Source of the DNA: Geobacillus kaustophilus
GTDB taxonomy: Bacteria; Bacillota; Bacilli; Bacillales; Anoxybacillaceae
Length of the DNA stretch: 64,000 bases
Direction of reading: 5' to 3'
Assembly: GCF_000948285.1 (NCBI RefSeq)
Contig: NZ_JYBP01000001.1
Span: forward strand, 1 to 64,000
In this document: one piece after another, positions 1 to 64,000 of the stretch
Position numbering within the stretch: the first letter of the stretch is position 1
Layout of the letters: every line of letters begins with the position of its first letter
The notes under the pieces: model-generated
The model's input: only the letters and a program-made list of their open reading frames with translations
Databases searched by the model: none
Told to the model about the DNA's origin: nothing
Program-made: the position numbers and the translations under genes

Positions 1-19
1 TTCCGCCACACCGCTAATA

Positions 20-95
20 TGGTGAGCCATGGAGGACTCGAACCTCCGACCCTCTGATTAAAAGTCAGATGCTCTACCTACTGAGCTAATGGCTC
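20..95 (-). tRNA. tRNA-Lys (UUU), last gene of the tRNA operon
   Basis: The minus strand folds as a 76-nt cloverleaf with acceptor GAGCCAT/ATGGCTC, anticodon loop CTTTTAA (UUU, Lys), a canonical TTCGAGT T-loop and an encoded CCA. It is the promoter-distal gene of a cluster transcribed Asn-Ser-Glu-Asp-Gln-Lys, similar to trnS next to sprT/tex in B. subtilis. Two partial copies of the 5' ends of tRNAs lie between it and tRNA-Gln. Confidence 0.97.
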
Positions 96-125
96 ATAGT
101 TTAAGTATACACTCACAACCTACGA

Positions 126-229
126 CGTCCCTTCCTCTGCCAGCCCCTTCAAGGAAGTCGTATGCATCGGGACAAATCGAAGCGAACTCGAAGATATATC
201 GCTCGTTACTGAGCTAATGGCTCACGAGT
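126..229 (-). repeat. tRNA-spacer repeat copy A with tRNA-Lys 5' stub
   Basis: On the minus strand a stub identical to the first 17 nt of tRNA-Lys (207-223, GAGCCATTAGCTCAGTA) is followed by about 80 nt related to two other spacers in this operon. The stub then departs from the tRNA (ACGAGC instead of GGTAGAGC), so no cloverleaf can form. It lies between tRNA-Gln and tRNA-Lys in the same transcript. Function unknown. Confidence 0.75.
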
Positions 230-261
230 TCAATAACACTCTAAGCGATGATTCGCTCTAC

Positions 262-360
262 CTGCCTCCTCTACTAGAGAGTTCAAAGAAGCTATGTGCG
301 TCGAGCCAACTCGAAGCATATTCGACGATGCATTACTCGTTACTGAGCTAATGCCCCATG
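262..360 (-). repeat. tRNA-spacer repeat copy B with tRNA-like 5' stub
   Basis: This is the second copy of the spacer repeat. The minus strand starts with GGGGCATTAGCTCAGTA, a tRNA 5' end that matches none of the six intact genes exactly, then ACGAG and about 80 nt resembling copies A and C. Shared pieces include CTCTACTAG, TTCAAAGAAGC and CAACTCGAAGC on the plus strand. It adjoins copy A directly, downstream of tRNA-Gln. Confidence 0.7.
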
Positions 361-378
361 TATGTAACACATAAAAAA

Positions 379-453
379 TGGCTGGGCCAGCTGGATTCGA
401 ACCAGCGCATCACGGAGTCAAAGTCCGTTGCCTTACCGCTTGGCTATGGCCCA
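379..453 (-). tRNA. tRNA-Gln (UUG)
   Basis: A 75-nt minus-strand cloverleaf with acceptor TGGGCCA/TGGCCCA, anticodon loop CTTTGAC (UUG, Gln) and an encoded CCA. It is the fifth gene of the operon, 14 nt after tRNA-Asp. Confidence 0.97.
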
Positions 454-467
454 GCGATTTAGTGCAA

Positions 468-543
468 TGGCGGTCCCGACGGGACTCGAACCCGCGATCT
501 CCTGCGTGACAGGCAGGCGTGTTAACCACTACACTACGGGACC
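468..543 (-). tRNA. tRNA-Asp (GUC)
   Basis: A 76-nt minus-strand cloverleaf with acceptor GGTCCCG/CGGGACC, anticodon loop CTGTCAC (GUC, Asp), TTCGAGT T-loop and encoded CCA. It is the fourth gene of the operon. Confidence 0.97.
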
Positions 544-573
544 GCAACCCGCGGGGAATCCCCCCGCTGTCAG

Positions 574-645
574 TGACCCGTACGGGATTCGAACCCGTGT
601 TACCGCCGTGAAAGGGCGGTGTCTTAACCACTTGACCAACGGGCC
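574..645 (-). tRNA. tRNA-Glu (UUC)
   Basis: Minus-strand cloverleaf with acceptor GGCCCGT/ACGGGTC, containing one G-U pair, and anticodon loop CTTTCAC (UUC, Glu). Unlike the neighbouring tRNAs it has no encoded CCA (the 3' end reads A-CTG), so CCA must be added enzymatically. Third gene of the operon. Confidence 0.96.
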
Positions 646-661
646 ACGTATAAATCGAAAG

Positions 662-754
662 TGGCGGAGAAGGCGGGATTTGAACCCGCGCGCCGTAAAG
701 CCACGACCTAACGGTTTAGCAAACCGTCCCCTTCAGCCACTTGGGTACTTCTCC
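662..754 (-). tRNA. tRNA-Ser (GCU)
   Basis: A 93-nt minus-strand class II tRNA with the long variable arm expected for serine, acceptor GGAGAAG/CTTCTCC, anticodon loop TGCTAAA (GCU, Ser) and an encoded CCA. Second gene of the operon. Confidence 0.97.
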
Positions 755-759
755 AGAAA

Positions 760-834
760 TGGCTCCGCAAGTAGGATTCGAACCTACGACCTACCGGTTA
801 ACAGCCGGTTGCTCTACCGCTGAGCTATTGCGGA
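760..834 (-). tRNA. tRNA-Asn (GUU), first gene of the operon
   Basis: A 75-nt minus-strand cloverleaf with acceptor TCCGCAA/TTGCGGA, anticodon loop CTGTTAA (GUU, Asn) and an encoded CCA. The 22 nt covering its 5' end and a few upstream bases are repeated with one mismatch about 140 bp upstream (961-983). Confidence 0.97.
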
Positions 835-877
835 ATGATGAAAAAATATACGCCACGTACATCTTCCTAGTGTACTC

Positions 878-983
878 GCCGCCTCTTCCTCTACTAGCTA
901 ACTCAAAGAAGCAAAATGCGTCGAGGCAACTCGTAGCGAATCCGAAGATGCGAAGCTCGTCGCTGAGCTGTTGCGGAATGATG
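878..983 (-). repeat. tRNA leader repeat copy C with tRNA-Asn 5' stub
   Basis: This is the promoter-proximal copy of the spacer repeat. Positions 961-983 match the start of tRNA-Asn plus upstream bases with one difference (AAC for AAT in the acceptor region). About 80 nt homologous to copies A and B follow. The stub starts only about 15-20 nt after the predicted transcription start, so it would sit at the very 5' end of the primary transcript. Confidence 0.75.
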
Positions 984-1003
984 TTTGACAATCGACATTG
1001 TTT

Positions 1004-1032
1004 ATTATATTGAGCAACTTGTCGTTTGTCAA
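1004..1032 (-). promoter_or_regulatory. sigma-A promoter of the tRNA operon (proximal)
   Basis: On the minus strand a consensus TTGACA (1027-1032) is followed after exactly 17 nt by TATAAT (1004-1009). The predicted start is near 997, just before the tRNA-Asn stub. Both hexamers are perfect, as expected for a stable-RNA operon. Confidence 0.9.
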
Positions 1033-1087
1033 TACGTTTTCCCGCAACTTGCTCTGCAGTTTTCCGCCGTTTAGCGACGGCTTTTAT

Positions 1088-1117
1088 AATTTAGCACACG
1101 ATCATCTTGATTGTCAA
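1088..1117 (-). promoter_or_regulatory. Possible second (distal) promoter of the tRNA operon
   Basis: Minus-strand TTGACA (1112-1117) is followed after 18 nt by TAAATT (1088-1093). Tandem promoters are common upstream of stable-RNA operons. Its -35 lies 4 bp from the 8-bp target site used by the first ISL3 copy, so the insertion separated it from any upstream element. Confidence 0.5.
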
Positions 1118-1128
1118 CCTTTTTTTGC

Positions 1129-2612
1129 GGTTCATCACCAAATTTTGTGATTTAGTGACAAAAAAGAGAAAGCACTGACGAGATCCTGGCAATAATGTTA
1201 GCGGTGAAATAAACATTAAGGAGGTCTCGTAAGTGCTTTCTATACCACTAGGATTGCCAGAATTTAAAGTGATTAAACAAGAACTTCTTTCCTATGGTTA
1301 TGCGATTCATGTAGAGAAAACAGAGACACAGGAACGTTGCCCTCATTGTGGGTTTGCCACTTCCTCTGTCCACGACAGACGGACAAGAAAAGTACGGGAT
1401 TTGGCGATTTTCCATCAACCGGTGTACTTGTTCATAAAGGTAAAGCGCTATCGGTGCTGGAATTGTTCTCAAGTGTTTTCCGCCTCTTTGGAATCGATTC
1501 CACCCAATCAACACTACACCAATCGATTTTGTGAGTACTTGTATGAACTTTGCGAAGGCTCCACCATTCAAGAGGTTAGCCGAAAGCACCGCATCCCATA
1601 TACAACATTGGAACGCATTTATTACTCCATCGCATCGAAAAAAGCAAAAGAGCGTCAAACAGCGATAGAAGCATCTTCTCAAGAAGGAATGGTGCTTAGT
1701 TTAGATGAAATCGCTGTAAAAAAGGGACAACAGTATGAAACTGTATTGATGGATGCCAGAGCCGGATCGGTCATGGGAATGCATGCCGATCGCCAATGTG
1801 ACTCCGCCATCAACTTGTTGAGCCAAAATATCCTGTCGAAAGAAATGGTCCAAACGGTGATTCTTGACATGTGGGAACCTTATCATAAGGCGGTTCGCGC
1901 CCTGTTTCCATCTGCTTCGATTGTCATCGATAAGTACCATGTGGTTCAAAAAGTGACACAAGCCTTGGATCAAGCAAGAAAGGAATTTTCTCCATTGAAA
2001 AAGGCTCGATATCTTCTCTTGAAAGGCTGTGAAAAGCTTCGTAAGGACCAACGGCTTCGATTAGACGATATCTTGGAGGAGTATCCGGCACTTTCCATTG
2101 CTTATTATCTGAAAGAGTTGTTTCGGGATTTTTACCGAACCGATGGATATCATGAAGCAAAGGAACGCTTGGAAGAATGGATTCAGTTAGCCAAACAGAG
2201 CCCTTTTGCTTCTTTTCAGAAAGCAGCCAACACGCTTGAAAGGTGGAAGGAGCCTATTCTTTCCTACTTTTTGTGCCCATATACGAATGCCCGAATTGAG
2301 GGGACGAATCACAAGATCAAAAACATCAAACGCCGGGCATATGGCTATCGAAATCTAGAACGGTTTCGTTTGCGTGTATTTCTGGAGTGTACAGGGAACA
2401 CTACAGGCAGTCAGGCTGCTTAAGCGCTCCCTTCTTCCGCTATCGGTATGATAGTTGGTAGAATGGAACCCGTCAAGGAAAGCACTTGACTGTTTCCATT
2501 CTACCAACTTCGTGGTCTGTATGCGGAAGAAGGATCCTGACTGATGAACCTATTTCATCCAGCTAACATGTCTCTAGGATTGAGTAGAAATCACAGAAAA
2601 TGGTGAAGACCC
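1129..2612 (+). mobile_element. ISL3-family insertion sequence, copy 1 (1484 bp)
   Basis: The element is bounded by imperfect terminal inverted repeats: left GGTTCATCACCAAATTTTG, right end (reverse complement) GGGTCTTCACCATTTTCTG. It is flanked by the 8-bp direct repeat TTTTTTGC (1121-1128 and 2613-2620), the target-duplication length typical of ISL3. It carries one transposase gene and sits just upstream of the tRNA operon promoters. A nearly identical copy lies 241 bp further on in the same orientation. Confidence 0.95.
1233..2423 (+). CDS. ISL3-family transposase, copy 1
   Basis: This 396-residue protein begins with GTG behind AAGGAGGT. The N-terminus has a zinc-ribbon pattern (CPHCGF near residues 35-40 and CWNC near 74-77). 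A central helix-turn-helix region and a DDE-type transposase domain typical of ISL3 follow, with LSLDEIA (around 150), VILDMWEPY and the C-terminal TNARIEGTNHKIK motif. The protein seems intact and full length. It differs from the second copy by two residues that I can see (KKGQQYE against KKGHQYE, and EEWIQLAK against EEWIKLAK). Confidence 0.95.
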   Translation: MLSIPLGLPEFKVIKQELLSYGYAIHVEKTETQERCPHCGFATSSVHDRRTRKVRDLAIFHQPVYLFIKVKRYRCWNCSQVFSASLESIPPNQHYTNRFCEYLYELCEGSTIQEVSRKHRIPYTTLERIYYSIASKKAKERQTAIEASSQEGMVLSLDEIAVKKGQQYETVLMDARAGSVMGMHADRQCDSAINLLSQNILSKEMVQTVILDMWEPYHKAVRALFPSASIVIDKYHVVQKVTQALDQARKEFSPLKKARYLLLKGCEKLRKDQRLRLDDILEEYPALSIAYYLKELFRDFYRTDGYHEAKERLEEWIQLAKQSPFASFQKAANTLERWKEPILSYFLCPYTNARIEGTNHKIKNIKRRAYGYRNLERFRLRVFLECTGNTTGSQAA

Positions 2613-2655
2613 TTTTTTGCAAAATGTTTTGTTTGATTATTGGCGTTGACTGGAC

Positions 2656-2684
2656 ATTATAGTTTAACATATTCTTGACGATAA
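2656..2684 (-). promoter_or_regulatory. Candidate promoter upstream of the tRNA operon
   Basis: Minus-strand TTATCG (2679-2684), a 17-nt spacer, then a perfect TATAAT (2656-2661). Transcription from it toward the tRNAs would now run into ISL3 copy 1. Confidence 0.4.
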
Positions 2685-2703
2685 GGCAGCTTGTCTCTTT
2701 TCT

Positions 2704-2794
2704 CGACTGACGAACACCAAGGCGTGGCGGAAGACCGAACACCCCCCCGCTTTCCAGACCCATGCACGGGTCTGAAAGCGGCGTTGTTCAGTCG
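2704..2794. repeat. Large imperfect inverted repeat (hairpin)
   Basis: The inner arms CCGCTTTCCAGACCC (2747-2761) and GGGTCTGAAAGCGG (2768-2781) pair around a 6-nt loop with a single bulged base. The outer arms CGACTGACGAAC (2704-2715) and GTTGTTCAGTCG (2783-2794) pair with two mismatches. No T-tract follows on either strand, so it is not a typical terminator. It could be an RNA structure or a MITE-like remnant. Confidence 0.55.
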
Positions 2795-2853
2795 CCCGAC
2801 AGTCGATCAAATGCCGGGGCTAGTAAAATCGCAATATTCGACATAATATTTTC

Positions 2854-4337
2854 GGTTCATCACCAAATTTTGTGATTTAGTGACAAAAAAGAGAAAGCAC
2901 TGACGAGATCCTGGCAATAATGTTAGCGGTGAAATAAACATTAAGGAGGTCTCGTAAGTGCTTTCTATACCACTAGGATTGCCAGAATTTAAAGTGATTA
3001 AACAAGAACTTCTTTCCTATGGTTATGCGATTCATGTAGAGAAAACAGAGACACAGGAACGTTGCCCTCATTGTGGGTTTGCCACTTCCTCTGTCCACGA
3101 CAGACGGACAAGAAAAGTACGGGATTTGGCGATTTTCCATCAACCGGTGTACTTGTTCATAAAGGTAAAGCGCTATCGGTGCTGGAATTGTTCTCAAGTG
3201 TTTTCCGCCTCTTTGGAATCGATTCCACCCAATCAACACTACACCAATCGATTTTGTGAGTACTTGTATGAACTTTGCGAAGGCTCCACCATTCAAGAGG
3301 TTAGCCGAAAGCACCGCATCCCATATACAACATTGGAACGCATTTATTACTCCATCGCATCGAAAAAAGCAAAAGAGCGTCAAACAGCGATAGAAGCATC
3401 TTCTCAAGAAGGAATGGTGCTTAGTTTAGATGAAATCGCTGTAAAAAAGGGACATCAGTATGAAACTGTATTGATGGATGCCAGAGCCGGATCGGTCATG
3501 GGAATGCATGCCGATCGCCAATGTGACTCCGCCATCAACTTGTTGAGCCAAAATATCCTGTCGAAAGAAATGGTCCAAACGGTGATTCTTGACATGTGGG
3601 AACCTTATCATAAGGCGGTTCGCGCCCTGTTTCCATCTGCTTCGATTGTCATCGATAAGTACCATGTGGTTCAAAAAGTGACACAAGCCTTGGATCAAGC
3701 AAGAAAGGAATTTTCTCCATTGAAAAAGGCTCGATATCTTCTCTTGAAAGGCTGTGAAAAGCTTCGTAAGGACCAACGGCTTCGATTAGACGATATCTTG
3801 GAGGAGTATCCGGCACTTTCCATTGCTTATTATCTGAAAGAGTTGTTTCGGGATTTTTACCGAACCGATGGATATCATGAAGCAAAGGAACGCTTGGAAG
3901 AATGGATTAAGTTAGCCAAACAGAGCCCTTTTGCTTCTTTTCAGAAAGCAGCCAACACGCTTGAAAGGTGGAAGGAGCCTATTCTTTCCTACTTTTTGTG
4001 CCCATATACGAATGCCCGAATTGAGGGGACGAATCACAAGATCAAAAACATCAAACGCCGGGCATATGGCTATCGAAATCTAGAACGGTTTCGTTTGCGT
4101 GTATTTCTGGAGTGTACAGGGAACACTACAGGCAGTCAGGCTGCTTAAGCGCTCCCTTCTTCCGCTATCGGTATGATAGTTGGTAGAATGGAACCCGTCA
4201 AGGAAAGCACTTGACTGTTTCCATTCTACCAACTTCGTGGTCTGTATGCGGAAGAAGGATCCTGACTGATGAACCTATTTCATCCAGCTAACATGTCTCT
4301 AGGATTGAGTAGAAATCACAGAAAATGGTGAAGACCC
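2854..4337 (+). mobile_element. ISL3-family insertion sequence, copy 2 (1484 bp)
   Basis: It has the same ends and length as copy 1 and is flanked by a different 8-bp target duplication, ATATTTTC (2846-2853 and 4338-4345). The distinct duplications show two independent insertions rather than one duplicated segment. It lies between the tRNA upstream region and the 3' end of the sprT-like gene. Confidence 0.95.
2958..4148 (+). CDS. ISL3-family transposase, copy 2
   Basis: This 396-residue transposase starts with GTG behind AAGGAGGT, with the same zinc-ribbon, DDE and C-terminal motifs as copy 1. It is apparently intact. The near identity of the two copies suggests recent transposition in this lineage. 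Confidence 0.95.
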   Translation: MLSIPLGLPEFKVIKQELLSYGYAIHVEKTETQERCPHCGFATSSVHDRRTRKVRDLAIFHQPVYLFIKVKRYRCWNCSQVFSASLESIPPNQHYTNRFCEYLYELCEGSTIQEVSRKHRIPYTTLERIYYSIASKKAKERQTAIEASSQEGMVLSLDEIAVKKGHQYETVLMDARAGSVMGMHADRQCDSAINLLSQNILSKEMVQTVILDMWEPYHKAVRALFPSASIVIDKYHVVQKVTQALDQARKEFSPLKKARYLLLKGCEKLRKDQRLRLDDILEEYPALSIAYYLKELFRDFYRTDGYHEAKERLEEWIKLAKQSPFASFQKAANTLERWKEPILSYFLCPYTNARIEGTNHKIKNIKRRAYGYRNLERFRLRVFLECTGNTTGSQAA

Positions 4338-4384
4338 ATATTTTCATTCTTCCGATGGCAATCAATTTTTTCTGTTATGAGAGT

Positions 4385-4834
4385 CTAGGATAGTTTGAGC
4401 TTGCTTCGGCAGCGCCCGCAAACATAACGGTCTATGTTGATCCGTCTTTTGCGGCGGTAGGTGAGGCCGCAGGACGTACAAATGTATGTGTAGATCGTTT
4501 TCGGCGCTTTTGTATTTCCAGCAAGCGGACGACAATAGCGAGGCGCCCCCACTTTTTGCAGCAGTTCGCGGAAGTCGCGGTCGCGGTGGCGGTATCCTTT
4601 TCCCTCAAGGTGCAAGTGGTAATGGCAAAGCTCGTGTTTGATGATGGCGATCAATTCTTCCTCGCCGAACTGCTCGTAATGTTTTTTATTGAGCTCAATG
4701 TTGTGCGTTTGCAGCATGTAGCGCCCGCCGGTGGTGCGCAAACGCGGGTTGAAGAAAGCGGTATGGCGGAACGGCTTGCCGAACACGCGAATGGAAATTT
4801 GTTCGACAAGGGCTTGCAGCTGCTTTTGGTCCAT
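4385..4834 (-). CDS. sprT: SprT-like zinc-binding protein
   Basis: The 149-residue protein belongs to the SprT-like family (YdcK in B. subtilis). It carries the metalloprotease signature HELCH (residues 67-71) and a C-terminal zinc ribbon of two CxxC pairs (C119/C122 and C139/C142). I start at the ATG of MDQK. The upstream in-frame ATG would translate its own Shine-Dalgarno (AAGGAGAG), which sits ideally before MDQK. It is divergent from cmpA, as in relatives. The substrate is unknown. The 3' end is 47 bp from ISL3 copy 2. Confidence 0.9.
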
Positions 4835-4923
4835 GGCGGGTCTCTCCTTCATCTTTTGGCACAGGACAATTCACCATTACATACATATATATTACCTTTC
4901 CACTGTCAGGGAGGTGACTGATT

Positions 4924-5037
4924 TTGCCTACATGGCTGAAAAATCAGATGAGACGAGCCTACTATGAGAAAAACCGTGAGCAAATTAAACTGTTGAACCA
5001 ATGCTGGTTTTTTTATCGGAGAAAACACTGCTCCTAA
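4924..5037 (+). CDS. cmpA: Cortex morphogenetic protein CmpA
   Basis: A 37-codon gene starting with TTG behind GGGAGGTGA. The product begins MPTWLKNQMRRAYYEKN and ends with a WFFYRRKHCS-type tail, matching the remembered B. subtilis CmpA in length and pattern. In B. subtilis CmpA acts with ClpXP as a checkpoint that holds back cortex assembly in spores with defective coats. The gene is divergent from sprT and convergent with tex. A CATACATA stretch upstream, near 4880, resembles a sigma-E -10 element, but no clear -35 is visible. Confidence 0.88.
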   Translation: MPTWLKNQMRRAYYEKNREQIKLLNQCWFFYRRKHCS

Positions 5038-5047
5038 GGCAGTGCTT
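5024..5047 (-). terminator. Hairpin terminator after tex, overlapping the cmpA stop
   Basis: Arms CACTGC (5026-5031) and GCAGTG (5039-5044) form a stem followed on the minus strand by TTTTCTCC. It ends the tex transcript and includes the cmpA stop codon in its loop region, so the two converging genes share it. Confidence 0.65.
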
Positions 5048-5055
5048 TCTCCACT

Positions 5056-7218
5056 TCACTCTTTCGGCGGCACCATCGACAGCGATATTCTTCCCTTCGC
5101 CACATCGACATGTTCGACCCATACTTTGACGACGTCGCCGACCGAGACGACATCGAGCGGATGGCGCACGTATTGTTTACTTAGCTTCGAAATGTGCACG
5201 AGCCCGTCCTGCTTGACTCCAATGTCGACAAAAGCGCCGAAGTCAACGACGTTGCGCACGGTTCCTTCCAGCTCCATGCCTGGCTTCAAATCTTCCATCT
5301 TCAACACATCTTTGCGTAATAGCGGCTTGGGCAGCTCGTCGCGCGGGTCGCGCTCTGGGCGACACAACGCGTCAATGATGTCGCGCAACGTCAGTTCTCC
5401 GATGCCGAGCTCGGCAGCCACCATCTCGACCTCGATGGCTTGCAGCGCCTGGCGCAGTTCATCACTGCCAATGGCAGCGGTCGTAAATCCTAACTTACGC
5501 AACAGTTGCTTCACTTCCGCGTACCGCTCGGGGTGAATTGGCGTGCGGTCGAGCGGTTCGTCGCCATCAACGATGCGCAAAAAGCCGATGCACTGCTCGT
5601 ACGTTTTCGCTCCGAGCCGAGGAATCGTTTTCAGCTCTTCGCGGTTGCGGAATTTCCCTTGCTCTTCGCGGCGCTTGACGATGTTTTCTGCAACGGTTTT
5701 CGTGAGCCCGGACACGTACTGAAGCAGGGAGACGGAGGCGGTGTTGACGTTAACGCCGACTTGGTTGACGACCGTCTCGACGACGAAACGAAGCGACTCG
5801 GCAAGCTTTTTTTGCGACACATCGTGCTGGTATTGGCCGACGCCGACCGATTTTGGATCGATTTTGACAAGCTCGGCGAGCGGGTCTTGGACGCGGCGGG
5901 CGATCGAGACGGCGCTCCGCTCTTCGACTTGCAGGTCGGGAAACTCAGCGCGTGCAAGGTCGGACGCCGAATAGACGCTCGCTCCGGCCTCGTTGACGAT
6001 TAAGTAAAAGATGTCGCGCTGCACATGCTTCAGCGTGTCGGCAACAAACTGCTCCGTTTCCCGCGATGCCGTTCCGTTGCCGATGGCGATCATGTCAACA
6101 CGATAGTCATCAAGCAGGCAAAGAAGTTTCGCGCGCGCCTCTTCTTTTCGCTCTTGCGGCGGATGCGGATAGATCACATCAATGCGAAGCAGTTTCCCCG
6201 TTTCGTCGACAACGGCGAGCTTGCACCCAGTCCGATAGGCTGGGTCGATGCCGAGCACCGTTTTTCCTTTGAGCGGCGGCTGGAGAAGCAGTTTGCGCAA
6301 GTTTTCAGCGAAAATATGGATAGCCCGCTCCTCCGCTTTTTCCGTCAACTCGTTGCGGATGTCCCGTTCAATGGCAGGCTCCATCAGCCGCTTGTATCCG
6401 TCCTCGATCGCTTCTGCAACGATGGGAGCAGCCGGGGACGATTCATCAGCGACTGTTTTTCGCCGCAAATAGCGAATGATGTCCTCAACAGGCGCCTTGA
6501 TCGAGACGCGCAGCACCTCTTCCTTTTCGCCGCGGTTTAACGCCAACACGCGGTGCGGAACGATTTTAGGGGGTTCCTCATAGTCGTAGTACATTTCGTA
6601 CACATTCTTTTCGTCCTTTTCCGGCGCTTTGGCAACCGAAGCAATCGTTCCTTTCCGCCGCGTCTCGTCGCGCACCCATTGACGAAGAGCAGCGTCATCT
6701 GCCACTTTTTCGGCGATGATATCTTTCGCCCCTTGCAGCGCCTCTTCAACGGTTGCGACTCCTTTTTCTTCGTTGATGAACATCTTGGCCTGCTCTTCGG
6801 GAGTCGGAGCTGACGGACATGAAAGGAGCCAGTCGGCAAGCGGCTCAAGCCCTTTCTCTTTCGCGATCGCTGCTTTCGTGCGCCGTTTTTGCCGGTATGG
6901 GCGGTATAAATCTTCCACTTGTTGCAGCTTCATGGCCGCCATAATTTCGTTTTTTAACTCTTCCGTCAACTTCCCTTGCTCGTCAATGAGGCGGAGCACT
7001 TCTTCTTTCCGTTGTTCTAAATGCTGCAAATACTCCCATCTCTCAAGCACTTCGCGAATTTGCACTTCGTCGAGCGCCCCGGTCATTTCTTTCCGGTAGC
7101 GGGCGATAAACGGGATCGTGTTTCCTTCTCGATGAAGCGCGATGACGGTTTCGACTTGCTTCGCTGCCAGCTGCTGCTCGGCGGCAATTACTTCAATGAG
7201 CCGCTGTTCGTTAGCCAA
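5056..7218 (-). CDS. tex: Tex-family RNA-binding protein
   Basis: A 720-residue cytoplasmic protein (YdcI in B. subtilis) with the full Tex architecture. It has an N-terminal helical region, a YqgF/RNase H-like domain (VLGIDPAYRTG near residue 325), helix-hairpin-helix repeats (NIVKRREEQGKF) and a C-terminal S1 RNA-binding domain (about residues 645-715, LEGTVRNVVDFGAFVDIG). Tex proteins bind nucleic acid and affect transcription; the precise role is unclear. The start is TTG behind AAGGAGGG. The ribosome site lies within 20 bp of the right end of an IS605-derived element. Confidence 0.95.
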   Translation of the reverse strand: MANEQRLIEVIAAEQQLAAKQVETVIALHREGNTIPFIARYRKEMTGALDEVQIREVLERWEYLQHLEQRKEEVLRLIDEQGKLTEELKNEIMAAMKLQQVEDLYRPYRQKRRTKAAIAKEKGLEPLADWLLSCPSAPTPEEQAKMFINEEKGVATVEEALQGAKDIIAEKVADDAALRQWVRDETRRKGTIASVAKAPEKDEKNVYEMYYDYEEPPKIVPHRVLALNRGEKEEVLRVSIKAPVEDIIRYLRRKTVADESSPAAPIVAEAIEDGYKRLMEPAIERDIRNELTEKAEERAIHIFAENLRKLLLQPPLKGKTVLGIDPAYRTGCKLAVVDETGKLLRIDVIYPHPPQERKEEARAKLLCLLDDYRVDMIAIGNGTASRETEQFVADTLKHVQRDIFYLIVNEAGASVYSASDLARAEFPDLQVEERSAVSIARRVQDPLAELVKIDPKSVGVGQYQHDVSQKKLAESLRFVVETVVNQVGVNVNTASVSLLQYVSGLTKTVAENIVKRREEQGKFRNREELKTIPRLGAKTYEQCIGFLRIVDGDEPLDRTPIHPERYAEVKQLLRKLGFTTAAIGSDELRQALQAIEVEMVAAELGIGELTLRDIIDALCRPERDPRDELPKPLLRKDVLKMEDLKPGMELEGTVRNVVDFGAFVDIGVKQDGLVHISKLSKQYVRHPLDVVSVGDVVKVWVEHVDVAKGRISLSMVPPKE

Positions 7219-7244
7219 GCGATTCCCTCCTTAATGATATTGGA

Positions 7245-7425
7245 CTTGAACGCTCTCCCGCCTACATTTGCGCTTCGATGTGGGAGATTCTTGGGAACAC
7301 CCGCCTCATGGCAGGCTGTTAACTAAGCCATCTCCGTGCGTCCCACGGTTCAGCGACGAAAGATACCGATTCATCCCCCACTGATGCTCACGCGTGGAAG
7401 TGGGGATTCTTTTCGGTTTAGGATG
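7245..7425 (-). mobile_element. 181-bp ORF-less IS200/IS605-derived element (PATE-like)
   Basis: Read on the minus strand, the left 60 bp match the left end of the tnpB element at 14.07 kb, including the hairpin CCCCACT...AGTGGGG around CGCGTGAGC. Both follow the pentamer TTTAT (here 7426-7430). The right end has a CCCAAGAATC/CCCAC hairpin motif shared with the right end of the element at 45.57 kb, ending ...TTCAAG. No tnpA or tnpB remains. The right part would correspond to a TnpB guide-RNA (omega-RNA) scaffold whose guide would be the tex leader. Confidence 0.75.
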
Positions 7426-7427
7426 AT

Positions 7428-7451
7428 AAAAAAAGCGCTGCCTGTAGCAGC
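7428..7451 (-). terminator. Terminator after ndoA
   Basis: Minus-strand stem GCTGC-CTGTA loop region-GCAGC is followed by GCTTTTTTTAT. The IS605-derived element inserted right at the end of this U-tract, using TTTAT as target. Confidence 0.7.
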
Positions 7452-7661
7452 TGTTTTGTGAAACAGTATACATAGATGAAAATGGAGGGACAGACCGTTT
7501 CGTGAGGCCGATCTGCCCATCTCACGCCATTAGCGTGAACATAACCTAGACCGATGCCGCACGTCAACGCCGCTTTCCCCATCCACTCGGCCGCCCGTTG
7601 GCAACCGAAAACCCCGTTTCTCCTGTTCGCTGTTATGCCAAAACAAAGGTTTTTCGCTCTA
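7452..7661. other. Gene-free stretch downstream of ndoA
   Basis: About 210 bp between the ndoA stop and its terminator, without a supported gene on either strand. In B. subtilis the rsbRST...sigB genes follow ndoA; none is present here. Confidence 0.5.
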
Positions 7662-8012
7662 TCAAAAGTCGATCAGTCCTAAGCTAATTTGCAGCGCCTC
7701 ATCGACTTTATCCATCATTTCATCATCCAAATGAGTGATTTTATCGGTCAGCCGTTGCTTGTCGATCGTGCGAATTTGCTCAAGCAAAATGACCGAATCG
7801 CGTTCAAACCCGTAGCGTTTCGCGTCAATCTCGACATGCGTCGGCAGCTTCGCTTTTTGGATTTGCGCCGTAATCGCCGCGACAATCACCGTCGGGCTAA
7901 AACGATTGCCGATATCGTTTTGGATCACCAACACGGGGCGCACGCCGCCCTGCTCCGAGCCAACAACCGGGGAAAGGTCCGCAAAATACACGTCGCCACG
8001 TTTGACAATCAA
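7662..8012 (-). CDS. ndoA: Type II toxin endoribonuclease EndoA (MazF family)
   Basis: The 116-residue protein matches B. subtilis EndoA/MazF in length and motifs: N-terminal [18 protein letters not shown], the RPVLVIQND core and a ...LGLIDF C-terminus. MazF toxins cleave single-stranded mRNA at short sequences (UACAU in B. subtilis). It starts with TTG four bp after the antitoxin stop, so the pair is an operon. The mRNA leader between the genes is a G-run (GGGGGGTAATGC) that provides the ribosome site. Confidence 0.96.
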
Positions 8013-8016
8013 AGCA

Positions 8017-8298
8017 TTACCCCCCGCTAACTAAGCGTTCAACGGTGTGGTCGGCCTCGTATTCAGCATGAAACGCTTCAGAAGCGATAGATAAATTGAT
8101 TTTCGCCATTTCCATGTAGCCTCGTCTCATCGCCTCGCGAATTTGCCGTTTCTTCCGCTCGCGAATGTACATTTTCGTCGCTTGATAAATGAGTTCATTG
8201 CGGTTGCCGTTTTCCTGCTTTACGAGCACGTCCAGTTCTGTCAGCAGCGACTGCGGCAAACGAACGACGATTTCCGTTGTTGCGCCAGATTCCGACAC
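8017..8298 (-). CDS. ndoAI: Antitoxin EndoAI (MazE-like)
   Basis: The 93-residue antitoxin has an N-terminal ribbon-helix-helix DNA-binding segment ([16 protein letters not shown]) and a C-terminal toxin-binding tail including [12 protein letters not shown] and ERLVSGG, as in B. subtilis EndoAI. I start at the GTG of VSESGATTE, 9 nt after GGAGGTG; the upstream in-frame ATG has no ribosome site. It presumably neutralises EndoA and represses the operon. Confidence 0.94.
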
Positions 8299-8424
8299 AA
8301 ATATACACCTCCACGAACTGCAGCCATTGATTGCTTCCACTTCATGATACCATTAAACAACGGCGCTGCAAAGTCATTTCTCCATTTTCTATCCTTTGTC
8401 TTCTGAAGCAGATTATGCATCGCT

Positions 8425-9579
8425 TCATCCGCGACCAACGGCGTTCCTCACTTCCATTATACGCTTATTTCGGAAAAAAATACGGGGCACCCGATAGCTG
8501 ATCGTGCACGGCACTTCATAATTGATTGTGCCCAAATGGTGGGCGACATCATCGATGGAAATGACTTCGTCCCCTTGGCGGCCGATTAATGTCACCTTCG
8601 TTCCGACAGGCAGCGGCCCCGGCAGGCGGATCATGCATTGATCCATGCAGATGCGGCCGACGATTGGCGCCCGCTGCCCGCCAACAAGCACATGAAAGTG
8701 CTGCAACCTTCGCAGCCAGCCGTCCGCATAACCGATTGGAATCGTGCCGATCCACTCTTCCGTCTGCGCAGTGTACGTCGCACCGTAGCTCACCTTTTCG
8801 CCTGGTTGAAGTTTTTTGACGTGTACAAGGCGGCTATGGAGCGAAAACGCCTCCTTTAATTCGTATGGGAGGAGCGGCTTGATGTCCAGCGATGGGGCGA
8901 GCCCGTACATCGAAATGCCAAAGCGAACCATATTGAACGCTCGATCGGAAAAACGAAGGGCCGCCGCGCTGTTGGCGCAATGAACGAGCGGCGGCCTCGA
9001 CGGCAGCCAGTCAAGCATATGCAAAAAGCGGGCGTATTGATACGAAAAGTACTCCGTATTCACGTCATCAGCGGTCGCAAAATGAGTATACACCCCTTCA
9101 AGCACAAAGGGCGGATGGCGATCGATCAAGGCCGCTATTCGCTTTGTCTCCTCTTCGTCTTTCACCCCAAGCCGCCCCATCCCCGTGTCCATCTTTAAAT
9201 GGAAATGAATCGGGGTCGAACCGTTATACAGCGATGACGCCTTCTCGAGCCAATCAGAGCGAAACACGGTTAAGGCGATTCGGTGTTCGGCCGCCAACGC
9301 CACATCCTCGGGACGAGACGCCCCAAGCACTAAAATCGGGGCATCGATGCCTTTTTTTCGTAAGGCAAGCGCCTCGTCCAAAAAGGCGACGGCCAAGCGA
9401 GAAGCGCCCGCTTCGAGCGCCGTTGCCGCCACTTGGACATCGCCGTGCCCGTAGGCGTTCGCCTTGACAACGGCCATAATTTGCGTGCCTTCCGGCAAAA
9501 AGCGGCGCAAATTTGCGACGTTGTCGTAAATGGCGTCCAAATCAATTTCCGCCCACGTATCGCGGTGAAACTCGTCCAT
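8425..9579 (-). CDS. alr: Alanine racemase
   Basis: A 384-residue PLP enzyme converting L- to D-alanine for peptidoglycan. It closely resembles the structurally known G. stearothermophilus enzyme as I remember it. The PLP lysine is K39 ([10 protein letters not shown]) and the catalytic tyrosine Y265 (VSYGATYT). D-alanine feeds ddl, encoded about 6 kb away. It lies upstream of ndoAI-ndoA in the same direction. The start ATG follows the purine-rich GAGAGAGG directly; alternatives nearby cannot be excluded. Confidence 0.97.
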
Positions 9580-9771
9580 CCTCTCTCGCTGCCTTTCTAG
9601 TCATAGCCATTTTGAAAGCGCTTGAATCGATTGGATTCCTTTTATAGTTTACCATGTTCCTGGGGAAGAAGGAATAGGATAAGCGGCGGAAAAGTGAGAA
9701 AAACGGCGGGAAACATTGGAGATCGCAACGATTCGTCCACTGGCCTGCCTTCACAGCTTCTGCACAAAAAC

Positions 9772-9808
9772 AAAAAGCAGCTCCTCCGCTTTGAAGCGGA
9801 GAGCCGCC
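9772..9808 (-). terminator. Terminator after ydcC
   Basis: Minus-strand stem CTCCGCTT-CAA-AGCGGAG, extended by GGCTC/GGAGC, is followed by TGCTTTTTGTTTTTG. It separates ydcC from alr transcription. Confidence 0.8.
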
Positions 9809-9827
9809 TGTTTGCAAAACCGCACTG

Positions 9828-10841
9828 TCATTTTGCCGCTTTTTCTTGCACTGAGCTGGCGACCATCACCATTTCTTCCGGCGTCAAATCATCCGAGGCG
9901 AGCGTAAACTCCGTCCCATTGTACCACCATGTCAACGTTCGGTCGGTGAGGGCGCCAATGGCGAATCCTAAATCAACCGGATCGCCGTTGACAAGCACTG
10001 GCATGCTTGTCGCCGGAAGCACATCCGCTTTTTCTTGCACGAGCGTAAACGATTTTTTGCCGCCAAATGTCATAATGACGCGCGTGCCGTTTTCACCTTT
10101 CACTTCTTTTTCCTCAAGCGCTTGAACCCCTTTCGGAAGCTGACTCGGGTACATGACGGCCATCACTTGCTCTTTTCCTTCCGCCATCGTCGGCACCTCA
10201 AGGCGCGCTCCAGTCATGTTCTTCTTTGTATCAAACGCATCATCATCAAACTTCTTGTTAAACTCGACGTTGGAAAACTCGACCGTCAACAGCGCTTTCC
10301 GGTCCGTATCCATCACTTTGACCGAGACGGGCGCCAAATCTTTTTTGCGCAGCGTAATCTCTTGGGTGGGAACGACTTCGCTGTTCGGATAGTTCGTTTT
10401 TGTCTCGAACACATAGTAGTCTTTCGTCGCCTTAAACTTCGCCTTCGAATCGCTCAAAATGTCTTTGACGAGCGATTCGTACAAATACGCTTGGCTGCTG
10501 TTTTTCGGCCAATCGCTCACAAACTTGAAGGTTTTGTTGAGCGCCGGCGTGAAGACGAACACCCCTTCGTCATTGCGCAAAATCATTTGGCTTTGCCCTT
10601 TGTCGGCATTTTTCAAGCTGACGCGGTAGTAGGACGGCTGCTTGTGCCACACTTCGACATGATACACTTGCGGCTTCTCACCGGTGCGGAACGTCATTTT
10701 CGCCTCAGCCTGATAGCCCGTCATCTCATCGATCTTTTCATCAAGCGCCTTCAGCACCTCTTCCTGCGATTTCGACCCGCAGCCAGCCAAAGCAAACAGA
10801 AAAATGATGCCGACCAACGCCATCAGCACGTTTCTGCCCAT
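9828..10841 (-). CDS. ydcC: Sporulation-associated lipoprotein YdcC
   Basis: The 337-residue lipoprotein has a signal peptide and lipobox LAGC (Cys21), followed by a LolA/LppX-like beta domain (about residues 40-220) and a C-terminal DUF4367-like part. B. subtilis YdcC, at the same locus between acpS and alr, is a mother-cell sporulation gene; the biochemical role is unknown. The ATG follows AAAGGGG. Nine-bp inverted arms CTCATATAT (10859-10867) and ATATATGAG (10890-10898) lie just upstream. Confidence 0.92.
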   Translation of the reverse strand: MGRNVLMALVGIIFLFALAGCGSKSQEEVLKALDEKIDEMTGYQAEAKMTFRTGEKPQVYHVEVWHKQPSYYRVSLKNADKGQSQMILRNDEGVFVFTPALNKTFKFVSDWPKNSSQAYLYESLVKDILSDSKAKFKATKDYYVFETKTNYPNSEVVPTQEITLRKKDLAPVSVKVMDTDRKALLTVEFSNVEFNKKFDDDAFDTKKNMTGARLEVPTMAEGKEQVMAVMYPSQLPKGVQALEEKEVKGENGTRVIMTFGGKKSFTLVQEKADVLPATSMPVLVNGDPVDLGFAIGALTDRTLTWWYNGTEFTLASDDLTPEEMVMVASSVQEKAAK

Positions 10842-10920
10842 CGCTTCAACCCCTTTGCCTCATATATCGATTTCTGCCCATGCACTACAATATATGAGAC
10901 AACTTTCGGGAATATGCAGA

Positions 10921-11310
10921 CTAGCCATGGCAAGCATCAGCCAGCGTGATCGATCCAAGACGCTCAATGACGACTTGGGCGACGGCGTAATCGCGGCTAT
11001 GGGAAATGGACAGATGAACCGTCTCGCCATCGCGGCGGGCAGCAATGCTCGGCTTTCCGTGCTCATCGGAAACGATCTCGATGTCTTGAAACGATAGATG
11101 CCGCCCGATCCCCGTTCCGAGCGCTTTGGCGTACGCTTCTTTCGCCGCAAATCGCCCGGCGAGAAACTCTGCCTGTCTTGCGGGCGGCAACTCGCCAAAC
11201 TGCGCTTTTTCACGCGGCGTCAAAATTCGCTCCGGAAATTTGCAGTTCCGCTCAAGAAGGGAGCGGATCCGTTCCAACTCTACAATATCAATGCCAATGC
11301 CGACGATCAC
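10921..11310 (-). CDS. acpS: Holo-[acyl-carrier-protein] synthase
   Basis: A 129-residue AcpS that transfers 4'-phosphopantetheine from CoA to the serine of acyl carrier protein. The family motifs GIGIDIVE at the N-terminus and [14 protein letters not shown] in the middle provide the magnesium-binding residues. The start is GTG behind GGTGAGG. It is divergent from the rhomboid gene and upstream of ydcC, as in B. subtilis. Confidence 0.96.
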
Positions 11311-11423
11311 TGCGTCCTCACCTATCCTATCCGCCCTGATGGTCGGACAAATTTTTTATGAGAGACCCGCATAAGATGGCTTATAAAAAACGCTCCATTT
11401 CCGCGAAGAAGGGAGACCAGCCC

Positions 11424-12041
11424 GTGTTTCAACATGCAAGCGATGTCCGCTCATTTGTCCGCCTTTATCCCGTCGTTGCCGCCTTGTTGTTGGTCCATAT
11501 CGCCGCATGGCTGTTGTTTTCTCTTCCCTTGACAGCGCTTGAACCCATTTGGCAATACGCCGTCGGGACGAACGGCGCTATCGGCCATGGAGAGTACTGG
11601 CGGCTTGTCAGCCCAATCGTGCTGCATCGCGATGTCCACCATATGGCCGCCAACAGTTTGTCCTTATGGCTGTTTGGCCCCTGGCTGGAGCGCGCACTTG
11701 GGAAAAGAAAGTTTTTGTTTCTGTATATCGGAGGCGGAATCGGCGCCAATGTCGCCACTTTATTCCTTCTGCCGCCGCTGTACACCCATGTCGGGGCGTC
11801 GGGCGCCATTTTCGCCTTGTTTGGCATGTACAGCTACCTCGCCCTATTCCGCCGCGACTTAGTCGCCCCCCGCCACGCCCAGCTGCTGCTTTCAGTCATG
11901 GCGGTTCATTTGTTGCTTGGCATCATGACACCAGATGGGAATTTATTGGCCCATCTATTTGGCTTCGCCGTCGGCGGCCTGCTTGCCCCTTTTTTGTCCA
12001 TCCGCCCCAAGCGGCCGTCGTTTTACATGCCTCGGCTATGA
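11424..12041 (+). CDS. Rhomboid-family intramembrane serine protease
   Basis: A 205-residue polytopic membrane protein with the rhomboid catalytic pair: Ser126 in GASGAIF and His177 in AHLFGFAVGG. The HHMAANS loop and about six transmembrane helices are also present. It corresponds in position to ydcA of B. subtilis. I choose the GTG at 11424, which has AAGGGAG at a good distance, over the longer ATG form at 11358, whose first 22 residues are charged and lack a ribosome site. Confidence 0.9.
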   Translation: MFQHASDVRSFVRLYPVVAALLLVHIAAWLLFSLPLTALEPIWQYAVGTNGAIGHGEYWRLVSPIVLHRDVHHMAANSLSLWLFGPWLERALGKRKFLFLYIGGGIGANVATLFLLPPLYTHVGASGAIFALFGMYSYLALFRRDLVAPRHAQLLLSVMAVHLLLGIMTPDGNLLAHLFGFAVGGLLAPFLSIRPKRPSFYMPRL

Positions 12042-12064
12042 AAAAACGGCGCTTAATGCGCCGT
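12041..12064 (-). terminator. Terminator after cshA, bidirectional with the rhomboid gene
   Basis: A perfect 7-bp stem ACGGCGC/GCGCCGT spans the cshA stop codon and is followed by TTTTTT on the minus strand. It lies directly after the rhomboid stop. Confidence 0.85.
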
Positions 12065-13456
12065 AATCCGCCGTTTTTTCGTCCGGCTGCGGGCTGAACC
12101 GTTCGGGCGGCCGCCCCGTTTTTTCTCCCGCTTAACCGCTAAAGGCGGCTCTTCCGTCAACTGCACCGGCGTCGTATCCGGCTCGCGCGTCAACATTTTC
12201 AAGCAGGCAGCGACAATCGTTACCGAATCGTGCTCTTCAAGCAATTCTTCCGCTGCCCGTTTGTAAAATGACAGGTTTTCGGTCTCCACGACGTTGAGAA
12301 GCTTTTCGATCGCGATGCGCTGCTGGCCTTCGAGCGCCTCATCAAGTGTCGGCGGCTTCATCCGCTCCATTTTCCGCTTCGTCGTCCGCTCAATATGGTG
12401 AAGCTGGCCGAGCTCTCTTGGAGTGACAAACGTCATCGCCACCCCGGTCTTGCCGGCGCGCCCGGTGCGCCCAATCCGGTGGACATAGCTTTCCGGGTCT
12501 TGCGGGATGTCAAAGTTGTACACGTGCGTTACGCCGGAAATATCCAAGCCGCGCGCCGCGACATCCGTGGCCACTAAAATTTCAATCGTACCTTCCTTAA
12601 ACTTGCGCAGCACCGACAGCCGTTTCGCTTGGCTTAAATCGCCGTGAATGCCTTCCGCCGCGTAGCCGCGCAAGTTGAGCGCCTCCGCCAGCTCATCGAC
12701 GCGCCGCTTCGTGCGGCCGAACACGATCGCGAGCTCCGGAGCCTGAATATCAAGAAGCCGCGTTAAAATGTCAAATTTCTTTTTCTCGTGCACTTCTAAG
12801 TAGTACTGTTGAATGTTCGGCACGGTCATTTCCTTCGCCTTCACTTTGACAAGCTCCGGCTCGTTCATGAAGCGCTCGGCAATGCGGCGAATCGGATCCG
12901 GCATCGTCGCCGAGAACAGCAACGTCTGCCGCTCGGCCGGCACATGGCTTAAAATCGCCTCAATATCTTCAATAAAGCCCATATTGAGCATTTCATCCGC
13001 CTCATCGAGAACGACCGTATGCACATGGTCAAGGCGAAGCGTCCCGCGGTTGATATGGTCGATAATGCGCCCCGGCGTGCCGACGATCACGTGCGGATGC
13101 TTTTTCAAAGCACGGATTTGCCGCTCGATATCTTGACCGCCGTAAATCGGCAAGACGCGCACGCGCTTGACAGCACCGATTTTGTACAGCTCTTCTGATA
13201 CTTGAATGGCGAGCTCACGCGTCGGTGCCACAACAAGCGCCTGAACGGCGCCGTTTTTCACATCCACTTTTTCTACGATCGGAATGCCGAACGCCGCCGT
13301 TTTCCCCGTTCCGGTTTGAGCTTGACCGATCACGTCTTTATTTTGCATACTGAGCGGAATCGTCTTCGCTTGAATTGGAGTCGTCTCTTCAAACCCCATT
13401 CGCTCGATCGCTTTCATCACTTCTTGGCTTAATCCTAATTCTTGAAATGTCGTCAA
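12053..13456 (-). CDS. cshA: DEAD-box RNA helicase CshA
   Basis: A 467-residue ATP-dependent RNA helicase with all core motifs: Walker A AQTGTGKT (46-53), PTRELA (78-83), DEAD (151-154), SAT, and the C-terminal HRIGRTGR motif. The basic tail ends [19 protein letters not shown]. CshA works with the RNA degradosome and in cold adaptation and ribosome assembly in Bacillus. The start is TTG, 11 nt after AAGGAG. A clear promoter lies upstream (13516-13544), directly abutting the remnant of a tnpB element. Confidence 0.96.
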
Positions 13457-13515
13457 TGTTATTCAAACTCCTTATAAAAAATCGTCCCTTTATCCGAGAG
13501 AAAGGTTTGACAGTT

Positions 13516-13544
13516 ATCATACCATGTTATGCGGCAATTTGCAA
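13516..13544 (-). promoter_or_regulatory. cshA promoter
   Basis: Minus-strand TTGCAA (13539-13544), a 17-nt spacer, then TATGAT (13516-13521), about 60 bp before the cshA start. It gives cshA its own transcription downstream of the broken mobile element. Confidence 0.75.
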
Positions 13545-13545
13545 T

Positions 13546-13917
13546 GATGGGCATGGGCAGCGCGCAAAAATGGCAGTTGCACTGGGCGGTGTACGGACTG
13601 GTTCAGGTGTTTTTTGCTTTTGAAACGGGGAGCGTTCGCCGTTCCATCGAAGAATCGGTCAAATGCCTCGCCCAACTGCTGCCATGCATTTTGCAAGGCG
13701 GTCGAATCGGGCGCTTTCAGCCACGGGAGCGTTTGCTTCAACGCAGTCAACCGCTTGGAGCACTCGTTATCGCTAAGCCCCACCCCTGTTGTTTCATACG
13801 CCTGATTCCATTCGGACAAAAAGTGATTGTACACAAACCGGCAGCACCGATCGTTTGGTGACTGAGCTCCGCTTGTGTTCGGGTGGGATACAACCGAAAG
13901 CGGTAGGCTTTGTGCAT
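13546..13917 (-). pseudogene. tnpB: tnpB N-terminal fragment, frameshifted (IS200/IS605)
   Basis: The ATG at 13917 begins MHKAYRFRLYPTRTQ, a typical TnpB N-terminus. After ...QTIGA the frame shifts near 13850, and the homologous sequence continues in another frame (VYNHFLSEWNQAYETTG...PRFKSKK). The rest of the gene, including the RuvC domain and zinc finger, is missing; sequence changes to the cshA promoter near 13545. It cannot encode an active nuclease. Confidence 0.85.
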
Positions 13918-14065
13918 GGCCTTCCCTCCCACCTTACAGAACATTTATTCTATCCTCTATTTTACACCTTTTGTTCGTTGAAGGTAAGAGAGAGTGATGG
14001 CGAATGCCGATTCATCCCCCACTTACGCTCACGCGTAGAAGTGGGGGGCTTCTCGGTTGGGAATG
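13546..14065 (-). mobile_element. Truncated IS200/IS605 element (left end plus tnpB fragment)
   Basis: The left end at 14065 follows TTTAT (14066-14070) and carries the hairpin CCCCCAC...GTGGGGG (about 14015-14047), matching the 181-bp element at 7.4 kb. A leader and the tnpB 5' fragment follow; the right end is lost. It interrupts a hydrolase gene. Confidence 0.8.
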
Positions 14066-14380
14066 ATAAAACGCCGCACTCAACAGCACAAGCTTGGTGA
14101 CCGGGTATTTTTCCGCCAAGTAGACGGCGATCACTCCACCCATTGAAAACCCAATGACATACACCGCACTGCAGCGGCGGTGGAGCGCCAAAAACGCTTG
14201 TTCCGCCGCCGCGATCCATTGATCGTATGTAATTCCTTTCAGCTGCAACTCGCTTCCGTGGCCCGGCAAGGTCGGCGTTTCGATGACCCAATCGGTCCGC
14301 TCCCGCAAATAATCGGCCAGCGGCGCCACTTCTTCTGGACTTCCCGTAAACCCGTGAATACATAAACAGCCGATCATCAT
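14066..14380 (-). pseudogene. Alpha/beta hydrolase (carboxylesterase-like), truncated
   Basis: About 105 residues of an esterase/lipase-like protein remain: the oxyanion/HGFTGSP motif near the start, LPGHGSE, and the nucleophile elbow GFSMGG with its serine. The reading stops matching at ...LSAAFY, where the IS605-type element inserted at TTTAT. The C-terminal half with the catalytic Asp and His is absent. The start may be one of several ATG/TTG codons between 14377 and 14386. It lies between murF and cshA. Confidence 0.8.
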
Positions 14381-14449
14381 TTCCAACCCCGCCCGAATGA
14401 AAAGCGGCGCCTGTGACGCCGCTTTTAGTTTCTCTCGGGTTGCTTGATG

Positions 14450-15826
14450 TTACAACCAATATCGAAGCAACTCTTCCAATTTCATGCCGCGCGATGCTTT
14501 CAATAAAACAATGTCATCCGAGGTCGCGACGGAACGCACGGCCTCGGCCAACGCTGCTTTATCGTCGAACTCCCTCACCCGCCCATCATCAAAAAATGGA
14601 GCAGCCGCCGCGGCGATATGGTGCGCCAGCGGCCCGTAAGTGAACACATAGTCCACCATTCCCGGCCGCAGCATCTCCCCGATCTCGCCATGAAACGCCA
14701 CTTCTTCGTCACCAAGTTCAAGCATATCACCCAATACGGCGATTTTTTGCCGGTAGCCATTCAATTCCCCAAGCAGCGTCAAAGCGGCGCGCATCGATGT
14801 CGGGCTGGCATTGTAGGCATCATTAATGACGGTAAAGCCATGTTTCGTCTTGACGACTTCCGTGCGCATGCGCGTCACTTGCAGACGGGATAGGGCTGCA
14901 TCAATGTCTTCCCAACCGATGCCGAAAAAGCGGGCAACCGCGATGGCCGCAAGCGCGTTGTACACATGATGTTTGCCTAATACCGGCATAAACAGCGTCC
15001 GGCCGGGGAGCGCATTGATGACAAACGATGTTCCTCCCGCTTCAATGCGCACATCGGTCGGATAGTAATCGTTCTGTTCACCCGCCCCGAACGTCACGAC
15101 ATGGCGGGGAAGCGGCAACTTCGGCACGCGCTCCGTCAAGAGTGGCTCATCGCCATGGTAGACGAATAAACCATCATGGTGCAAACAGGCTAAAATTTCA
15201 AGTTTCGCCTTGGCGATGCCTTCCCGCGACCCGAGCTCCTGCAAGTGTGCTTCTCCGATATTCGTGATGACCGCTGCGTCCGGACGGGCGATCATGGTCA
15301 GCCGCTCGATTTCGCCAAACCCGCTCATCCCCATTTCGACAACGGCCATCTCCGTCCCTTCGTCAAGCGAAAGAAGCGTCAACGGCACACCGATATGGTT
15401 GTTGAAGTTCCCTTCTGTTTTTTGCACACGGTAGTTGGTCGCCAGCAACGCGGCAATCATATCTTTCGTCGTCGTTTTGCCGTTGCTGCCAGTGACGCCG
15501 ACCACCTTCAGTCCAAGCTGCTCGCGGTAGCGGGCAGCGAGCCGCTGCAATGCCAAAAGCGTATCATCCACAACGACCACCGGCACACCTTCCGGCGGCG
15601 TTCCTTCCCTTTCCGCCCAGAGTACGGCGGCGGCTCCTTTTTGCGCCGCTTCTTGTACGAAATCGTGGCCGTTAAAAGTCGCACCGCGCAACGGAACGTA
15701 CAAGTTGCCGGCTTGGATCGTCCTTGTGTCGGTTGACACACCGCTTACGACCATATTGTCCCACTCCGGCTTTAAACACTGTCCGTCAGCCATTTCGGCG
15801 ATTTGCCGCACTGTCCGTTTGATCAT
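14450..15826 (-). CDS. murF: UDP-N-acetylmuramoyl-tripeptide--D-alanyl-D-alanine ligase
   Basis: A 458-residue Mur ligase that adds D-Ala-D-Ala to UDP-MurNAc-tripeptide with ATP, the last cytoplasmic step before the lipid-linked stages. The ATP-binding loop is GVTGSNGKTTT (110-120); EGNFNNHIG, the magnesium/substrate motif VVEMGMSGFGEI and INDAYNASP are all present. It starts 6 bp after ddl, so the two genes form an operon and the product of Ddl is its substrate. Confidence 0.97.
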   Translation of the reverse strand: MIKRTVRQIAEMADGQCLKPEWDNMVVSGVSTDTRTIQAGNLYVPLRGATFNGHDFVQEAAQKGAAAVLWAEREGTPPEGVPVVVVDDTLLALQRLAARYREQLGLKVVGVTGSNGKTTTKDMIAALLATNYRVQKTEGNFNNHIGVPLTLLSLDEGTEMAVVEMGMSGFGEIERLTMIARPDAAVITNIGEAHLQELGSREGIAKAKLEILACLHHDGLFVYHGDEPLLTERVPKLPLPRHVVTFGAGEQNDYYPTDVRIEAGGTSFVINALPGRTLFMPVLGKHHVYNALAAIAVARFFGIGWEDIDAALSRLQVTRMRTEVVKTKHGFTVINDAYNASPTSMRAALTLLGELNGYRQKIAVLGDMLELGDEEVAFHGEIGEMLRPGMVDYVFTYGPLAHHIAAAAAPFFDDGRVREFDDKAALAEAVRSVATSDDIVLLKASRGMKLEELLRYWL

Positions 15827-15832
15827 CGGCTC

Positions 15833-16939
15833 TCACCTCTTTTCGTTTTTGAACGTGTACGTGATCGTCTGCTTTTGTTGATGTCGTTCCAATGCAAGCG
15901 CGATAAGCCGTTCAATCAGCTCCGGGTACGGCACACCGCTGTGCTGCCAAAGAAGCGGGAACATGCTGTATGGTGTAAAGCCTGGCATCGTGTTCACTTC
16001 GTTGATATAAACGGCGCCATCTTCGGCGAGGAAAAAATCGACGCGCGCAAGTCCAGACAAATCCAGCGCCTGAAACGCCGTAATGGCCATTTGTTTGATC
16101 GTCTCATACTGTTCTTTCGTTACGTCCGCTGGGATGATCAATTCGGTTTGCCCGTCTTCGTATTTCGCTTCATAGTCGTAAAATTCCTTTTTGGGAACAA
16201 TTTCGCCAACGACCGAACAAATCGGCTCATCATTTCCAATCACGCCGATTTCAATTTCACGGCCGACAATCGCCTCTTCAATAATAATTTTCCGGTCATA
16301 CTGAAATGCCTCGATAAATGCGGCTTTTAAATCGCCGCGCTGCTTGCATTTGGAAATGCCGATGCTCGAACCGGCGTTGGCTGGCTTGACAAAGCACGGG
16401 TAGCCAAGCTCTCGTTCGATCCGGTCATACACCGTCTCGCCACTTTTTTGCCAATCGTACTTCGTCACGGCGATATATTTTGCTTGGCGCAACCCGGCCT
16501 GCGCAAATAAGTTTTTCATCATCACCTTATCCATGCCGACCGCGGAAGCAAGCACCCCGTTGCCGACATACGGAATGTTCAATATTTCAAGCAACCCTTG
16601 CACCGTTCCGTCTTCGCCGTTCGGCCCATGCAAAAGCGGGAAAATGACATCGATCGTTTCCTCGTTTCCTTCTGCAGCCGAATCGGCAGCCGGAACTTGG
16701 TTCAAGGAAACCGGAATCAAGGCGGTCGCCGCCGAAGTGAATTGCAGCTGCTTGATTTCCTCGATCGGTCCGGTCAGCTGTTCGCCCTTGATCCATTGAC
16801 CTTCCGGTGTAATATAAATCGGAATGACATCGAATTTATGAGGATCAATGGCATTCATCACCGCCATCGCCGTCGACAACGATACTTGGTGCTCCGGTGA
16901 TTTGCCGCCGTATAGCACGCCAACTCTCGTTTTCATCAT
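15833..16939 (-). CDS. ddl: D-alanine--D-alanine ligase
   Basis: An ATP-grasp ligase joining two D-alanines, 368 residues from the chosen start. Motifs are [10 protein letters not shown] near the N-terminus, the substrate loop [21 protein letters not shown], and the metal-binding [10 protein letters not shown]-type motif (here [11 protein letters not shown]). An in-frame ATG 24 bp upstream would translate the Shine-Dalgarno AGAGGAGG itself, so I start at MMKTRVG; the second ATG is also possible. Upstream there is a plausible -10 TACAAT. Confidence 0.95.
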
Positions 16940-17151
16940 CGTTCCTCCTCTTTCCTTGGCCATCGTTCCTATTGTAACACGTTTCGCACCAAACGGTCTG
17001 ATATTTTATATGTACGATGCAGGTTGTTTCGCCACCCCCATAAGCGATAAGGCACAAAAAAGTGAGGCTGTCTCCAAAGGTGGTTCTTCTTTCAACAAAG
17101 CACAACCTATCGTTTTCCAGCATTTGTTTTACACATATATACAGGAATAAG
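16940..17151. other. Intergenic region upstream of ddl
   Basis: No supported gene. It contains the ddl leader (possible minus-strand -10 TACAAT near 16971-16976) and AT-rich sequence up to the terminator at 17152-17182. Confidence 0.5.
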
Positions 17152-17182
17152 AAAAGGTGTCCCGACCGTTTGGGGACACCTT
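17152..17182 (-). terminator. Terminator with GGTGTCCC stem after the glycosyltransferase gene
   Basis: The arms GGTGTCCC (17156-17163) and GGGACACC (17173-17180) are perfect, followed on the minus strand by TTTTCTT. The same 8-bp stem recurs at 47105 and 51162. Confidence 0.8.
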
Positions 17183-17188
17183 CTGTCG

Positions 17189-18331
17189 CTACGGATGCAA
17201 CACGCGCCAAGCCATGCGCTGCGGCATGGCCGCTACCACTTCGGCGAGCGCTTCTTGCCCCGTTTTTTCCACGCCGGCAAAATAATCGGACACACGGCGG
17301 AAAAACCGGTTTTTCTCCACGTCATCCATCAACAAGCGAAACATGTGCTGCTCGCCGCTTTCTGGCCCGACCAAATGATAAATGAGACCATTTTGCTGTA
17401 AATATTGCAAATTGATGCGCTCCTGCCCAGGCAAGCAATCGATCGTAAAAATCGGAATGCGCTTATGAAGCAACTCGCTGACCGTCACCCCGCCTGGTTT
17501 CGTAATGACGGCATCCGCCTCTTCATACAGCCGATTCATCTCTTCCGGGTCAGCGATGTATGGAAGCGGCCGGATATGAGACAACCGCCAGCTGGCGATT
17601 TCCTCGTACAGCTGGCGATTGGCGCCGCACAGCACCGAATAGCGGAACAACGTTGACGTGCGGGCCGCCCGCAAAAACGCCAGCATATTGCCGAGCCCTT
17701 GGTTTCCACCGGCGACAAGCACATGAGCAGACTGCCGCTTGCGTCTCGCTTCTGACCGATTCATAAACACATCATGCACTGGGATGCCAGTGACGATGAT
17801 GCGTCCTTTGTCAACCCCGTACTTCGTGATCAGCTCCCATTTCGCCTCTTGATGGGGAACAAAATGATAGTCAATAAACCGTTTCCCCCAGATGCTGTTC
17901 ATAAAAAAGTCGGTGTAGACATTGACAACTGGAACCGTCAGCACCCGTTTTTGCTTCAGCCGCTGCAAAATGCGCGACGGAAACGAATGGGTGCAGACGA
18001 TTAAATCCGGCTGTTCTTCTTCCACCATCTTTTTCATTTTGCTTTCAAAATAAGGCAGCCATGGCTCAAACGAAATGAACTCAAACCGGGGCGGCTCTTG
18101 GTACATCAGCGTTTTGTACACACGGTGGTACGAAGCAGGATGCGAGCGAATCCAGCGCAAGTAGGCCTCTGACACCATTTTTTCCATCAGTTCATTGCAA
18201 TAGCTCAAAAAATCGATCTTTTTGCTTTCGACCGCCGGAAACTGGCGGCGCAAAAAATCCATCAACGTATCGGCTACTTTATGGTGTCCCGTATTCATTT
18301 GAAACAGCGGCAAAAACAATACTTTCATCAT
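17189..18331 (-). CDS. MGDG-synthase-like glycosyltransferase (GT28 family)
   Basis: About 380 residues resembling the UgtP/MGDG-synthase family of processive glycolipid glycosyltransferases. The N-terminal domain opens MMKVLFLPLFQMNTGHHKVA, with the GHH motif typical of these enzymes. The C-terminal half has a donor-binding segment AVITKPGGVTVSELL. Expected activity is sugar transfer from a nucleotide sugar to a membrane lipid, but donor and acceptor cannot be read. I use the ATG 6 nt after AAAGGGTG. It follows dedA and the deacetylase in one direction. Confidence 0.8.
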   Translation of the reverse strand: MMKVLFLPLFQMNTGHHKVADTLMDFLRRQFPAVESKKIDFLSYCNELMEKMVSEAYLRWIRSHPASYHRVYKTLMYQEPPRFEFISFEPWLPYFESKMKKMVEEEQPDLIVCTHSFPSRILQRLKQKRVLTVPVVNVYTDFFMNSIWGKRFIDYHFVPHQEAKWELITKYGVDKGRIIVTGIPVHDVFMNRSEARRKRQSAHVLVAGGNQGLGNMLAFLRAARTSTLFRYSVLCGANRQLYEEIASWRLSHIRPLPYIADPEEMNRLYEEADAVITKPGGVTVSELLHKRIPIFTIDCLPGQERINLQYLQQNGLIYHLVGPESGEQHMFRLLMDDVEKNRFFRRVSDYFAGVEKTGQEALAEVVAAMPQRMAWRVLHP

Positions 18332-18343
18332 CGATCGCACCCT

Positions 18344-18940
18344 TTAGCTTTCGAAAGATTTTTTGCGCCTCCGCTGCCCAACCCATGCCGCAAGCAAAAA
18401 AAGCAAAAACAACGCCAAACCGGCAAGCGGAAAAGAAATCAAGGGGATATGGATGCGCTGGCCGAGCCAAAGCCCAGCCGCGGTCAACGGAACAGCCCAA
18501 CCTGCCGTTCCAAGCGCCGAAAGCAACAAAAACGGCCCGAACGGAAACCGGCTCACTCCCGCCATATACGGACAAATTTGCCGCACCCCGGGAGCATAGC
18601 AGCCGAACAAAATGCCCCATTTCCCATAGCGGCCAAACCAGCGGCGAGCCCGCTCCCAACGTTCAGCCGTAATTCCGACGCACTTGCCGTACTTTTGCAC
18701 AAACGGCGCCCCCCACCACCGACCGGCGCCATATGCCGTCACCATGCCGGCCATCGCCCCGCCCCAGCATGAAGCGAGCGACGGTCCAAGCAGCAGCTGC
18801 TCCTTGGCAACCATCACGCCGACCAAAAAGAGCAAGCTTTCCTCCGGCGCCGGAATGCCCACAATGCCGCAAAATAAAAACAAAAACAGCATTACATAGC
18901 CATATGATTGAACATACGGCAGCCATACGCTTGTATCCAT
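18344..18940 (-). CDS. DedA-family membrane protein
   Basis: The 198-residue polytopic protein carries the DedA (SNARE-associated/VTT) pattern, including an N-terminal hydrophobic segment with GIPAPEESLLFLVG and the conserved arginine motif near PGVRQICPYMAG. Some DedA proteins act as flippases for undecaprenyl phosphate or phosphatidylethanolamine; the substrate here is not evident. The ATG of MDTSVWLP follows GGGGGAG, while the track-extended form has no ribosome site. It is the middle gene of a three-gene envelope operon. Confidence 0.85.
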   Translation of the reverse strand: MDTSVWLPYVQSYGYVMLFLFLFCGIVGIPAPEESLLFLVGVMVAKEQLLLGPSLASCWGGAMAGMVTAYGAGRWWGAPFVQKYGKCVGITAERWERARRWFGRYGKWGILFGCYAPGVRQICPYMAGVSRFPFGPFLLLSALGTAGWAVPLTAAGLWLGQRIHIPLISFPLAGLALFLLFLLAAWVGQRRRKKSFES

Positions 18941-18950
18941 AGCTCCCCCA

Positions 18951-19679
18951 CTACATCGCCGAGATTTGTGTATTAGTTTGCACATTTCTCAGTTCCGTAA
19001 TCGTCACCCAACGCATCTTTTTCGCTGCTTCATCCTTAAACAGCAGCTCGAGCGCTGACAACATTTGCTCTGGCGCGCGTTTGTCAGCACCTAACGCATC
19101 CCCATTGTCATGAAGCACAATCACCGCCCCGCCGCGTATGGCCGAACGCAAGCGGCGGAACAATTCCATTGTACCAATTTTTTCGTTCCAATCGCCAAGA
19201 ATATGCGACCATAACACCGTCATATACCGCTTTTGCACAATTGGCGTCCAAGCGTTAAAATGGCCCCATGGCGGACGGTAATACACCGGGCGTTGACCCG
19301 TCGCCCGCTCAATCGCCTCGGCCGCTCGGCGCACCCCCCAATCCAACCAAAGCGGCGGCAACAGCCAATTGCTGATGTGGCGGTAATTATGAATCCCGAT
19401 TTCATGGCCTTCTTCCGCCATCCGCCGCACAATATCCGGATAGCGCTCGACTTTGCGCCCGACAACAAAAAACGTCGCCTTCACGCCATATTTCTTTAAT
19501 AAATCAAGCAACTTTGGCGTATAATACGGGTCGGGGCCGTCATCAAACGTCAGCGCCAGACAATCGGATGCTGTTCCTTCCCGAAACAAACGCACCTGCT
19601 TTTTGCGAATGATGATCGTCGGTACAATCCCATAAATGGCAATTCCCACAATGAAACAAACGAACAACCAAGCCCACAT
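18951..19679 (-). CDS. Polysaccharide deacetylase family protein (membrane anchored)
   Basis: The 242-residue protein has an N-terminal membrane anchor (residues 2-24) and a NodB domain. Catalytic/metal residues are visible in TFDDGPD (D46, D47) and in HNYRH (H97, H101), with RPPWGHFN and the C-terminal LHDNG motif. It probably removes acetyl groups from an envelope polysaccharide outside the membrane. The ATG of MWAWLF follows AGAGGTGA. It is first in an operon with dedA and the glycosyltransferase. Confidence 0.88.
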   Translation of the reverse strand: MWAWLFVCFIVGIAIYGIVPTIIIRKKQVRLFREGTASDCLALTFDDGPDPYYTPKLLDLLKKYGVKATFFVVGRKVERYPDIVRRMAEEGHEIGIHNYRHISNWLLPPLWLDWGVRRAAEAIERATGQRPVYYRPPWGHFNAWTPIVQKRYMTVLWSHILGDWNEKIGTMELFRRLRSAIRGGAVIVLHDNGDALGADKRAPEQMLSALELLFKDEAAKKMRWVTITELRNVQTNTQISAM

Positions 19680-20076
19680 GGCATTCACCTCTTGATTGTA
19701 CTTTACCAATATTTCTTCTCTCTGAAAATAGAAAAATGAACTTTCTATATTAAGTTGCAATAAAGAATTTCCGATCTCCATGTCCCGTCTTTATCACCTG
19801 ACAAGCTGACACGGTGACAAGAAGAGCGAACAATGCCATGTAAAACAAAATTGCAACTTATATAATTCGAGATCATCACGATGTAGATGTTTTATCCTAT
19901 ACCAAACAAATGAGAAATCGAAAAGAAAATCATAAAAATTTCATGCAGACCATCCGGTCTCCTCGTTTCCTAGTACGAAAAAGCATCACCGCTCAGTTTC
20001 CTCCCGAAGCTAGGTGGAATCTGCTATAATACATAAACGATACACGAGCAATTAAAAAAAAGACAGGTGATCCGCA
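19680..20076. promoter_or_regulatory. Divergent promoter region, deacetylase operon / murG-like gene
   Basis: About 400 bp without a gene. A perfect TATAAT at 20025-20030 serves the plus-strand murG-like gene, although no good -35 is seen. An 11-bp perfect inverted repeat, TAAGTTGCAAT (19751-19761) and ATTGCAACTTA (19850-19860), is separated by 88 bp and could be an operator pair. AT-rich sequence fills the rest. Confidence 0.45.
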
Positions 20077-21150
20077 TTGCGAAAGAAAATCATCTTAACC
20101 GGCGGCGGCACGGCCGGCCATGTCATGGTCAACGTCGCCCTGATTCCAAAATTGAAAGAGCTTGGGTGGGATATCGTATACATCGGATCTCATCAAGGGA
20201 TTGAACGGGAGATTATCGGCCGCATCGACGGCGTCCCGTACTATTCGGTTTCGACCGGAAAACTGCGTCGCTATTTTGACTGGAAAAACTTTAAAGATCC
20301 GTTTCACGTGTTAAAAGGCGTTTGGCAGGCGTACCGCCTTATCCAAAAAGAAAAACCGGACGTCGTCTTCTCAAAAGGAGGATTCGTCTCCGTTCCCGTC
20401 ATTCTCGGCGCTTGGCTAAACGGCGTGCCGTCGATTATCCATGAATCTGACTTAACCCCGGGGCTTGCGAACAAAATCGCCATGCCGTTTGCGACAAAAA
20501 TCTGCCTCACCTTCCCGGAAACGAGGCAATACGTCAATGCCGATAAAGCCGTCTATGTCGGCGCCGTCGTCCGCGAAGAGTTGAAGGATGGCAACGCCGA
20601 ACAAGGGAGGAAGATGTGCCAGTTCGACGGAAAAAAACCGGTCTTGCTAGCGATGGGCGGCAGCTTAGGCTCGAAAAAAATCAACGACGCCTTGCGCGCC
20701 AACCTATCGACGCTTCTGGCCGAATTTGACATCATCCACATTTGCGGCAAAGGGAACATCGACCCAAGCCTCGCAGGCCAAAAAGGATACAAACAGTTCG
20801 AATACGTCAACGAAGAGCTGCCCCACTTACTCGCCTTGGCCGACATCGTCGTCTCCCGCGCCGGGGCGAACGCCATTTTCGAACTGCTCGCCTTGCGCAA
20901 GCCGATGCTGCTCATTCCGCTGTCCAAAGCGGCGAGCCGCGGCGACCAAATCCTAAACGCCCGCTCGTTTGAAAAAGCAGGCTATGCGGAAGTGCTGATG
21001 GAAGAGGATTTAACGAACGAATCGCTACAAGCCGCCATTCGCCGCCTGTACGACCAAAAAGACCGTTACCGGAAAAACATGGATAAAGCCGGCGCGTGCG
21101 ATCCGCTGCAAACGCTGCTTGCGATCATTCAAGACACCGCCCGCCGGTAA
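20077..21150 (+). CDS. MurG-like UDP-GlcNAc transferase (second-type MurG)
   Basis: A 357-residue GT28 enzyme with the MurG features: N-terminal [15 protein letters not shown] loop, lipid-binding region, [28 protein letters not shown], and the donor motif [14 protein letters not shown]. The expected reaction adds GlcNAc to lipid I to make lipid II. It stands alone rather than in the dcw cluster, so it is probably a MurG paralog, as seen in Bacillaceae, rather than the main enzyme. Start TTG behind AGGTGA. Confidence 0.85.
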
Positions 21151-21154
21151 AAAC

Positions 21155-21211
21155 AGGCGATGCCTGATGCGGCCAACCACGGCCGTTTTTCGGCATCGCC
21201 TCGTTTTTTCC
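21155..21211 (+). terminator. Terminator after the murG-like gene
   Basis: Perfect arms AGGCGATGCC (21155-21164) and GGCATCGCCT (21192-21201) enclose a smaller GGCC-based hairpin and are followed by CGTTTTTTC. Confidence 0.85.
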
Positions 21212-21490
21212 TCACACCGGCTCAAGCCGATCACAATTCATTTGGAATAAATAATAAGACCGCACAGAAATAACGATGTCTTCTCAATAACTTGTCTATG
21301 CGATAGGGCTACACCTAAAGCGATTTTACTGTATTATAACTTATAGTACAGAATAAGAGCAAGAATCTTTTTTTCTTTGCTGACAAAGCAGCGCTTTCAC
21401 CTCCCCCTCTCTCTCGACTCAACATCGATGCCGAGCCTTTGTAACGGCTCTTCATGAACTGGATATACGGGGCTGCATGGAGGAAATCAA
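21212..21490. other. Gene-free stretch before the bacteriocin locus
   Basis: AT-rich DNA with no supported gene. It may hold the promoter for the small plus-strand ORF that begins at 21491. Confidence 0.4.
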
Positions 21491-21562
21491 ATGCGAAAAC
21501 GAAGCAAAGCCCCCACGCGTAAAAGATCCAAGGAGCGAAAGAACTCCGAATCGTCGGCCTAG
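21491..21562 (+). CDS. Possible 23-residue basic peptide gene
   Basis: An ATG with an excellent ribosome site (GGAGG, 7 nt before) opens a 23-codon frame rich in Lys and Arg (MRKRSKAPTRKRSKERK...). I do not recognise it. A second short frame follows at 21580. Very basic short peptides occur in spores, but the call rests on the ribosome site alone. Confidence 0.3.
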   Translation: MRKRSKAPTRKRSKERKNSESSA

Positions 21563-21579
21563 AAGGACGGTGATTTGAA

Positions 21580-21723
21580 TGAAAAAACAAAAGCAGCTCA
21601 AAAACGTCCCTTCTCAAGTTGAGAAATCAACACCATCTCATCTTTCAATTAGCTCAACCGGAACCCCGAAACTGTGGTCAGCCAAAATGGAGGAAACAGC
21701 ATCCCGTTCCGCCTTTGTATGAT
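21580..21723 (+). CDS. Possible 47-residue small ORF
   Basis: ATG behind AAGGACGGTGA opens a 47-codon frame beginning MKKQKQLKNVPSQVEKST. Its 3' part overlaps the convergent small membrane-protein gene at 21638. Not recognised; it could be a chance frame following the 23-residue ORF. Confidence 0.2.
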
Positions 21724-22012
21724 AAACAATGCGGATGAGCGCTTCATCTGCATGATCTCCGCACGGTGCCCCCACCTTCACGCTTACTCCCTTCCCCACG
21801 TTCTCCAAGCGAGCCACGAGATCCCGGTGCTGACTCAATGCGCGTCTCACCTCCGATTGGCTCGGCAGTTTTCCGCATTCGGGACGAGCAAATTCCTGTT
21901 TGCCTGGAAACGGGATGAGCGACAAACCAATCCCCCCTCCCGCTACTAAAAATCCGCCGACCAACACAATGGCAACGCCAATGCCCCACCATCGTTTTTT
22001 CGCCATCTTCAT
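21638..22012 (-). CDS. Small membrane-anchored protein of the bacteriocin locus
   Basis: A 124-residue protein with an N-terminal membrane segment (about residues 7-30, rich in Gly and Val) and an extracytoplasmic domain with two cysteines (C near 43 and 84). The family is not recognised. It follows the ABC ATPase by 16 bp in one operon with the bacteriocin exporter genes, so an immunity or accessory role is an inference. I start at MKMAKKRWW behind AGAAGGGGGG. Confidence 0.7.
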   Translation of the reverse strand: MKMAKKRWWGIGVAIVLVGGFLVAGGGIGLSLIPFPGKQEFARPECGKLPSQSEVRRALSQHRDLVARLENVGKGVSVKVGAPCGDHADEALIRIVYHTKAERDAVSSILADHSFGVPVELIER

Positions 22013-22028
22013 TCGTCCCCCCTTCTCC

Positions 22029-22682
22029 TCATCTACCATGTCGCATTCCCTTTAGCGCATGCTCGGCATGGGCAGCGCGCATCATTTTCTCATCGTGGGT
22101 CGCGACAATGACCGTTCTCCCTTGCTTCGCCAATAATTGAAGGAGCTCAATGACGCGATCTCCATTGGCCTCATCAAGAGAAGCCGTCGGCTCATCAGCA
22201 AAAATGACTTGTGCATCTTTATAGAGAGCGCGTGCAATCGCCAAACGCCGTTTTTCTCCTCCACTCAGACGGGCGGCCAATTCTCGTTCTCTTCCATCCA
22301 ACCCCGTTTCCGATAACACTTTGCGCACCCGCTCCTCGTCCCCTACAACTTTAGAGCGAAACAAACTCGAAGTCATCGTGACATTAAACGCGACAGATTC
22401 TTCCTCAATAATTCCGTAATCTTGGAGAATGAATGCCGCATGGTTTTTCCAAAACAGACGACGTTGCTTAGCTCCCCAACTGGTTGTATCAACACCATCA
22501 ATCAATACACGCCCGCTTGTCGGCCGCAAAAGCAATGCAAGCACATGGAGAAGCGTCGTTTTGCCCGCTCCGCTTGGACCGACAAGCGCCGTCAAGGCTC
22601 CAGGAGAGCATATGACACTTTCATTTTCCATAATCGTTCGCTCATTGATGGTCATCGTCACTTGATTGGCTTCAATCCTCAT
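22029..22682 (-). CDS. ABC transporter ATP-binding protein of the bacteriocin locus
   Basis: A 217-residue ATPase with Walker A GPSGAGKTT, Q-loop LQDYG, signature LSGGEKRRLAIARAL, Walker B VIFADEPTASLD and the H-loop ATHD. It belongs to the MacB/LolD-like subgroup found beside DUF1430-type integral membrane proteins in lactococcin-972 loci. The start is ATG MRIEANQV behind AAGGAGGAG, 25 bp after the permease stop. Probable role: self-protection or export together with the 660-residue permease. Confidence 0.9.
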   Translation of the reverse strand: MRIEANQVTMTINERTIMENESVICSPGALTALVGPSGAGKTTLLHVLALLLRPTSGRVLIDGVDTTSWGAKQRRLFWKNHAAFILQDYGIIEEESVAFNVTMTSSLFRSKVVGDEERVRKVLSETGLDGRERELAARLSGGEKRRLAIARALYKDAQVIFADEPTASLDEANGDRVIELLQLLAKQGRTVIVATHDEKMMRAAHAEHALKGMRHGR

Positions 22683-22707
22683 TGCAGTCGACTCCTCCTT
22701 TTTCTTT

Positions 22708-24690
22708 CTACAACTGGCGCAGGGAATTTTTCGCAAACACCCAAGCTGCCGCACCAATATGTACGAACGGCAAAGCAAGCAGCACAAGCGCCCCCGTTAG
22801 ACCGACCGGCAACCAGCCGTTTGCTCCTTGAAATAGCATAATCAGCATCACCACGATCCCCCCTAACACCCACTCTTTCACGATTCGCCCGCGCGACACC
22901 GCCCACCAAGATGCCCCAGCAAGACGAAGCGGGAAATCGCGCTTTGCCTTTAACACGGCCATAATAAACGCGCTAATGGTCGCGGCAATGGCCAAGGCTG
23001 CCAAAAGAGCAACGATCGATCCAGCTCTAAGCCACACAAAATAGGCATAAAGCTGCGCGCGCAAAATTCCTTCCTCCGCCATATAGTTGACGCGGATCCG
23101 GTTCTGAAGGCCGCGTTCAGATACGAGTTTCTGTGTTTCCTCTAATCCGACAAAACTCAACTCCGACGAGGAAGCAACAGAGATCAAAAAATTGTCGTTG
23201 AACAATGCATGGACATGAGGTGCAAACAACAATAACACGTCCTTCGGCTGGGCAAACTCAAGTTGCCCGCCAAAGCGGACAAATGGAAAAAGGGACGATC
23301 CGGTCAAACGATACATCTTGACCTCATGCCATATGTTTCTTGCCTGCTGCTGCTTTCTTACATATAATGGAATTGAGGATTCCAGAAATTTTTTCGCATC
23401 CTTTGGAATCTGCTCCAGCGCAAGAGGAACCAAAGACAGTCCTTTGTTCTTCTTGCGAACGATATCCAGCCATCGCTCATTCACCATAATAACGTAACGG
23501 TACGGCGCAATGGTCATACCATCGATGGCGAAATCGTCTTCCGTCCACGCTTTCGATAACACCACGCGATTGGCGGTCTCCGCTTGTCGAACCATGTCCC
23601 CGACCGATGGTTGCAACGTCTGAAATAACTGCTCGATTTCCGCTCCCCCGGCGCTCCCCGGACGGGACGGGAACACCAACACCACTTGATCAGCCAACGA
23701 CTTCCACATGACTTGTTCCTGTGCCGTTTTTCTTGCATTTGTATAAGCTGAAACCGCCGGTGAGACAGTGGAAAGGACGAAAGCAAATACAGCTAGTTTC
23801 AACGCGGCCGAACTTTTGGCCAAACGCTTGACAGCGGGCTCGCGCATCGCTAACATCTCTGGATTCGGCCATGAGGCAATAGAAAATATCAACGCGCAAA
23901 CCAGTGTCGAGAAGATCACCATCGCCTCAGCCAAAAGCAATACTTTACTATAGTAAGGCACGAATCCCCATCCATAGACAAAACCGACATAAAGAGCTGC
24001 CAAGACGTCCAATATGGCGGCGGCGAGAACCATAGCCAGTAAAAAGTGACTGAAATCCTCACACTGGATGCGCCACGTCGGAACTCCCGCCAACACACGC
24101 AACGCACGCCCTTTCGCCTTGACAGCCAGCCAATACAAGGCTAACGACACCATCAACATCGAAACGGCCAATAGCGCTACACCGAAATCGCTTTGCATGA
24201 TCAAAAATTCGAGAATGGTCAACAGTGTTTCTTCGCTCCATTTCTGATCGACTCGATGTGACGTCAGCCAATGTTTCAACTCGTCTATATGATCGGTTTT
24301 CCCTGTCACCAAATAATCGCCATTGGCAAACGAATGGGCCAACGCGCGGCGATCGCGGATCTCCGCATCCGGCTCATGGCCAAAACGCTCGATTCGCTTC
24401 GGAAATGCCCCTTTCTGTCCCACTTGAACGAAGATCTGCCCTGACTGATCCCCCCGTAAATCGGGCGCGACTTTCATCAATCCCAATTCCCATTGATCGC
24501 TCATCGCACCCAACTGTTGAAACACATCTTCCTGACGCAAATCAGACTGGCTAAAATCCAATGTCACTTTCGCTTTCACACCCAGCTGCTCAGGAAAAAA
24601 TCGGTCATGGATATCCGAAACAACGACCGCCACCAAAGCTAAGAGAAGAAACTGCACAGCGGAAACAGCGATCACGATTTTTTTATGCAT
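22708..24690 (-). CDS. Bacteriocin-associated integral membrane protein (DUF1430-like ABC permease)
   Basis: About 660 residues. One N-terminal transmembrane helix is followed by an extracytoplasmic domain (about 35-165) and a block of four helices (about 170-310). A second large extracytoplasmic region comes next, then three C-terminal helices in an FtsX-like arrangement (AAIAATISAFIMAVLKAKRDF...). This layout fits the integral membrane proteins encoded with lactococcin-972-type bacteriocins. It lies between the precursor gene and its ATPase. The start is either ATG at 24690 (better spaced from AAAGGA) or 24699. Confidence 0.8.
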   Translation of the reverse strand: MHKKIVIAVSAVQFLLLALVAVVVSDIHDRFFPEQLGVKAKVTLDFSQSDLRQEDVFQQLGAMSDQWELGLMKVAPDLRGDQSGQIFVQVGQKGAFPKRIERFGHEPDAEIRDRRALAHSFANGDYLVTGKTDHIDELKHWLTSHRVDQKWSEETLLTILEFLIMQSDFGVALLAVSMLMVSLALYWLAVKAKGRALRVLAGVPTWRIQCEDFSHFLLAMVLAAAILDVLAALYVGFVYGWGFVPYYSKVLLLAEAMVIFSTLVCALIFSIASWPNPEMLAMREPAVKRLAKSSAALKLAVFAFVLSTVSPAVSAYTNARKTAQEQVMWKSLADQVVLVFPSRPGSAGGAEIEQLFQTLQPSVGDMVRQAETANRVVLSKAWTEDDFAIDGMTIAPYRYVIMVNERWLDIVRKKNKGLSLVPLALEQIPKDAKKFLESSIPLYVRKQQQARNIWHEVKMYRLTGSSLFPFVRFGGQLEFAQPKDVLLLFAPHVHALFNDNFLISVASSSELSFVGLEETQKLVSERGLQNRIRVNYMAEEGILRAQLYAYFVWLRAGSIVALLAALAIAATISAFIMAVLKAKRDFPLRLAGASWWAVSRGRIVKEWVLGGIVVMLIMLFQGANGWLPVGLTGALVLLALPFVHIGAAAWVFAKNSLRQL

Positions 24691-24735
24691 GAGCCTCATT
24701 CCTTTCCTAATCCATCATCCGTCGGGAAGAGAAAG

Positions 24736-24759
24736 ACCCCATCCCGCTCGGGAAGGGGT
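24736..24759 (-). terminator. Attenuator-like hairpin between bacteriocin and permease genes
   Basis: Minus-strand ACCCC-T-TCCCG / CGGGA-T-GGGGT pairs into a GC-rich stem followed by CTTTCTCTT. It could trim transcription so that the precursor is made in excess over the transporter, or act as an mRNA 3' stabiliser. Confidence 0.6.
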
Positions 24760-24789
24760 GAAAGAAAAGCTTCCAGTCAAACAGATTCA

Positions 24790-25161
24790 CTATTTGCAAA
24801 TTCTATAATAATAGGCGTCATCGGACCACGGAAAATTAAGAGCCCCTTTCTCAGCAGCAGAGGTCAATCCTGGTGGGGTATCAACACTTCGTAGCATCTC
24901 ACCATTGTATACAACTGTTGAACCGTGGCACGAATTCGGATGATAGTAGTAGGAGCGAACCATAGCATTCCAGAAGCCATATGTCCATTTTCCTCCCTCA
25001 ATTGGATATTGGACGGTAGGACCTGGATGCAACCACGCTGCAGCTTGATTTGGGTTTATTAAGCCAAAAGCGATGATGGAAAGCATCAACACACCAGCCA
25101 ATGTCATGACCTTTCGCAAAAGTATATGGACGGTTTTAGGCGAAGCAAGAATCCCAAACAT
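24790..25161 (-). CDS. Lactococcin-972-family bacteriocin precursor
   Basis: The 123-residue secreted protein has a Sec signal peptide (hydrophobic residues 19-36, likely cleavage after NQAAA at 42). The mature part of about 81 residues shows the lactococcin-972 pattern: GGKWTYG at 56-62, Ser/Tyr-rich YYYHPNSCHGSTVV, and the C-terminal YYYRICK. Family members bind lipid II and block septum formation in sensitive cells. Two cysteines (78 and 122) could form a disulfide; the original lactococcin 972 lacks cysteine as I remember it. The start ATG follows AAAGGGGGA. The downstream exporter/immunity genes agree with this call. Confidence 0.85.
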   Translation of the reverse strand: MFGILASPKTVHILLRKVMTLAGVLMLSIIAFGLINPNQAAAWLHPGPTVQYPIEGGKWTYGFWNAMVRSYYYHPNSCHGSTVVYNGEMLRSVDTPPGLTSAAEKGALNFPWSDDAYYYRICK

Positions 25162-25282
25162 AAGTAATCCCCCTTTTATACTTCATGCTTTGATCCAACA
25201 CAAAGCGCCAATGATTGATGATATACGAATAGCCGGCCGGCTTCACATTTTACTTTAGCAAAATTACTCCCCGAAAACATCC

Positions 25283-25314
25283 GTATTTTCCACAAATTTC
25301 ATTGCGGAAAATAC
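25283..25314. promoter_or_regulatory. Inverted repeat, candidate operator of the bacteriocin gene
   Basis: Arms GTATTTTCC and GGAAAATAC are perfectly complementary, with 14 bp between them. The site lies about 120 bp upstream of the bacteriocin start and about 200 bp upstream of the regulator start. Confidence 0.5.
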
Positions 25315-25493
25315 CTATTTTTTGAAATTTAGTTTACTGAGATGGATATATATTGTAAAATTTTAATGGATTAGGCTGAGAGAGACGGCCTCATTGGACA
25401 AAACGGCACATCGTTCATCCCCCTGTAAAACTCCATCATTTTCCACAGCAACTCGTGTTTCAGCCAAATAAACAGCCACTCACAATGTTTTAC

Positions 25494-25503
25494 GGGGGGG
25501 GGG
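25494..25503 (+). repeat. G10 homopolymer tract upstream of the regulator
   Basis: Ten consecutive G lie immediately before AGGGAAG and the GTG start at 25516. Such tracts are prone to slippage and here would change the spacing between promoter and ribosome site, or the ribosome site itself. Confidence 0.85.
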
Positions 25504-25515
25504 AGGGAAGAAATT

Positions 25516-26115
25516 GTGAAGATCAAAGTCCTGCTAGTGGACGATCATTGTCTTGTCATGGATGGCATCCGTCAGTTGCTGGAACGTGAGCTAGACTTGG
25601 AAGTGGTGGGCGCCGTTTCCTCTCCGACCGACTTGGAGCAGAAAATCGCTCAACATCAGCCTGACATTATTGTCATGGACATTCGCTTCAAAGGGAAAAA
25701 CGGCCTCCTTTGGACAAGGAAAATCTCATCATTATTTCCTGCATGCAAAGTCGTGATTTTGTCTCGATCTCATTGTCTGGAGTACATGAACGCCGCCTAC
25801 GAGGCAGGCGCCTATGCCTTTGTATCCGAACAAGACTCTGTCGAAACACTTATTCACGCCATTCGGGAAAGCCATCGAGGGGTGAAATCATTTCCGACCC
25901 ACCTCGTTTTCCATGATCGTTCGTCCCTAACCGAAATGGAGTTGGCTGTTCTCGAGCTCATTGCCCAAGACAAAACGAATATCGAAATTAGCGAACAATT
26001 AAACATCAGCAAACGAACCGTGGAGCACCACGTATCTTCCATTTTGCGAAAACTTGATGTAAAGTCGCGGGCAGGGGCGGTGGGAAAAGCCATCGAACTC
26101 GGATTGTTTGGATGA
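25516..26115 (+). CDS. NarL/LuxR-type response regulator (orphan)
   Basis: The 199-residue protein has a receiver domain (acidic pair D9/D10, phosphoacceptor D55 in IIVMDIRFKG) and a C-terminal LuxR-type helix-turn-helix (about 138-199, TNIEISEQLNISKRTVEHHVSSIL pattern). No histidine kinase is adjacent. It is divergent from the bacteriocin gene and is the obvious candidate regulator of that operon. Start GTG behind GGGAGGG; the preceding G10 tract may affect its expression. Confidence 0.9.
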   Translation: MKIKVLLVDDHCLVMDGIRQLLERELDLEVVGAVSSPTDLEQKIAQHQPDIIVMDIRFKGKNGLLWTRKISSLFPACKVVILSRSHCLEYMNAAYEAGAYAFVSEQDSVETLIHAIRESHRGVKSFPTHLVFHDRSSLTEMELAVLELIAQDKTNIEISEQLNISKRTVEHHVSSILRKLDVKSRAGAVGKAIELGLFG

Positions 26116-26382
26116 TTGAATTGTGGAAAACGCTAATTTTTCTTCTAAAAGAGTGGTTAAAAAACCTGTCCTTTTCCATCGCTGGTTCTCTACGAAAACG
26201 GAACACCGGATTTAGAAGGTTTTTCAATTTAAAAAAACACTGCTGGAGAACAGGATTTTTCAGTTAAATGGCTTCCCTTATAAATATCGATGTATATACA
26301 AGCAGTCATTTTCAAGGTTGAAGTGTAACATGCGTTCATGTTTGTTTGCTGCTGCCTTCCCGTGTTCACTTCCCGTCAAATG
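26116..26382. other. Gene-free stretch after the response regulator
   Basis: About 270 bp, AT-rich at first, with several TTTTTC/GAAAAA runs and no ORF with a ribosome site. I see no clear terminator for the regulator gene. Confidence 0.4.
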
Positions 26383-26417
26383 AAAACCGCCCGGCGGAAC
26401 AATCCCGCCAGGCGGCA
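26383..26417 (-). terminator. Terminator after uppP
   Basis: Minus-strand stem built from CCGCCTGGCGG and CCGCCGGGCGG, followed by TTTTCATTT. Confidence 0.75.
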
Positions 26418-26420
26418 CGA

Positions 26421-27242
26421 CTAGAAGTATAAGACATAAATGACAACGGCCAGCACGATCCGATACACCGCAAACGGCACGAGGCGGATGCGGTTGATGA
26501 GCTCAAGGAAAAAGCGGATCGCGAGCAAGGCGAAGACAAAGGCGCTCAAGAAGCCGGCGATGAAAAACGGGATATCGGCTGCGGTGACGTATTGCCAGTT
26601 TTTCAACAGCGACAGCCCGCTCGCCCCCGCCATGATCGGAACGGCCATAATGAACGTGAAATCAGCGGCGGCGCGATGGCTCATGCCGACAAGCACCCCG
26701 CCTGAGATCGTCGAGCCAGAGCGGGAAAAACCGGGCCATAGCGATAAACATTGCATCAAACCAACAAGAAACGCCTGCTTGTACGTAATTTCGTCGACCG
26801 TCTGCGCCCGCGCTGCTTTTTTGGCGAATTTGTCGGCGGCGATCATGAGCAGCGCGCCGAGCACAAGGCCGATCAGCACCGTTTTTGTCGAAAACAAATG
26901 TTCATCGATGTAATCTTCAAACAAGACGCCGAGCACCCCAGCCGGCAGCAGGCCAATGATGACGTGAATGAGCGTCAGCCGCGGATGCCCGCCCGGATGG
27001 CGGCCGCGAACGCCAAGCAAGTCGAGAAATCGGTCTTTAAACACGACCACAGCGGCTAAAATCGAGCCGAGCTGAATGACGACTTTAAATGTATTCGCCG
27101 CGTACTTGCCTAAAAACTCTGTGGATTTCAGCCAAAGATCGTCGACAATAATCATATGGCCGGTCGAGGAAACAGGGGCGAACTCGGTCAGCCCTTCGAC
27201 CATCCCTAAAATGATCGCCTTCCACAATTCCATCCAGTGCAT
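26421..27242 (-). CDS. uppP: Undecaprenyl-diphosphatase (BacA/UppP)
   Basis: The 273-residue polytopic membrane protein recycles undecaprenyl pyrophosphate to the monophosphate carrier for wall synthesis. Overproduction of such enzymes gives bacitracin resistance. The two family motifs are EGLTEFAPVSSTGHM (16-30) and PGFSRSGSTISGG, with the conserved Glu, Ser, His and Arg present. I start at MHWMELW behind AAGGATGGAAGG. Two 9-bp direct repeats lie in the promoter region. Confidence 0.95.
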   Translation of the reverse strand: MHWMELWKAIILGMVEGLTEFAPVSSTGHMIIVDDLWLKSTEFLGKYAANTFKVVIQLGSILAAVVVFKDRFLDLLGVRGRHPGGHPRLTLIHVIIGLLPAGVLGVLFEDYIDEHLFSTKTVLIGLVLGALLMIAADKFAKKAARAQTVDEITYKQAFLVGLMQCLSLWPGFSRSGSTISGGVLVGMSHRAAADFTFIMAVPIMAGASGLSLLKNWQYVTAADIPFFIAGFLSAFVFALLAIRFFLELINRIRLVPFAVYRIVLAVVIYVLYF

Positions 27243-27334
27243 GTCCTTCCATCCTTTCTGCGCGGGGTCGTCCTTTCTATACATATGGGCCAATCGGGTG
27301 GGATAACACTCCACTTTTGGCCACGCCTGCTCTA

Positions 27335-27363
27335 TTGTACTACAAATCTTTGTCTTGTACTAC
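27335..27363 (-). promoter_or_regulatory. uppP promoter region with 20-bp-spaced direct repeats
   Basis: On the plus strand TTGTACTAC occurs at 27335-27343 and 27355-27363, exactly two helical turns apart. The minus-strand copy nearest uppP overlaps a -10-like TACAAT. This could be a regulator site, for example for an envelope-stress response. Confidence 0.4.
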
Positions 27364-27425
27364 CCGCGCTTTTTCTGGGCAGCGGCCTTGTTTTCGAGAC
27401 AGAACCGTCGACTTCCTGTTGCTGC

Positions 27426-28364
27426 TCAATGGGACGGGCCGGACGCTTCCCCTAACTCCCCGTGCCGCTCTAAGTAATGATACAAAGCGCCGAGCAAGTT
27501 CGCATCGTTTTTGAATTGGCACGTCTCCACCACCGGCTGGACTTTGGCAATTGGAACGAGCGACAATAACACCGAAAGCCGCTTGTTGATTTCGTCGACG
27601 AAATCGGGGCGGCTGCTAATGCCTCCGCCGACAATGATTTTTTCCGGGTCGTATGCGTACTGCAAGTTAAAAATCCCTTGGGCCAATGAAAAATAAAACC
27701 GGTCAATGGCCTTTTGCGCGGCTTCATCGCCGCTCTCGGCCAACGCAAATACTTTTTCTCCGTCCAGCTCCCTCTCCGGCATCCCTTTTTCCTTGGCCGC
27801 CATCCGGATCAGCGCGCTTGTCGCCGCCAGTTCGCTCCATGTTTTGCATTCGATCCTTCCGTTCTCATAGCGGACGTCCATCAACATATAACCGAATTCC
27901 CCGCCGTGCAAATGCGCTCCTTTATGAATGCGTCCGTCTTTCACGATCGCCCCGCCAATGCCGGTGCCGACGATGACAAAGGCGATGTCGCGGCAGTGCC
28001 GCCCCGCTCCTTTCCATAATTCACCGAGCGCCGCGCAGTTCGCGTCATTTTCCAGTTCCACCGGCAGGCCCGTCGCCCCGCCAAATACTTCTTTAAAGTT
28101 GGGACCGTGAATACAAGGCAAGGCGCTGCTTCCGCCGATGTGGCCGATGTCGCTATCCACACTTCCTGCGGAACTGATCGCGATGCCGGAAAGTTGATAG
28201 TTTTCCTGCGCTTGGCGGACGACGTTAAGCAAGTCATCGCGAAATTGATGAAAGTCATGCCGCTCCGAACGGTAACGCCCCTTTTCTAGAAAGTCGCCAT
28301 GCTCGTTCATGACGGCATGTTTGACATATGTGCCGCCAATATCAAAAACGATATAGTAACGCAC
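27426..28364 (-). CDS. ROK-family sugar kinase
   Basis: The 312-residue cytoplasmic kinase has the ATP-binding signature DIGGTYVKHAVM, the GTGIGGAIV phosphate loop, END with its catalytic Asp region (ELENDANCAALGE) and HGGEFGYM. The usual CxCGxxGCxE zinc motif after HGGE is missing: only one cysteine remains in NGRIECKTWSE. This resembles the beta-glucoside kinase type. The sugar substrate is not determinable. Start GTG behind AAGGAGGCG. Confidence 0.85.
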   Translation of the reverse strand: MRYYIVFDIGGTYVKHAVMNEHGDFLEKGRYRSERHDFHQFRDDLLNVVRQAQENYQLSGIAISSAGSVDSDIGHIGGSSALPCIHGPNFKEVFGGATGLPVELENDANCAALGELWKGAGRHCRDIAFVIVGTGIGGAIVKDGRIHKGAHLHGGEFGYMLMDVRYENGRIECKTWSELAATSALIRMAAKEKGMPERELDGEKVFALAESGDEAAQKAIDRFYFSLAQGIFNLQYAYDPEKIIVGGGISSRPDFVDEINKRLSVLLSLVPIAKVQPVVETCQFKNDANLLGALYHYLERHGELGEASGPSH

Positions 28365-28479
28365 CGATGACGCCTCCTTCGTTCTTTTATCTTTCCTCTC
28401 TTCTAGCTCCATTAGGCTTAGCTGCTTCCCGCTTTTATGTATTCGCCGTCGGTCAGTCCGCTCCTTCCCACAGTGATGA

Positions 28480-28509
28480 AAGAGGCCGCTCCGTTTGGCG
28501 GGAGCGGCT
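28480..28509 (-). terminator. Terminator after the CotF-like gene
   Basis: Perfect arms GCCGCTCC (28485-28492) and GGAGCGGC (28501-28508), followed on the minus strand by CTCTTTCATC. Confidence 0.6.
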
Positions 28510-28517
28510 CACTTCTG

Positions 28518-29033
28518 TTATCGTTCATATCCCATCGACAACGCTTTTTGCGCATTGCGGACGTCATTGTGAAGAAGATGGCCAAGATCGTACGCCGGGT
28601 AGTAACCGTGTTTATGCATATAGTTGAACGCTTTTTCGTGCGTGTCAATGGTTTTGAGCAGGTGTTTGACAAACGTTTTGCGCAACACCGGCGTCGCCGC
28701 CTCGGTAATGGCAGCAGCATAATTGCGCACTGCCGTTTTTGAAAAGCCAAGCAAGTCGCCAGCGTGCAAGGCGCGGTCGCCATCATCATGGTCGCGTCTT
28801 TCTTCCATCATAGGTGCCGCCGGAATGAAGGCAAGCAGCTCGCGCAAATTCGTTTCCAGCCCTTGAATTGTCTCAAGGTACAATCCTTTTAATTCAGGAC
28901 AGTCGATTTTGCCGACCGCCTTTTTCAGTTTTATGAGCCCGTGTGCTTGAAAAGCGATCAGTTCATGCAACTCCAACGTTTCATGCCAAGCCAAATGGCG
29001 ATGGCCGTGCATCTGTCCATGCATATGGATCAC
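28518..29033 (-). CDS. CotF-like spore coat protein
   Basis: The 171-residue protein has a His/Met-rich N-terminus (MHGQMHGHRHLAWHET) followed by an all-helical ferritin-like CotF domain, with two repeated helical halves (ELHELIAFQAHGL... and LRKTFVKHLLKT...). CotF-domain proteins are coat or inner spore components. Start GTG behind AAGGGGAG; the ATG three codons later is too far from it. Confidence 0.8.
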   Translation of the reverse strand: MIHMHGQMHGHRHLAWHETLELHELIAFQAHGLIKLKKAVGKIDCPELKGLYLETIQGLETNLRELLAFIPAAPMMEERRDHDDGDRALHAGDLLGFSKTAVRNYAAAITEAATPVLRKTFVKHLLKTIDTHEKAFNYMHKHGYYPAYDLGHLLHNDVRNAQKALSMGYER

Positions 29034-29126
29034 GTTCTCCCCTTGTTGTTCATTGGTTGATTTCCATTTACTGTATATGCCTGCCAAAAGGAAATGGTCA
29101 CTATTGTCCGAGCTTCCTGCACCAGC

Positions 29127-29160
29127 AAAAAAGGCGTCCCGCGAAAAGCGAAACGCCTTC
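29127..29160 (-). terminator. Terminator after spo0M
   Basis: Minus-strand AAGGCGT ... ACGCCTTTTTTGC hairpin with a 7-bp perfect stem. Confidence 0.75.
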
Positions 29161-29171
29161 CTCAGCTACTG

Positions 29172-30155
29172 TTACAACAGATCCCCGCCGTCAAATCCAT
29201 CGCCGCCATCAAACCAATCATCCACGTCCAACCCGTCAGCGACATCATCGATCACATCGTCAAGCAGCTCTTCCGCCACCATTCCTGCCAGCATCCCGGC
29301 GGCAAATCCGCCAATGGCGCCGGCCCACCCATGTCCACCATGGTGCGAATGGTGGATGGACGGATAATGGCCGGCTGGATGTCCATAAATGGGGGAATGC
29401 GGTGTTGCCCAGGGATACCTGGATGGCTGGGCAAACGATCCCGCTGCATGCACGGCCTCGTCGATTGCTTCTTTCAACAAGCGAGTCGAGGCCGCCGGGT
29501 CGCGAAGCTGCTCGTTGGAAATGAACAGCTCTCGTTTCATTTCGCGCTCCCCGCCAAAGCCGTGGCGAACGTCGATCTCCATATACAAACGCACCCCTTC
29601 TTCCTCGACGAGGGCAAAAAACTCGACTTCTTGGACGATCCCTTGGAATTCGCCCGCGGGGAAGAACGAAAATTCCTGTCCATGCGGCGTAATGCTTCCG
29701 GATGTCGCTTTCTCCCGGAATCCTAAGGCTGCCAAAGCGGTAAACACTTGCTCCAAGGCCGTCGGCGGCAAAATGTGAATGGCGTCTTGGTCATATGCAT
29801 CCGCCCCATCGGCAATATCGAGCCGGGTGACGAACGTATAACGGACCGTTGGGCGGCTGATCGGCAAATGGAACGGCAGTGTGTACGAAAACGGGAGCAC
29901 TTTCCGCTCACCGGGCTGAATCGTAAACGAGGAAGCGATCGGGATCACCGCTGCGGTTCGGCGATATGCCTTTCCTTCCGCATGCACTTCCAATTGCAAT
30001 ACGACATCTAGGTTCCGAATGTGTTGGGCAACCGAACCGCCTTCCAGCAAAAATTCCCCTTCCAACGTTTCACCAAGGCGCACATGAGGGCGATGCAGCA
30101 CGAGATCCACTTTGGCAGCGCCAATGCCGAGTTTCGATAAAAACCTTTTCCACAC
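29172..30155 (-). CDS. spo0M: Sporulation control protein Spo0M
   Basis: The 327-residue protein has the arrestin-like Spo0M fold (two beta domains, about 10-240) and begins MWKRFLSKLGIGAAKVDLVL like known Spo0M. The C-terminal tail is His/Pro-rich then Gly/Asp-rich, ending in repeated FDGGD units. Spo0M is cytoplasmic and influences sporulation and, by some reports, cell division. Start GTG behind AAAGGAGAG. Confidence 0.93.
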   Translation of the reverse strand: MWKRFLSKLGIGAAKVDLVLHRPHVRLGETLEGEFLLEGGSVAQHIRNLDVVLQLEVHAEGKAYRRTAAVIPIASSFTIQPGERKVLPFSYTLPFHLPISRPTVRYTFVTRLDIADGADAYDQDAIHILPPTALEQVFTALAALGFREKATSGSITPHGQEFSFFPAGEFQGIVQEVEFFALVEEEGVRLYMEIDVRHGFGGEREMKRELFISNEQLRDPAASTRLLKEAIDEAVHAAGSFAQPSRYPWATPHSPIYGHPAGHYPSIHHSHHGGHGWAGAIGGFAAGMLAGMVAEELLDDVIDDVADGLDVDDWFDGGDGFDGGDLL

Positions 30156-30220
30156 CGGACCTCTCTCCTTTCATCAACCTAATTTCACACTTGAATTACG
30201 AACAAGCCGCCAAAATGGTG

Positions 30221-30853
30221 TCACCGAAATAATTTGATCAACCCTAGGACGATCAACACAATCCCAGGCAGCATGGTCGCCTTTTTCATGATTCCCGTTT
30301 TCGACACCATATACCCAAACGATAAGCCGAGTCGGATGAACACAAGATTAAACACGCCAACCAACAGGGCAAACGAAAGCGGAGGAAAATGCAAAAGCGA
30401 CGAACTGATCCCGGCGCCAAATGAATCCATCGACAGAGCGATCCCGATCAACAACGCTTCTTTTTGACTGATCGTGCCTGAACGATCAAGATCGCCAAGT
30501 TCGGGGCGTTTCAATACTTGAACAGCGCCGCTGAATCCGATCGTTTCCCCTGTTTCATTGAATTCCATAGGAGTCTCCTGTCGCTTCGGCTTGTAGACGT
30601 TATACATTGCCCAACCGCCGAGCGCTATGAGAATGAAGGAAGCAATCCCCTTCTCCACTTGCAAGGGTAAAACAAGCGCCAACAGACGACCGATGTTCAT
30701 GGATGCAAACACCACCGCCCCGGACATGGATGCGATAAGCGCCAACGAAAAGAAGGAAAAACGGACACCACCCATTCCATACGTAATGCCTACGCTCAAG
30801 CTGTCTATGCTCACGCTGAAAGCGAGCAAAATCATGGACACCCATAACCACAT
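30221..30853 (-). CDS. ytaF: Sporulation membrane protein YtaF (MntP-like)
   Basis: The 210-residue protein has six hydrophobic segments and the MntP/YtaF duplication: SVSIDSLSVGITYG near the N-terminus and IALSMDSFGAGISSSLL in the second half, with conserved Asp residues. It corresponds in length to B. subtilis YtaF. MntP relatives export manganese; the YtaF substrate is not established. The start ATG MWLWVSM follows GGGGGGA. Confidence 0.9.
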   Translation of the reverse strand: MWLWVSMILLAFSVSIDSLSVGITYGMGGVRFSFFSLALIASMSGAVVFASMNIGRLLALVLPLQVEKGIASFILIALGGWAMYNVYKPKRQETPMEFNETGETIGFSGAVQVLKRPELGDLDRSGTISQKEALLIGIALSMDSFGAGISSSLLHFPPLSFALLVGVFNLVFIRLGLSFGYMVSKTGIMKKATMLPGIVLIVLGLIKLFR

Positions 30854-30958
30854 ATGAATCCCCCCTGCCGTACGATATGCAATTACGTACGGAGAGGGGA
30901 CTTTCTTGCCATTCGACACGCATCGATTTCCAGGGAAATGTTTCCCCTTTTCTCGACA

Positions 30959-31670
30959 TTATTCCGGCAAATGATACGGCAACGTTGCAATGACAACATC
31001 TTTTTTCATGATCAAGAAAAAGCGCAAGATGATAGCGGTTTGGTTATGCAAAAATGTATGCCACCATTTTTTCACGATAAATTGAGGCAAGAGCACCGTC
31101 ACCGGCGCGCGGTCTGCTTCTTTTTCCGCTTTCGTGATGTATTCTAACAATGGCGACAAAATGGTTCGGTACGGTGAATAGATGACTTTCAACGGAATGT
31201 CCGGATAAAACTTCTCCCACTTTTGCCGCAGCTTTTGTTCGTCTTTTTCGTTGAAAATAATCGACAGCGCCGTAATGTCATCGGAAATGCTGCGGGCGTA
31301 CTGAACGGATTGGGCGACCACTTTGCTGACGCCGGAAATGGGAATAATGACTTTTGGTTTCAACATTTTCTCGCGCTGTTGCCACTCCCGTTCGTCAAGC
31401 CGCAGCTGCTCGCCAAGTTTTTTGTAATGTTCATGAATTCGACTGAACATCCAGACAAACAGCGGAATCGCCACGATGACGATCCATGCTCCTTGCGTAA
31501 ATTTGGCGATCATCGTGACGAGCGTGACCATCCCGGTGACAGCCGCTCCCGTTCCAACGGTAAGCAGCACGCCGATCTTCCGTCCTTCTTCCCGTTGCCA
31601 TAATTTTTTAATCAACCCGCTCTGACCGATGGTAAAGGAGGAAAACAGCGAGTTTCTGGGCTTTTGAGCT
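30959..31670 (-). pseudogene. KimA-like potassium importer, C-terminal remnant
   Basis: The recognisable part starts at about ...NSLFSSFTIGQSGLIKK (near 31660), mid-way through the membrane domain of KimA/APC-type transporters. It continues with two helices and the roughly 150-residue cytoplasmic C-terminal domain, to the stop. The first 350-400 residues of a roughly 600-residue family are missing; an in-frame TAA lies just upstream. The next gene upstream is ktrB, also for potassium uptake. The annotated-looking TTG at 31615 has no ribosome site. Confidence 0.75.
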
Positions 31671-31728
31671 TATTTTTTCCTTATTATTTCCCCTTCACTC
31701 ACGCTCCCGACATTTTTCTGTTTTTCAC

Positions 31729-33072
31729 TCATCCAATCATCATTTTCCCCTTCGGATAGCGGAACGGATCGGGCTGACGGCGCAGCGTGACCGCATAGGC
31801 GATCGTCAACGGGCCGACGCGGCCGGCAAACATCGTCAAGACAATGATCACCTTCCCGAGCGGGGACAAATCGGGCGTCAACCCCATTGATAGTCCGACG
31901 GTCCCAAACGCCGATGTCGCTTCGAATAAAATCATTAAAAAGTCTTTTCCCTTTTCGGTCATCGTCAACACCATCGTCACAAGCATGACGACAAACAACC
32001 CGCTCATCGTCACTGTCAGCGACTTGTACACCGTATCGTACACGATCCGTTTCCGAAACAAAATGACATCTTCTTTGCCGCGAATTTGCGACCATACGGC
32101 GCCGAGCAAGGTCGTGAACGTCGTCGTTTTGATTCCTCCGCCCGTCGAACCCGGAGAAGCGCCGACAAACATGAGAAAAACGATCAAAAACAGCGTCGGC
32201 TGCGTCAAATCCGGGATGTTGAGCGTATTCGAGCCCGCCGTTCTCGGGGTGACCGCTTGGTAAAACGCGGACAAAAACTTGCCTGAGAGCGACAGCGGCC
32301 CCATCGTCTTCGGATTGTTCCACTCCAGCAGCAATATCAGCGCCATGCTGGCAAACACCAGCCATGCGGTCGTGATGACCACCACCTTCGAATGAAGAGA
32401 CAACCGCCGTGTTTGCCGGTACTCATACACTTCATTCATGACAATAAAACCGATCCCGCCCAGTATAATTAAAATCGGCACGACAAGGCTCACGACCGGA
32501 TCTTCCACGTAGCCGGTCAAACTGCGAAACTCGCCCATCAAGTCAAAGCCGGCGTTGTTAAAGTTGGAAATCGCATGAAAGAACCCAAAGTAAACGGCTT
32601 TCCAAAACGGCATATCGAACGAGAAACGAATCGCCAACAGCAATCCACCGATGCCTTCAATAACGACGGTAAAAACGAGAATGCGTTTCACGAGCCGAAC
32701 AATCCCTTCGATGCTCAGCTGATTGAGCGCCTCTTGCAGCAACAACCTCTCTTTCAAGGAAATCCGCTTGCCGAGCAAAAAGGCAAACAACGTAGCAAAT
32801 GTCATAAATCCAAGCCCGCCCACTTGGATCAGCGCTAAAATGACCAGCTGGCCGAACAACGTGAACGTCGTCCCCGTATCAACCACAACAAGTCCGGTCA
32901 CGCACGTAGCAGATGTCGCTGTAAACAAGGCGTCTAAAAACGGAAGTCCTTTCCCGTCAACGGTCGCCGTCGGCAGCATCAACAAGAAAGCTCCAACCAA
33001 AATAATCAAGGCAAAGCCCGACACTAATACTTTCGGCGGATCAAAAAAATTGCTTTTTGGATTCATTGGCAT
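31729..33072 (-). CDS. ktrB: Potassium-uptake channel subunit KtrB (TrkH family)
   Basis: The 447-residue protein has four repeated membrane-pore-membrane units. The filter-like segments include TSATCVTGLVVVDTG (first pore), FNNAGFDLMG, TPRTAGSNT and SAFGTVGLSMG. It forms the membrane part of a Ktr K+/Na+ system needing a cytoplasmic KtrA/C subunit, which is not in this window. Start ATG behind AAGGGG. Confidence 0.93.
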   Translation of the reverse strand: MPMNPKSNFFDPPKVLVSGFALIILVGAFLLMLPTATVDGKGLPFLDALFTATSATCVTGLVVVDTGTTFTLFGQLVILALIQVGGLGFMTFATLFAFLLGKRISLKERLLLQEALNQLSIEGIVRLVKRILVFTVVIEGIGGLLLAIRFSFDMPFWKAVYFGFFHAISNFNNAGFDLMGEFRSLTGYVEDPVVSLVVPILIILGGIGFIVMNEVYEYRQTRRLSLHSKVVVITTAWLVFASMALILLLEWNNPKTMGPLSLSGKFLSAFYQAVTPRTAGSNTLNIPDLTQPTLFLIVFLMFVGASPGSTGGGIKTTTFTTLLGAVWSQIRGKEDVILFRKRIVYDTVYKSLTVTMSGLFVVMLVTMVLTMTEKGKDFLMILFEATSAFGTVGLSMGLTPDLSPLGKVIIVLTMFAGRVGPLTIAYAVTLRRQPDPFRYPKGKMMIG

Positions 33073-33362
33073 GGTTTACCCCTTTCCCTTCATCCATTTC
33101 TTCCTTTAGTTGTGGATGATGCATAGAAAAATATAACAAAAACCAGCTGGTTCGGGTACCTTAAACAAATTTTCATCATAACATTCTTCCCACATAATAA
33201 AATGGATAAAGGGCATGGCCACCAGCTTCAAGAATGCGGATGAAGTGAAACCTTTTCCGTCTCCGTTCGTCTATATGAATGGTGAATCGTAATCGAGCTG
33301 GGAATCACAAAGGCAGCGAGGCGCGGAAAAGGGCTTGCGCCAGCCCCATTCAAAACATTCCA

Positions 33363-33391
33363 TTGACTTTTGGCAAAAGACGTATTATGCT
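33363..33391 (+). promoter_or_regulatory. ltaS promoter 1
   Basis: TTGACT (33363-33368), 17-bp spacer, TATGCT (33386-33391). Confidence 0.65.
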
Positions 33392-33393
33392 AC

Positions 33394-33421
33394 TTGACAT
33401 GGAGACGTTCCGATGTAAAAT
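33394..33421 (+). promoter_or_regulatory. ltaS promoter 2
   Basis: TTGACA (33394-33399), 16-bp spacer, TAAAAT (33416-33421), immediately after promoter 1, giving tandem starts about 95-130 bp before the gene. Confidence 0.65.
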
Positions 33422-33518
33422 CATGTCAGAATAAAACATTGGTTGCTGTGGACAACGGCTGTTGATATAAACATAGAAGCATCGTTAAAGAATACGGGAC
33501 AAAGGAGGAGAAGAGGAC

Positions 33519-35474
33519 GTGAAGGCAGTTTGGGAAAACTGGTTGAAAAAATGTCGTTCTCTCCCTAACCAATACATCGGCTTTTTTATTTTTGCCGTGC
33601 TCTTATTTTGGTTGAAGACGTACGCCGCCTATTTAGCAGAATTTAACCTTGGCATCAGCAACTCCATGCAGGAGTTTTTATTGTTCATCAACCCGGTCAG
33701 CTCGGCGGTATTCTTCCTTGGATTGGCCCTGTTGGCCAAGGAAACGCGTGTGTACAAATGGCTCATTATTATTAATTTCATTTTATCGTTCATCTTATAC
33801 GCCAATATCGTCTATTATCGCTTTTTCAGCGATTTTATTACATTGCCGACGTTGACGCAAACGAAAAACTTCGGCGACCTCGGCGGAAGCATTTGGGAAT
33901 TGATCCATTGGTATGACGCGTTCTATTTCTTGGATACGATCATTTTATCGGTCATCGTCTTCTCAAAACGGTTCCCGCTCCCGCCTGTGCGGGCCGGCCG
34001 TTTCAAAAAAGGGGCCATTTTTGCCTCGGCCATTTTAATGTTCAGCGTCAACTTGGCGCTCGCTGAGGCGGACCGCCCGCAGCTCTTGACAAGAACGTTT
34101 GACCGAAACTATATCGTCAAGTATTTAGGCGTGTACAACTATTTAATTTACGACGCGATCCAAAGCATGAAATCATCGACGCAACGGGCGTTCGCCAACA
34201 AAAGCGACATCACGACCGTCTTGAACCATGTGCAGGCGACATACGCCAAGCCGAATCCGAAATATTTCGGCGTGGCCAAAGGCATGAATGTCATCTATAT
34301 TCACTTAGAATCATTCCAAAACTTTTTAATTCACTACAAACTGAATGGCGAGGAAGTGACGCCGTTCTTAAACTCGCTCACCCGCGATCCGAACACGTTC
34401 TATTTCGACAACTTCTTCCATCAAACAGGGCAAGGGAAAACATCGGACGCGGAGTTCATGCTGGAAAATTCGCTGTTTGGCTTGCCGCAAGGGGCCGTGT
34501 TCACAACAAAAGGGCAAAACACGTATCATGCGGCTCCGGCCATTCTTCACCAGTACGGATATACAAGCGCGGTTTTCCACGGCAACTACAAAACGTTCTG
34601 GAACCGCGATGAAATTTACAAGTCGTTCGGCTTTGACCACTTTTTTGACGCAAGCTACTACGATATGAACGATGAGGACGTCTTGAATTACGGACTGAAA
34701 GACAAACCGTTTTTCCGGGAGTCAATCCCGCTGTTAGAAACATTGAAAGAACCGTTCTATGTGAAATTTATTACGCTGTCCAACCACTTCCCGTACCCGA
34801 TCAGCGAGGAAGACGCGACGATCCCGCCTGCGACGACCGGTGATGGAACAGTCGACCGGTATTTCCAAACGGCCCGTTATTTGGACGAGGCGGTGAAAGA
34901 GTTCTTTGATTATCTGAAAAAATCGGGCCTGTACGACCGCTCGGTCATCATCTTATACGGCGACCATTACGGCATTTCGGAAAACCATGACAAAGCGATG
35001 GCGCAAATTTTAGGAAAAGAAATTACACCGTATGAGCATGCACAATTGCAGCGGGTGCCGCTGTTCATCCACGTGCCGGGCGTAAAAGGCGGCGTCATTC
35101 ATGAGTTTGGCGGCCAAATCGATTTGTTGCCGACGGTGCTGCACTTGCTTGGCATCGACACGAAAAACTTCGTCCAATTCGGCACGGATTTGCTGTCGCC
35201 GGAACATCAAGAAATTGTTCCGTTCCGCAACGGCGACTTTGTCACTCCGAGCGTAACGGCTGTCAATGGCAAATACTATGACACGAAAACGGGCGAATCG
35301 CTTGAAGAAACACCGGAAATTAAGCGCATTGAACAAATCGTTCGGACCAAACTCGATCTATCGGATAAAGTCGTCTACGGTGATTTGCTCCGATTCTATA
35401 CACCGAAAGGCTTCAAACCGGTCGATCCGTCAAAATATGATTACAATAACCGTGAAGAGGGAAGCGATCAATGA
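33519..35474 (+). CDS. ltaS: Lipoteichoic acid synthase (LtaS family)
   Basis: A 651-residue membrane enzyme with five N-terminal transmembrane helices (to about residue 180) and an extracellular sulfatase-fold domain. It polymerises glycerol phosphate from phosphatidylglycerol onto a glycolipid anchor. The nucleophile is Thr308 in GQGKTSDAEF; metal ligands lie in HLESFQN and GDHYGIS. A possible signal-peptidase site AFA (224-226) before the enzyme domain fits the known processing of LtaS. Start GTG behind AAGGAGG. Confidence 0.94.
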   Translation: MKAVWENWLKKCRSLPNQYIGFFIFAVLLFWLKTYAAYLAEFNLGISNSMQEFLLFINPVSSAVFFLGLALLAKETRVYKWLIIINFILSFILYANIVYYRFFSDFITLPTLTQTKNFGDLGGSIWELIHWYDAFYFLDTIILSVIVFSKRFPLPPVRAGRFKKGAIFASAILMFSVNLALAEADRPQLLTRTFDRNYIVKYLGVYNYLIYDAIQSMKSSTQRAFANKSDITTVLNHVQATYAKPNPKYFGVAKGMNVIYIHLESFQNFLIHYKLNGEEVTPFLNSLTRDPNTFYFDNFFHQTGQGKTSDAEFMLENSLFGLPQGAVFTTKGQNTYHAAPAILHQYGYTSAVFHGNYKTFWNRDEIYKSFGFDHFFDASYYDMNDEDVLNYGLKDKPFFRESIPLLETLKEPFYVKFITLSNHFPYPISEEDATIPPATTGDGTVDRYFQTARYLDEAVKEFFDYLKKSGLYDRSVIILYGDHYGISENHDKAMAQILGKEITPYEHAQLQRVPLFIHVPGVKGGVIHEFGGQIDLLPTVLHLLGIDTKNFVQFGTDLLSPEHQEIVPFRNGDFVTPSVTAVNGKYYDTKTGESLEETPEIKRIEQIVRTKLDLSDKVVYGDLLRFYTPKGFKPVDPSKYDYNNREEGSDQ

Positions 35475-35491
35475 TCGCCCCCTCTTTTTTC
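35457..35491 (+). terminator. Terminator at the ltaS end
   Basis: GAGGG-GCGATCA / (T)GATCGC-CCCTC arms form a strong stem that includes the ltaS stop codon, followed by TTTTTTCTC. It also serves the convergent protease gene. Confidence 0.8.
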
Positions 35492-36820
35492 TCAACTCTG
35501 CAATAGCCGTTCGATGGCCCGCTGCGCATTGATATAGCCCGCTCCGTATACGTTTGGATCGCGCCCTTTCCACAAATCGGCGCCGTCTTTTAACACCTGC
35601 TTGATTGCATCCGGCGTTGCATTTGGTTTGGCCTGAAGCATCAACGCGACAATGCCGGCGCAAATCGGCGTTGCCATCGATGTGCCGGACATCGTCATAT
35701 AATAATCGCCGACCCGGCTTTGCTTATTCATCTTGTCAAGAAATGAACGCGGAGCGCGGAGGGAAATGATGTTGACGCCAGGAACAACGAGATCCGGTTT
35801 CACCACCCCATATTCGGTCGGCCCTCGGCTCGAAAACGACGCCACATCATCATCGGTGTGCGTTGCCGCTGTATCATGATCGTCAAGGGCGCCGACGGTA
35901 ATGATGCGATCGCTAATGCCCGGGCTTGAAATCGTCCCATAATTCGGCCCTTCATTCCCTGCCGCTGCACAGACGACAATGCCCTGCTCCCACGCCCGCT
36001 CAGCGACTTGCACGAGCGGATCGTCATTTTCCGCTGGGAACGGTTGCGGCTCCCCTCCAAGCGATAAAGAAATAATATGGATTCGCTTGGTCGGGTTTTT
36101 CTTATTGTAATCAATGCACCACTCAATGCCGCGCATGATCGTCTCCAGCGTCCCACTTCCTGAACGGTCGAGCACCTTGACACCGATGAGGTTTGCCTCA
36201 TACGCCGGTCCGGCGTATAGCCCGTCCGACATGCGCCCATTTCCAGCTGCATCACCGGCGCAGTGCGTTCCATGCCCGTTGTCATCATACGGTGTCGAGC
36301 GGCCATTCACAAAATCGGCAAACGCCACAATCCGTCCCTCTAAATCCGGGTGCGGGTAAATGCCCGTGTCAACGATCGCAATCGTCACCCCTTTGCCGCT
36401 CAGCTCCGTTCCGTTGATCGTGACGTGCTTGGCATTCGCTGATGGCACCGCATTGTTTAATAACGCCCTCACCGTCCGATTGAGATACACTTTTTTCACT
36501 TTCGGATGCTCGATCAGCTGCTCAAGCGCCGCCGGCGTCACCCGTGCGCTGTAGAAAGGAACATGGCGAAAATGATGGTGTACTTTCATGCGGAAATGAT
36601 CGCGTTCCGCCTTGGCCACTGCCTCCATCCCTTCAGCATTTTCGACTTCAATCAAAACGGAAATCGTCCGCCATTTGCGCAGCCACCGCTCCATCCAGCG
36701 ATGAAAAATGCACGGCATGCGCGTCATCGGTTGATACATACTGACAAGTGCATGGCGGAGCGGGCGATCAAGCCGCTCTGCATGGCGGCGGGTCAGCTGC
36801 ACGATCGAATAGCCAAACAT
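35492..36820 (-). CDS. aprX: AprX-like subtilisin family serine protease
   Basis: A 442-residue S8 protease without a classical signal peptide, as for B. subtilis AprX, which has the same length. The catalytic triad is Asp151 (AIVDTGIYPHPDL), His183 (NGHGTHCAG) and Ser381 (SGTSMATP). The first 130 residues form an inhibitor-like propeptide. I start at MFGYSIVQL behind AAGGAGGAAG; the longer upstream frame lacks a ribosome site. The physiological target is unknown. Confidence 0.93.
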   Translation of the reverse strand: MFGYSIVQLTRRHAERLDRPLRHALVSMYQPMTRMPCIFHRWMERWLRKWRTISVLIEVENAEGMEAVAKAERDHFRMKVHHHFRHVPFYSARVTPAALEQLIEHPKVKKVYLNRTVRALLNNAVPSANAKHVTINGTELSGKGVTIAIVDTGIYPHPDLEGRIVAFADFVNGRSTPYDDNGHGTHCAGDAAGNGRMSDGLYAGPAYEANLIGVKVLDRSGSGTLETIMRGIEWCIDYNKKNPTKRIHIISLSLGGEPQPFPAENDDPLVQVAERAWEQGIVVCAAAGNEGPNYGTISSPGISDRIITVGALDDHDTAATHTDDDVASFSSRGPTEYGVVKPDLVVPGVNIISLRAPRSFLDKMNKQSRVGDYYMTMSGTSMATPICAGIVALMLQAKPNATPDAIKQVLKDGADLWKGRDPNVYGAGYINAQRAIERLLQS

Positions 36821-36905
36821 GCTCTTCCTCCTTCTTTCGTTTGTCGCTATACTCATATGACGTGCAGACAAAGAAGGAGGCGGCGGTTCCACTAGGACGA
36901 ACGGA

Positions 36906-36945
36906 CAAAAAAAGCCTGCCCCGCCGAAACGGAGCAAGCTTTTCT
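36906..36945 (-). terminator. Terminator after the amidase gene
   Basis: Minus-strand GCTTGCTCCG ... CGGGGCAGGC stem with one mismatch, followed by TTTTTTTG. Confidence 0.75.
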
Positions 36946-36946
36946 C

Positions 36947-37630
36947 TCATTCCTCCACCTGTTCAAGCACAATTTGCTCTGCCTTTCCTAAATAATGCTC
37001 AACTTGGCGCAGCACGTTTTTCCGTTCGGCAAAAGCGCCGACTTGCGTCCCATCGACAATGACGCGCGTCAATGCTGTTTTTCGCTTTTTCTGCAGACCA
37101 AGCACCCGCTCCAACCCATTCACATGCCCGCGGGCGACCATACGCAAAAAACGGGTATCATTCAGTCTTCTCGCATCTTCTTCTCGATCAATAAACCCGT
37201 TCTCGGTGAGCACGGCTGGCATCGTCGTTTCCCTCAGCACATGAAAATTCGCTTTCTTTTTCCCGCGATCGCGAAATCCCGTTGCATTGACGACTTCTTC
37301 ATGAATGGCATTGCGAATGCGGGCTGTTGGAGAATCATCATCGAGCCGGTTATAAATGTAATCTTCATACCCGGTGCCGCCGCCCGCATTCACGTGAATG
37401 GCCACATACAAATCCGCCCCCCAGCGGTTGGCCCTGTCCGTCCGCTCATCAAGCGACACTGTTTCATCGTTTGTCCGACTCAACTGCACGGAAACTCCTT
37501 CATACTCGTTTTGCAGCAGGCGGCTCATCTCTAAAGCGATAAACAACGTAATGTCTTTTTCCAACAATCCGTTGCCGACCGCGCCAGTGTCGTTCCCACC
37601 GTGCCCTGGATCGAGAAAAATTTTGACCAT
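36947..37630 (-). CDS. N-acetylmuramoyl-L-alanine amidase (CwlC/AmiC type)
   Basis: The 227-residue amidase has a catalytic Amidase_3 domain (1-175): FLDPGHGGNDTGAVG, the metal-ligand Glu in LLEKD, and IHVNAGGGTGYEDY. ...VLTENGFIDREED completes the zinc and catalytic set. The C-terminal part (about 185-227) resembles the SPOR-like tail of CwlC, a mother-cell lytic enzyme. No signal peptide, as in CwlC. I start at MVKIFLDPG behind AAAGGAGAAG. Confidence 0.88.
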   Translation of the reverse strand: MVKIFLDPGHGGNDTGAVGNGLLEKDITLFIALEMSRLLQNEYEGVSVQLSRTNDETVSLDERTDRANRWGADLYVAIHVNAGGGTGYEDYIYNRLDDDSPTARIRNAIHEEVVNATGFRDRGKKKANFHVLRETTMPAVLTENGFIDREEDARRLNDTRFLRMVARGHVNGLERVLGLQKKRKTALTRVIVDGTQVGAFAERKNVLRQVEHYLGKAEQIVLEQVEE

Positions 37631-37734
37631 CTTTCTTCTCCTTTCACATCCCTCATCTTTTAGGAATATGGCACTATTAGCATAAGCATCGTATCTCCAA
37701 AATGCCACGTATACTTCCCCAGGGCCAACAAATA

Positions 37735-37763
37735 AGGCGCAGTCAAAGAGAACGACTGCGCCT
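37735..37763 (-). terminator. Hairpin after the LnrN-like gene
   Basis: Perfect 10-bp arms AGGCGCAGTC (37735-37744) and GACTGCGCCT (37754-37763), with only a weak T-tract (TATTTG) on the minus strand. Confidence 0.55.
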
Positions 37764-37839
37764 GACATTCCCGCTTATCGACTTGTACGATATGATGAAA
37801 GCACCCACACACAGCCAAGAAAACATGGACGGCTGAGCA

Positions 37840-38986
37840 TTATACAAACTGTCCGCTCTGTTGGCTTCGGCTGAACTTGTAAACGGCCAAAAGGAAAAAG
37901 GTCAGCGCAAAGGCGAGAAGAATCAACATATGCAAATACAAACTTCCAAAAGAGCGGCCCTCCTGCAGCTTCACCAAAAAATCAAGCGCCCACCGCTGTG
38001 GCATAAAGTACGCTGCTTTTTGCAAAAACTTCGGCATCAGCTCCACCGGCCAAAAACAGCCGGCGAGCATGCATGTCGGCACGGTAACCAATGGCTGCAG
38101 CGCTCCCGCGGAAGCGGAGCTGTTCGCAAACATCACTGTAATCAAAGACAAGCCGATCGCGGATAAAGAGAAAAGCAGGAGCACCAGGGCCATTTGCCAC
38201 ATCGGAATATTAGGATGAATATGAAAGATGTTCTTCATTGCCACGAGTGTCACGGTGATTTGCGCCGTCATAATCAACAAATTCACCACGATATTCGATA
38301 ACACATACGTTCTCGCCTGAATCGGCGTCGTCAATAAACGAGAATATGCGCGCTCTTCTTTTTCTTTGATGATGATCTCAGTCAAATTTCCCGCTGACAT
38401 CAACATAATCATGACCAAATAACCGATCGTTTGATACGTGACCCCTCTCTGTTTGGCTGTGTCGGACAACGAGTGAACGGACAGGCGGAATGGCGCTTGT
38501 TGATACCGCTCATACATCTGCCAAAAGATTTGATTGTTTCCCGTTGGCCAATCGCCCCAATGTGGCCAGATGATCGATGTATTCATGCAAGTACGACTTG
38601 ATGAACATCGTGATTTCCGCTCCCTTGAGCGAGACGAGTTTGATCGGCCGGGGCTGGCCGTGCTGAACGCTTTCGGAAAACCCTTGGGGGAAAATCAGCA
38701 CGCCATCCACCTTTTGCGAGGTGATTTGGTCGTCCACCGCTGACAACTTTACGCTTTTCACGGATAGATGATCAATATTTTTCAGAAAACGGATCGCATC
38801 ATCGGCAACGCGCCCATGATCCTCATTGACCACCCCAATGCGCACATCCTTGGCCGGGGAGCTTCCGTAAGCAAACAAGGACAACAGAATCGCGGCCAAA
38901 GGGGTGCCGAAATAGAGCAAAAAATTGATTTTCCGACGAAACGTCCGCTTTAACGTATATTTCACCAACCAGATGACGTCATTCAC
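37840..38986 (-). pseudogene. ABC-2 permease (LnrN-like), frameshifted
   Basis: The first 158 codons from ATG 38986 encode the N-terminal helix and extracytoplasmic domain, ending in ...NLLADV-stop at 38510. Homologous sequence resumes in another frame at MYERYQQAPF and runs to 37840 with the expected five C-terminal helices. A single missing base near 38514 would rejoin them. It is the last gene of the LnrLMN-like operon. Either a real inactivating frameshift or a sequencing error. Confidence 0.8.
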
Positions 38987-38987
38987 C

Positions 38988-40091
38988 TTATAATCCCTCC
39001 CGTCTCGCCATCGATGCGACAGCGATCATCAAAAACAACGCCGCTATACCGATATTCAGCAGCATAGTTGGAACGACGCTTGACAAATCGTTCGCATACA
39101 CGATTTTGAAAATCGTGTCATTCATCCAAGAAAGCGGAGACAAATGGGCATACCATGCTGTTTCATCGATCGGAAAATAAGCGCCGCCGAAAAAGGAAGA
39201 CAGCTGAATGATAACCATCGCAATCGTTCGCGCCGCTCCTTCCGTCCTTGCCATATAGCTCATCCCTAGACCAAAGCTGATGGCCAAGACTACCTCGGTC
39301 AACATAAGCAACCATACGAGGCTTACGTGATGCCCCCAATCGGCATGAAGCACCCATTGGCTGAACAACATGACGACGGCAACACAAAGAAAATTCGCCG
39401 CGACGCTTCCAGCCAGTTTTCCAATAAAGATCTCGCTTTTGCGAACAGGAGCAGCCAAAAGGCGATCAGCTGTCTTCCGCGTCCGCTCTCCCCGCAGCAA
39501 AGAGATGCCCGGCAATGCGCTATACAAAGCGATCATCGTCGTCATCGCCACCGCATAATAATCCATCGCCCCCGGGTTGCGCTTGGAATGCAGCGACCTT
39601 TCTTGAATATACTCCTCATGCGGACTGTGATCTGGCTGAACAGAACCGGGCTTCACCTCTGAAACCGCCATGGCCAGTTTGTATTGGCCCACAAACGCGG
39701 CCATCACCCCCTCAACAAGGCTTCCTTTGATCTTGTTGCGCTCATTGATGTACAACTCCACTCCACGCGGTCCAATCTCGACGTACCCATCCGCTTTTCC
39801 TTCCTGCACCGCCTGTTTTCCATCCATGTGGTCCAGCACCTTTCGAAAATCGATGTGGGCTTTCTTCGCTTCTTGGGCCATGGCGTGAATATACGGCGAC
39901 AACCGCTCCGCTGTTTGATCTTTGTACAAGACGCGGACATCGCCGACGGAAATCGTCCAGTGGAACGCGTTGGAAAGGGCTGTTCCTAAGATGAATATCA
40001 TTACGATCGGAAACAGCAGCATAAAAAACAGCGTCCGGACATCACGAAAATCGCTTTTGATTTCCTTCACCGCGATCCGAAAGATATTCAA
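38988..40091 (-). CDS. ABC-2 type permease (LnrM-like)
   Basis: A 367-residue membrane protein with one N-terminal helix, a 150-residue extracytoplasmic domain and five to six C-terminal helices (ABC2_membrane_3 pattern: RGERTRKTADRLLAAP coupling segment). Together with the neighbouring permease and ATPase it resembles B. subtilis LnrLMN, which exports linearmycins. Start TTG (LNIFRIAVKE) 7 nt after GGAGG; the GTG three codons upstream overlaps the ribosome site. Confidence 0.82.
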   Translation of the reverse strand: MNIFRIAVKEIKSDFRDVRTLFFMLLFPIVMIFILGTALSNAFHWTISVGDVRVLYKDQTAERLSPYIHAMAQEAKKAHIDFRKVLDHMDGKQAVQEGKADGYVEIGPRGVELYINERNKIKGSLVEGVMAAFVGQYKLAMAVSEVKPGSVQPDHSPHEEYIQERSLHSKRNPGAMDYYAVAMTTMIALYSALPGISLLRGERTRKTADRLLAAPVRKSEIFIGKLAGSVAANFLCVAVVMLFSQWVLHADWGHHVSLVWLLMLTEVVLAISFGLGMSYMARTEGAARTIAMVIIQLSSFFGGAYFPIDETAWYAHLSPLSWMNDTIFKIVYANDLSSVVPTMLLNIGIAALFLMIAVASMARREGL

Positions 40092-40127
40092 ACGAAACAC
40101 CTCCTTTACATGTGGCAGGCCAAACAG

Positions 40128-41063
40128 CTAATCCCGCAAGTTTCTCCCCGTCAGTGTCAGAAAGACCGTTTCCAAGTTCGGTGATTTGTCTTCGAGCGAA
40201 CGGATTTCGACACCGTCATTGATCAGGCATTGCACGATTTGATTTAAATTATTGACGCTGATATCCGAACTGATTTTGATCATATTTTCTTCGCATTGCA
40301 CTGCCTTGACTCCGCGAATATCTTGGAGATGCTGCTTGTTGAGCCGATCCATCCCCCTGATTTCAATCCAAATGTCTTTTGTATCGGTGATAATCGCTTC
40401 CAGCTGTTCTTTTGTCCCCTCTGCGATGATTTTCCCATGATCAATAATCGCGATTCGGGTGCATATTTCCTCAACTTCTTCCATATAGTGGCTTGTATAA
40501 ATGATCGTACATCCCATCTTATTGAGCTTTTTCACCGAAGCTAAAATATAATTTCGCGACTGCGGATCGATGCCGACAGTTGGCTCATCTATAATGATGA
40601 GCTTCGGCCGATGGGCAAGAGCGCAGGCGATATTGAGCCTCCGCTTCATCCCTCCTGAGAAATGTTTCGGATAACTTTTGCGCTTATCGCTTAAACCGAC
40701 AAACTCGAGCGCCTCTTCAACCCGCTGGCGCTGCTCCGCGCCGCGCAGTCCATACAACCCGGCAAAAAATTCAACATTCTCATACGCCGTCAAATTTTCA
40801 TAGATGGCGATCTCTTGGGGAACAATGCCGATGTGTTGTTTGGCAAACTGGCCATGCTTGGCGATGTCCTTGCCGAGAATCTTGATTTCACCTACGTTTA
40901 GGCGCAGCAACCCGGCAATCATATTAATCGTGGTGCTTTTTCCCGCGCCATTGGCTCCGAGGAAGCCAAAAATTTCCCCTTGCGCAACCGTAAGAGACAT
41001 ATGATCGACAGCGATGAAGTCACCAAATTTTTTGGTCACTTGTTTGATCTCTAAAATGTTCAT
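40128..41063 (-). CDS. ABC transporter ATP-binding protein (LnrL-like)
   Basis: A 311-residue DrrA-type ATPase: Walker A GANGAGKST, Q-loop VPQEIA, signature FSGGMKRRLNIACAL, Walker B IIIDEPTVGID, H-loop TSHYMEEVE, and a DUF4162-like C-terminal domain. It precedes two ABC-2 permeases. A hairpin with T-tract separates it from the upstream kinase gene, so it may have its own promoter (TATAAT near 41097). Confidence 0.9.
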   Translation of the reverse strand: MNILEIKQVTKKFGDFIAVDHMSLTVAQGEIFGFLGANGAGKSTTINMIAGLLRLNVGEIKILGKDIAKHGQFAKQHIGIVPQEIAIYENLTAYENVEFFAGLYGLRGAEQRQRVEEALEFVGLSDKRKSYPKHFSGGMKRRLNIACALAHRPKLIIIDEPTVGIDPQSRNYILASVKKLNKMGCTIIYTSHYMEEVEEICTRIAIIDHGKIIAEGTKEQLEAIITDTKDIWIEIRGMDRLNKQHLQDIRGVKAVQCEENMIKISSDISVNNLNQIVQCLINDGVEIRSLEDKSPNLETVFLTLTGRNLRD

Positions 41064-41103
41064 CGTTCCACCTTCTTTCCATGCTTGGTGCCATTCATTA
41101 TAG

Positions 41104-41140
41104 AAAAAAAGATGAACTCCTGTTAGTGCAGGAATTCATC
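41104..41140 (-). terminator. Terminator between the kinase and ABC genes
   Basis: Minus-strand GATGAATTCCTG / CAGGAGTTCATC arms (one mismatch, loop CACTAA) are followed by TTTTTTT. It should end the kinase transcript before the ATPase gene. Confidence 0.85.
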
Positions 41141-41165
41141 TCGTTGATATGAGAAAGTTCACGAT

Positions 41166-42272
41166 TTACTCATGAATCGGAAGCAACGTCGTGACAGAAA
41201 AACCGTTCGTTCCATCGACAATGACCGTGCCATGGACAGAGGCCGCCCGTTCCTCCATACCGATGATTCCAAGTCCTTTCTTGATCTTGGCCGCACCTTT
41301 GCCATTGTCTTTCACTTCCACTTTAATGATGCGATTCAAGACGTGAATCTCCACGGCAATGGCGGTGGCCTCGGCGTATTTGACCGCATTCGTCAACGCC
41401 TCGGCAATGTTCTCATAAATCACTTTCCATTGGATCGGCGTAATGACATCCAAATCCCCTTTACATACGAGCGGAACCGGGAGATGATGTTGAGCGGAAA
41501 ATTCCTCAATGAATAATTTCACACGATTCAGTCCGATTTGCTCGAGCGGCGGTTTAATCTGTTTTAATGTCATCCGGATTTGTTCCATGCCTTCTTTGGA
41601 AATGTGGATGGCGTTTTCCAACAATTGTTTCGCCTTGTCGCGGTCCCCATCCATCAACCGTTTGGCCGCCTCCATCTGAATGAGCGCTCCAGCGAGCGAG
41701 TGGCCGATTTGATCATGGATGCGCTGCGACAGACGATTCCGTTCTTCCAACTGCAACGTATATTCCGACTGCTTGATGTATTGATGATATTCGCTGATCC
41801 TTCTTGTCAGCCGATGCAAATCATGGCGCATCTGATCGAGACGATCTTCTTGTTGTTCCATCCGCTCGATGTGCCGCTTGACTGCCGTCACGCTGACAAA
41901 ACTGAACAATGCCACAAAGCCGTATAATTTCCCCGCCGATGGATCAAGCCAAACAACCGGAACAAGCAGCGCCGCCCATATCCCCCATAGTCGGGGAATG
42001 TAGAACGAAGCCAACTCATATCCATTGAAAGGCAACAATAAAACAAATAACGGCTCCACATAGACGCTCGACAGAATCACAAGAACGACGGAACACAGCG
42101 CCGCTCCCTTTTTCCACCTCACATTTCGAACGATAGAAGCAAACAAACTGAGACAAAAATAAATCAGAGAGGACAGGACAAACCAAGATCCTTCCCTCTG
42201 TTCCGATGAGATATAATCGAACGCTGTATATCCCCATACAATGAGTTTGTAAAACAGAAGCAAAAGTTCCAT
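41166..42272 (-). CDS. NarL-system histidine kinase (LnrJ-like)
   Basis: A 368-residue kinase with about five to six N-terminal transmembrane helices and a coiled-coil segment (about 128-170). It has a HisKA_3 dimerisation/phosphorylation site (RIHDQIGHSLAGAL, conserved His) and an HATPase domain (NIAEALTNAVKYAEA, DNGKGA, GLGIIGMEER). Such kinases pair with NarL-type regulators. Its partner gene directly upstream lacks its receiver domain. Context suggests sensing of membrane-active compounds, an inference from LnrJK. Confidence 0.88.
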   Translation of the reverse strand: MELLLLFYKLIVWGYTAFDYISSEQREGSWFVLSSLIYFCLSLFASIVRNVRWKKGAALCSVVLVILSSVYVEPLFVLLLPFNGYELASFYIPRLWGIWAALLVPVVWLDPSAGKLYGFVALFSFVSVTAVKRHIERMEQQEDRLDQMRHDLHRLTRRISEYHQYIKQSEYTLQLEERNRLSQRIHDQIGHSLAGALIQMEAAKRLMDGDRDKAKQLLENAIHISKEGMEQIRMTLKQIKPPLEQIGLNRVKLFIEEFSAQHHLPVPLVCKGDLDVITPIQWKVIYENIAEALTNAVKYAEATAIAVEIHVLNRIIKVEVKDNGKGAAKIKKGLGIIGMEERAASVHGTVIVDGTNGFSVTTLLPIHE

Positions 42273-42281
42273 AACGCTCCC

Positions 42282-42700
42282 TCAACCGATTTTTCCTGTT
42301 AAGTAATAAACGGCAATTTGCGTTCGATGCTGCAGTCCGGTTTTGTCCAAAATCGATGTGATGTAATTGGCCACCGTTCCCTCAGAGAGAAATAGATGTT
42401 TGGCAATCTCTTTATTCGAAAGCCCTTTCGCAATGAGGGCCATAATGTCCAGCTCTCGTTCCGTAAACAAGCTTTTGTCGATTTTCACCGCTGGCTCTGT
42501 TTCTCCTTTTAGGTTGGACTTAATTTTATCCATCACGATATCTTGCATTACCACTTGGCCGTGATACACCGCTTTGATCGCTTCGCGGATTCGTTCCGGG
42601 TCCGTATTTTTTAAAAAATATCCTTTTGCGCCGTATTGAATGGCGTCTAGAATGTATTCATCATCATCAAACGTCGTCAAGATGGTGAATTGCGCAAGAC
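42282..42700 (-). pseudogene. NarL-type response regulator (LnrK-like), receiver truncated
   Basis: The remaining frame starts inside the fourth beta strand of the receiver (FTILTTFDDDEYI) and continues through the C-terminal LuxR helix-turn-helix (ERELDIMALIAKGLSNKEIAKHLFLS...). The first about 70-75 residues, including the phosphoacceptor Asp, are absent and no ribosome site precedes the fragment. The DNA abruptly becomes another regulator on the opposite strand at about 42690. Confidence 0.88.
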
Positions 42701-43175
42701 GAGCCGCGTTGGCATCATTATGGTCACAGCGAAAACAGAGGAAACTGACAAAATCATTGGCCTAGAGGTAGGAGCGGATGATTATATTACCAAACCTTTT
42801 TCACTGAGAGAACTGGCAGCCCGCATTCGCTCGGTATTGCGGCGAATGGAAGGGCAAAACAACCCGGAGAACATGATGAAACGCGGAGAATTGACCATTT
42901 CTGAAGAGCAATGCCGCGTATGGAAACGAGGAAATGAAATCGCCTTAACGCCGACCGAATTCAAGCTGTTGCTTACCCTAGCCGCAAAACCAGGTGTCGT
43001 CTATAGCCGTCTGCAGCTGTTGCAAAGCATTTTTGAAGATGATCTTTTCAACGACGAGCGAACCGTTGATGCTCATATCAGCCGTCTCCGCAAAAAGATT
43101 GAAGATGATCCGTCCCGTCCCATCTATATCCAAACTGTTTATGGATTCGGTTATCGTTTCGGTGAACAGATATGA
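42690..43175 (+). pseudogene. OmpR/PhoB-type response regulator, receiver truncated
   Basis: The frame begins at the fourth beta strand of a receiver (VGIIMVTAKTEETDKI), includes the conserved Lys in ITKPFS, then a complete winged-helix domain (LTPTEFKLLLTL ... YIQTVYGFGYRF). The N-terminal about 70 residues with the phosphorylated Asp are missing. It overlaps the following kinase gene by ATGA. Without the missing part it cannot be regulated normally by phosphorylation. Confidence 0.87.
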
Positions 43176-44503
43176 GCATTAGGCGTAAGCTGTTTCTTTC
43201 GATGGCCGCCCTTATTATCGGCATGGGAATCATGTTTTCCCTCATCATCAAGGTAGTCGTCGTCGATATACTGGACGTGGTGCTAAAGGTGGATCGAAGC
43301 CAAGAAATGAAAGAGCTGTCGAACATATTTTCCTATTATTATGAAACACATCATCACTCTTGGAACGGTATCCAACATATCCAACTGGATACGACTATCA
43401 TGAACAGACACGAACAGGCTGGGGTGGTCCTTTTGTCCCTCGAGGGCGAACAACTATATGCGGCAGGAGAGATTCCTGCGTCATGGATGATTGGACTAGG
43501 GATCTCGACCAAAGTAAAAGCACATGGAAAAACAATAGCGTTTTTGCATTATTATGACCGTGAGGTCGGAAATATGGCTAAAGTGCGGCGGGGGATCACG
43601 AGTTCTGTCACCACATTATCCTTGCTTAGCGCCGCCGTGTTGGTGTTTCTTTCTCTCTTCATCGCCTTTTGGCTGTCAAAACGGCTCACGGCGCCGCTTA
43701 AGTTGCTTATTTACGCGATTGACCGCCTTGGAAAAGGCGAATTCGGCGTTCAGGCGCCGATGATCACTAAGGATGAATACGGAAAAGTCGCTCAAACGTT
43801 CAACGAGATGTCCAAGCAGTTGCAACAAGCAGAGGAAGTTCGACGGCGTCTGGTGGCCGATGTTGCTCATGAACTGCGAACACCTCTAACGATCCTCCGC
43901 GGAAAACTCGATTGGTTTCAGCAACAACGCCGCCCTATTGAGCCCGAGAGGCTGTTGCCGCTGCAGGATGAGTTAATCCGGCTGACCCGTCTCGTAGAGG
44001 ATTTGCATCAACTGTCGTTAGCCGAGGCTGGCAAACTGCCGCTCGAACGGAAACCAACGAATATGGAGAGCCTTTTGCAACAGCTCATCGAGCGGGTAGC
44101 TCCCAGCGCCGAAGAAAAAAACATTCGTATCCATCTGACTTGTTCGGCCAATCACACAACGATTTGGGTCGATCCACACCGCATTACCCAAGTATTCCTA
44201 AACTTGCTGGTCAATGCGATCCGCTATACTCCTGAAGGTGGGATGGTGAACGTGGGGATCGATGAAGAACCCGCTGTGTTGCAAATTGCCGTTTCAGATA
44301 CAGGCATCGGCATTGCGCCGGAGCATTTGCCTTTTTTGTTCGATCGATTTTACCGCGCGGATGAAGCCAGAACGCGAAATCGAGGCGGAACGGGATTGGG
44401 GCTGGCCATCGCCAAAGAATTCGTATTGGCTCACGGCGGAACAATCGATGTCGATAGCACCCCCGGCCAAGGGACCACCTTTCGGGTCAAGCTTCCCCGC
44501 TGA
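43172..44503 (+). CDS. BaeS-type sensor histidine kinase
   Basis: A 443-residue kinase with two transmembrane helices (about 8-32 and 145-170), an extracytoplasmic sensor, a HAMP domain (about 170-222) and HisKA (VAHELRTPLTIL). The ATPase motifs are NLLVNAIRYTPEGG, SDTGIGI, FDRFYRAD and GGTGLGLAIAKEF. It appears intact, but its cognate regulator is truncated. Signal unknown. Confidence 0.92.
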   Translation: MSIRRKLFLSMAALIIGMGIMFSLIIKVVVVDILDVVLKVDRSQEMKELSNIFSYYYETHHHSWNGIQHIQLDTTIMNRHEQAGVVLLSLEGEQLYAAGEIPASWMIGLGISTKVKAHGKTIAFLHYYDREVGNMAKVRRGITSSVTTLSLLSAAVLVFLSLFIAFWLSKRLTAPLKLLIYAIDRLGKGEFGVQAPMITKDEYGKVAQTFNEMSKQLQQAEEVRRRLVADVAHELRTPLTILRGKLDWFQQQRRPIEPERLLPLQDELIRLTRLVEDLHQLSLAEAGKLPLERKPTNMESLLQQLIERVAPSAEEKNIRIHLTCSANHTTIWVDPHRITQVFLNLLVNAIRYTPEGGMVNVGIDEEPAVLQIAVSDTGIGIAPEHLPFLFDRFYRADEARTRNRGGTGLGLAIAKEFVLAHGGTIDVDSTPGQGTTFRVKLPR

Positions 44504-44568
44504 CGATAGAGAAGATGTTTATGGTAGAATGGAAAACAGAAATTCAATAACCAAAAGGAGGAATAACC

Positions 44569-45033
44569 ATGTCCCGCGCAAAGAAATGGGTGCAATATTT
44601 CCTTTCGCATCGCCTTGTCACGATGGAACTGATCAACAAAATCGATGAAGCGCATTATGATTACAAGCCGACGCCGACGTCGATGACAGCGAAACAGCTG
44701 GCGACGCATATGCTGTTTAGCTTTTACAACTTCGCCAACACCGCGAAACACGGCGACCCGGCGCTGTTCCGGCAAAAAATCGAGGATCCAGAGACGAATT
44801 TGGCCAAGCTGGCGGAAACGTATACGGAAAAAACGAAACAGCTGCTCGAATCGATGAGCGATGACGATTTCGATCGGACGCTCGATTTAACCGCCATCTT
44901 TGGCACGCAAATGTCCGCGGCGCAGTTCCTGCAATTGGCGATGGACCACGAAATCCATCATAAAGGCCAGCTGTTCGTCTACGTCCGCGGCATGGGGCAT
45001 ACAGACTTGCCGCTGTTTGTGAAGCGGGGCTGA
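44569..45033 (+). CDS. DinB-family protein
   Basis: The 154-residue protein is a four-helix-bundle DinB/YfiT-like putative metalloenzyme. The three usual metal histidines are visible: one in ATHMLFSF and two in MDHEIHHKGQL. DinB-superfamily members include thiol-S-transferases; the specific reaction is unknown. Start ATG behind AAGGAGGAA; it stands alone with its own terminator. Confidence 0.85.
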   Translation: MSRAKKWVQYFLSHRLVTMELINKIDEAHYDYKPTPTSMTAKQLATHMLFSFYNFANTAKHGDPALFRQKIEDPETNLAKLAETYTEKTKQLLESMSDDDFDRTLDLTAIFGTQMSAAQFLQLAMDHEIHHKGQLFVYVRGMGHTDLPLFVKRG

Positions 45034-45052
45034 TCTTCCCCGCTTTCGTTTC
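45022..45052 (+). terminator. Terminator at the dinB-like gene end
   Basis: Perfect arms AAGCGGGG (45022-45029) and CCCCGCTT (45038-45045) spanning the stop codon, followed by TCGTTTC. Confidence 0.65.
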
Positions 45053-45070
45053 ATCTACATGGGACTTCTC

Positions 45071-45105
45071 AAAAAAGCCGGCTAGACACCCCTAACCGGC
45101 TTTCC
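45071..45105 (-). terminator. Terminator after the frnE-like remnant
   Basis: Arms AAAGCCGG and CCGGCTTT with a T-run on the minus strand (TTTTTTGAG); bidirectional in appearance. Confidence 0.7.
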
Positions 45106-45117
45106 CTTTCATCCCCC

Positions 45118-45567
45118 TTAATCAATGGAGCACCCTTCGTCGGTGCACGTTCCGCCTTCATCCGCCGCCAGCGGCTGCAACGGTGACGATTTCTGCTCTT
45201 CGGCCCATACTTTCTCCAACGCCCGGCGGAACACGTCAACCGGCTGGGCCCCCGAAATGGCATATTTCCCGTTCAACACGAAAAACGGCACGCCGCGGAC
45301 GCCCAACGCTGCCGCCTCTTCTTCGTCGCGGCGCACCTCTTCTGTATAACGGCCCCCGGCCAACACCTCTTCGGCTTCCATCCGGTCAAGCCCGACCGCT
45401 TCGGCGAGCGCAAGTAGCACATCGCGGTCACTGATTCGCTTCGACTCCGTAAAATAGGCATAAAACAGCAGTTCGACGACATCATTGAGCTTTCCTTTCT
45501 CCTTGGCGTATTGCGCCAAACGATGGGCGTCAAACGTATTCGTCGGCTTCATCGTTTCAAAGCGAAA
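45118..45567 (-). pseudogene. DsbA/FrnE-like oxidoreductase, 5' end lost to a tnpB element
   Basis: About 150 C-terminal residues of a FrnE-type DsbA-family protein remain (FRFETMKPTNTFDAHRLAQ..., GVRGVPFFVLNGKYAISGAQ, ending CTDEGCSID). The family's N-terminus with the CPxC active site (about 90 residues) is absent; upstream sequence is the right end of an IS200/IS605-type element starting at 45568. The N-terminal extension of the open frame is element sequence, not protein. Confidence 0.85.
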
Positions 45568-45634
45568 CTTGACACTCCACACGCCTAAAGGGCGTGGGAT
45601 TCTTGGGTCGTTCGCGTCCTCATCCATTTCTGGT

Positions 45635-46786
45635 TCAGACAACGCCCAAGTTCAGGGGTGTGTCATCACCCCGTCCCATCGGGTTAAGATGTACCCCAAT
45701 GGGCGGCGCACCTGTGACCAGTGCGCTAGGTTGGGCGGCGAAGCCCGAAATCGCTTTGGCGATGTTGATCGCGCCATTCAAGTCGGCGTGGATGGTGTAT
45801 CCGCACTTTTGGCATCGGAAGTGGATGCCGTTTCGGTTCGCTTTCTCCCGATGCCCGCATCGGCATGTTTGACTGGTGTAGGTCGGATTCACCCACTCCA
45901 CCCGAATGCCCGCCATTTCGGCTTTGTAGGCAATCATCGTTTGCAGTTGATGGAACGCCCATGAATGAAGACTTCGTCCCGCTTCTTTGGCCGAAGCGGC
46001 TCGTTTCCGAATCCCCGCCAAATCTTCCATCCGAATCACGCCAACACCGTTGGCAAGGGCAAAACGGACGATTTGACGGCTGATTTTATGGTTCATATCC
46101 TTCATCCAGCGGGACTCTTTATCGCCGATTTTGCGAATCATATGAAGCTTCTTCGCTTGGCCCAACGTTCGCCGCAAAGCCGCATATCGCCGGCGCACAA
46201 AGGCGCATTGGCTCCCTTTGAAAAACCACGATTTCGTCCCCACGCTGGCAACGGCGATATAGCGAAGGCCAACGTCAACCCCCATCACCTTTGTTTCGTG
46301 CCGCGGCTTGACTTCAAATGCGACCGCGATCGCCAAGCACCATTTCTTTCGCTTTTTGTAGAGCTTGGCCGCCCCTTGTTTGGCGGTTCCATGGATCAGC
46401 CGATCCAGCCATGCTTCTTGATAGGGGCGCGTGACGACAGGCACGCCAATTCGCTTCTCCAGTGTGGGGAAGGAAACCGTGTAGAACGCTCCTTTCTTTT
46501 CCACCTTTATGTTTTGATTGTTAAAGCAACACCAAAATGTTCGGAACTTCTTTGCCTTTTGTTTTTTCTTTTGGGACTTTACTTCTCGAATCGTTTGATT
46601 CGCGATAGCAGAAGGAAACTTTTGTGACGAAAAGTCTTTGAATATCTTGCTCGTCGCTTTGTTTCATTCAGGATGATGCCATAGCCAATTCGCAAATTCT
46701 GTGTTCCATTCTGTCATTCGCTCGTACATTTCCTGCTTGGCTTTCGTTGGGTTGTGCCGTTCCAGCCTGAGTGTGATCGTGGGCAT
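45635..46786 (-). pseudogene. tnpB: tnpB RNA-guided nuclease gene with one internal TGA
   Basis: From ATG 46786 (MPTITLRLERHNPTK) the frame is open to a TGA at 46664-46666 (codon 41). It then continues without further stops to 45635, about 383 codons in total. All catalytic RuvC residues are visible: Asp in GVDVGLRYIAV, Glu in IRMEDLAG, Asp in HADLNGAINIA. The zinc finger CRCG...CQKCG is also intact. One nonsense change therefore seems to be the only visible defect; translation restart downstream would lose the N-terminal wedge. Confidence 0.85.
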
Positions 46787-46870
46787 GGATTCACCCCTTT
46801 TCTTTTGAGATTCCACATAACGTTTGATGGTTTCGCTTGATACATTTCCTGCTGTACTCATGACTATATC
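46787..46870 (-). pseudogene. tnpA 3' remnant
   Basis: In frame before tnpB, about 25 codons (STAGNVSSETIKRYVESQKK) resemble the C-terminus of the IS200-type Y1 transposase. The catalytic part of tnpA is deleted, so the element cannot move by itself. Confidence 0.6.
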
Positions 46871-46939
46871 AGTTCGATGAATGAACTGCAACACGCTTCA
46901 TCCCACCCCTAAAGGAGTAGGCTTTCGCGCGGGATTTCT

Positions 46940-47099
46940 GTAAAAGCTGACGCCGGCTTGTTCGGCAACGGCCGGGAAACGGGCTATGAATTCAACCTCG
47001 CCTTGCTCGCCATGTCGACTTATTTATGGTTAAACGGCAGCCGGCTTTGGTCGTTAGACACTGTCATCGGGCGGCCACGGGGCTGGACGATCGACACAA
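46940..47099 (+). pseudogene. DoxX-family membrane protein, C-terminal remnant
   Basis: A plus-strand frame reads ADAGLFGNGRETGYEFNLALL then one hydrophobic helix and LWSLDTVIGRPRG, the C-terminal pattern of DoxX-like proteins. The 5' part is lost at the tnpB element border and a strong terminator follows. The missing 5' parts of both this gene and the frnE-like gene suggest a deletion at the element. Confidence 0.6.
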
Positions 47100-47104
47100 A
47101 AGCG

Positions 47105-47135
47105 GGTGTCCCACAAGGAGCGGGACACCTTTTTC
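47105..47135 (+). terminator. Terminator with GGTGTCCC stem after the doxX remnant
   Basis: Perfect arms GGTGTCCC (47105-47112) and GGGACACC (47122-47129), followed by TTTTTCT. Confidence 0.85.
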
Positions 47136-47201
47136 TACCTATAGATGAAAGGGAATCTGTTTATAGCGCCAAATCCCATTCCTGCTTTTCGACATGCTGC
47201 T

Positions 47202-48413
47202 TCATCCTTTTTCCACTGCCAGCTTGACGACGCGCTCGCCGATGGCCTGAATCAACTCAGGCAGCATCGGGAAGCTGACCGCGGCCGGGTCAGAGGCCAC
47301 CGCTGGGATGGTGGCCGCAAATTGCTCCGCCGTGATCGGGTAGTCGGCAAAATCGGCCGGCAGCCCGATGTCATCGCGCAACCCACGAATGCGCTCGATC
47401 GCTTTGGCCAGCAGCACATCGGCCCCTTGACCGTGATCATGAAGGCCAAGCGCTTCAGCCAACAACTTTGCCTTTGGCAAATACAAATCCGGAATCGCTT
47501 CCATCACGACCGGCAAAAAGACGGCGTTCGCCAATCCATGCGGGATGCGGAACATCGCCCCGTACGCATGGGCGAAATTATGCACCGGGATGGCGTTTAA
47601 CGCAAAGCTGAATGCGGTAATGCCAAGCAAACTCGCCTGCAGCATCTCCGAGCGGGCGCGAATGTTCCCGCCGTCGTGAACCGCTATCGGCAAGTAGTCG
47701 CGAATCAGGCGGATCGCCTGCAAGGCGCACGCATCGGTAATGGCGGTCGCCGTCGGCGAGGCGAGCGCCTCAATGGCATGGGTGAGCGCATCCATGCCGG
47801 TGAACGCCGTCACCTTCGGCGGCAGCCCGACCGTTAAATCAGGATCCAAGACGGCGACGTCGGCATTGATAAACGGATTGATGATGTTCGTTTTCAACCG
47901 CAGCTCTTCATTATAAATGACTGCAATCGGTGACACTTCCGACCCCGTGCCGGCTGTCGTCGGAATGGCGATGTGCGGGATCGGCATGAATTGCGCCTGC
48001 GGGAACGACTCGTACCGCAGCCCGCCTGGAATCGCCTCTTTAATATCGCGCAACCCTTTAAACAGGGCGTATTTCACCCCTTTGGCCGTATCAAGCACGC
48101 TGCCGCCGCCGACGGCCAACAAGGCGTCCGCCCCGACCTCGCGTGCATAGCGCACCGCTTCATTGACGCATTCGCTCTCCGCATCCTGGCGAATATCTAA
48201 AAAGATGCCGGCGAGCTCCGGTCCCATCCCGTTCGTTGTCAGCGGAAAGATGTCAGCCACTTTCTCAACGACCCCGGCCTGCTCAAGCCCACGGTCGGAA
48301 AGCAATAGCACCCGTTTCGCCCCCAACCCGCGGAACAAGTCCGGCATGAGCGCCCGAGCGTTCGAGCCGGTATAAATGGCGGTGCGCAGCCAAAAGTTCG
48401 CTAACGTCGTCAT
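47202..48413 (-). CDS. Iron-containing (group III) alcohol dehydrogenase
   Basis: A 403-residue NAD(P)-dependent dehydrogenase with the nucleotide motif GGGSVLDTAKG and the metal ligands in FTGMDALTHAIEA (Asp, His) and HNFAHAYGAMFRIPHG (two His). Substrates are probably primary alcohols or aldehydes. It is the last gene of an operon R2lox - aldehyde dehydrogenase - this gene, 15 bp after the dehydrogenase stop. Start ATG behind GGGGGATTCGGAAC. Confidence 0.93.
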   Translation of the reverse strand: MTTLANFWLRTAIYTGSNARALMPDLFRGLGAKRVLLLSDRGLEQAGVVEKVADIFPLTTNGMGPELAGIFLDIRQDAESECVNEAVRYAREVGADALLAVGGGSVLDTAKGVKYALFKGLRDIKEAIPGGLRYESFPQAQFMPIPHIAIPTTAGTGSEVSPIAVIYNEELRLKTNIINPFINADVAVLDPDLTVGLPPKVTAFTGMDALTHAIEALASPTATAITDACALQAIRLIRDYLPIAVHDGGNIRARSEMLQASLLGITAFSFALNAIPVHNFAHAYGAMFRIPHGLANAVFLPVVMEAIPDLYLPKAKLLAEALGLHDHGQGADVLLAKAIERIRGLRDDIGLPADFADYPITAEQFAATIPAVASDPAAVSFPMLPELIQAIGERVVKLAVEKG

Positions 48414-48428
48414 GTTCCGAATCCCCCT

Positions 48429-49970
48429 TTACTTTTTCATCATGGCGTGCAGGCGAGAAAACAGCACTTGATACCATTTCCGCTTCTCAAGCTCCGGCAC
48501 CATCGACGTATGCACATGCTTCAGCTGCGTGTAGGCATCAAGCGAATATTTGCCCATTTCGCGCCCGATGCCGCTTTGCTTGTAACCGCCAAATGGCGCG
48601 TCATTGCGAAGCATATGCCAGTCATTGATCCAGACGACGCCAGCCCGCAGGCGTCCGGCGATGGCGTACGCCTTGTTGACGTCGCGCGTCCAGACGCCGG
48701 CCGCAAGCCCGTAGGTCGTATCGTTCGCCATCGCCACCGCCTCTTCCACGTCATGGTAGCGAATGACCGACAACACCGGGCCGAAAATCTCTTCTTGGGC
48801 GATTTTCATGTCATTCGTGACATTCGTAAAAATCGTCGGCGCGACAAAATGGCCGCCTTCACAGCCAGGCACTTCCACTTCATGGCCGCCGCATACAACG
48901 GCCGCTCCTTCTTGCTTCCCGGTTTCAATATAGGAGAGCACCGTTTCTTTTTGCCGGTGGGAGATAACCGGTCCGACATCGGTCGCCGGGTCGAGCGGAT
49001 GGCCGATGCGAAGTGTTTTTGTCAGCGCGACAAGCCGCTCGACCACTTCATCATGGAGCCGATCGGGCACAAACAGCCTTGTTCCCGATTCGCACAGCTG
49101 GCCGGAGTGCAAAAAGACGCCAAACAAACTGCCGGGAACGGCAAGCTCCAAATCGGCATCATCAAGCAAAATGTTCGGCGACTTGCCGCCGAGTTCAAGC
49201 GTCACGTTTTTCACCGTTTCCGCCGCCAGCGCCATAATGCGGCGGCCGACCTCGGTTGAACCGGTAAACGCCACTTTATCGACTTGCGGATGGCGGACAA
49301 GCGCCTCACCGACGTCGGCGCCCGAGCCGGCCACCACGTTGATGACCCCCGGGGGCACAAAGGACGAAATGATTTCCGCCAGCTTCAGCGCTGACAGCGG
49401 TGTGTAGCTCGCCGGCTTCACGACGATCGTATTGCCCGCCGCCAGCGCCGGTGCAATTTTCCACGAGGCGATCATGAGCGGCAAGTTCCACGGCGTAATC
49501 GCCGCACAAACCCCGATCGGCTCGCGCCAAACAACGTTATGCGCCGGGCCGGGAAACGGCGGAATCGGCAGCGTTTCCGAAAACGGGTACTCTTCAACGA
49601 TGTTCGCCATCGTTTGGAACAGATCGATCGTCTGCAAAATATCGATCGAGCTGATGCGACGGATCGTCCCCCCGCTCGAGATCGCTTCCAAATAGGCGAG
49701 CTCTTGGGCGTTGGCGGCAATGGACTGGGCGATCGCGTTCAGCACGCGCGCCCGTTCTTTCGGTTTCATCGCCTTCCAATCGGTCTCATCAAACGCCTTG
49801 CGCGCCGCTTGCACCGCCCGGTCGACATCGTCCGCTGTCGCCTTTGCGACAGTCGCCACCATCTCTCCGGTCGCCGGATTGTATACGTGAAACGTTTCCC
49901 CGCTTGTTGACGGCTGCCATTCGCCGTTAATAAAGAGTGGGAAATGTTGCACTTGCACGTGAGTGGTCAT
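48429..49970 (-). CDS. NAD-dependent aldehyde dehydrogenase
   Basis: The 513-residue member of the ALDH superfamily has the general base Glu in LELGGKSPN and the nucleophile Cys in [13 protein letters not shown]. The cofactor site includes ITPWNLPLM and [11 protein letters not shown]. It oxidises an aldehyde to the acid; similar Geobacillus enzymes have been linked to long-chain alkane-derived aldehydes, but the substrate here is an inference. I start at MTTHVQVQH behind GGAAGGGAG, 36 bp after the R2lox stop. Confidence 0.94.
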
Positions 49971-50006
49971 GACGATTTCTCCCTTCCTTTTTTCGACTCT
50001 CAACAT

Positions 50007-50897
50007 CTAGCCAACGTTTTCGCTTTCCTCAAGACCGAACAGCTCCTCAAACGACTTCTCCTGCGCCTTTTTCAGCACGTCCATCCTCGCTGCCAGTTGG
50101 CGGGCGGTGAAATTCATAATGTCAGCGTAGTAGTCAGGGCCGAAAATGGAATCGTGGGCCGCCGCTTCCTCGTTGAGTTTTACTGCAAGCGGTGCGAGCT
50201 GCTCCATCTTTTTCATCACAACTTCCAGAAGATACGGATGCTCACGGATCAGCCGCTGAAGCAAAAACGTCCCGTAGGCGATGTGGCGCGACTCGTCTTT
50301 TTTCAAATAGCCGATCCCTTTCAACAACCCAGGCATGGCGCCCATTTGCTCAAGCGATTTGTAAAAGCCGTAATACCCCGTTTCCGCCAGCACCCCTTCG
50401 ACAAACATGTTGTACACGACCGAGGCCTCGGCAATGGCCTCTGGGGACGAATCATGTTCAAGCCGCCCCATCGCTGACGGCAAAATCTCGTTAAAAATCG
50501 TATGGTATGTCTCGGAATGGTAATGGGACAAATCTTCTTTGACGCCGATCGCATTGAGCACAAGGCGGAAAAACTCGGTATGTTTCGCCTCCTCAAACAA
50601 AAAGGTGGTTAAGTACATCTCCTCCTCAATCCGTCCTTCTTTGGCGACAACCATCAAAAGCGGCAACAAATCACGCGTCACCGCCTCTTCCCCGGCTTGA
50701 AACTGGGCAATGAGCCGCAAAATTCCGTCCTTCATCTGAACAGGGAGCGTCTCCCAATCTTTCTCATCTTGCGTCAAGTCAATATCAGCTGGATTCCACA
50801 CCCCTAACTTTTTGGCCTTTTGGTAAAGCCGAAACGGAAACGAATCTTCCTGCAGCCCGCGGCTGCCTGTAGTGACCAACGGCTGAGCCCGCCGCAC
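50007..50897 (-). CDS. R2-like ligand-binding oxidase (R2lox)
   Basis: The 296-residue ferritin-like protein matches the R2lox group known from G. kaustophilus. Metal ligands are E70, E103, H106 (EEAKHTE), E167, E202 and H205 (KKDESRH). The Val/Tyr pair that forms the unusual ether cross-link corresponds to V73 and Y162. R2lox proteins assemble a Mn/Fe centre, bind a long-chain fatty acid and activate oxygen; their true reaction is unknown. Of several GTG codons I use the one 8 nt after AAAGGAG. It heads an operon with alcohol and aldehyde dehydrogenases. Confidence 0.92.
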   Translation of the reverse strand: MRRAQPLVTTGSRGLQEDSFPFRLYQKAKKLGVWNPADIDLTQDEKDWETLPVQMKDGILRLIAQFQAGEEAVTRDLLPLLMVVAKEGRIEEEMYLTTFLFEEAKHTEFFRLVLNAIGVKEDLSHYHSETYHTIFNEILPSAMGRLEHDSSPEAIAEASVVYNMFVEGVLAETGYYGFYKSLEQMGAMPGLLKGIGYLKKDESRHIAYGTFLLQRLIREHPYLLEVVMKKMEQLAPLAVKLNEEAAAHDSIFGPDYYADIMNFTARQLAARMDVLKKAQEKSFEELFGLEESENVG

Positions 50898-50975
50898 GCT
50901 CACCACTCCTTTGCTATTTGTTTGAATGTTGATTGGATGTTGCACATCTGGATGAATGGCCGTGAGGATAATCAA

Positions 50976-50991
50976 TTTTTGTAAGGGCTTA
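50976..50991. promoter_or_regulatory. Palindrome in the R2lox promoter region
   Basis: TTGTAAG-GG-CTTACAA has perfect 7-bp arms, about 80 bp upstream of the R2lox start. A second weak dyad at 51062-51079 (TGAATAGTCACTCATT) resembles the Bacillus FadR box TGAATGANTANTCATTCA. Candidate operators only. Confidence 0.4.
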
Positions 50992-51150
50992 CAAATAGAC
51001 TGTTGCGACAATCGGCAGGTTGCTGGCAAAGAGGCAAGTTGTACAAATGACCGAAGCATTGTGAATAGTCACTCATTTTCTCTCATTCTAGCAATCTTCT
51101 TTTTCTTTCGTCAACGAAAAGCGAATGACATTTTCCGACAATAACAGTGA

Positions 51151-51189
51151 AAAAAACGGGGGGGTGTCCCAAAAGGATCGGGACACCCT
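51151..51189 (-). terminator. Terminator with GGTGTCCC stem after the acyl-CoA dehydrogenase
   Basis: Perfect arms GGGTGTCCC (51162-51170) and GGGACACCC (51180-51188), followed on the minus strand by CCCCGTTTTTTTC. Confidence 0.85.
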
Positions 51190-51286
51190 TGCTCATCACC
51201 ATATATCGCCACGAAACAATGAATCATGAGTAATATGTTGTATTTCGTTTGAGAGGAATGACGCTTTTGGGTCAGCCTCATTTCGT

Positions 51287-52447
51287 TTATACCCGCACTT
51301 TTCCGTATTCTCTCCGCAGTTCACTCGCGATGATGTTGCGCTGGATTTCCGAGGTGCCTTCGTAAATTTTCGTGATGCGGGCGTCGCGGAAGTAGCGTTC
51401 GATCGGGTAGTCTTTCATGTAGCCGAGGCCGCCGTGGATTTGTACGGCCATATCAGCGATTTTGTTGTACACTTCCGAGCCGAACAGTTTGGCGATGGCC
51501 GCTTCTTTGACGACACGCATCTTTTGATCGACCATCCAGGCGACGCGATAGACGGTCGAGCGAAGCACTTCGATCAACATGCTCATGTCCGCCAGCATAT
51601 GCTGGATGGCTTGCTGCTCGATGATCGGCTTGCCGAACTGTTCGCGCTGTTCGGCGTATTCCATGCAGTATTCGAGCAGGCGGACGCAGGAGCCGAGATT
51701 GCGGGCGGCGAGACCCGCACGGCCGTTGGCGAGGATTTTGAGAGCGTTGACATACCCCTCGCCTTCTTTTCCGAGCACGTTTTCGACCGGTACTTCTAGA
51801 TTATCAAAAAACAGCTCGGCCGAGTGCGAACCGCGCAGCCCCATTTTCCGCTCCACTTTTCCTACGATAAAACCGGGAAAATCTTTTTCGACGATAAACG
51901 AGGTGATGCCTTTCGGACCTTTCGACGGGTCGGTCACGGCCATGACGGTAAAGACATGGGCGTCGACGGCGTTAGTAATGTAATGTTTCGAGCCGTTAAT
52001 GATGTAGCGGTCGCCTTTGCGGACGGCGGTCGTTTTGATCGCGGCGGCGTTCGAGCCGGCGTTCGGCTCGGTTAAGGCGAAGGCGCCGATCCATTCACCG
52101 GTCGCCATTTTCGGCAAGTAGCGCCGTTTTTGTTCCTCAGTGCCGAGCTCGACGATGCCGACCGTGCCGATGCCGGTATGGGCGCCGATTAATGTCGTAT
52201 AGCCGTTGTGCGTTTTGCCGAGCTCTTCGTAAATGGCGCATTTGCCGACCATCGACAAGCCGAGGCCTCCATACTCTTCGGGAATGCTTAAGCCGAACAG
52301 CCCCATGTCTTTCGATTTTTCAATAATATCTTTCGGAATTTGGTCGTTTTCTTCAATGTCCATTGCCGCCGGCTCAACGACCTCTCTCACAAATCGGCGG
52401 ACATTTTCTTTTAAAAATTCAATCTCGTCTGACAATATAAAATCCAT
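51287..52447 (-). CDS. Acyl-CoA dehydrogenase
   Basis: A 386-residue FAD enzyme of the acyl-CoA dehydrogenase family for fatty- or branched-acyl-CoA oxidation. Visible are the FAD/substrate segment [11 protein letters not shown], the [10 protein letters not shown] region and the catalytic base Glu in [12 protein letters not shown] near the C-terminus. The start MDFILSDE follows GGGAGGGGAAG and overlaps the end of the sigma-54 regulator gene by 29 bp, so the two are probably co-transcribed and coupled. Chain length preference cannot be told. Confidence 0.93.
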
Positions 52448-54482
52448 CCTCTTCCCCTCCCGATGATTGGATTCTATATTTTTGCGCCTTGCGCACGAGT
52501 GTCGACGCATCGACGCCTAACAGCTTGGCCGCCCGCCGATACGTACGCGCGCGACGGAGCGCCTTGATGATGAGCTGCCGCTCGACGTCCGCCACTGCTT
52601 GTTTGAGCGGGACGATCTCGCCGACTGACGCCGGATTGGCGGCCGACAGCGGCTCGAGGTGAAGCCATTTCGCCACATGGTCTTCGTCAACGACGGGCGC
52701 GGCAGACGTTACAAACATGCGCTCGATAGCGTTGACGAGCTCGCGGACGTTCCCGGGCCAATGGTAGTCCATCATCGCCGCCAGCGCCCCGTCAGTAAAG
52801 ATGAGCGGCTTTTGATACTTTTCCGCAAACTGCTTTCGATAATGGTCGACTAAGAGCGGGATGTCTTCTTTCCGGTCGCGCAGAGGCGGAATAGCGATCG
52901 GCATGACGTTCAGCCGGTAAAACAAATCGGCGCGGAACCGCCCGGCGGCGACCAGCTCTTCAAGCGGCTTGTTCGTCGCGGCGATGATGCGGACATCGAT
53001 CTGTTTGGGCGCCTCAGCCCCCAGGCGCATAATTTCCATCGACTGAAGCACACGAAGGAGCTTTACTTGCAGATGGAGCGGGATTTCGCTGATTTCATCG
53101 AGAAAAATCGTCCCGCCATCCGCCTGCTCAAAGTAGCCTTTTTTCCCTTTTTTCGCCGCTCCTGTGAATGCGCCCGGCTCATAGCCGAACAGCTCGGACT
53201 CCATCAGCGTCTCCGGAATCGCCCCGCAGTTCACTTTCACAAACGGACGGCCGCTGCGCGTGCTCTGCTTCCAGATGAAGTTCGCCAGCTCTTCTTTTCC
53301 GGTGCCCGACTCTCCCGTCAGGAGCACAGTGACATCCACAGCCGCTGCCTGACGGGCGATGGCGACAACGTGCGCCATCGCCGGCGCCCGGTAAATAAGG
53401 CCATCGCCTTCCTGTCGGCTTAATGTATGAAGGAGCCGTTTCGTCTCCTCAAGTTCAGCGCGAAGCTGTTCCATCTCGGTCATGTCTTTGACGTACACGA
53501 CAACCCGCTCGCCCCGGCCGCCTTCCTCGATGATCGGCACCGCGGAGACGATCAACGTGTTGCCGGTTTCTGGCCCTTGATGAAGCATTGAGCACGGCTG
53601 GCAGCGATCAAGCGCCTGGCGCACAACTTGGTCGAGCGGGGCGGGGATGCGCCCTTGTCCCGCATCTGGGAACAGGGCGGCCCATTTTTGATTTTGCCGG
53701 ATGATTGCCCCGTGGCGATTCGTGATGGCGATGCCGTCGCCCGCCGCATCCATCACCGTCTGCAGCTCGTTGGCGATGCGCTTCACTGTCTCGAGCTCGC
53801 TCGAGATGAATTCGATCTCGGAAATGTCTTGAAACACCCCGACAGCGCCGACGACCTTCCCACCGTCGATAATCGGCGACCGATTCGTAATATAGACGCG
53901 CTTGCCGACTCGGTACTTTTCCGTACACCCTTGGCCGGTGCGCACGACATCGAGCAAGCCGGACGGAACGACGACATCGGTCAACAACCGGCCGAGCGCT
54001 TCTTCTTTCGTTGTCCGCGCCATCCGTTCCGCCGCCGGATTGATCGAGGTAATCCGCCCTTGGGCATCGATCGACAAAATGCCGTTATGGGCGGCGTTGA
54101 ACATGGCTTCCAGCTGTTTTAAGCGAAGGCGGGACGCTTTTTCCTGCGCCGCCAAATACTGCTCTTTTGTCAACAGACCGGCCAGGCGGCCGCTCTCATC
54201 AACGACGGCGCGGAGCGGACTGCCGCCAAACGCGATCTCCTCAAGGCGCGCATGGGCCGGAAGCGGCTGCGGCGGCCGCATCACCTCACGAACCGTTTTG
54301 TGCCCCTGCGCGAGACCAAACAGCACATCCTCGGCCGCCACCACCCCTACCATTTCCCCTTCGCTGTCGCATGCGACGGCCCCAGCAATCCCGTGCTCGG
54401 CCAACGTACGGGCCGCCTGCTCAAGGGAATCGCTTTCCAAAACAGCAACGGTTGTTTTCCACATGATGTCTTCTATCGTCAT
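52419..54482 (-). CDS. Sigma-54-dependent activator with CBS and PAS domains
   Basis: The 687-residue protein has an N-terminal CBS pair (about 1-118) and two PAS domains (about 125-235 and 255-365). The AAA+ domain (about 385-610) has Walker [10 protein letters not shown] and the sigma-54-contact loop GAFTGA, and a Fis-type helix-turn-helix ends the protein ([20 protein letters not shown]). The CBS/PAS input suggests sensing of a nucleotide or small metabolite. Its own gene is preceded by a sigma-54 promoter (54521-54536), and acyl-CoA dehydrogenase follows in the same operon. Start MTIEDIMWK behind GGGGGATGGGGG. Confidence 0.93.
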
Positions 54483-54520
54483 CCCCCATCCCCCTGTCTC
54501 GCCTTCACTTTGTTTTGAAA

Positions 54521-54536
54521 AGCAAACTGCGTGCCA
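54521..54536 (-). promoter_or_regulatory. Sigma-54 (-24/-12) promoter of the regulator operon
   Basis: On the minus strand TGGCACG-CAGT-TTGCT matches the consensus TGGCACG-N4-TTGCW completely. It lies about 40-55 bp upstream of the regulator start codon. It implies SigL-dependent, probably self-activated, transcription of the regulator and acyl-CoA dehydrogenase genes. Confidence 0.85.
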
Positions 54537-54593
54537 ACAAACCAAGTGTCTTATTATTCAGAAAAATACACCTCCATCATCCACCGTACCAAA

Positions 54594-54699
54594 TCTTCCG
54601 TTGCAAAACAACAACGTTTTGTTGCAAAAAAACAATAAATATACAGAATGTGTTGTGTTTTTGCCATTCAGACAGCCGGAATCGTTGCGTTTTCGCAAC
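54594..54699. promoter_or_regulatory. Repeated GTTGCAAAA motifs, candidate enhancer sites
   Basis: Plus-strand GTTGCAAAACAACAA (about 54600) and GTTGCAAAAAAACAA (about 54621) form a direct repeat. GTTGCG-TTTT-CGCAAC (about 54683-54698) is a 6-bp-armed palindrome. They lie about 60-160 bp upstream of the sigma-54 promoter, where activator sites are expected. Confidence 0.45.
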
Positions 54700-54904
54700 A
54701 GTATGGCGCCAGACGATCGCGGCGCAAAGGCCGGGCTTTCAGAGGCCGCACCCGCCGTATGGCGGTCAAGTTCCGGCGTGGGATGCAGCGATAGGCCTGC
54801 GAAATATAGTCCAGTGTTCTCTTTGCGGCAGGAGAGCCGCGGCAAACCTTGTCCGACCTCTCTTTTTTCCATAATAAAACTTGCTTTTTTGATGAGAAAA
54901 TTCA
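54700..54904. other. Gene-free stretch between regulator and iron-transport operons
   Basis: About 200 bp without a supported gene. The long plus-strand open frame across this region is a chance extension of the fecE-like frame and the antisense of the regulator gene. Confidence 0.5.
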
Positions 54905-54932
54905 TTGTCTTTTTTAATGAATTGGTTATAAT
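54905..54932 (+). promoter_or_regulatory. Promoter of the iron-siderophore transport operon
   Basis: TTGTCT (54905-54910), 16-bp spacer, perfect TATAAT (54927-54932), 13 bp before a Fur box. Confidence 0.75.
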
Positions 54933-54944
54933 TAAGATTATGAA

Positions 54945-54959
54945 TGATATTGATTTTCA
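54945..54959 (+). promoter_or_regulatory. Fur box
   Basis: TGATATT-G-ATTTTCA fits the Bacillus 7-1-7 consensus TGATAAT-N-ATTATCA with two mismatches. It overlaps the expected transcription start, so Fur with iron would block transcription. Confidence 0.8.
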
Positions 54960-54987
54960 TTTTCTTAGTTCAAAAGGAGGTGGCCGC

Positions 54988-55788
54988 ATGGTCCGCTTAT
55001 ACGCCGAGAATTTGACCGTCCGCTACGATGACCGGACGATTTTCGAACATTTGTCCGTCCGCATTCCCGACCGGCAAATCACCGCCATTATCGGGCCGAA
55101 CGGATGCGGGAAATCGACGCTGCTGAAGACGTTGTCGCGCATCCTTTCTCCACAGTCCGGCGCGGTCATTTTAGACGGCCAAGCGATTTCGCAGCAACCG
55201 ACGAAAGAGCTGGCCAAAAAAATGGCCATTTTGCCGCAGACGCCTGAAGCGGCAAGCGGATTAACGGTCGCCGAACTCGTCTCGTACGGCCGCTTCCCGT
55301 ATCAAAAAGGGTTTGGCCGCCTGACGAAACAAGACTACGAAGCGATCGACTGGGCGCTTCACGTGACGAAAACAGCCGACTTAAAACACCGGCCGGTCGA
55401 TGCGCTCTCCGGCGGGCAGCGGCAGCGCGTCTGGATCGCCATGGCGCTCGCCCAGGAGACGGACATCATCTTTTTGGACGAACCGACGACGTACTTGGAC
55501 ATCGCCCACCAACTTGAAGTGCTCGAGCTGCTGGAGCGGCTGAACAAGGAGGAAGGGCGGACGATCGTCATGGTGCTTCATGACATCAACCAGGCGGCCC
55601 GTTTTGCCGACTATATCATCGCTATGAAAGCAGGAGCCATCATCAAGTCCGGGCGGAGCGAAGACGTTATCCGCCGCAAAGTGCTCCGCGACGTGTTCGG
55701 CATTGACGCCGACATCGGCCGCGATCCGCGGACGAACAAACCCGTTTGTTTCACCTATCATTTGCTTAAGGAGGCTTATTCATCATGA
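54988..55788 (+). CDS. Iron-siderophore ABC transporter ATP-binding protein (FecE/FhuC type)
   Basis: A 266-residue ATPase: Walker A GPNGCGKST, Q-loop LPQTPE, signature LSGGQRQRVWIAMAL, Walker B IIFLDEPTTYLD, H-loop VLHDINQAARFAD. It energises the two-membrane-protein permease encoded downstream. The ATG follows AAAGGAGG. It overlaps the binding-protein gene by ATGA. Unusually the ATPase gene is first in the operon. Confidence 0.93.
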   Translation: MVRLYAENLTVRYDDRTIFEHLSVRIPDRQITAIIGPNGCGKSTLLKTLSRILSPQSGAVILDGQAISQQPTKELAKKMAILPQTPEAASGLTVAELVSYGRFPYQKGFGRLTKQDYEAIDWALHVTKTADLKHRPVDALSGGQRQRVWIAMALAQETDIIFLDEPTTYLDIAHQLEVLELLERLNKEEGRTIVMVLHDINQAARFADYIIAMKAGAIIKSGRSEDVIRRKVLRDVFGIDADIGRDPRTNKPVCFTYHLLKEAYSS

Positions 55789-56712
55789 GGAAAACATGGC
55801 TTGCATTGTTGCTTCTTTTTGCGCTTGTGCTGAGCGCATGCGGCAACACAGCGAACAACAACAAGGAAAACAACACGTCCCCGGGTGAAAAAAAAACCAG
55901 AAACGATTACGTATCAATCGGAAAACGGACCGGTGGAAGTGCCGACTGATCCGAAGCGTGTCGTCGTCTTATCGACGTTTGCCGGGCATGTGCTGGCCTT
56001 GGATGTCCCTGTTGTCGGCGTGGATTCGTGGTCGAAAATGAGCCCGCTTTTTCAAGAAAAACTGAAAGATGCCGAAGTCGTGACCGATGAAGACATTGAA
56101 AAAATTATGGCATTAAAACCGGACTTAATTATTGGATTATCCAATACGAAAAACGTCGACAAGCTCAGCAAAATCGCGCCGACCGTCACTTTTACATATG
56201 GGAAGGTCGATTATTTGACACAGTTTTTGGAAATCGGCAAACTGTTGAATAAAGAAAAAGAAGCGAAAGCGTGGATCGACGACTTTAAACAACGGGCGCA
56301 ACAAGCCGGGGAAGAAATCCGGGCCAAAATTGGGGAAAACGCGACCGTTACTGTAGCCGAAAACTTTGATAAGCAGCTATATGTCTTTGGCAACAACTGG
56401 GCGCGCGGCACCGAGATTTTGTATCAAGAAATGAAGCTGAAAATGCCGAAAAAAGTGGAAGAACAGGCGCTCAAACCGGGCTACTATGCCGTTTCCCTTG
56501 AAGCGCTCCCGCAGTTTGTCGGCGATTATCTCATCTTAAGCAAAAACGGGGACGGCGACACATCGTTTATGGAGACGAACACGTTCAAAAACATCCCTGC
56601 TGTGAAAAACGGCCATATGTTTGTCGCCGATGCGAAGGCATTTTATTTCAACGACCCGATTACGTTGGATTACCAGCTCGATTTCTTTCAAAAACACTTT
56701 TTAGGCCAATGA
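55785..56712 (+). pseudogene. Iron-siderophore-binding lipoprotein, frameshifted in a poly-A run
   Basis: ATG 55785, behind AAGGAGG, encodes a signal peptide with lipobox LSAC (Cys19) and a Asn/Lys linker. At 55888-55896 a run of nine A puts the frame out. The mature periplasmic-binding-type domain (PETITYQSENGPVEVPTDPKRVV..., to ...FFQKHFLGQ) is in the next frame. Eight A would restore a continuous protein of about 308 residues. It lies in an otherwise intact operon, so the defect may be recent, slippage-prone or a sequencing error. Confidence 0.85.
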
Positions 56713-56778
56713 CGAAGAGACGGGGCGTTCACCGAAGTGAGTGTCCCGTCCTTTCTTATGTCAAAGGGGGAGTCACCA

Positions 56779-57786
56779 ATGGATGCAGACCGCCGGCGTT
56801 GGCCGTTTCGCTATACGTTTGTTCTGTCGCTTGGCCTGCTTGTCGCTGTTTGGTTTGGCTCGATGCGAGTCGGCGTCGCCGATACGACATGGAGCGACGT
56901 ATGGCGGGCGTTGTTTTCCGATCAACAAGGCAAACAGCTTGATCTCATTCGCGAGCTCCGCTTGCCGCGCGAAACGGCGGCCGCCTTTGTCGGCGCCGGC
57001 CTTGCCGTCGCCGGGGCGATCATGCAGGGGATGACGCGCAACCCGCTCGCCGATCCGGGGCTTCTTGGCCTCACCGCTGGGGCGAACGCGGCGTTGGCCA
57101 TGACGATGTCCTTTTTCCCTTCCGCCCATTATCTGTTGATCACGGTCGCCTGTTTGCTTGGTGCGGCCGTCGGGGCAGGGGCCGTCTTTGGCATCGGTGC
57201 CATGCGCCAAGGCGGGTTTTCTCCGCTGCGCATCGTCCTGGCCGGCTCGGCGGTCTCGGCGCTTTTGTTTGCCATCGCCGAAGGGATCGGACTGTATTTC
57301 CACATTTCCAAAGACGTCTCGATGTGGACGTCAGGCGGAGTGGCCGGTGTCTCATGGAAACAGCTGGCCGTTGGCGTCCCGCTCATTGCAATCGGTCTGG
57401 CTATTGCCGTTTCGTATGTGCGACCGCTGACGATCCTTAGCTTAAGCGAAGACATCGCCGTCGGCGTCGGACAAAAAACAGCAGCGGTGAAAATGGCGCT
57501 GTTTCTGGCGGTGTTTTTGCTGACGGGGGCATCGGTCGCGATCGCCGGCAACATCACCTTTATCGGCTTAATGATTCCCCACCTCGTGCGGGGGATCACC
57601 GGCGCCGACTACCGGTTCGTCATCCCGCTGTCAGCGACTGGCGGCGCCGTCGCCATGGTGCTGGCCGACACGGCAGCTCGCACGATCCATGCGCCGTTTG
57701 AAACGCCGGTAGCCGCCATTATCGCCGTCATTGGCTTGCCGTTTTTCCTCTTCGTCGTCCGGAAACAAGGGAGGGGCTTTTCATGA
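56779..57786 (+). CDS. Iron-siderophore ABC transporter permease 1 (FecCD family)
   Basis: A 335-residue permease with about nine to ten transmembrane helices and the FecCD motifs RLPRETAAAFVGAGLAVAG, GMTRNPLADPGLLG and GNITFIGLMIPHLVR. I start at MDADRRRWP behind AAAGGGGGAG. The stop overlaps the next start as ATGA. Confidence 0.94.
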   Translation: MDADRRRWPFRYTFVLSLGLLVAVWFGSMRVGVADTTWSDVWRALFSDQQGKQLDLIRELRLPRETAAAFVGAGLAVAGAIMQGMTRNPLADPGLLGLTAGANAALAMTMSFFPSAHYLLITVACLLGAAVGAGAVFGIGAMRQGGFSPLRIVLAGSAVSALLFAIAEGIGLYFHISKDVSMWTSGGVAGVSWKQLAVGVPLIAIGLAIAVSYVRPLTILSLSEDIAVGVGQKTAAVKMALFLAVFLLTGASVAIAGNITFIGLMIPHLVRGITGADYRFVIPLSATGGAVAMVLADTAARTIHAPFETPVAAIIAVIGLPFFLFVVRKQGRGFS

Positions 57787-58772
57787 GAAAACAAAGCCTT
57801 TCGCTCTTTGTCTTGCTTGCGCTGCTCATTGCCGCAACGGCAGCTATCGCCTTGGGCACCGGCGATGCGCCGCTTTCATATAACCGCATCGTCCCGACAC
57901 TGTTTGGCTACGGTTCGATGGAAGAGGAACTCATTTTGTTTTCCCTTCGCCTGCCGCGCCTTTTCATCACCTTGTTGGGTGGCATGGCGCTCGCCTTATC
58001 CGGGGCCATGCTGCAAGGACTCACTCGCAATGACCTCGCCGACCCTGGCGTGCTTGGGATCAACGCCGGAGCAGGCGCAGGCGTCGCCTTGTTCTTTTTG
58101 TTTTTCCCGATTGAGGCCGGAACATTTCTTTACACCTTGCCTCTTGTTGCCTTCGCCGGAGCGCTGCTGACGGCGGCTGCCATCTATGCCGTCTCCTACA
58201 ATAAAACAACCGGGCTGCAGCCGGTGTCGTTTATCTTAACCGGCGTCGGGTTTTCGATGGCGCTCTCCGGGCTGATGATCGTCCTCATTTCCGCGGCTGA
58301 CCGGACGAAAGTCGATTTTATCGCCCGCTGGCTTTCCGGCAACATCTGGGGCGATGACTGGCCGTTTATTTCGGCTATGCTGCCATGGCTGGCGGCGGGC
58401 ACACTGGTGGCGTTGTATCGGGCGAAGCATCTCAATATTTTGCACTTAGGCGATTCGGTTTCAATCGGGGTCGGCGTCCACGTTCGCCGCGAGCGGCTCG
58501 TGCTTATGATGACAGCTGTTGCCGTCGCGGCTGCCGCCGTCTCCGTGACGGGAGGCATCTCGTTCATCGGCTTGATGGCGCCGCATATCGCCAAAGCTAT
58601 TGTCGGCCCGCGCCATGAACAGGCCATCCCGGCGGCGATGTTGATCGGCGGCTGGCTGCTGCTTGCAGCCGACACGATTGGACGCAACGCCCTCGCCGAG
58701 CCGCTCCCCGCCGGGGTCATCGTCTCCTTGATCGGCGCGCCGTATTTCATTTACTTGTTGCTAAAGCGTTGA
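57783..58772 (+). CDS. Iron-siderophore ABC transporter permease 2 (FecCD family)
   Basis: A 329-residue partner permease with the same motifs (RLPRLFITLLGGMALALSG, GLTRNDLADPGVLG, GGISFIGLMAPHIAK). It forms a heterodimeric channel with permease 1. It ends the operon before a bidirectional terminator. Confidence 0.94.
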   Translation: MRKQSLSLFVLLALLIAATAAIALGTGDAPLSYNRIVPTLFGYGSMEEELILFSLRLPRLFITLLGGMALALSGAMLQGLTRNDLADPGVLGINAGAGAGVALFFLFFPIEAGTFLYTLPLVAFAGALLTAAAIYAVSYNKTTGLQPVSFILTGVGFSMALSGLMIVLISAADRTKVDFIARWLSGNIWGDDWPFISAMLPWLAAGTLVALYRAKHLNILHLGDSVSIGVGVHVRRERLVLMMTAVAVAAAAVSVTGGISFIGLMAPHIAKAIVGPRHEQAIPAAMLIGGWLLLAADTIGRNALAEPLPAGVIVSLIGAPYFIYLLLKR

Positions 58773-58817
58773 CATCCGCCGCCCGTTATGAGAACGGGTC
58801 CGAACGATGACACCCGC

Positions 58818-58854
58818 AAAAAAAGACGCCGGTTCATGAAACCCGGCGTCTTTT
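58818..58854. terminator. Bidirectional terminator between fec-like operon and dedA
   Basis: AAAAGACGCCGG / CCGGCGTCTTTT arms form a strong stem with T-runs on both strands. Confidence 0.85.
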
Positions 58855-59442
58855 CCAAAAGCGGACAACTGCAACGGCAAGGACAATCGCGATGATGACA
58901 TAGACGACTTCAGCGTACGCGCCAATCACGTCGGATACTTTCCTCCATGACTGGCCAAGAGCTGCGCCGATCGAAACAAGCGCCGTATTCCAAATCAATG
59001 TGCCGAGCACGGACAGCCAGACAAACAGCCCAATGTTCATCTTCGCCATGCCAGCCGGAATGGAAATCAAGCTGCGCACGAGCGGAATCATGCGGCCAAG
59101 AAAGACGGCCCATACCCCATAGCGCTGAAACGTCCGGTTCACCTTGGCGATGTCTTCCGGCTTCACCCGCAGCCATCCCCCCCAACGGTCGACCATCCGT
59201 TCAAGCCGCTCAACAGACAACAGCCGGCCGATTCCGTACAGCACCAATGCCCCGGCAACCGAACCGGCGGTCGCCGCCGCAATAACGCCGGGCACCGTCA
59301 AAGCCGTGTACGTCGTCATAAACCCGCCAAACGGCAAAATGACTTCCGACGGAATCGGCGGGAAAATATTCTCAAGCGCGATCATCAAAAAAATGCCGAT
59401 ATATCCGAATTGCTCGATAAAATCAGTGATCCAAGCCTGCAT
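58834..59442 (-). CDS. DedA-family membrane protein
   Basis: The 202-residue DedA protein has the motifs ENIFPPIPSEVILPFGGF (acidic motif) and FLGRMIPLVRSLISIPAGMAKM (basic motif), and four to five hydrophobic segments. It is closer to the canonical DedA lipid-flippase group than the DedA protein at 18.3 kb. Start MQAWITDF behind AAGGAGAG. Confidence 0.9.
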   Translation of the reverse strand: MQAWITDFIEQFGYIGIFLMIALENIFPPIPSEVILPFGGFMTTYTALTVPGVIAAATAGSVAGALVLYGIGRLLSVERLERMVDRWGGWLRVKPEDIAKVNRTFQRYGVWAVFLGRMIPLVRSLISIPAGMAKMNIGLFVWLSVLGTLIWNTALVSIGAALGQSWRKVSDVIGAYAEVVYVIIAIVLAVAVVRFWKRRRVS

Positions 59443-59611
59443 GGCGCCATTCTCTCCTTCCGCATAGCTTAATGGTATGTATGCATGTCGCTTTCCTAAT
59501 CGTATGTATATGATATGGTAGTACAAAAAAATCTCCGGTGCAAAAAAGAAAAGCGGCTTGCTTTTGCTCCTCGCTATCCCCCATCACCGGCTTTATCGGC
59601 GTCTCGCAAAC

Positions 59612-59648
59612 GAAAAGCCGCCCACCCCACGATATGAGGATGGGCGGC
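59612..59648 (-). terminator. Terminator after rocG
   Basis: Perfect arms GCCGCCCA (59617-59624) and TGGGCGGC (59641-59648), followed on the minus strand by TTTTCGTTTG. Confidence 0.8.
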
Positions 59649-59675
59649 ACGCCCCTAGCCACAACTTTCCCATGA

Positions 59676-60914
59676 TTATACCCAACCGCGATAGCGAGCG
59701 GCTTCCGCTGTTTGGCGCAGCCCGATCATGTACGCCGCCATGCGCATATCCACACGGCGCGATTCCGCCAATTCATAGACGCGATGAAACGCGCTCGTCA
59801 ATTTCTCTTTCAGCTTCTCGACGACTTCCTCCTCCGTCCAATAATAGCCTTGGTTGTTTTGCACCCATTCAAAATAGGAAACGGTCACTCCGCCGGCGCT
59901 CGCCAGCACATCGGGCACCAGCAGCACGCCCCGCTCCGTCAAGATTTTGGTCGCCTCCAGCGTCGTTGGGCCGTTGGCTGCTTCCACCACAATTTTAGCC
60001 CGAATATTCGGGGCATTGTCACGCGTAATTTGATTGGCCACCGCGGCCGGAACTAAAATATCACACTCTTTTTCCAGCAGCTCTTGATTGGTGATGACAT
60101 TCTCAAACAGCGTGGTCACCGTGCCAAAACTGTCGCGGCGATCCAACAAATACGGAATATCCAGTCCGTTTGGGTCATACAATGCGCCATACGCATCGGA
60201 AATACCAATGACGCGGGCTCCAACCTCATGCAAAAACTTGGCCAAAAAACTGCCTGCATTGCCGAATCCTTGAATAATGACACGCGCTCCCTGCAACCCG
60301 ATTCCCACTTTTTCCGCCGCCTCTTCGATGCAAATCGTGACCCCAAGCGCTGTTGCTTTTTCTCGGCCATGGGAGCCGCCAAGCACAAGCGGCTTGCCAG
60401 TGATAAACCCAGGCGAGTCAAACTCGCGGATGCGGCTATATTCATCCATCATCCACGCCATGATTTGCGAGTTCGTAAACACGTCCGGCGCCGGGATATC
60501 TTTGGATGGTCCCACGATCTGGCTGATCGCCCGCACATAGCCACGGCTGAGCCGCTCCAGCTCACCCATCGACATGTTCCGCGGGTCACAGACGATGCCA
60601 CCTTTGCCGCCACCATACGGCAGGCCCACAATCCCGGCTTTGATCGTCATCCACATCGACAGCGCCTTGACTTCTTCCTCCGTGACGTCCGGATGGAAGC
60701 GAATGCCCCCCTTGGTGGGCCCTACGGCATCGCTATGCTGGACACGGTACCCGGTAAACACTTTCACCGTTCCGTCATCCATACGAACCGGAATGCGTAC
60801 GGTGAGGACGCGCAATGGCTCTTTCAGCAGCTCATACATCTCCTCACCGTAGCCGAGTTTGGCCAGCGCCTCTTTGATCACGCGCTGGGTGGAGAGAAAC
60901 ATATTTTCTTCCAT
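59676..60914 (-). CDS. rocG: NAD-specific glutamate dehydrogenase
   Basis: The 412-residue enzyme deaminates glutamate to 2-oxoglutarate. Active-site signatures are GPTKGGIRFHPDV and GLPYGGGKGGIVCDP (catalytic Lys), and the NAD-binding fold includes VIIQGFGNAGS. It follows rocD by 26 bp as the last step of arginine/proline breakdown. The start is taken at MEENMFLS; MFLS four codons later is possible. Confidence 0.94.
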   Translation of the reverse strand: MEENMFLSTQRVIKEALAKLGYGEEMYELLKEPLRVLTVRIPVRMDDGTVKVFTGYRVQHSDAVGPTKGGIRFHPDVTEEEVKALSMWMTIKAGIVGLPYGGGKGGIVCDPRNMSMGELERLSRGYVRAISQIVGPSKDIPAPDVFTNSQIMAWMMDEYSRIREFDSPGFITGKPLVLGGSHGREKATALGVTICIEEAAEKVGIGLQGARVIIQGFGNAGSFLAKFLHEVGARVIGISDAYGALYDPNGLDIPYLLDRRDSFGTVTTLFENVITNQELLEKECDILVPAAVANQITRDNAPNIRAKIVVEAANGPTTLEATKILTERGVLLVPDVLASAGGVTVSYFEWVQNNQGYYWTEEEVVEKLKEKLTSAFHRVYELAESRRVDMRMAAYMIGLRQTAEAARYRGWV

Positions 60915-60940
60915 CGCTTTATTCGCCTCTTCGCCTCGAT

Positions 60941-62143
60941 TTATGGACGGGACAAGACCTTCGCAATCCGCTCGAACGCCCAATCCAATTCTTCTTTCGT
61001 AATGATGAGCGGCGGTGCGAAACGGATGACCGTTTCGTGCGTTTCTTTGCAAAGCAATCCTTGCTCTTTCAGCGCCTCACAGTACGGGCGCGCCGGCACA
61101 TGCAGCTCAACGCCGATAAACAAGCCGCGGCCGCGGATTTCTTTCACATCGACGTTTCGGATTTGTTTTAGTTTCGAAAGGAAGTACTCGCCAAGCTCAA
61201 GCGAACGCTCTGCCAGCCGCTCTTCTTCGATCACCTCAAGTGCGGCGATCGACACCGCGCAAGCGAGCGGATTGCCGCCGAACGTCGATCCGTGCGAGCC
61301 GGGTTCAAACACCGACAAAATATCGCGGTTGGCGACGACGCACGAAATCGGGAACACCCCGCCGCCCAACGCTTTCCCTAAAATATACATGTCAGGCACA
61401 ACATCTTCCCAGTCGCAAGCAAATAACTTTCCAGTTCGCCCCAATCCCGTTTGGATTTCATCAGCGATGAACAAGACGTTGTTTGCCTTGCACACATCAT
61501 ACGCGGCTTTCAAAAATCCTTGCGGTGGGATGCGGATGCCGGCTTCCCCTTGGATCGGTTCGACAAGAAACGCCGCCGTATTTGGCGTGATCGCCGCCTT
61601 CAGCGCTTCGATATCCCCGTACGGGATGATTTTCACCCCTGGCAACAGCGGACCAAAACCGCGTTTATAGGCCGGTTCGGACGACAAGGACACCGCGGCG
61701 AGCGTCCGGCCGTGGAAGTTGCCTTCACAGACGATGATTTCCGCCTGATTGTCGGGGACGCCTTTCACGTCATACGCCCAGCGGCGCGCCGCCTTGAGCG
61801 CTGTTTCGACCGCCTCGGCGCCGGTGTTCATCGGCAGCACCATATCTTTTTTCGTCAACCGGCACACTTTTTCGTACCACGGGCCGAGCTGGTCGTTATG
61901 GAACGCGCGCGATGTGAGCGTCACCCGGTCAGCCTGCTTTTTCAACGCCTCAATGATTTTTGGATGGCGGTGTCCTTGGTTGACGGCTGAATACGCGCTT
62001 AACATGTCCATATAACGATTGCCTTCCGGGTCTTTCACCCATACCCCTTCGGCTTCAGAAATAACGATCGGCAGCGGATGGTAATTATGCGCTCCATATC
62101 GCTCCGTCTGTTCAATAAGCTGTTCGGACTTCGTTGCCATCAT
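60941..62143 (-). CDS. rocD: Ornithine--oxo-acid aminotransferase
   Basis: The 400-residue class III aminotransferase converts ornithine and 2-oxoglutarate to glutamate semialdehyde and glutamate. It has [27 protein letters not shown], and the PLP lysine in [11 protein letters not shown]. The start ATG follows GGAAGGGAG; an adjacent TTG and a second ATG are alternatives. It lies between rocA and rocG. Confidence 0.95.
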
Positions 62144-62209
62144 CAACCGCTCCCTTCCTTCTCTGTATTTCTTCGCTATAAAAGGGCGGACGCCGCCGCC
62201 CTTTTTGGT

Positions 62210-63757
62210 TTAAAACATTTCCGACACCGTTTTGGCTTGCATGTGAAGGATTAAATAGTCCGGGCCGCCTGCTTTCGAGTCAGTGCCCGACATGTTGAAG
62301 CCGCCAAACGGCTGATACCCGACGATCGCACCCGTGCAGCCGCGGTTGAAGTACAAGTTGCCGACATGGAACTCGTGCCGCGCTTTCTCGAGGTTCGCCC
62401 GGTTGCGCGAAATGACGGCGCCTGTCAATCCGTATTCCGTATTGTTCGCAATCTCAAGCGCATGGTCAAAGTCCCGCGCTTTCGCAAATGCCACGACCGG
62501 TCCAAAAATTTCTTCTTGCATGATGCGCGCGTTCGGGGCAACATCAGCAAACACGGTCGGCTGGATGAAAAACCCTTTCGAATCGTCTCCTTCTCCGCCC
62601 GTCATGAGACGGCCTTCTTGTTTGCCGATTTCGATATACTCCATAATTTTGTTGTACGCCCCTTGGTCGATGACCGGGCCCATAAACGTCGCTTGCTCCG
62701 CCGGGTCGCCGACGTTGAGCTGCTTCGTCAGCTCGACGACGCGGTTCAACACTTGGTCGTAGACATCTTGAACAACGATCGCGCGCGAGCACGCCGAACA
62801 TTTTTGCCCCGAAAAGCCAAACGCCGACGCGACAATCGATTGCGCCGCCAGTTCGAGATCGGCTTCTTTATCGACGACGATGGCATCTTTGCCGCCCATT
62901 TCCGCGATGACGCGTTTCAGCCAAATTTGCCCTGGGTGCACTTTCGCTGCCCGCTCATAAATGCGGATGCCGACATCGCGCGAACCGGTGAAGCTGATAA
63001 ACCGCGTGCGCGGATGATCGACCAAATAGTCGCCGACTTCTGCGCCGCTGCCCGGAATGTAGTTCAATACACCAGCCGGAAGCCCCGCTTCTTCCAACAC
63101 TTCCACAAATTTATAAGCCACCACCGGCGTTGCGCTCGCCGGTTTCAACAGCACCGTATTGCCTGTCACCAGCGAAGCCACCGTCGTCCCCGCCATAATG
63201 GCAAACGGGAAGTTCCACGGCGAAATGACGACCCCGACGCCAAGCGGAATGTAGAAGAACCGGTTCGTTTCCCCCGGACGGCTCTCAACCGGAATACCGT
63301 CTTTCAACTTCAGCATCTGCCGGCCGTAATATTCCATAAAGTCAATCGCTTCCGCCGTATCGGCGTCCGCTTCGCGCCACGGCTTGCCCGCTTCTTTCAC
63401 CATCCAAGCGGAAAACTCGTGCTTGCGCCGGCGCACGATCGCTGCCGCGCGGAACAAAATATCCGCCCGCGCTTCCGGGCTCGTCCGGCTCCATGTGCGG
63501 AACGCTTCATCAGCGGTTTTCATCGCCCGCTCCGCCAGCTCTTTGTTCGCTTTCGCCACCCGGCCGACCACTTCCGTTTTGTTCGCCGGGTTGATCGAAA
63601 TGATTTTGTCTTCGGTCATGATGCGCTCGCCGCCGATGACAAGCGGATAGTCGCGCCCAAGCTCCGATTCCACTTTTTCGAGCGCCGCTAAAAACGCCTC
63701 ACGGTTTGCTTCCACGGTAAAGTCGGTGAGCGGTTCGTGTCTGTACGGCTGCACCAT
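62210..63757 (-). CDS. rocA: 1-pyrroline-5-carboxylate dehydrogenase
   Basis: A 515-residue ALDH-family enzyme oxidising glutamate semialdehyde/P5C to glutamate. Catalytic Cys is in [13 protein letters not shown] and the Glu region is [14 protein letters not shown]. The same length as B. subtilis RocA. I start at [10 protein letters not shown] behind AAAGGAGGA; the upstream in-frame ATGs lack a ribosome site. First gene of the rocA-rocD-rocG operon. Confidence 0.95.
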
Positions 63758-63824
63758 TTCGTCATCCTCCTTTATTAAATTAAAGGCAAAAAAATTTTTC
63801 ATCATAAAACGGTTTCATATTTAT

Positions 63825-63853
63825 ATTATGCAAATGATTATGGCATTTTTCAA
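63825..63853 (-). promoter_or_regulatory. Promoter of the rocADG operon
   Basis: Minus-strand TTGAAA (63848-63853), 17-bp spacer, CATAAT (63825-63830), about 65 bp upstream of rocA. It fits sigma-A. A sigma-54 reading fails on spacing by one base. Confidence 0.6.
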
Positions 63854-63859
63854 TTGTTT

Positions 63860-64000
63860 TTACTTGGCGGCCTTGAGCTCCCCTTTTTCCACGGTTAAAG
63901 GCTGAAGCCGTTTTTTCGCCACAAGGTGGTAGTACCCGTAGCAGGCGAGCAAAAACGGAATGCCGCAGTAAAGAGCGATCCGTTGGTCTGGGATAAAGGC
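63860..64000 (-). CDS. Amino-acid permease (APC family), C-terminal end
   Basis: The last 46 codons of a minus-strand gene that continues beyond the window. It has one hydrophobic helix (RIALYCGIPFLLACYGYYHLV) and a charged tail ending KGELKAAK. The pattern fits the C-terminus of APC-type amino-acid permeases, and its position upstream of rocA suggests arginine, ornithine or proline uptake (inference). Confidence 0.65.
   Translation of the reverse strand, partial: AFIPDQRIALYCGIPFLLACYGYYHLVAKKRLQPLTVEKGELKAAK

Follow-up and report, generated by a model that had tools for sequence, protein, structure and literature searches.

A lactococcin-972-family bacteriocin locus of Geobacillus kaustophilus, a probable cassette of a quorum-sensing regulon with an orphaned ComA-like regulator

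The stretch of DNA analysed here (the window) comprises 64,000 nt of Geobacillus kaustophilus, positions 1..64,000 of NZ_JYBP01000001.1 on the forward strand. It carries genes for a bacteriocin precursor, a permease, an ATPase and a protein of 124 residues (p124), together with a divergently oriented regulator; all five lie at the coordinates given in an earlier note on this DNA. The features of the locus and of its flanks, with functions predicted from sequence, are as follows.

20077..21150, plus strand: murG-like gene (Glyco_transf_28 domains), left flank of the island slot
21638..22012, minus strand: p124, 124 residues, candidate immunity accessory protein, no family match
22029..22682, minus strand: ABC ATPase, 217 aa (ABC_tran, 7.4e-30)
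22708..24699, minus strand: ABC permease of 663 aa, whose subfamily does not match DUF1430
24790..25161, minus strand: lactococcin-972-family bacteriocin precursor, 123 aa (PF09683, 51.2 bits)
25232..25241, minus strand: leader element GCCGGCCGGC
25252..25257, minus strand: cassette-side -10-like element TAAAGT with TGC before it (promoter alignment by eye)
25283..25314, between regulator and precursor: 32-bp palindrome GTATTTTCCACAAATTTCATTGCGGAAAATAC, probable regulator-binding site
25333..25361, plus strand: com-side promoter-like element TTTACT-17-TAAAAT, 5' of the regulator (consensus match only)
25516..26115, plus strand: orphan ComA-like response regulator (NarL/FixJ type), GTG start (Response_reg and GerE domains)
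26421..27314, minus strand: uppP, BacA family (PF02673, 5.5e-78), right flank of the island slot

The proposed assignment of the locus to the lactococcin 972 family is borne out by the profile search, in which the precursor exceeds the PF09683 cut-off of 22 bits; it stays below that of the stricter model TIGR01653 (22.0 versus 32.1 bits). The expected GGxWxxG motif is found as GGKWTYG. The YYYR motif is also there, near rather than at the C-terminus as had been stated, because ICK follows it. By eye, the N-terminus shows a hydrophobic segment and then AAA|W at residues 40-43, and the precursor looks Sec-exported. PDB entry 9hkj ('Lactococcin 972 family bacteriocin') matches it with E 9e-17 and has a chain that begins at the residue aligned to W43; the match of 2lgn is weak (E 0.069). 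The mature peptide probably starts at W43 and would then comprise 81 aa with two cysteines. These are C78 and C122 (36 and 80 counted from W43), and both are kept in all four intact close copies aligned (the window, G018, G029 and G322). Two cysteines also occur in 2/16 other aligned family members, L115 and L123, where the last cysteine lies within one column of the window's last and the first is at another place. The idea that a disulfide is a trait of thermophiles is unsupported by this alignment. A structure model of the precursor is poor (mean pLDDT 48.9), and a fold in the precursor-permease intergenic region is no more stable than shuffles (z -0.07). No near match to the operon was found among 72,556 plasmid records; a protein search of plasmids with the precursor matched 7 records, each with <60% identity.

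The membrane protein had been described as DUF1430-like, a membership that we rejected: the permease matches no Pfam or NCBIfam model at E<=1, TIGR01654 included, and the hhalign probability is 1.2%. Because the hhalign comparison used a single DUF1430 sequence (one Macrococcus permease), a distant relation of fold to DUF1430 may nevertheless exist. The ABC ATPase expected next to the permease is there; its best NCBIfam model is TIGR03608 (lactococcin 972 ABC), at 177.5 bits under a cut-off of 254.85. p124, called unrecognised, indeed has no counterpart in Pfam or NCBIfam. It consists of a single N-terminal membrane anchor, as judged by eye, and an alpha/beta domain, and its C46 and C84 are invariant in 13 aligned sequences. 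In an AlphaFold model built from a two-row alignment the block-mean pLDDT is 73-93 for residues 41-124 and <50 for residues 1-40; the best PDB match in a fold search reached only E 0.088.

The four genes that had been grouped together co-occur intact in G018, G029 and G322. Permease homologues are found in 7/41 family genomes, and p124 homologues in the same seven. Across 397 genomes of the order, the permease (profile A2) is encoded by 13, every one of which also has p124; p124 is present in 15, two of them lacking the permease (G252 and, with a weak broken match, G233). A bacteriocin precursor adjoins the permease in 5 of the 13 and is missing from its neighbourhood in 8. Two-component genes lie 5' of the permease-p124 unit, with no adjacent PF09683 gene, in G060, G174, G199, G271 and G249. 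This constant pairing, in eight genomes away from any adjacent bacteriocin and in five after two-component genes, favours a role in immunity, and the earlier suggestion that p124 is an immunity factor gains from it. The permease is probably an immunity or resistance transporter; most likely the permease-ATPase-p124 unit holds the peptide away from the cell envelope and in this way protects the producer. Stand-alone units may neighbour a distant precursor below PF09683 detection.

The divergent gene encodes a NarL-type regulator, as reported, and our reading of the open reading frames agrees that no kinase gene adjoins it. What the earlier note overlooked is that, judged by its homologues, this regulator is ComA-like and belongs in relatives to a comXQPA-type quorum-sensing operon. 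Its identity to the regulators of comXQPA-like operons, remnants included, is 53-63%, and in related genera the homologue is the last gene of a comX-comQ-comP-comA-like operon. The ComA reading leans on this operon context because the sequence link to ComA is weak: in the PDB the window regulator matches DesR and VraR best, and for an operon-copy regulator the B. subtilis ComA chains stand far down the list (2krf, 2.5e-7; 3ulq, 4.2e-7). In these operons one ComQ-like protein matches PF00348 (5.2e-14) and one ComP-like protein HATPase_c (1.8e-12). The nine comX-like ORFs encode 54-56 aa from ATG, the last two residues being Trp-Val or Trp-Leu; the two candidates tested have no PF05952 match at E<=1. 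The genome that carries the window gave no match at E<=0.01 to one ComQ-like query and, to one ComP-like query, two kinase-domain matches only (33% and 26% identity). In the window no comX-like frame lies between palindrome and regulator, and a leader hairpin before the regulator is no more stable than shuffles (z 0.51).

Regulator homologues (E<=1e-50) occur in 18/41 family genomes. Six orphan regulators form one clade (support 100/100) and share an identical HTH segment, RTVEHHVSSILRKL. Key receiver residues are altered in five of the six versus none of 12 com-associated homologues; the first Asp of the acidic pair is Gly in orphans G019, G024, G029 and G322. Near residue 104, where G018 and the 12 com-associated homologues carry Lys, the window regulator carries Glu, so that it may be impaired.

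The palindrome averaged 0.00 occurrences in shuffles. Its core, counted with <=1 mismatch, is present in 17 of the 41 family genomes, all with a regulator homologue; one genome has the regulator only, none the palindrome only and 23 neither (Fisher 1.2e-10, uncorrected for shared ancestry). This co-occurrence is one among relatives and is partly positional. When the genome_contigs collection was scanned for the exact core, at least 12 stretches came up, each with Geobacillus or Anoxybacillus in its title. The scan did not cover all carriers: exact-core sites occur in G004, G005, G028, G031 and G033 too. The palindrome recurs next to com-like operons as well as next to many unrelated cassettes for exported peptides. 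The flanks were surveyed at 27 sites in 17 genomes. On the cassette side the first ORF is intact at 21 sites, where it falls into eleven sequence types, a remnant at 3 and absent at 3; the com side has a regulator at 5 sites, a comX-like ORF at 9, a com remnant at 2 and none of these at 11. Seven of the cassette peptide types have no Pfam family above cut-off.

The sites are oriented: GGAT follows the palindrome on 23/26 cassette sides and CTATTTT or CCATTTT on 16/17 com sides, where TGTAAAAT is found in 13/17 sites; CCGG lies in the leader-element region on 19/26 cassette sides. The cassette-side TAAAGT is 25 nt from the palindrome. The com-side promoter-like element is one of 9 consensus matches in the region, versus 6.1 in shuffles. 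The ComA site TTGCGG-4-CCGCAA is absent at the palindrome. Its hexamers TTGCGG/CCGCAA, of which one half reads TTGTGG in the window, face outward over 6 nt.

Synteny places the window locus in the same setting. In G033 the order uppP-comA...palindrome-cassette-murG equals that of the window, and a murG-like gene 77% identical to the window's flanks the com/cassette island; a uppP homologue adjoins comA in G033, G031 and G030. In the window the slot between uppP and murG keeps the com-side promoter, and comX, comQ and comP are absent from it.

We therefore propose, as a reading that we hold to be quite likely, that the locus belongs as a bacteriocin cassette to a quorum-sensing regulon, the ComA-like regulator of which became an orphan when the pheromone and kinase genes were lost. 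In relatives, the comX-comQ-comP-comA-like operon would make and sense a prenylated-Trp pheromone; the ComA-like regulator would bind the oriented palindrome and activate what lies to either side of it, the com promoter and an exported-peptide cassette. The locus would be one such cassette within a family-wide regulon, a Sec-exported bacteriocin operon with the precursor first and the permease-ATPase-p124 unit next. In the lineage of the window, comX, comQ and comP would have been lost in place, from between the com promoter and comA. As the regulator and its promoter are still there, together with the palindrome, the bacteriocin would now be driven by the orphan regulator, either unphosphorylated or by way of a different kinase of the NarL family. 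What can be read directly from the genomes is the gene content, the conservation of the palindrome, the synteny and the lack of close ComQ and ComP; DNA binding, activation, pheromone chemistry, killing and immunity are predictions built on them.

It seems to us very unlikely that the lactococcin-972 operon is an ordinary one, next to a NarL-type gene that has nothing to do with it, and that the palindrome serves as a bidirectional terminator or as the site of some other factor. The palindrome does score as terminator-like, among 9 such sites in the region (7.4 in shuffles), and by itself it is not rare, because the window contains four other exact 9-14-9 palindromes. However, it lies 5' of both divergent genes, with GGATG next on the bacteriocin side; at this position a terminator is not needed, and we discarded that function. 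Moreover, it accompanies 17 of the 18 genomes with a regulator homologue and none of the 23 others, and it adjoins bacteriocin-like cassettes distant from the regulator (the lactococcin remnant of G031 and contig 1 of G024). It is unlikely, although less so, that the regulator is decaying and controls nothing, in a locus being lost after comX, comQ and comP. The altered receivers of the orphans would fit such decay, as would the state of the precursor in G031, G019, G017 and G024, where it is frameshifted, reduced to a remnant or absent. Against it, the five window genes have open reading frames with dN/dS of 0.08-0.24 (compared with G029, G. zalihae), the HTH segment is invariant across the six orphans, and the whole set (precursor, transporter, p124, palindrome and orphan regulator) is found in G322, which belongs to another family.

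The alternative to immunity would be that the permease-ATPase exports or matures the bacteriocin and that p124 assists it; we regard this as quite unlikely. The precursor looks Sec-exported, and in pneumococcus secretion of the related streptococcin B needed neither ComAB nor BlpAB (PMC11796350). The unit is also intact where an intact precursor is missing (G017, G019 and G031), besides the five genomes in which it follows two-component genes. According to the same 2024 paper, immunity has been verified in no lactococcin-972-type locus; the transporter-p124 unit is a concrete candidate for this function.

With the known family (lactococcin 972, streptococcin B, 2lgn and 9hkj, its closest solved relative) the locus has in common the PF09683 core, GGxWxxG, a hydrophobic leader and the order of precursor, membrane protein and ABC ATPase. 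It differs in its score under the TIGR01653 cut-off, a permease that is not DUF1430 by profile, the two cysteines and the orphan ComA-like regulator; in a Macrococcus locus the place of p124 is taken by a YxeA-family protein. A 123-aa PF09683 peptide was reported in 15/24 Parageobacillus genomes (PMC11270796), and the consulted part of that paper mentions no regulator, operator or com operon. Streptococcin B is quorum-controlled by ComE through a promoter site (PMC11796350), by another regulator class and another pheromone; one promoter has the site there, whereas here it is common to many unrelated cassettes. Pneumococcal strains lacking the streptococcin B peptide are described in that paper as retaining the B and C genes.

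ComQXPA systems outside the B. subtilis clade were predicted in Geobacillus and Anoxybacillus (PMC4008528), with the same four gene types and a variable ComX with C-terminal Trp. In the operons described here comX comes before comQ; moreover, bacteriocin-like cassettes are marked by the palindrome too, and of the four genes only comA is left in the window; the word 'bacteriocin' has 0 occurrences in the text of that census. The hexamer TTGCGG/CCGCAA is shared with the B. subtilis ComA motifs covered by PMC4797271, but here it faces outward across a 6-nt spacer within a longer palindrome. ComX (PF05952) genes near class II lanthipeptide clusters were reported in 22 genomes, Geobacillus thermodenitrificans included (PMC12715929); these are PF05952-type ComX proteins and lanthipeptides, and the portion of the paper available gives no operator, lactococcin 972 link or orphan regulator. 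A Geobacillus bacteriocin survey (PMC6160750) contains 'lactococcin 972', 'quorum' and 'comx' 0 times each, and in a literature search of mostly non-subscription sources we recognised no paper joining lactococcin 972, Geobacillus and ComA-type control.

The palindrome provides a searchable probable operator sequence, which ties ComQXPA-type signalling to the bacteriocin-like cassettes of thermophiles; it also points to several exported-peptide cassettes of no known family. The natural series of full com operon, orphan regulator and transporter without bacteriocin is suited to testing how a quorum signal is given up and the weapon, or the immunity alone, retained. More tentatively, with chances that we put a little under even, the Anoxybacillaceae may possess a chromosomal bacteriocin-exchange island, in which antimicrobial cassettes of unrelated structure share a single quorum circuit by way of the oriented palindrome-promoter module. 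One Geobacillus clade would have shed signal and receptor and kept regulator, operator and weapon, and the signal-independent ComA would have moved between families with the bacteriocin. If so, the seven Pfam-less cassette peptide types may include new bacteriocin families, and DUF2712 proteins would acquire a function as secreted antimicrobials under quorum control. A palindrome and a regulator homologue also occur, with a circular-bacteriocin-like cluster, in G143, a genome of another family.

Reading of the sequence confirmed the coordinates that the earlier note had given for a five-gene bacteriocin locus, in which a palindrome separates regulator and precursor:

21638-22012, minus strand: p124, an anchored protein of 124 aa
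22029-22682, minus strand: ABC ATPase of 217 aa
22708-24699, minus strand: membrane protein (permease) of 663 aa
24790-25161, minus strand: lactococcin-972-family precursor of 123 aa (PF09683)
25283-25314, between regulator and precursor: palindrome GTATTTTCCACAAATTTCATTGCGGAAAATAC
25516-26115, divergent from the precursor operon: response regulator with a GTG start

Membership of the precursor in the lactococcin 972 family, also claimed there, is upheld by PF09683 (51.2 bits against a cut-off of 22); its TIGR01653 score was below threshold (22.0 against 32.1). The best solved-structure match noted was 9hkj, a lactococcin 972 family bacteriocin (E 9e-17), the chain of which begins at the residue aligned with W43 of the precursor, and the match to lactococcin 972 itself (2lgn) was weak (E 0.069). 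PMC11270796 includes a report of a peptide of this family in Parageobacillus. The description of the membrane protein as 'DUF1430-like' is unsupported, because it had no Pfam or NCBIfam match at E<=1 and the permease-family profile gave a probability of 1.2% against one Macrococcus DUF1430 permease. Among the 41 Anoxybacillaceae genomes compared (G-handles; G000 is the window genome, G029 G. zalihae), the precursor is present in five and intact in three (G000, G018, G029), being frameshifted in G031 and an 18-residue remnant in G019; permease and p124 occur in the same seven, including G024, a deletion fusion. Values of dN/dS between the window and G029 were 0.19 (precursor), 0.16 (permease), 0.08 (ATPase), 0.11 (p124) and 0.24 (regulator).

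No such palindrome is expected from shuffles of the window, which holds four more exact 9-14-9 palindromes of different sequence. Its core was found with at most one mismatch in 17/41 family genomes, each of which also has a regulator homologue; the regulator occurs without the palindrome in a single genome (G039), and the palindrome without the regulator in none (Fisher 1.2e-10, a statistic that ignores shared ancestry). Two-mismatch matches in four regulator-less genomes (G008, G009, G032, G040) were left out of this count. Across the 397 Bacillales genomes, 13 carry the core with at most one mismatch. Ten of these belong to the family, and the others are G322, G143 and G352; the G352 site falls within a long ORF and seems unrelated. 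An exact-core scan of genome_contigs (84,980 species by its own description) returned 12 stretches, every one titled Geobacillus or Anoxybacillus; the scan is incomplete, since the exact sites of G004, G005, G028, G031 and G033 were missing from its output.

ORFs next to 27 sites in the 17 genomes were read. On the cassette side, 21 sites have an intact first ORF, three a remnant (a frameshifted precursor at locus L019, the permease only at L020, an ATPase fragment at L061:2938) and three none (L060:13566, L064 and L067, where ABC-sized ORFs begin about 360 nt away). These first ORFs, whose export signals were assessed by eye, are of eleven types: the lactococcin peptide, a GTxYDDYDVIVP peptide (125/132 aa), a 133/153-aa peptide, a DUF2712 protein (PF10916, 4e-39), a leaderless-looking 67-aa peptide, and six proteins of 138, 171, 211, 223, 245 and 245/259 aa, of which the 223-aa one looks anchored and is not a small peptide. 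ABC-type ORFs follow many of them. The com side bears a regulator at five sites, a comX-like ORF at nine, com remnants at two and none of these at 11. The element is oriented: GGAT follows the palindrome on 23/26 cassette sides (exceptions L020, L061:2938 and L064), with CCGG within a further 70 nt on 19/26; CTATTTT or CCATTTT follows it on 16/17 com sides, and TGTAAAAT occurs on 13/17.

The DUF2712 protein (L061:6951-7388; its PF10916 match is for this protein only) and its homologue (L063:3621-4046) both form palindrome-flanked cassettes continued by ABC-like ORFs, which suggests a secreted antimicrobial role for this family without a function. The 67-aa peptide, with no visible leader, opens palindrome-flanked ABC-like cassettes at L060:3145-3348 and L066:3032-3235; the L066 copy scored above cut-off with no Pfam family and matched nothing in NCBIfam. 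Genome G031 (L056 and L057, about 30 kb) has several exported-peptide cassettes in tandem, flanked by uppP on one side and a murG-like fragment on the other; three of them have a palindrome of their own, and transposase-looking ORFs are interspersed.

Regulator homologues (E<=1e-50) occur in 18/41 family genomes, five of them Geobacillus orphans lacking adjacent comX, comQ and comP (G000, G018, G019, G024, G029). Seven of the 13 non-orphan genomes (G005, G012, G013, G015, G028, G030, G031) have, by reading, four consecutive open genes, in which an ORF of 54-56 aa with a Trp-Val or Trp-Leu end is followed by the genes for a ComQ-like protein, for a ComP-like kinase and for the regulator. Com genes are partly broken, missing or ended by the contig in G003, G004, G011, G017 and G033, and G039 has a truncated regulator alone; nine comX-like ORFs are intact across the family. 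In the G012 operon, PF00348 was matched by the ComQ-like protein (5.2e-14) and HATPase_c by the kinase (1.8e-12), which reached only 0.005 with HisKA_3. The four genes correspond to the components of ComQXPA quorum sensing, comX being placed ahead of comQ. The two ComX candidates tested did not match the ComX Pfam family; according to PMC4008528, ComX is extremely variable, its one constant being a tryptophan close to the C-terminus, and ComQXPA-type loci are predicted in Geobacillus and Anoxybacillus. Among solved structures, DesR and VraR were closer to the window regulator, ComA chains lying far down the list. The B. subtilis ComA sites presented in PMC4797271 share the hexamer TTGCGG with the palindrome in a different arrangement; the regulator is therefore ComA-like by operon context, and any use of the published motif would be hypothetical. 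PMC12715929 mentions ComX genes near lanthipeptide clusters, including in Geobacillus thermodenitrificans, and PMC11796350 a pneumococcal lactococcin-972-like bacteriocin controlled by a different quorum system. A literature search at the level of search results found no description of the palindrome operator, the cassette regulon or the regulator orphaning.

In the window lineage the com genes were probably lost in place, from the slot used by relatives. In both G033 and the window, gene order runs from an mntP-like and a spo0M-like gene to a murG-like one; in between, G033 has uppP, comA, comP, palindrome and cassettes, and the window has two other genes, then uppP, regulator, palindrome and the lactococcin cassette. 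Orientation agrees for uppP, the regulator, the cassette and the murG-like gene. UppP and MurG-type domains were confirmed by domain search; mntP and spo0M are names we presume. In G031 and G030, too, uppP adjoins the com operon, which in G011 and G012 has the murG-like gene nearby. The window regulator retains the com-side promoter-like element TTTACT-17-TAAAAT; its start is 201 nt away from the palindrome, against 71-87 nt for comX of relatives. A single loss would fit the six orphans (G000, G018, G019, G024, G029, G322), because they form one clade (support 100/100). The orphan set of G019, G024 and G029 is in a different place, beside what we take to be mobA-like and radical-SAM genes. One ComQ-like query had no match in the window genome at E<=0.01, nor was ComQ found in G018, G019 or G024; a ComP-like query gave two kinase-domain matches only (33% and 26%). 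G029 and G017 have a distant second ComQ/ComP pair, which in G029 (L158:2534-7117) has its own regulator ORF and then a 132-aa exported-looking protein.

The acidic pair, phospho-acceptor Asp, Ser and Lys are kept in all 12 com-associated regulators spanning the region, those with broken com genes included and the truncated G039 regulator excluded. Of the six orphans, G018 keeps all these residues; the other five differ at one of them, the window regulator having Glu for Lys and those of G019, G024, G029 and G322 Gly for the first Asp. The HTH segment is unaltered. These changes represent few independent events because the orphans have common ancestry. The orphan regulator may thus act independently of phosphorylation or be less active, and it could also receive cross-talk from another NarL-type kinase.

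Across the order, profiles found the permease in 13 genomes and p124 in 15, including all 13; p124 occurs without permease in G252 and as a weak broken match in G233. The precursor adjoins in 5/13 (G000, G018, G029, G300, G322), and in G017, G019 and G031 the unit is open with no intact precursor. At L143-L148 the ATPase-p124-permease unit has no adjoining bacteriocin, and two-component-type genes lie directly ahead in 5/6: regulator and kinase of one type in G060, G174, G199 and G271 (by Pfam, for G060 only, an OmpR-type regulator and a HisKA kinase) and different ones in G249 by size and reading. The sixth locus, in G262, is cut by its contig end. Immunity is favoured over export for the unit because a stand-alone, sensor-linked transporter resembles a peptide-resistance module, and p124, whose domain had its best PDB match at E 0.088, is only a candidate immunity factor.

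In G322, from another family, precursor, permease and p124 are 89, 87 and 88% identical to those of the window, with an ATPase ORF, orphan regulator and palindrome (no core mismatches) also present; horizontal transfer is the likely source and assembly contamination a possible one. In G143, from a third family, the palindrome has on one side a 49% identical regulator with no com genes next to it, and on the other a cluster opened by a 228-aa ORF and continued by a 61-aa circular-bacteriocin-like peptide (E 0.078 to TIGR03651, below cut-off) and ABC-like ORFs. Beside this regulator, L157:3415-3618 encodes a 67-aa peptide with repeated LGEEGG-type motifs, adjoined by ORFs of 320 and 364 aa, a locus that we take to resemble a graspetide cluster.

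Elsewhere in the window, two 396-aa ORFs (1233-2423 and 2958-4148), identical across the 110 residues compared, look like tandem transposase copies. Two abutting response-regulator-like ORFs at 42282-43175 (by reading, NarL-type on the minus strand and OmpR-type on the plus strand) seem truncated at the N-terminus, as might result from a deletion joining two two-component loci.
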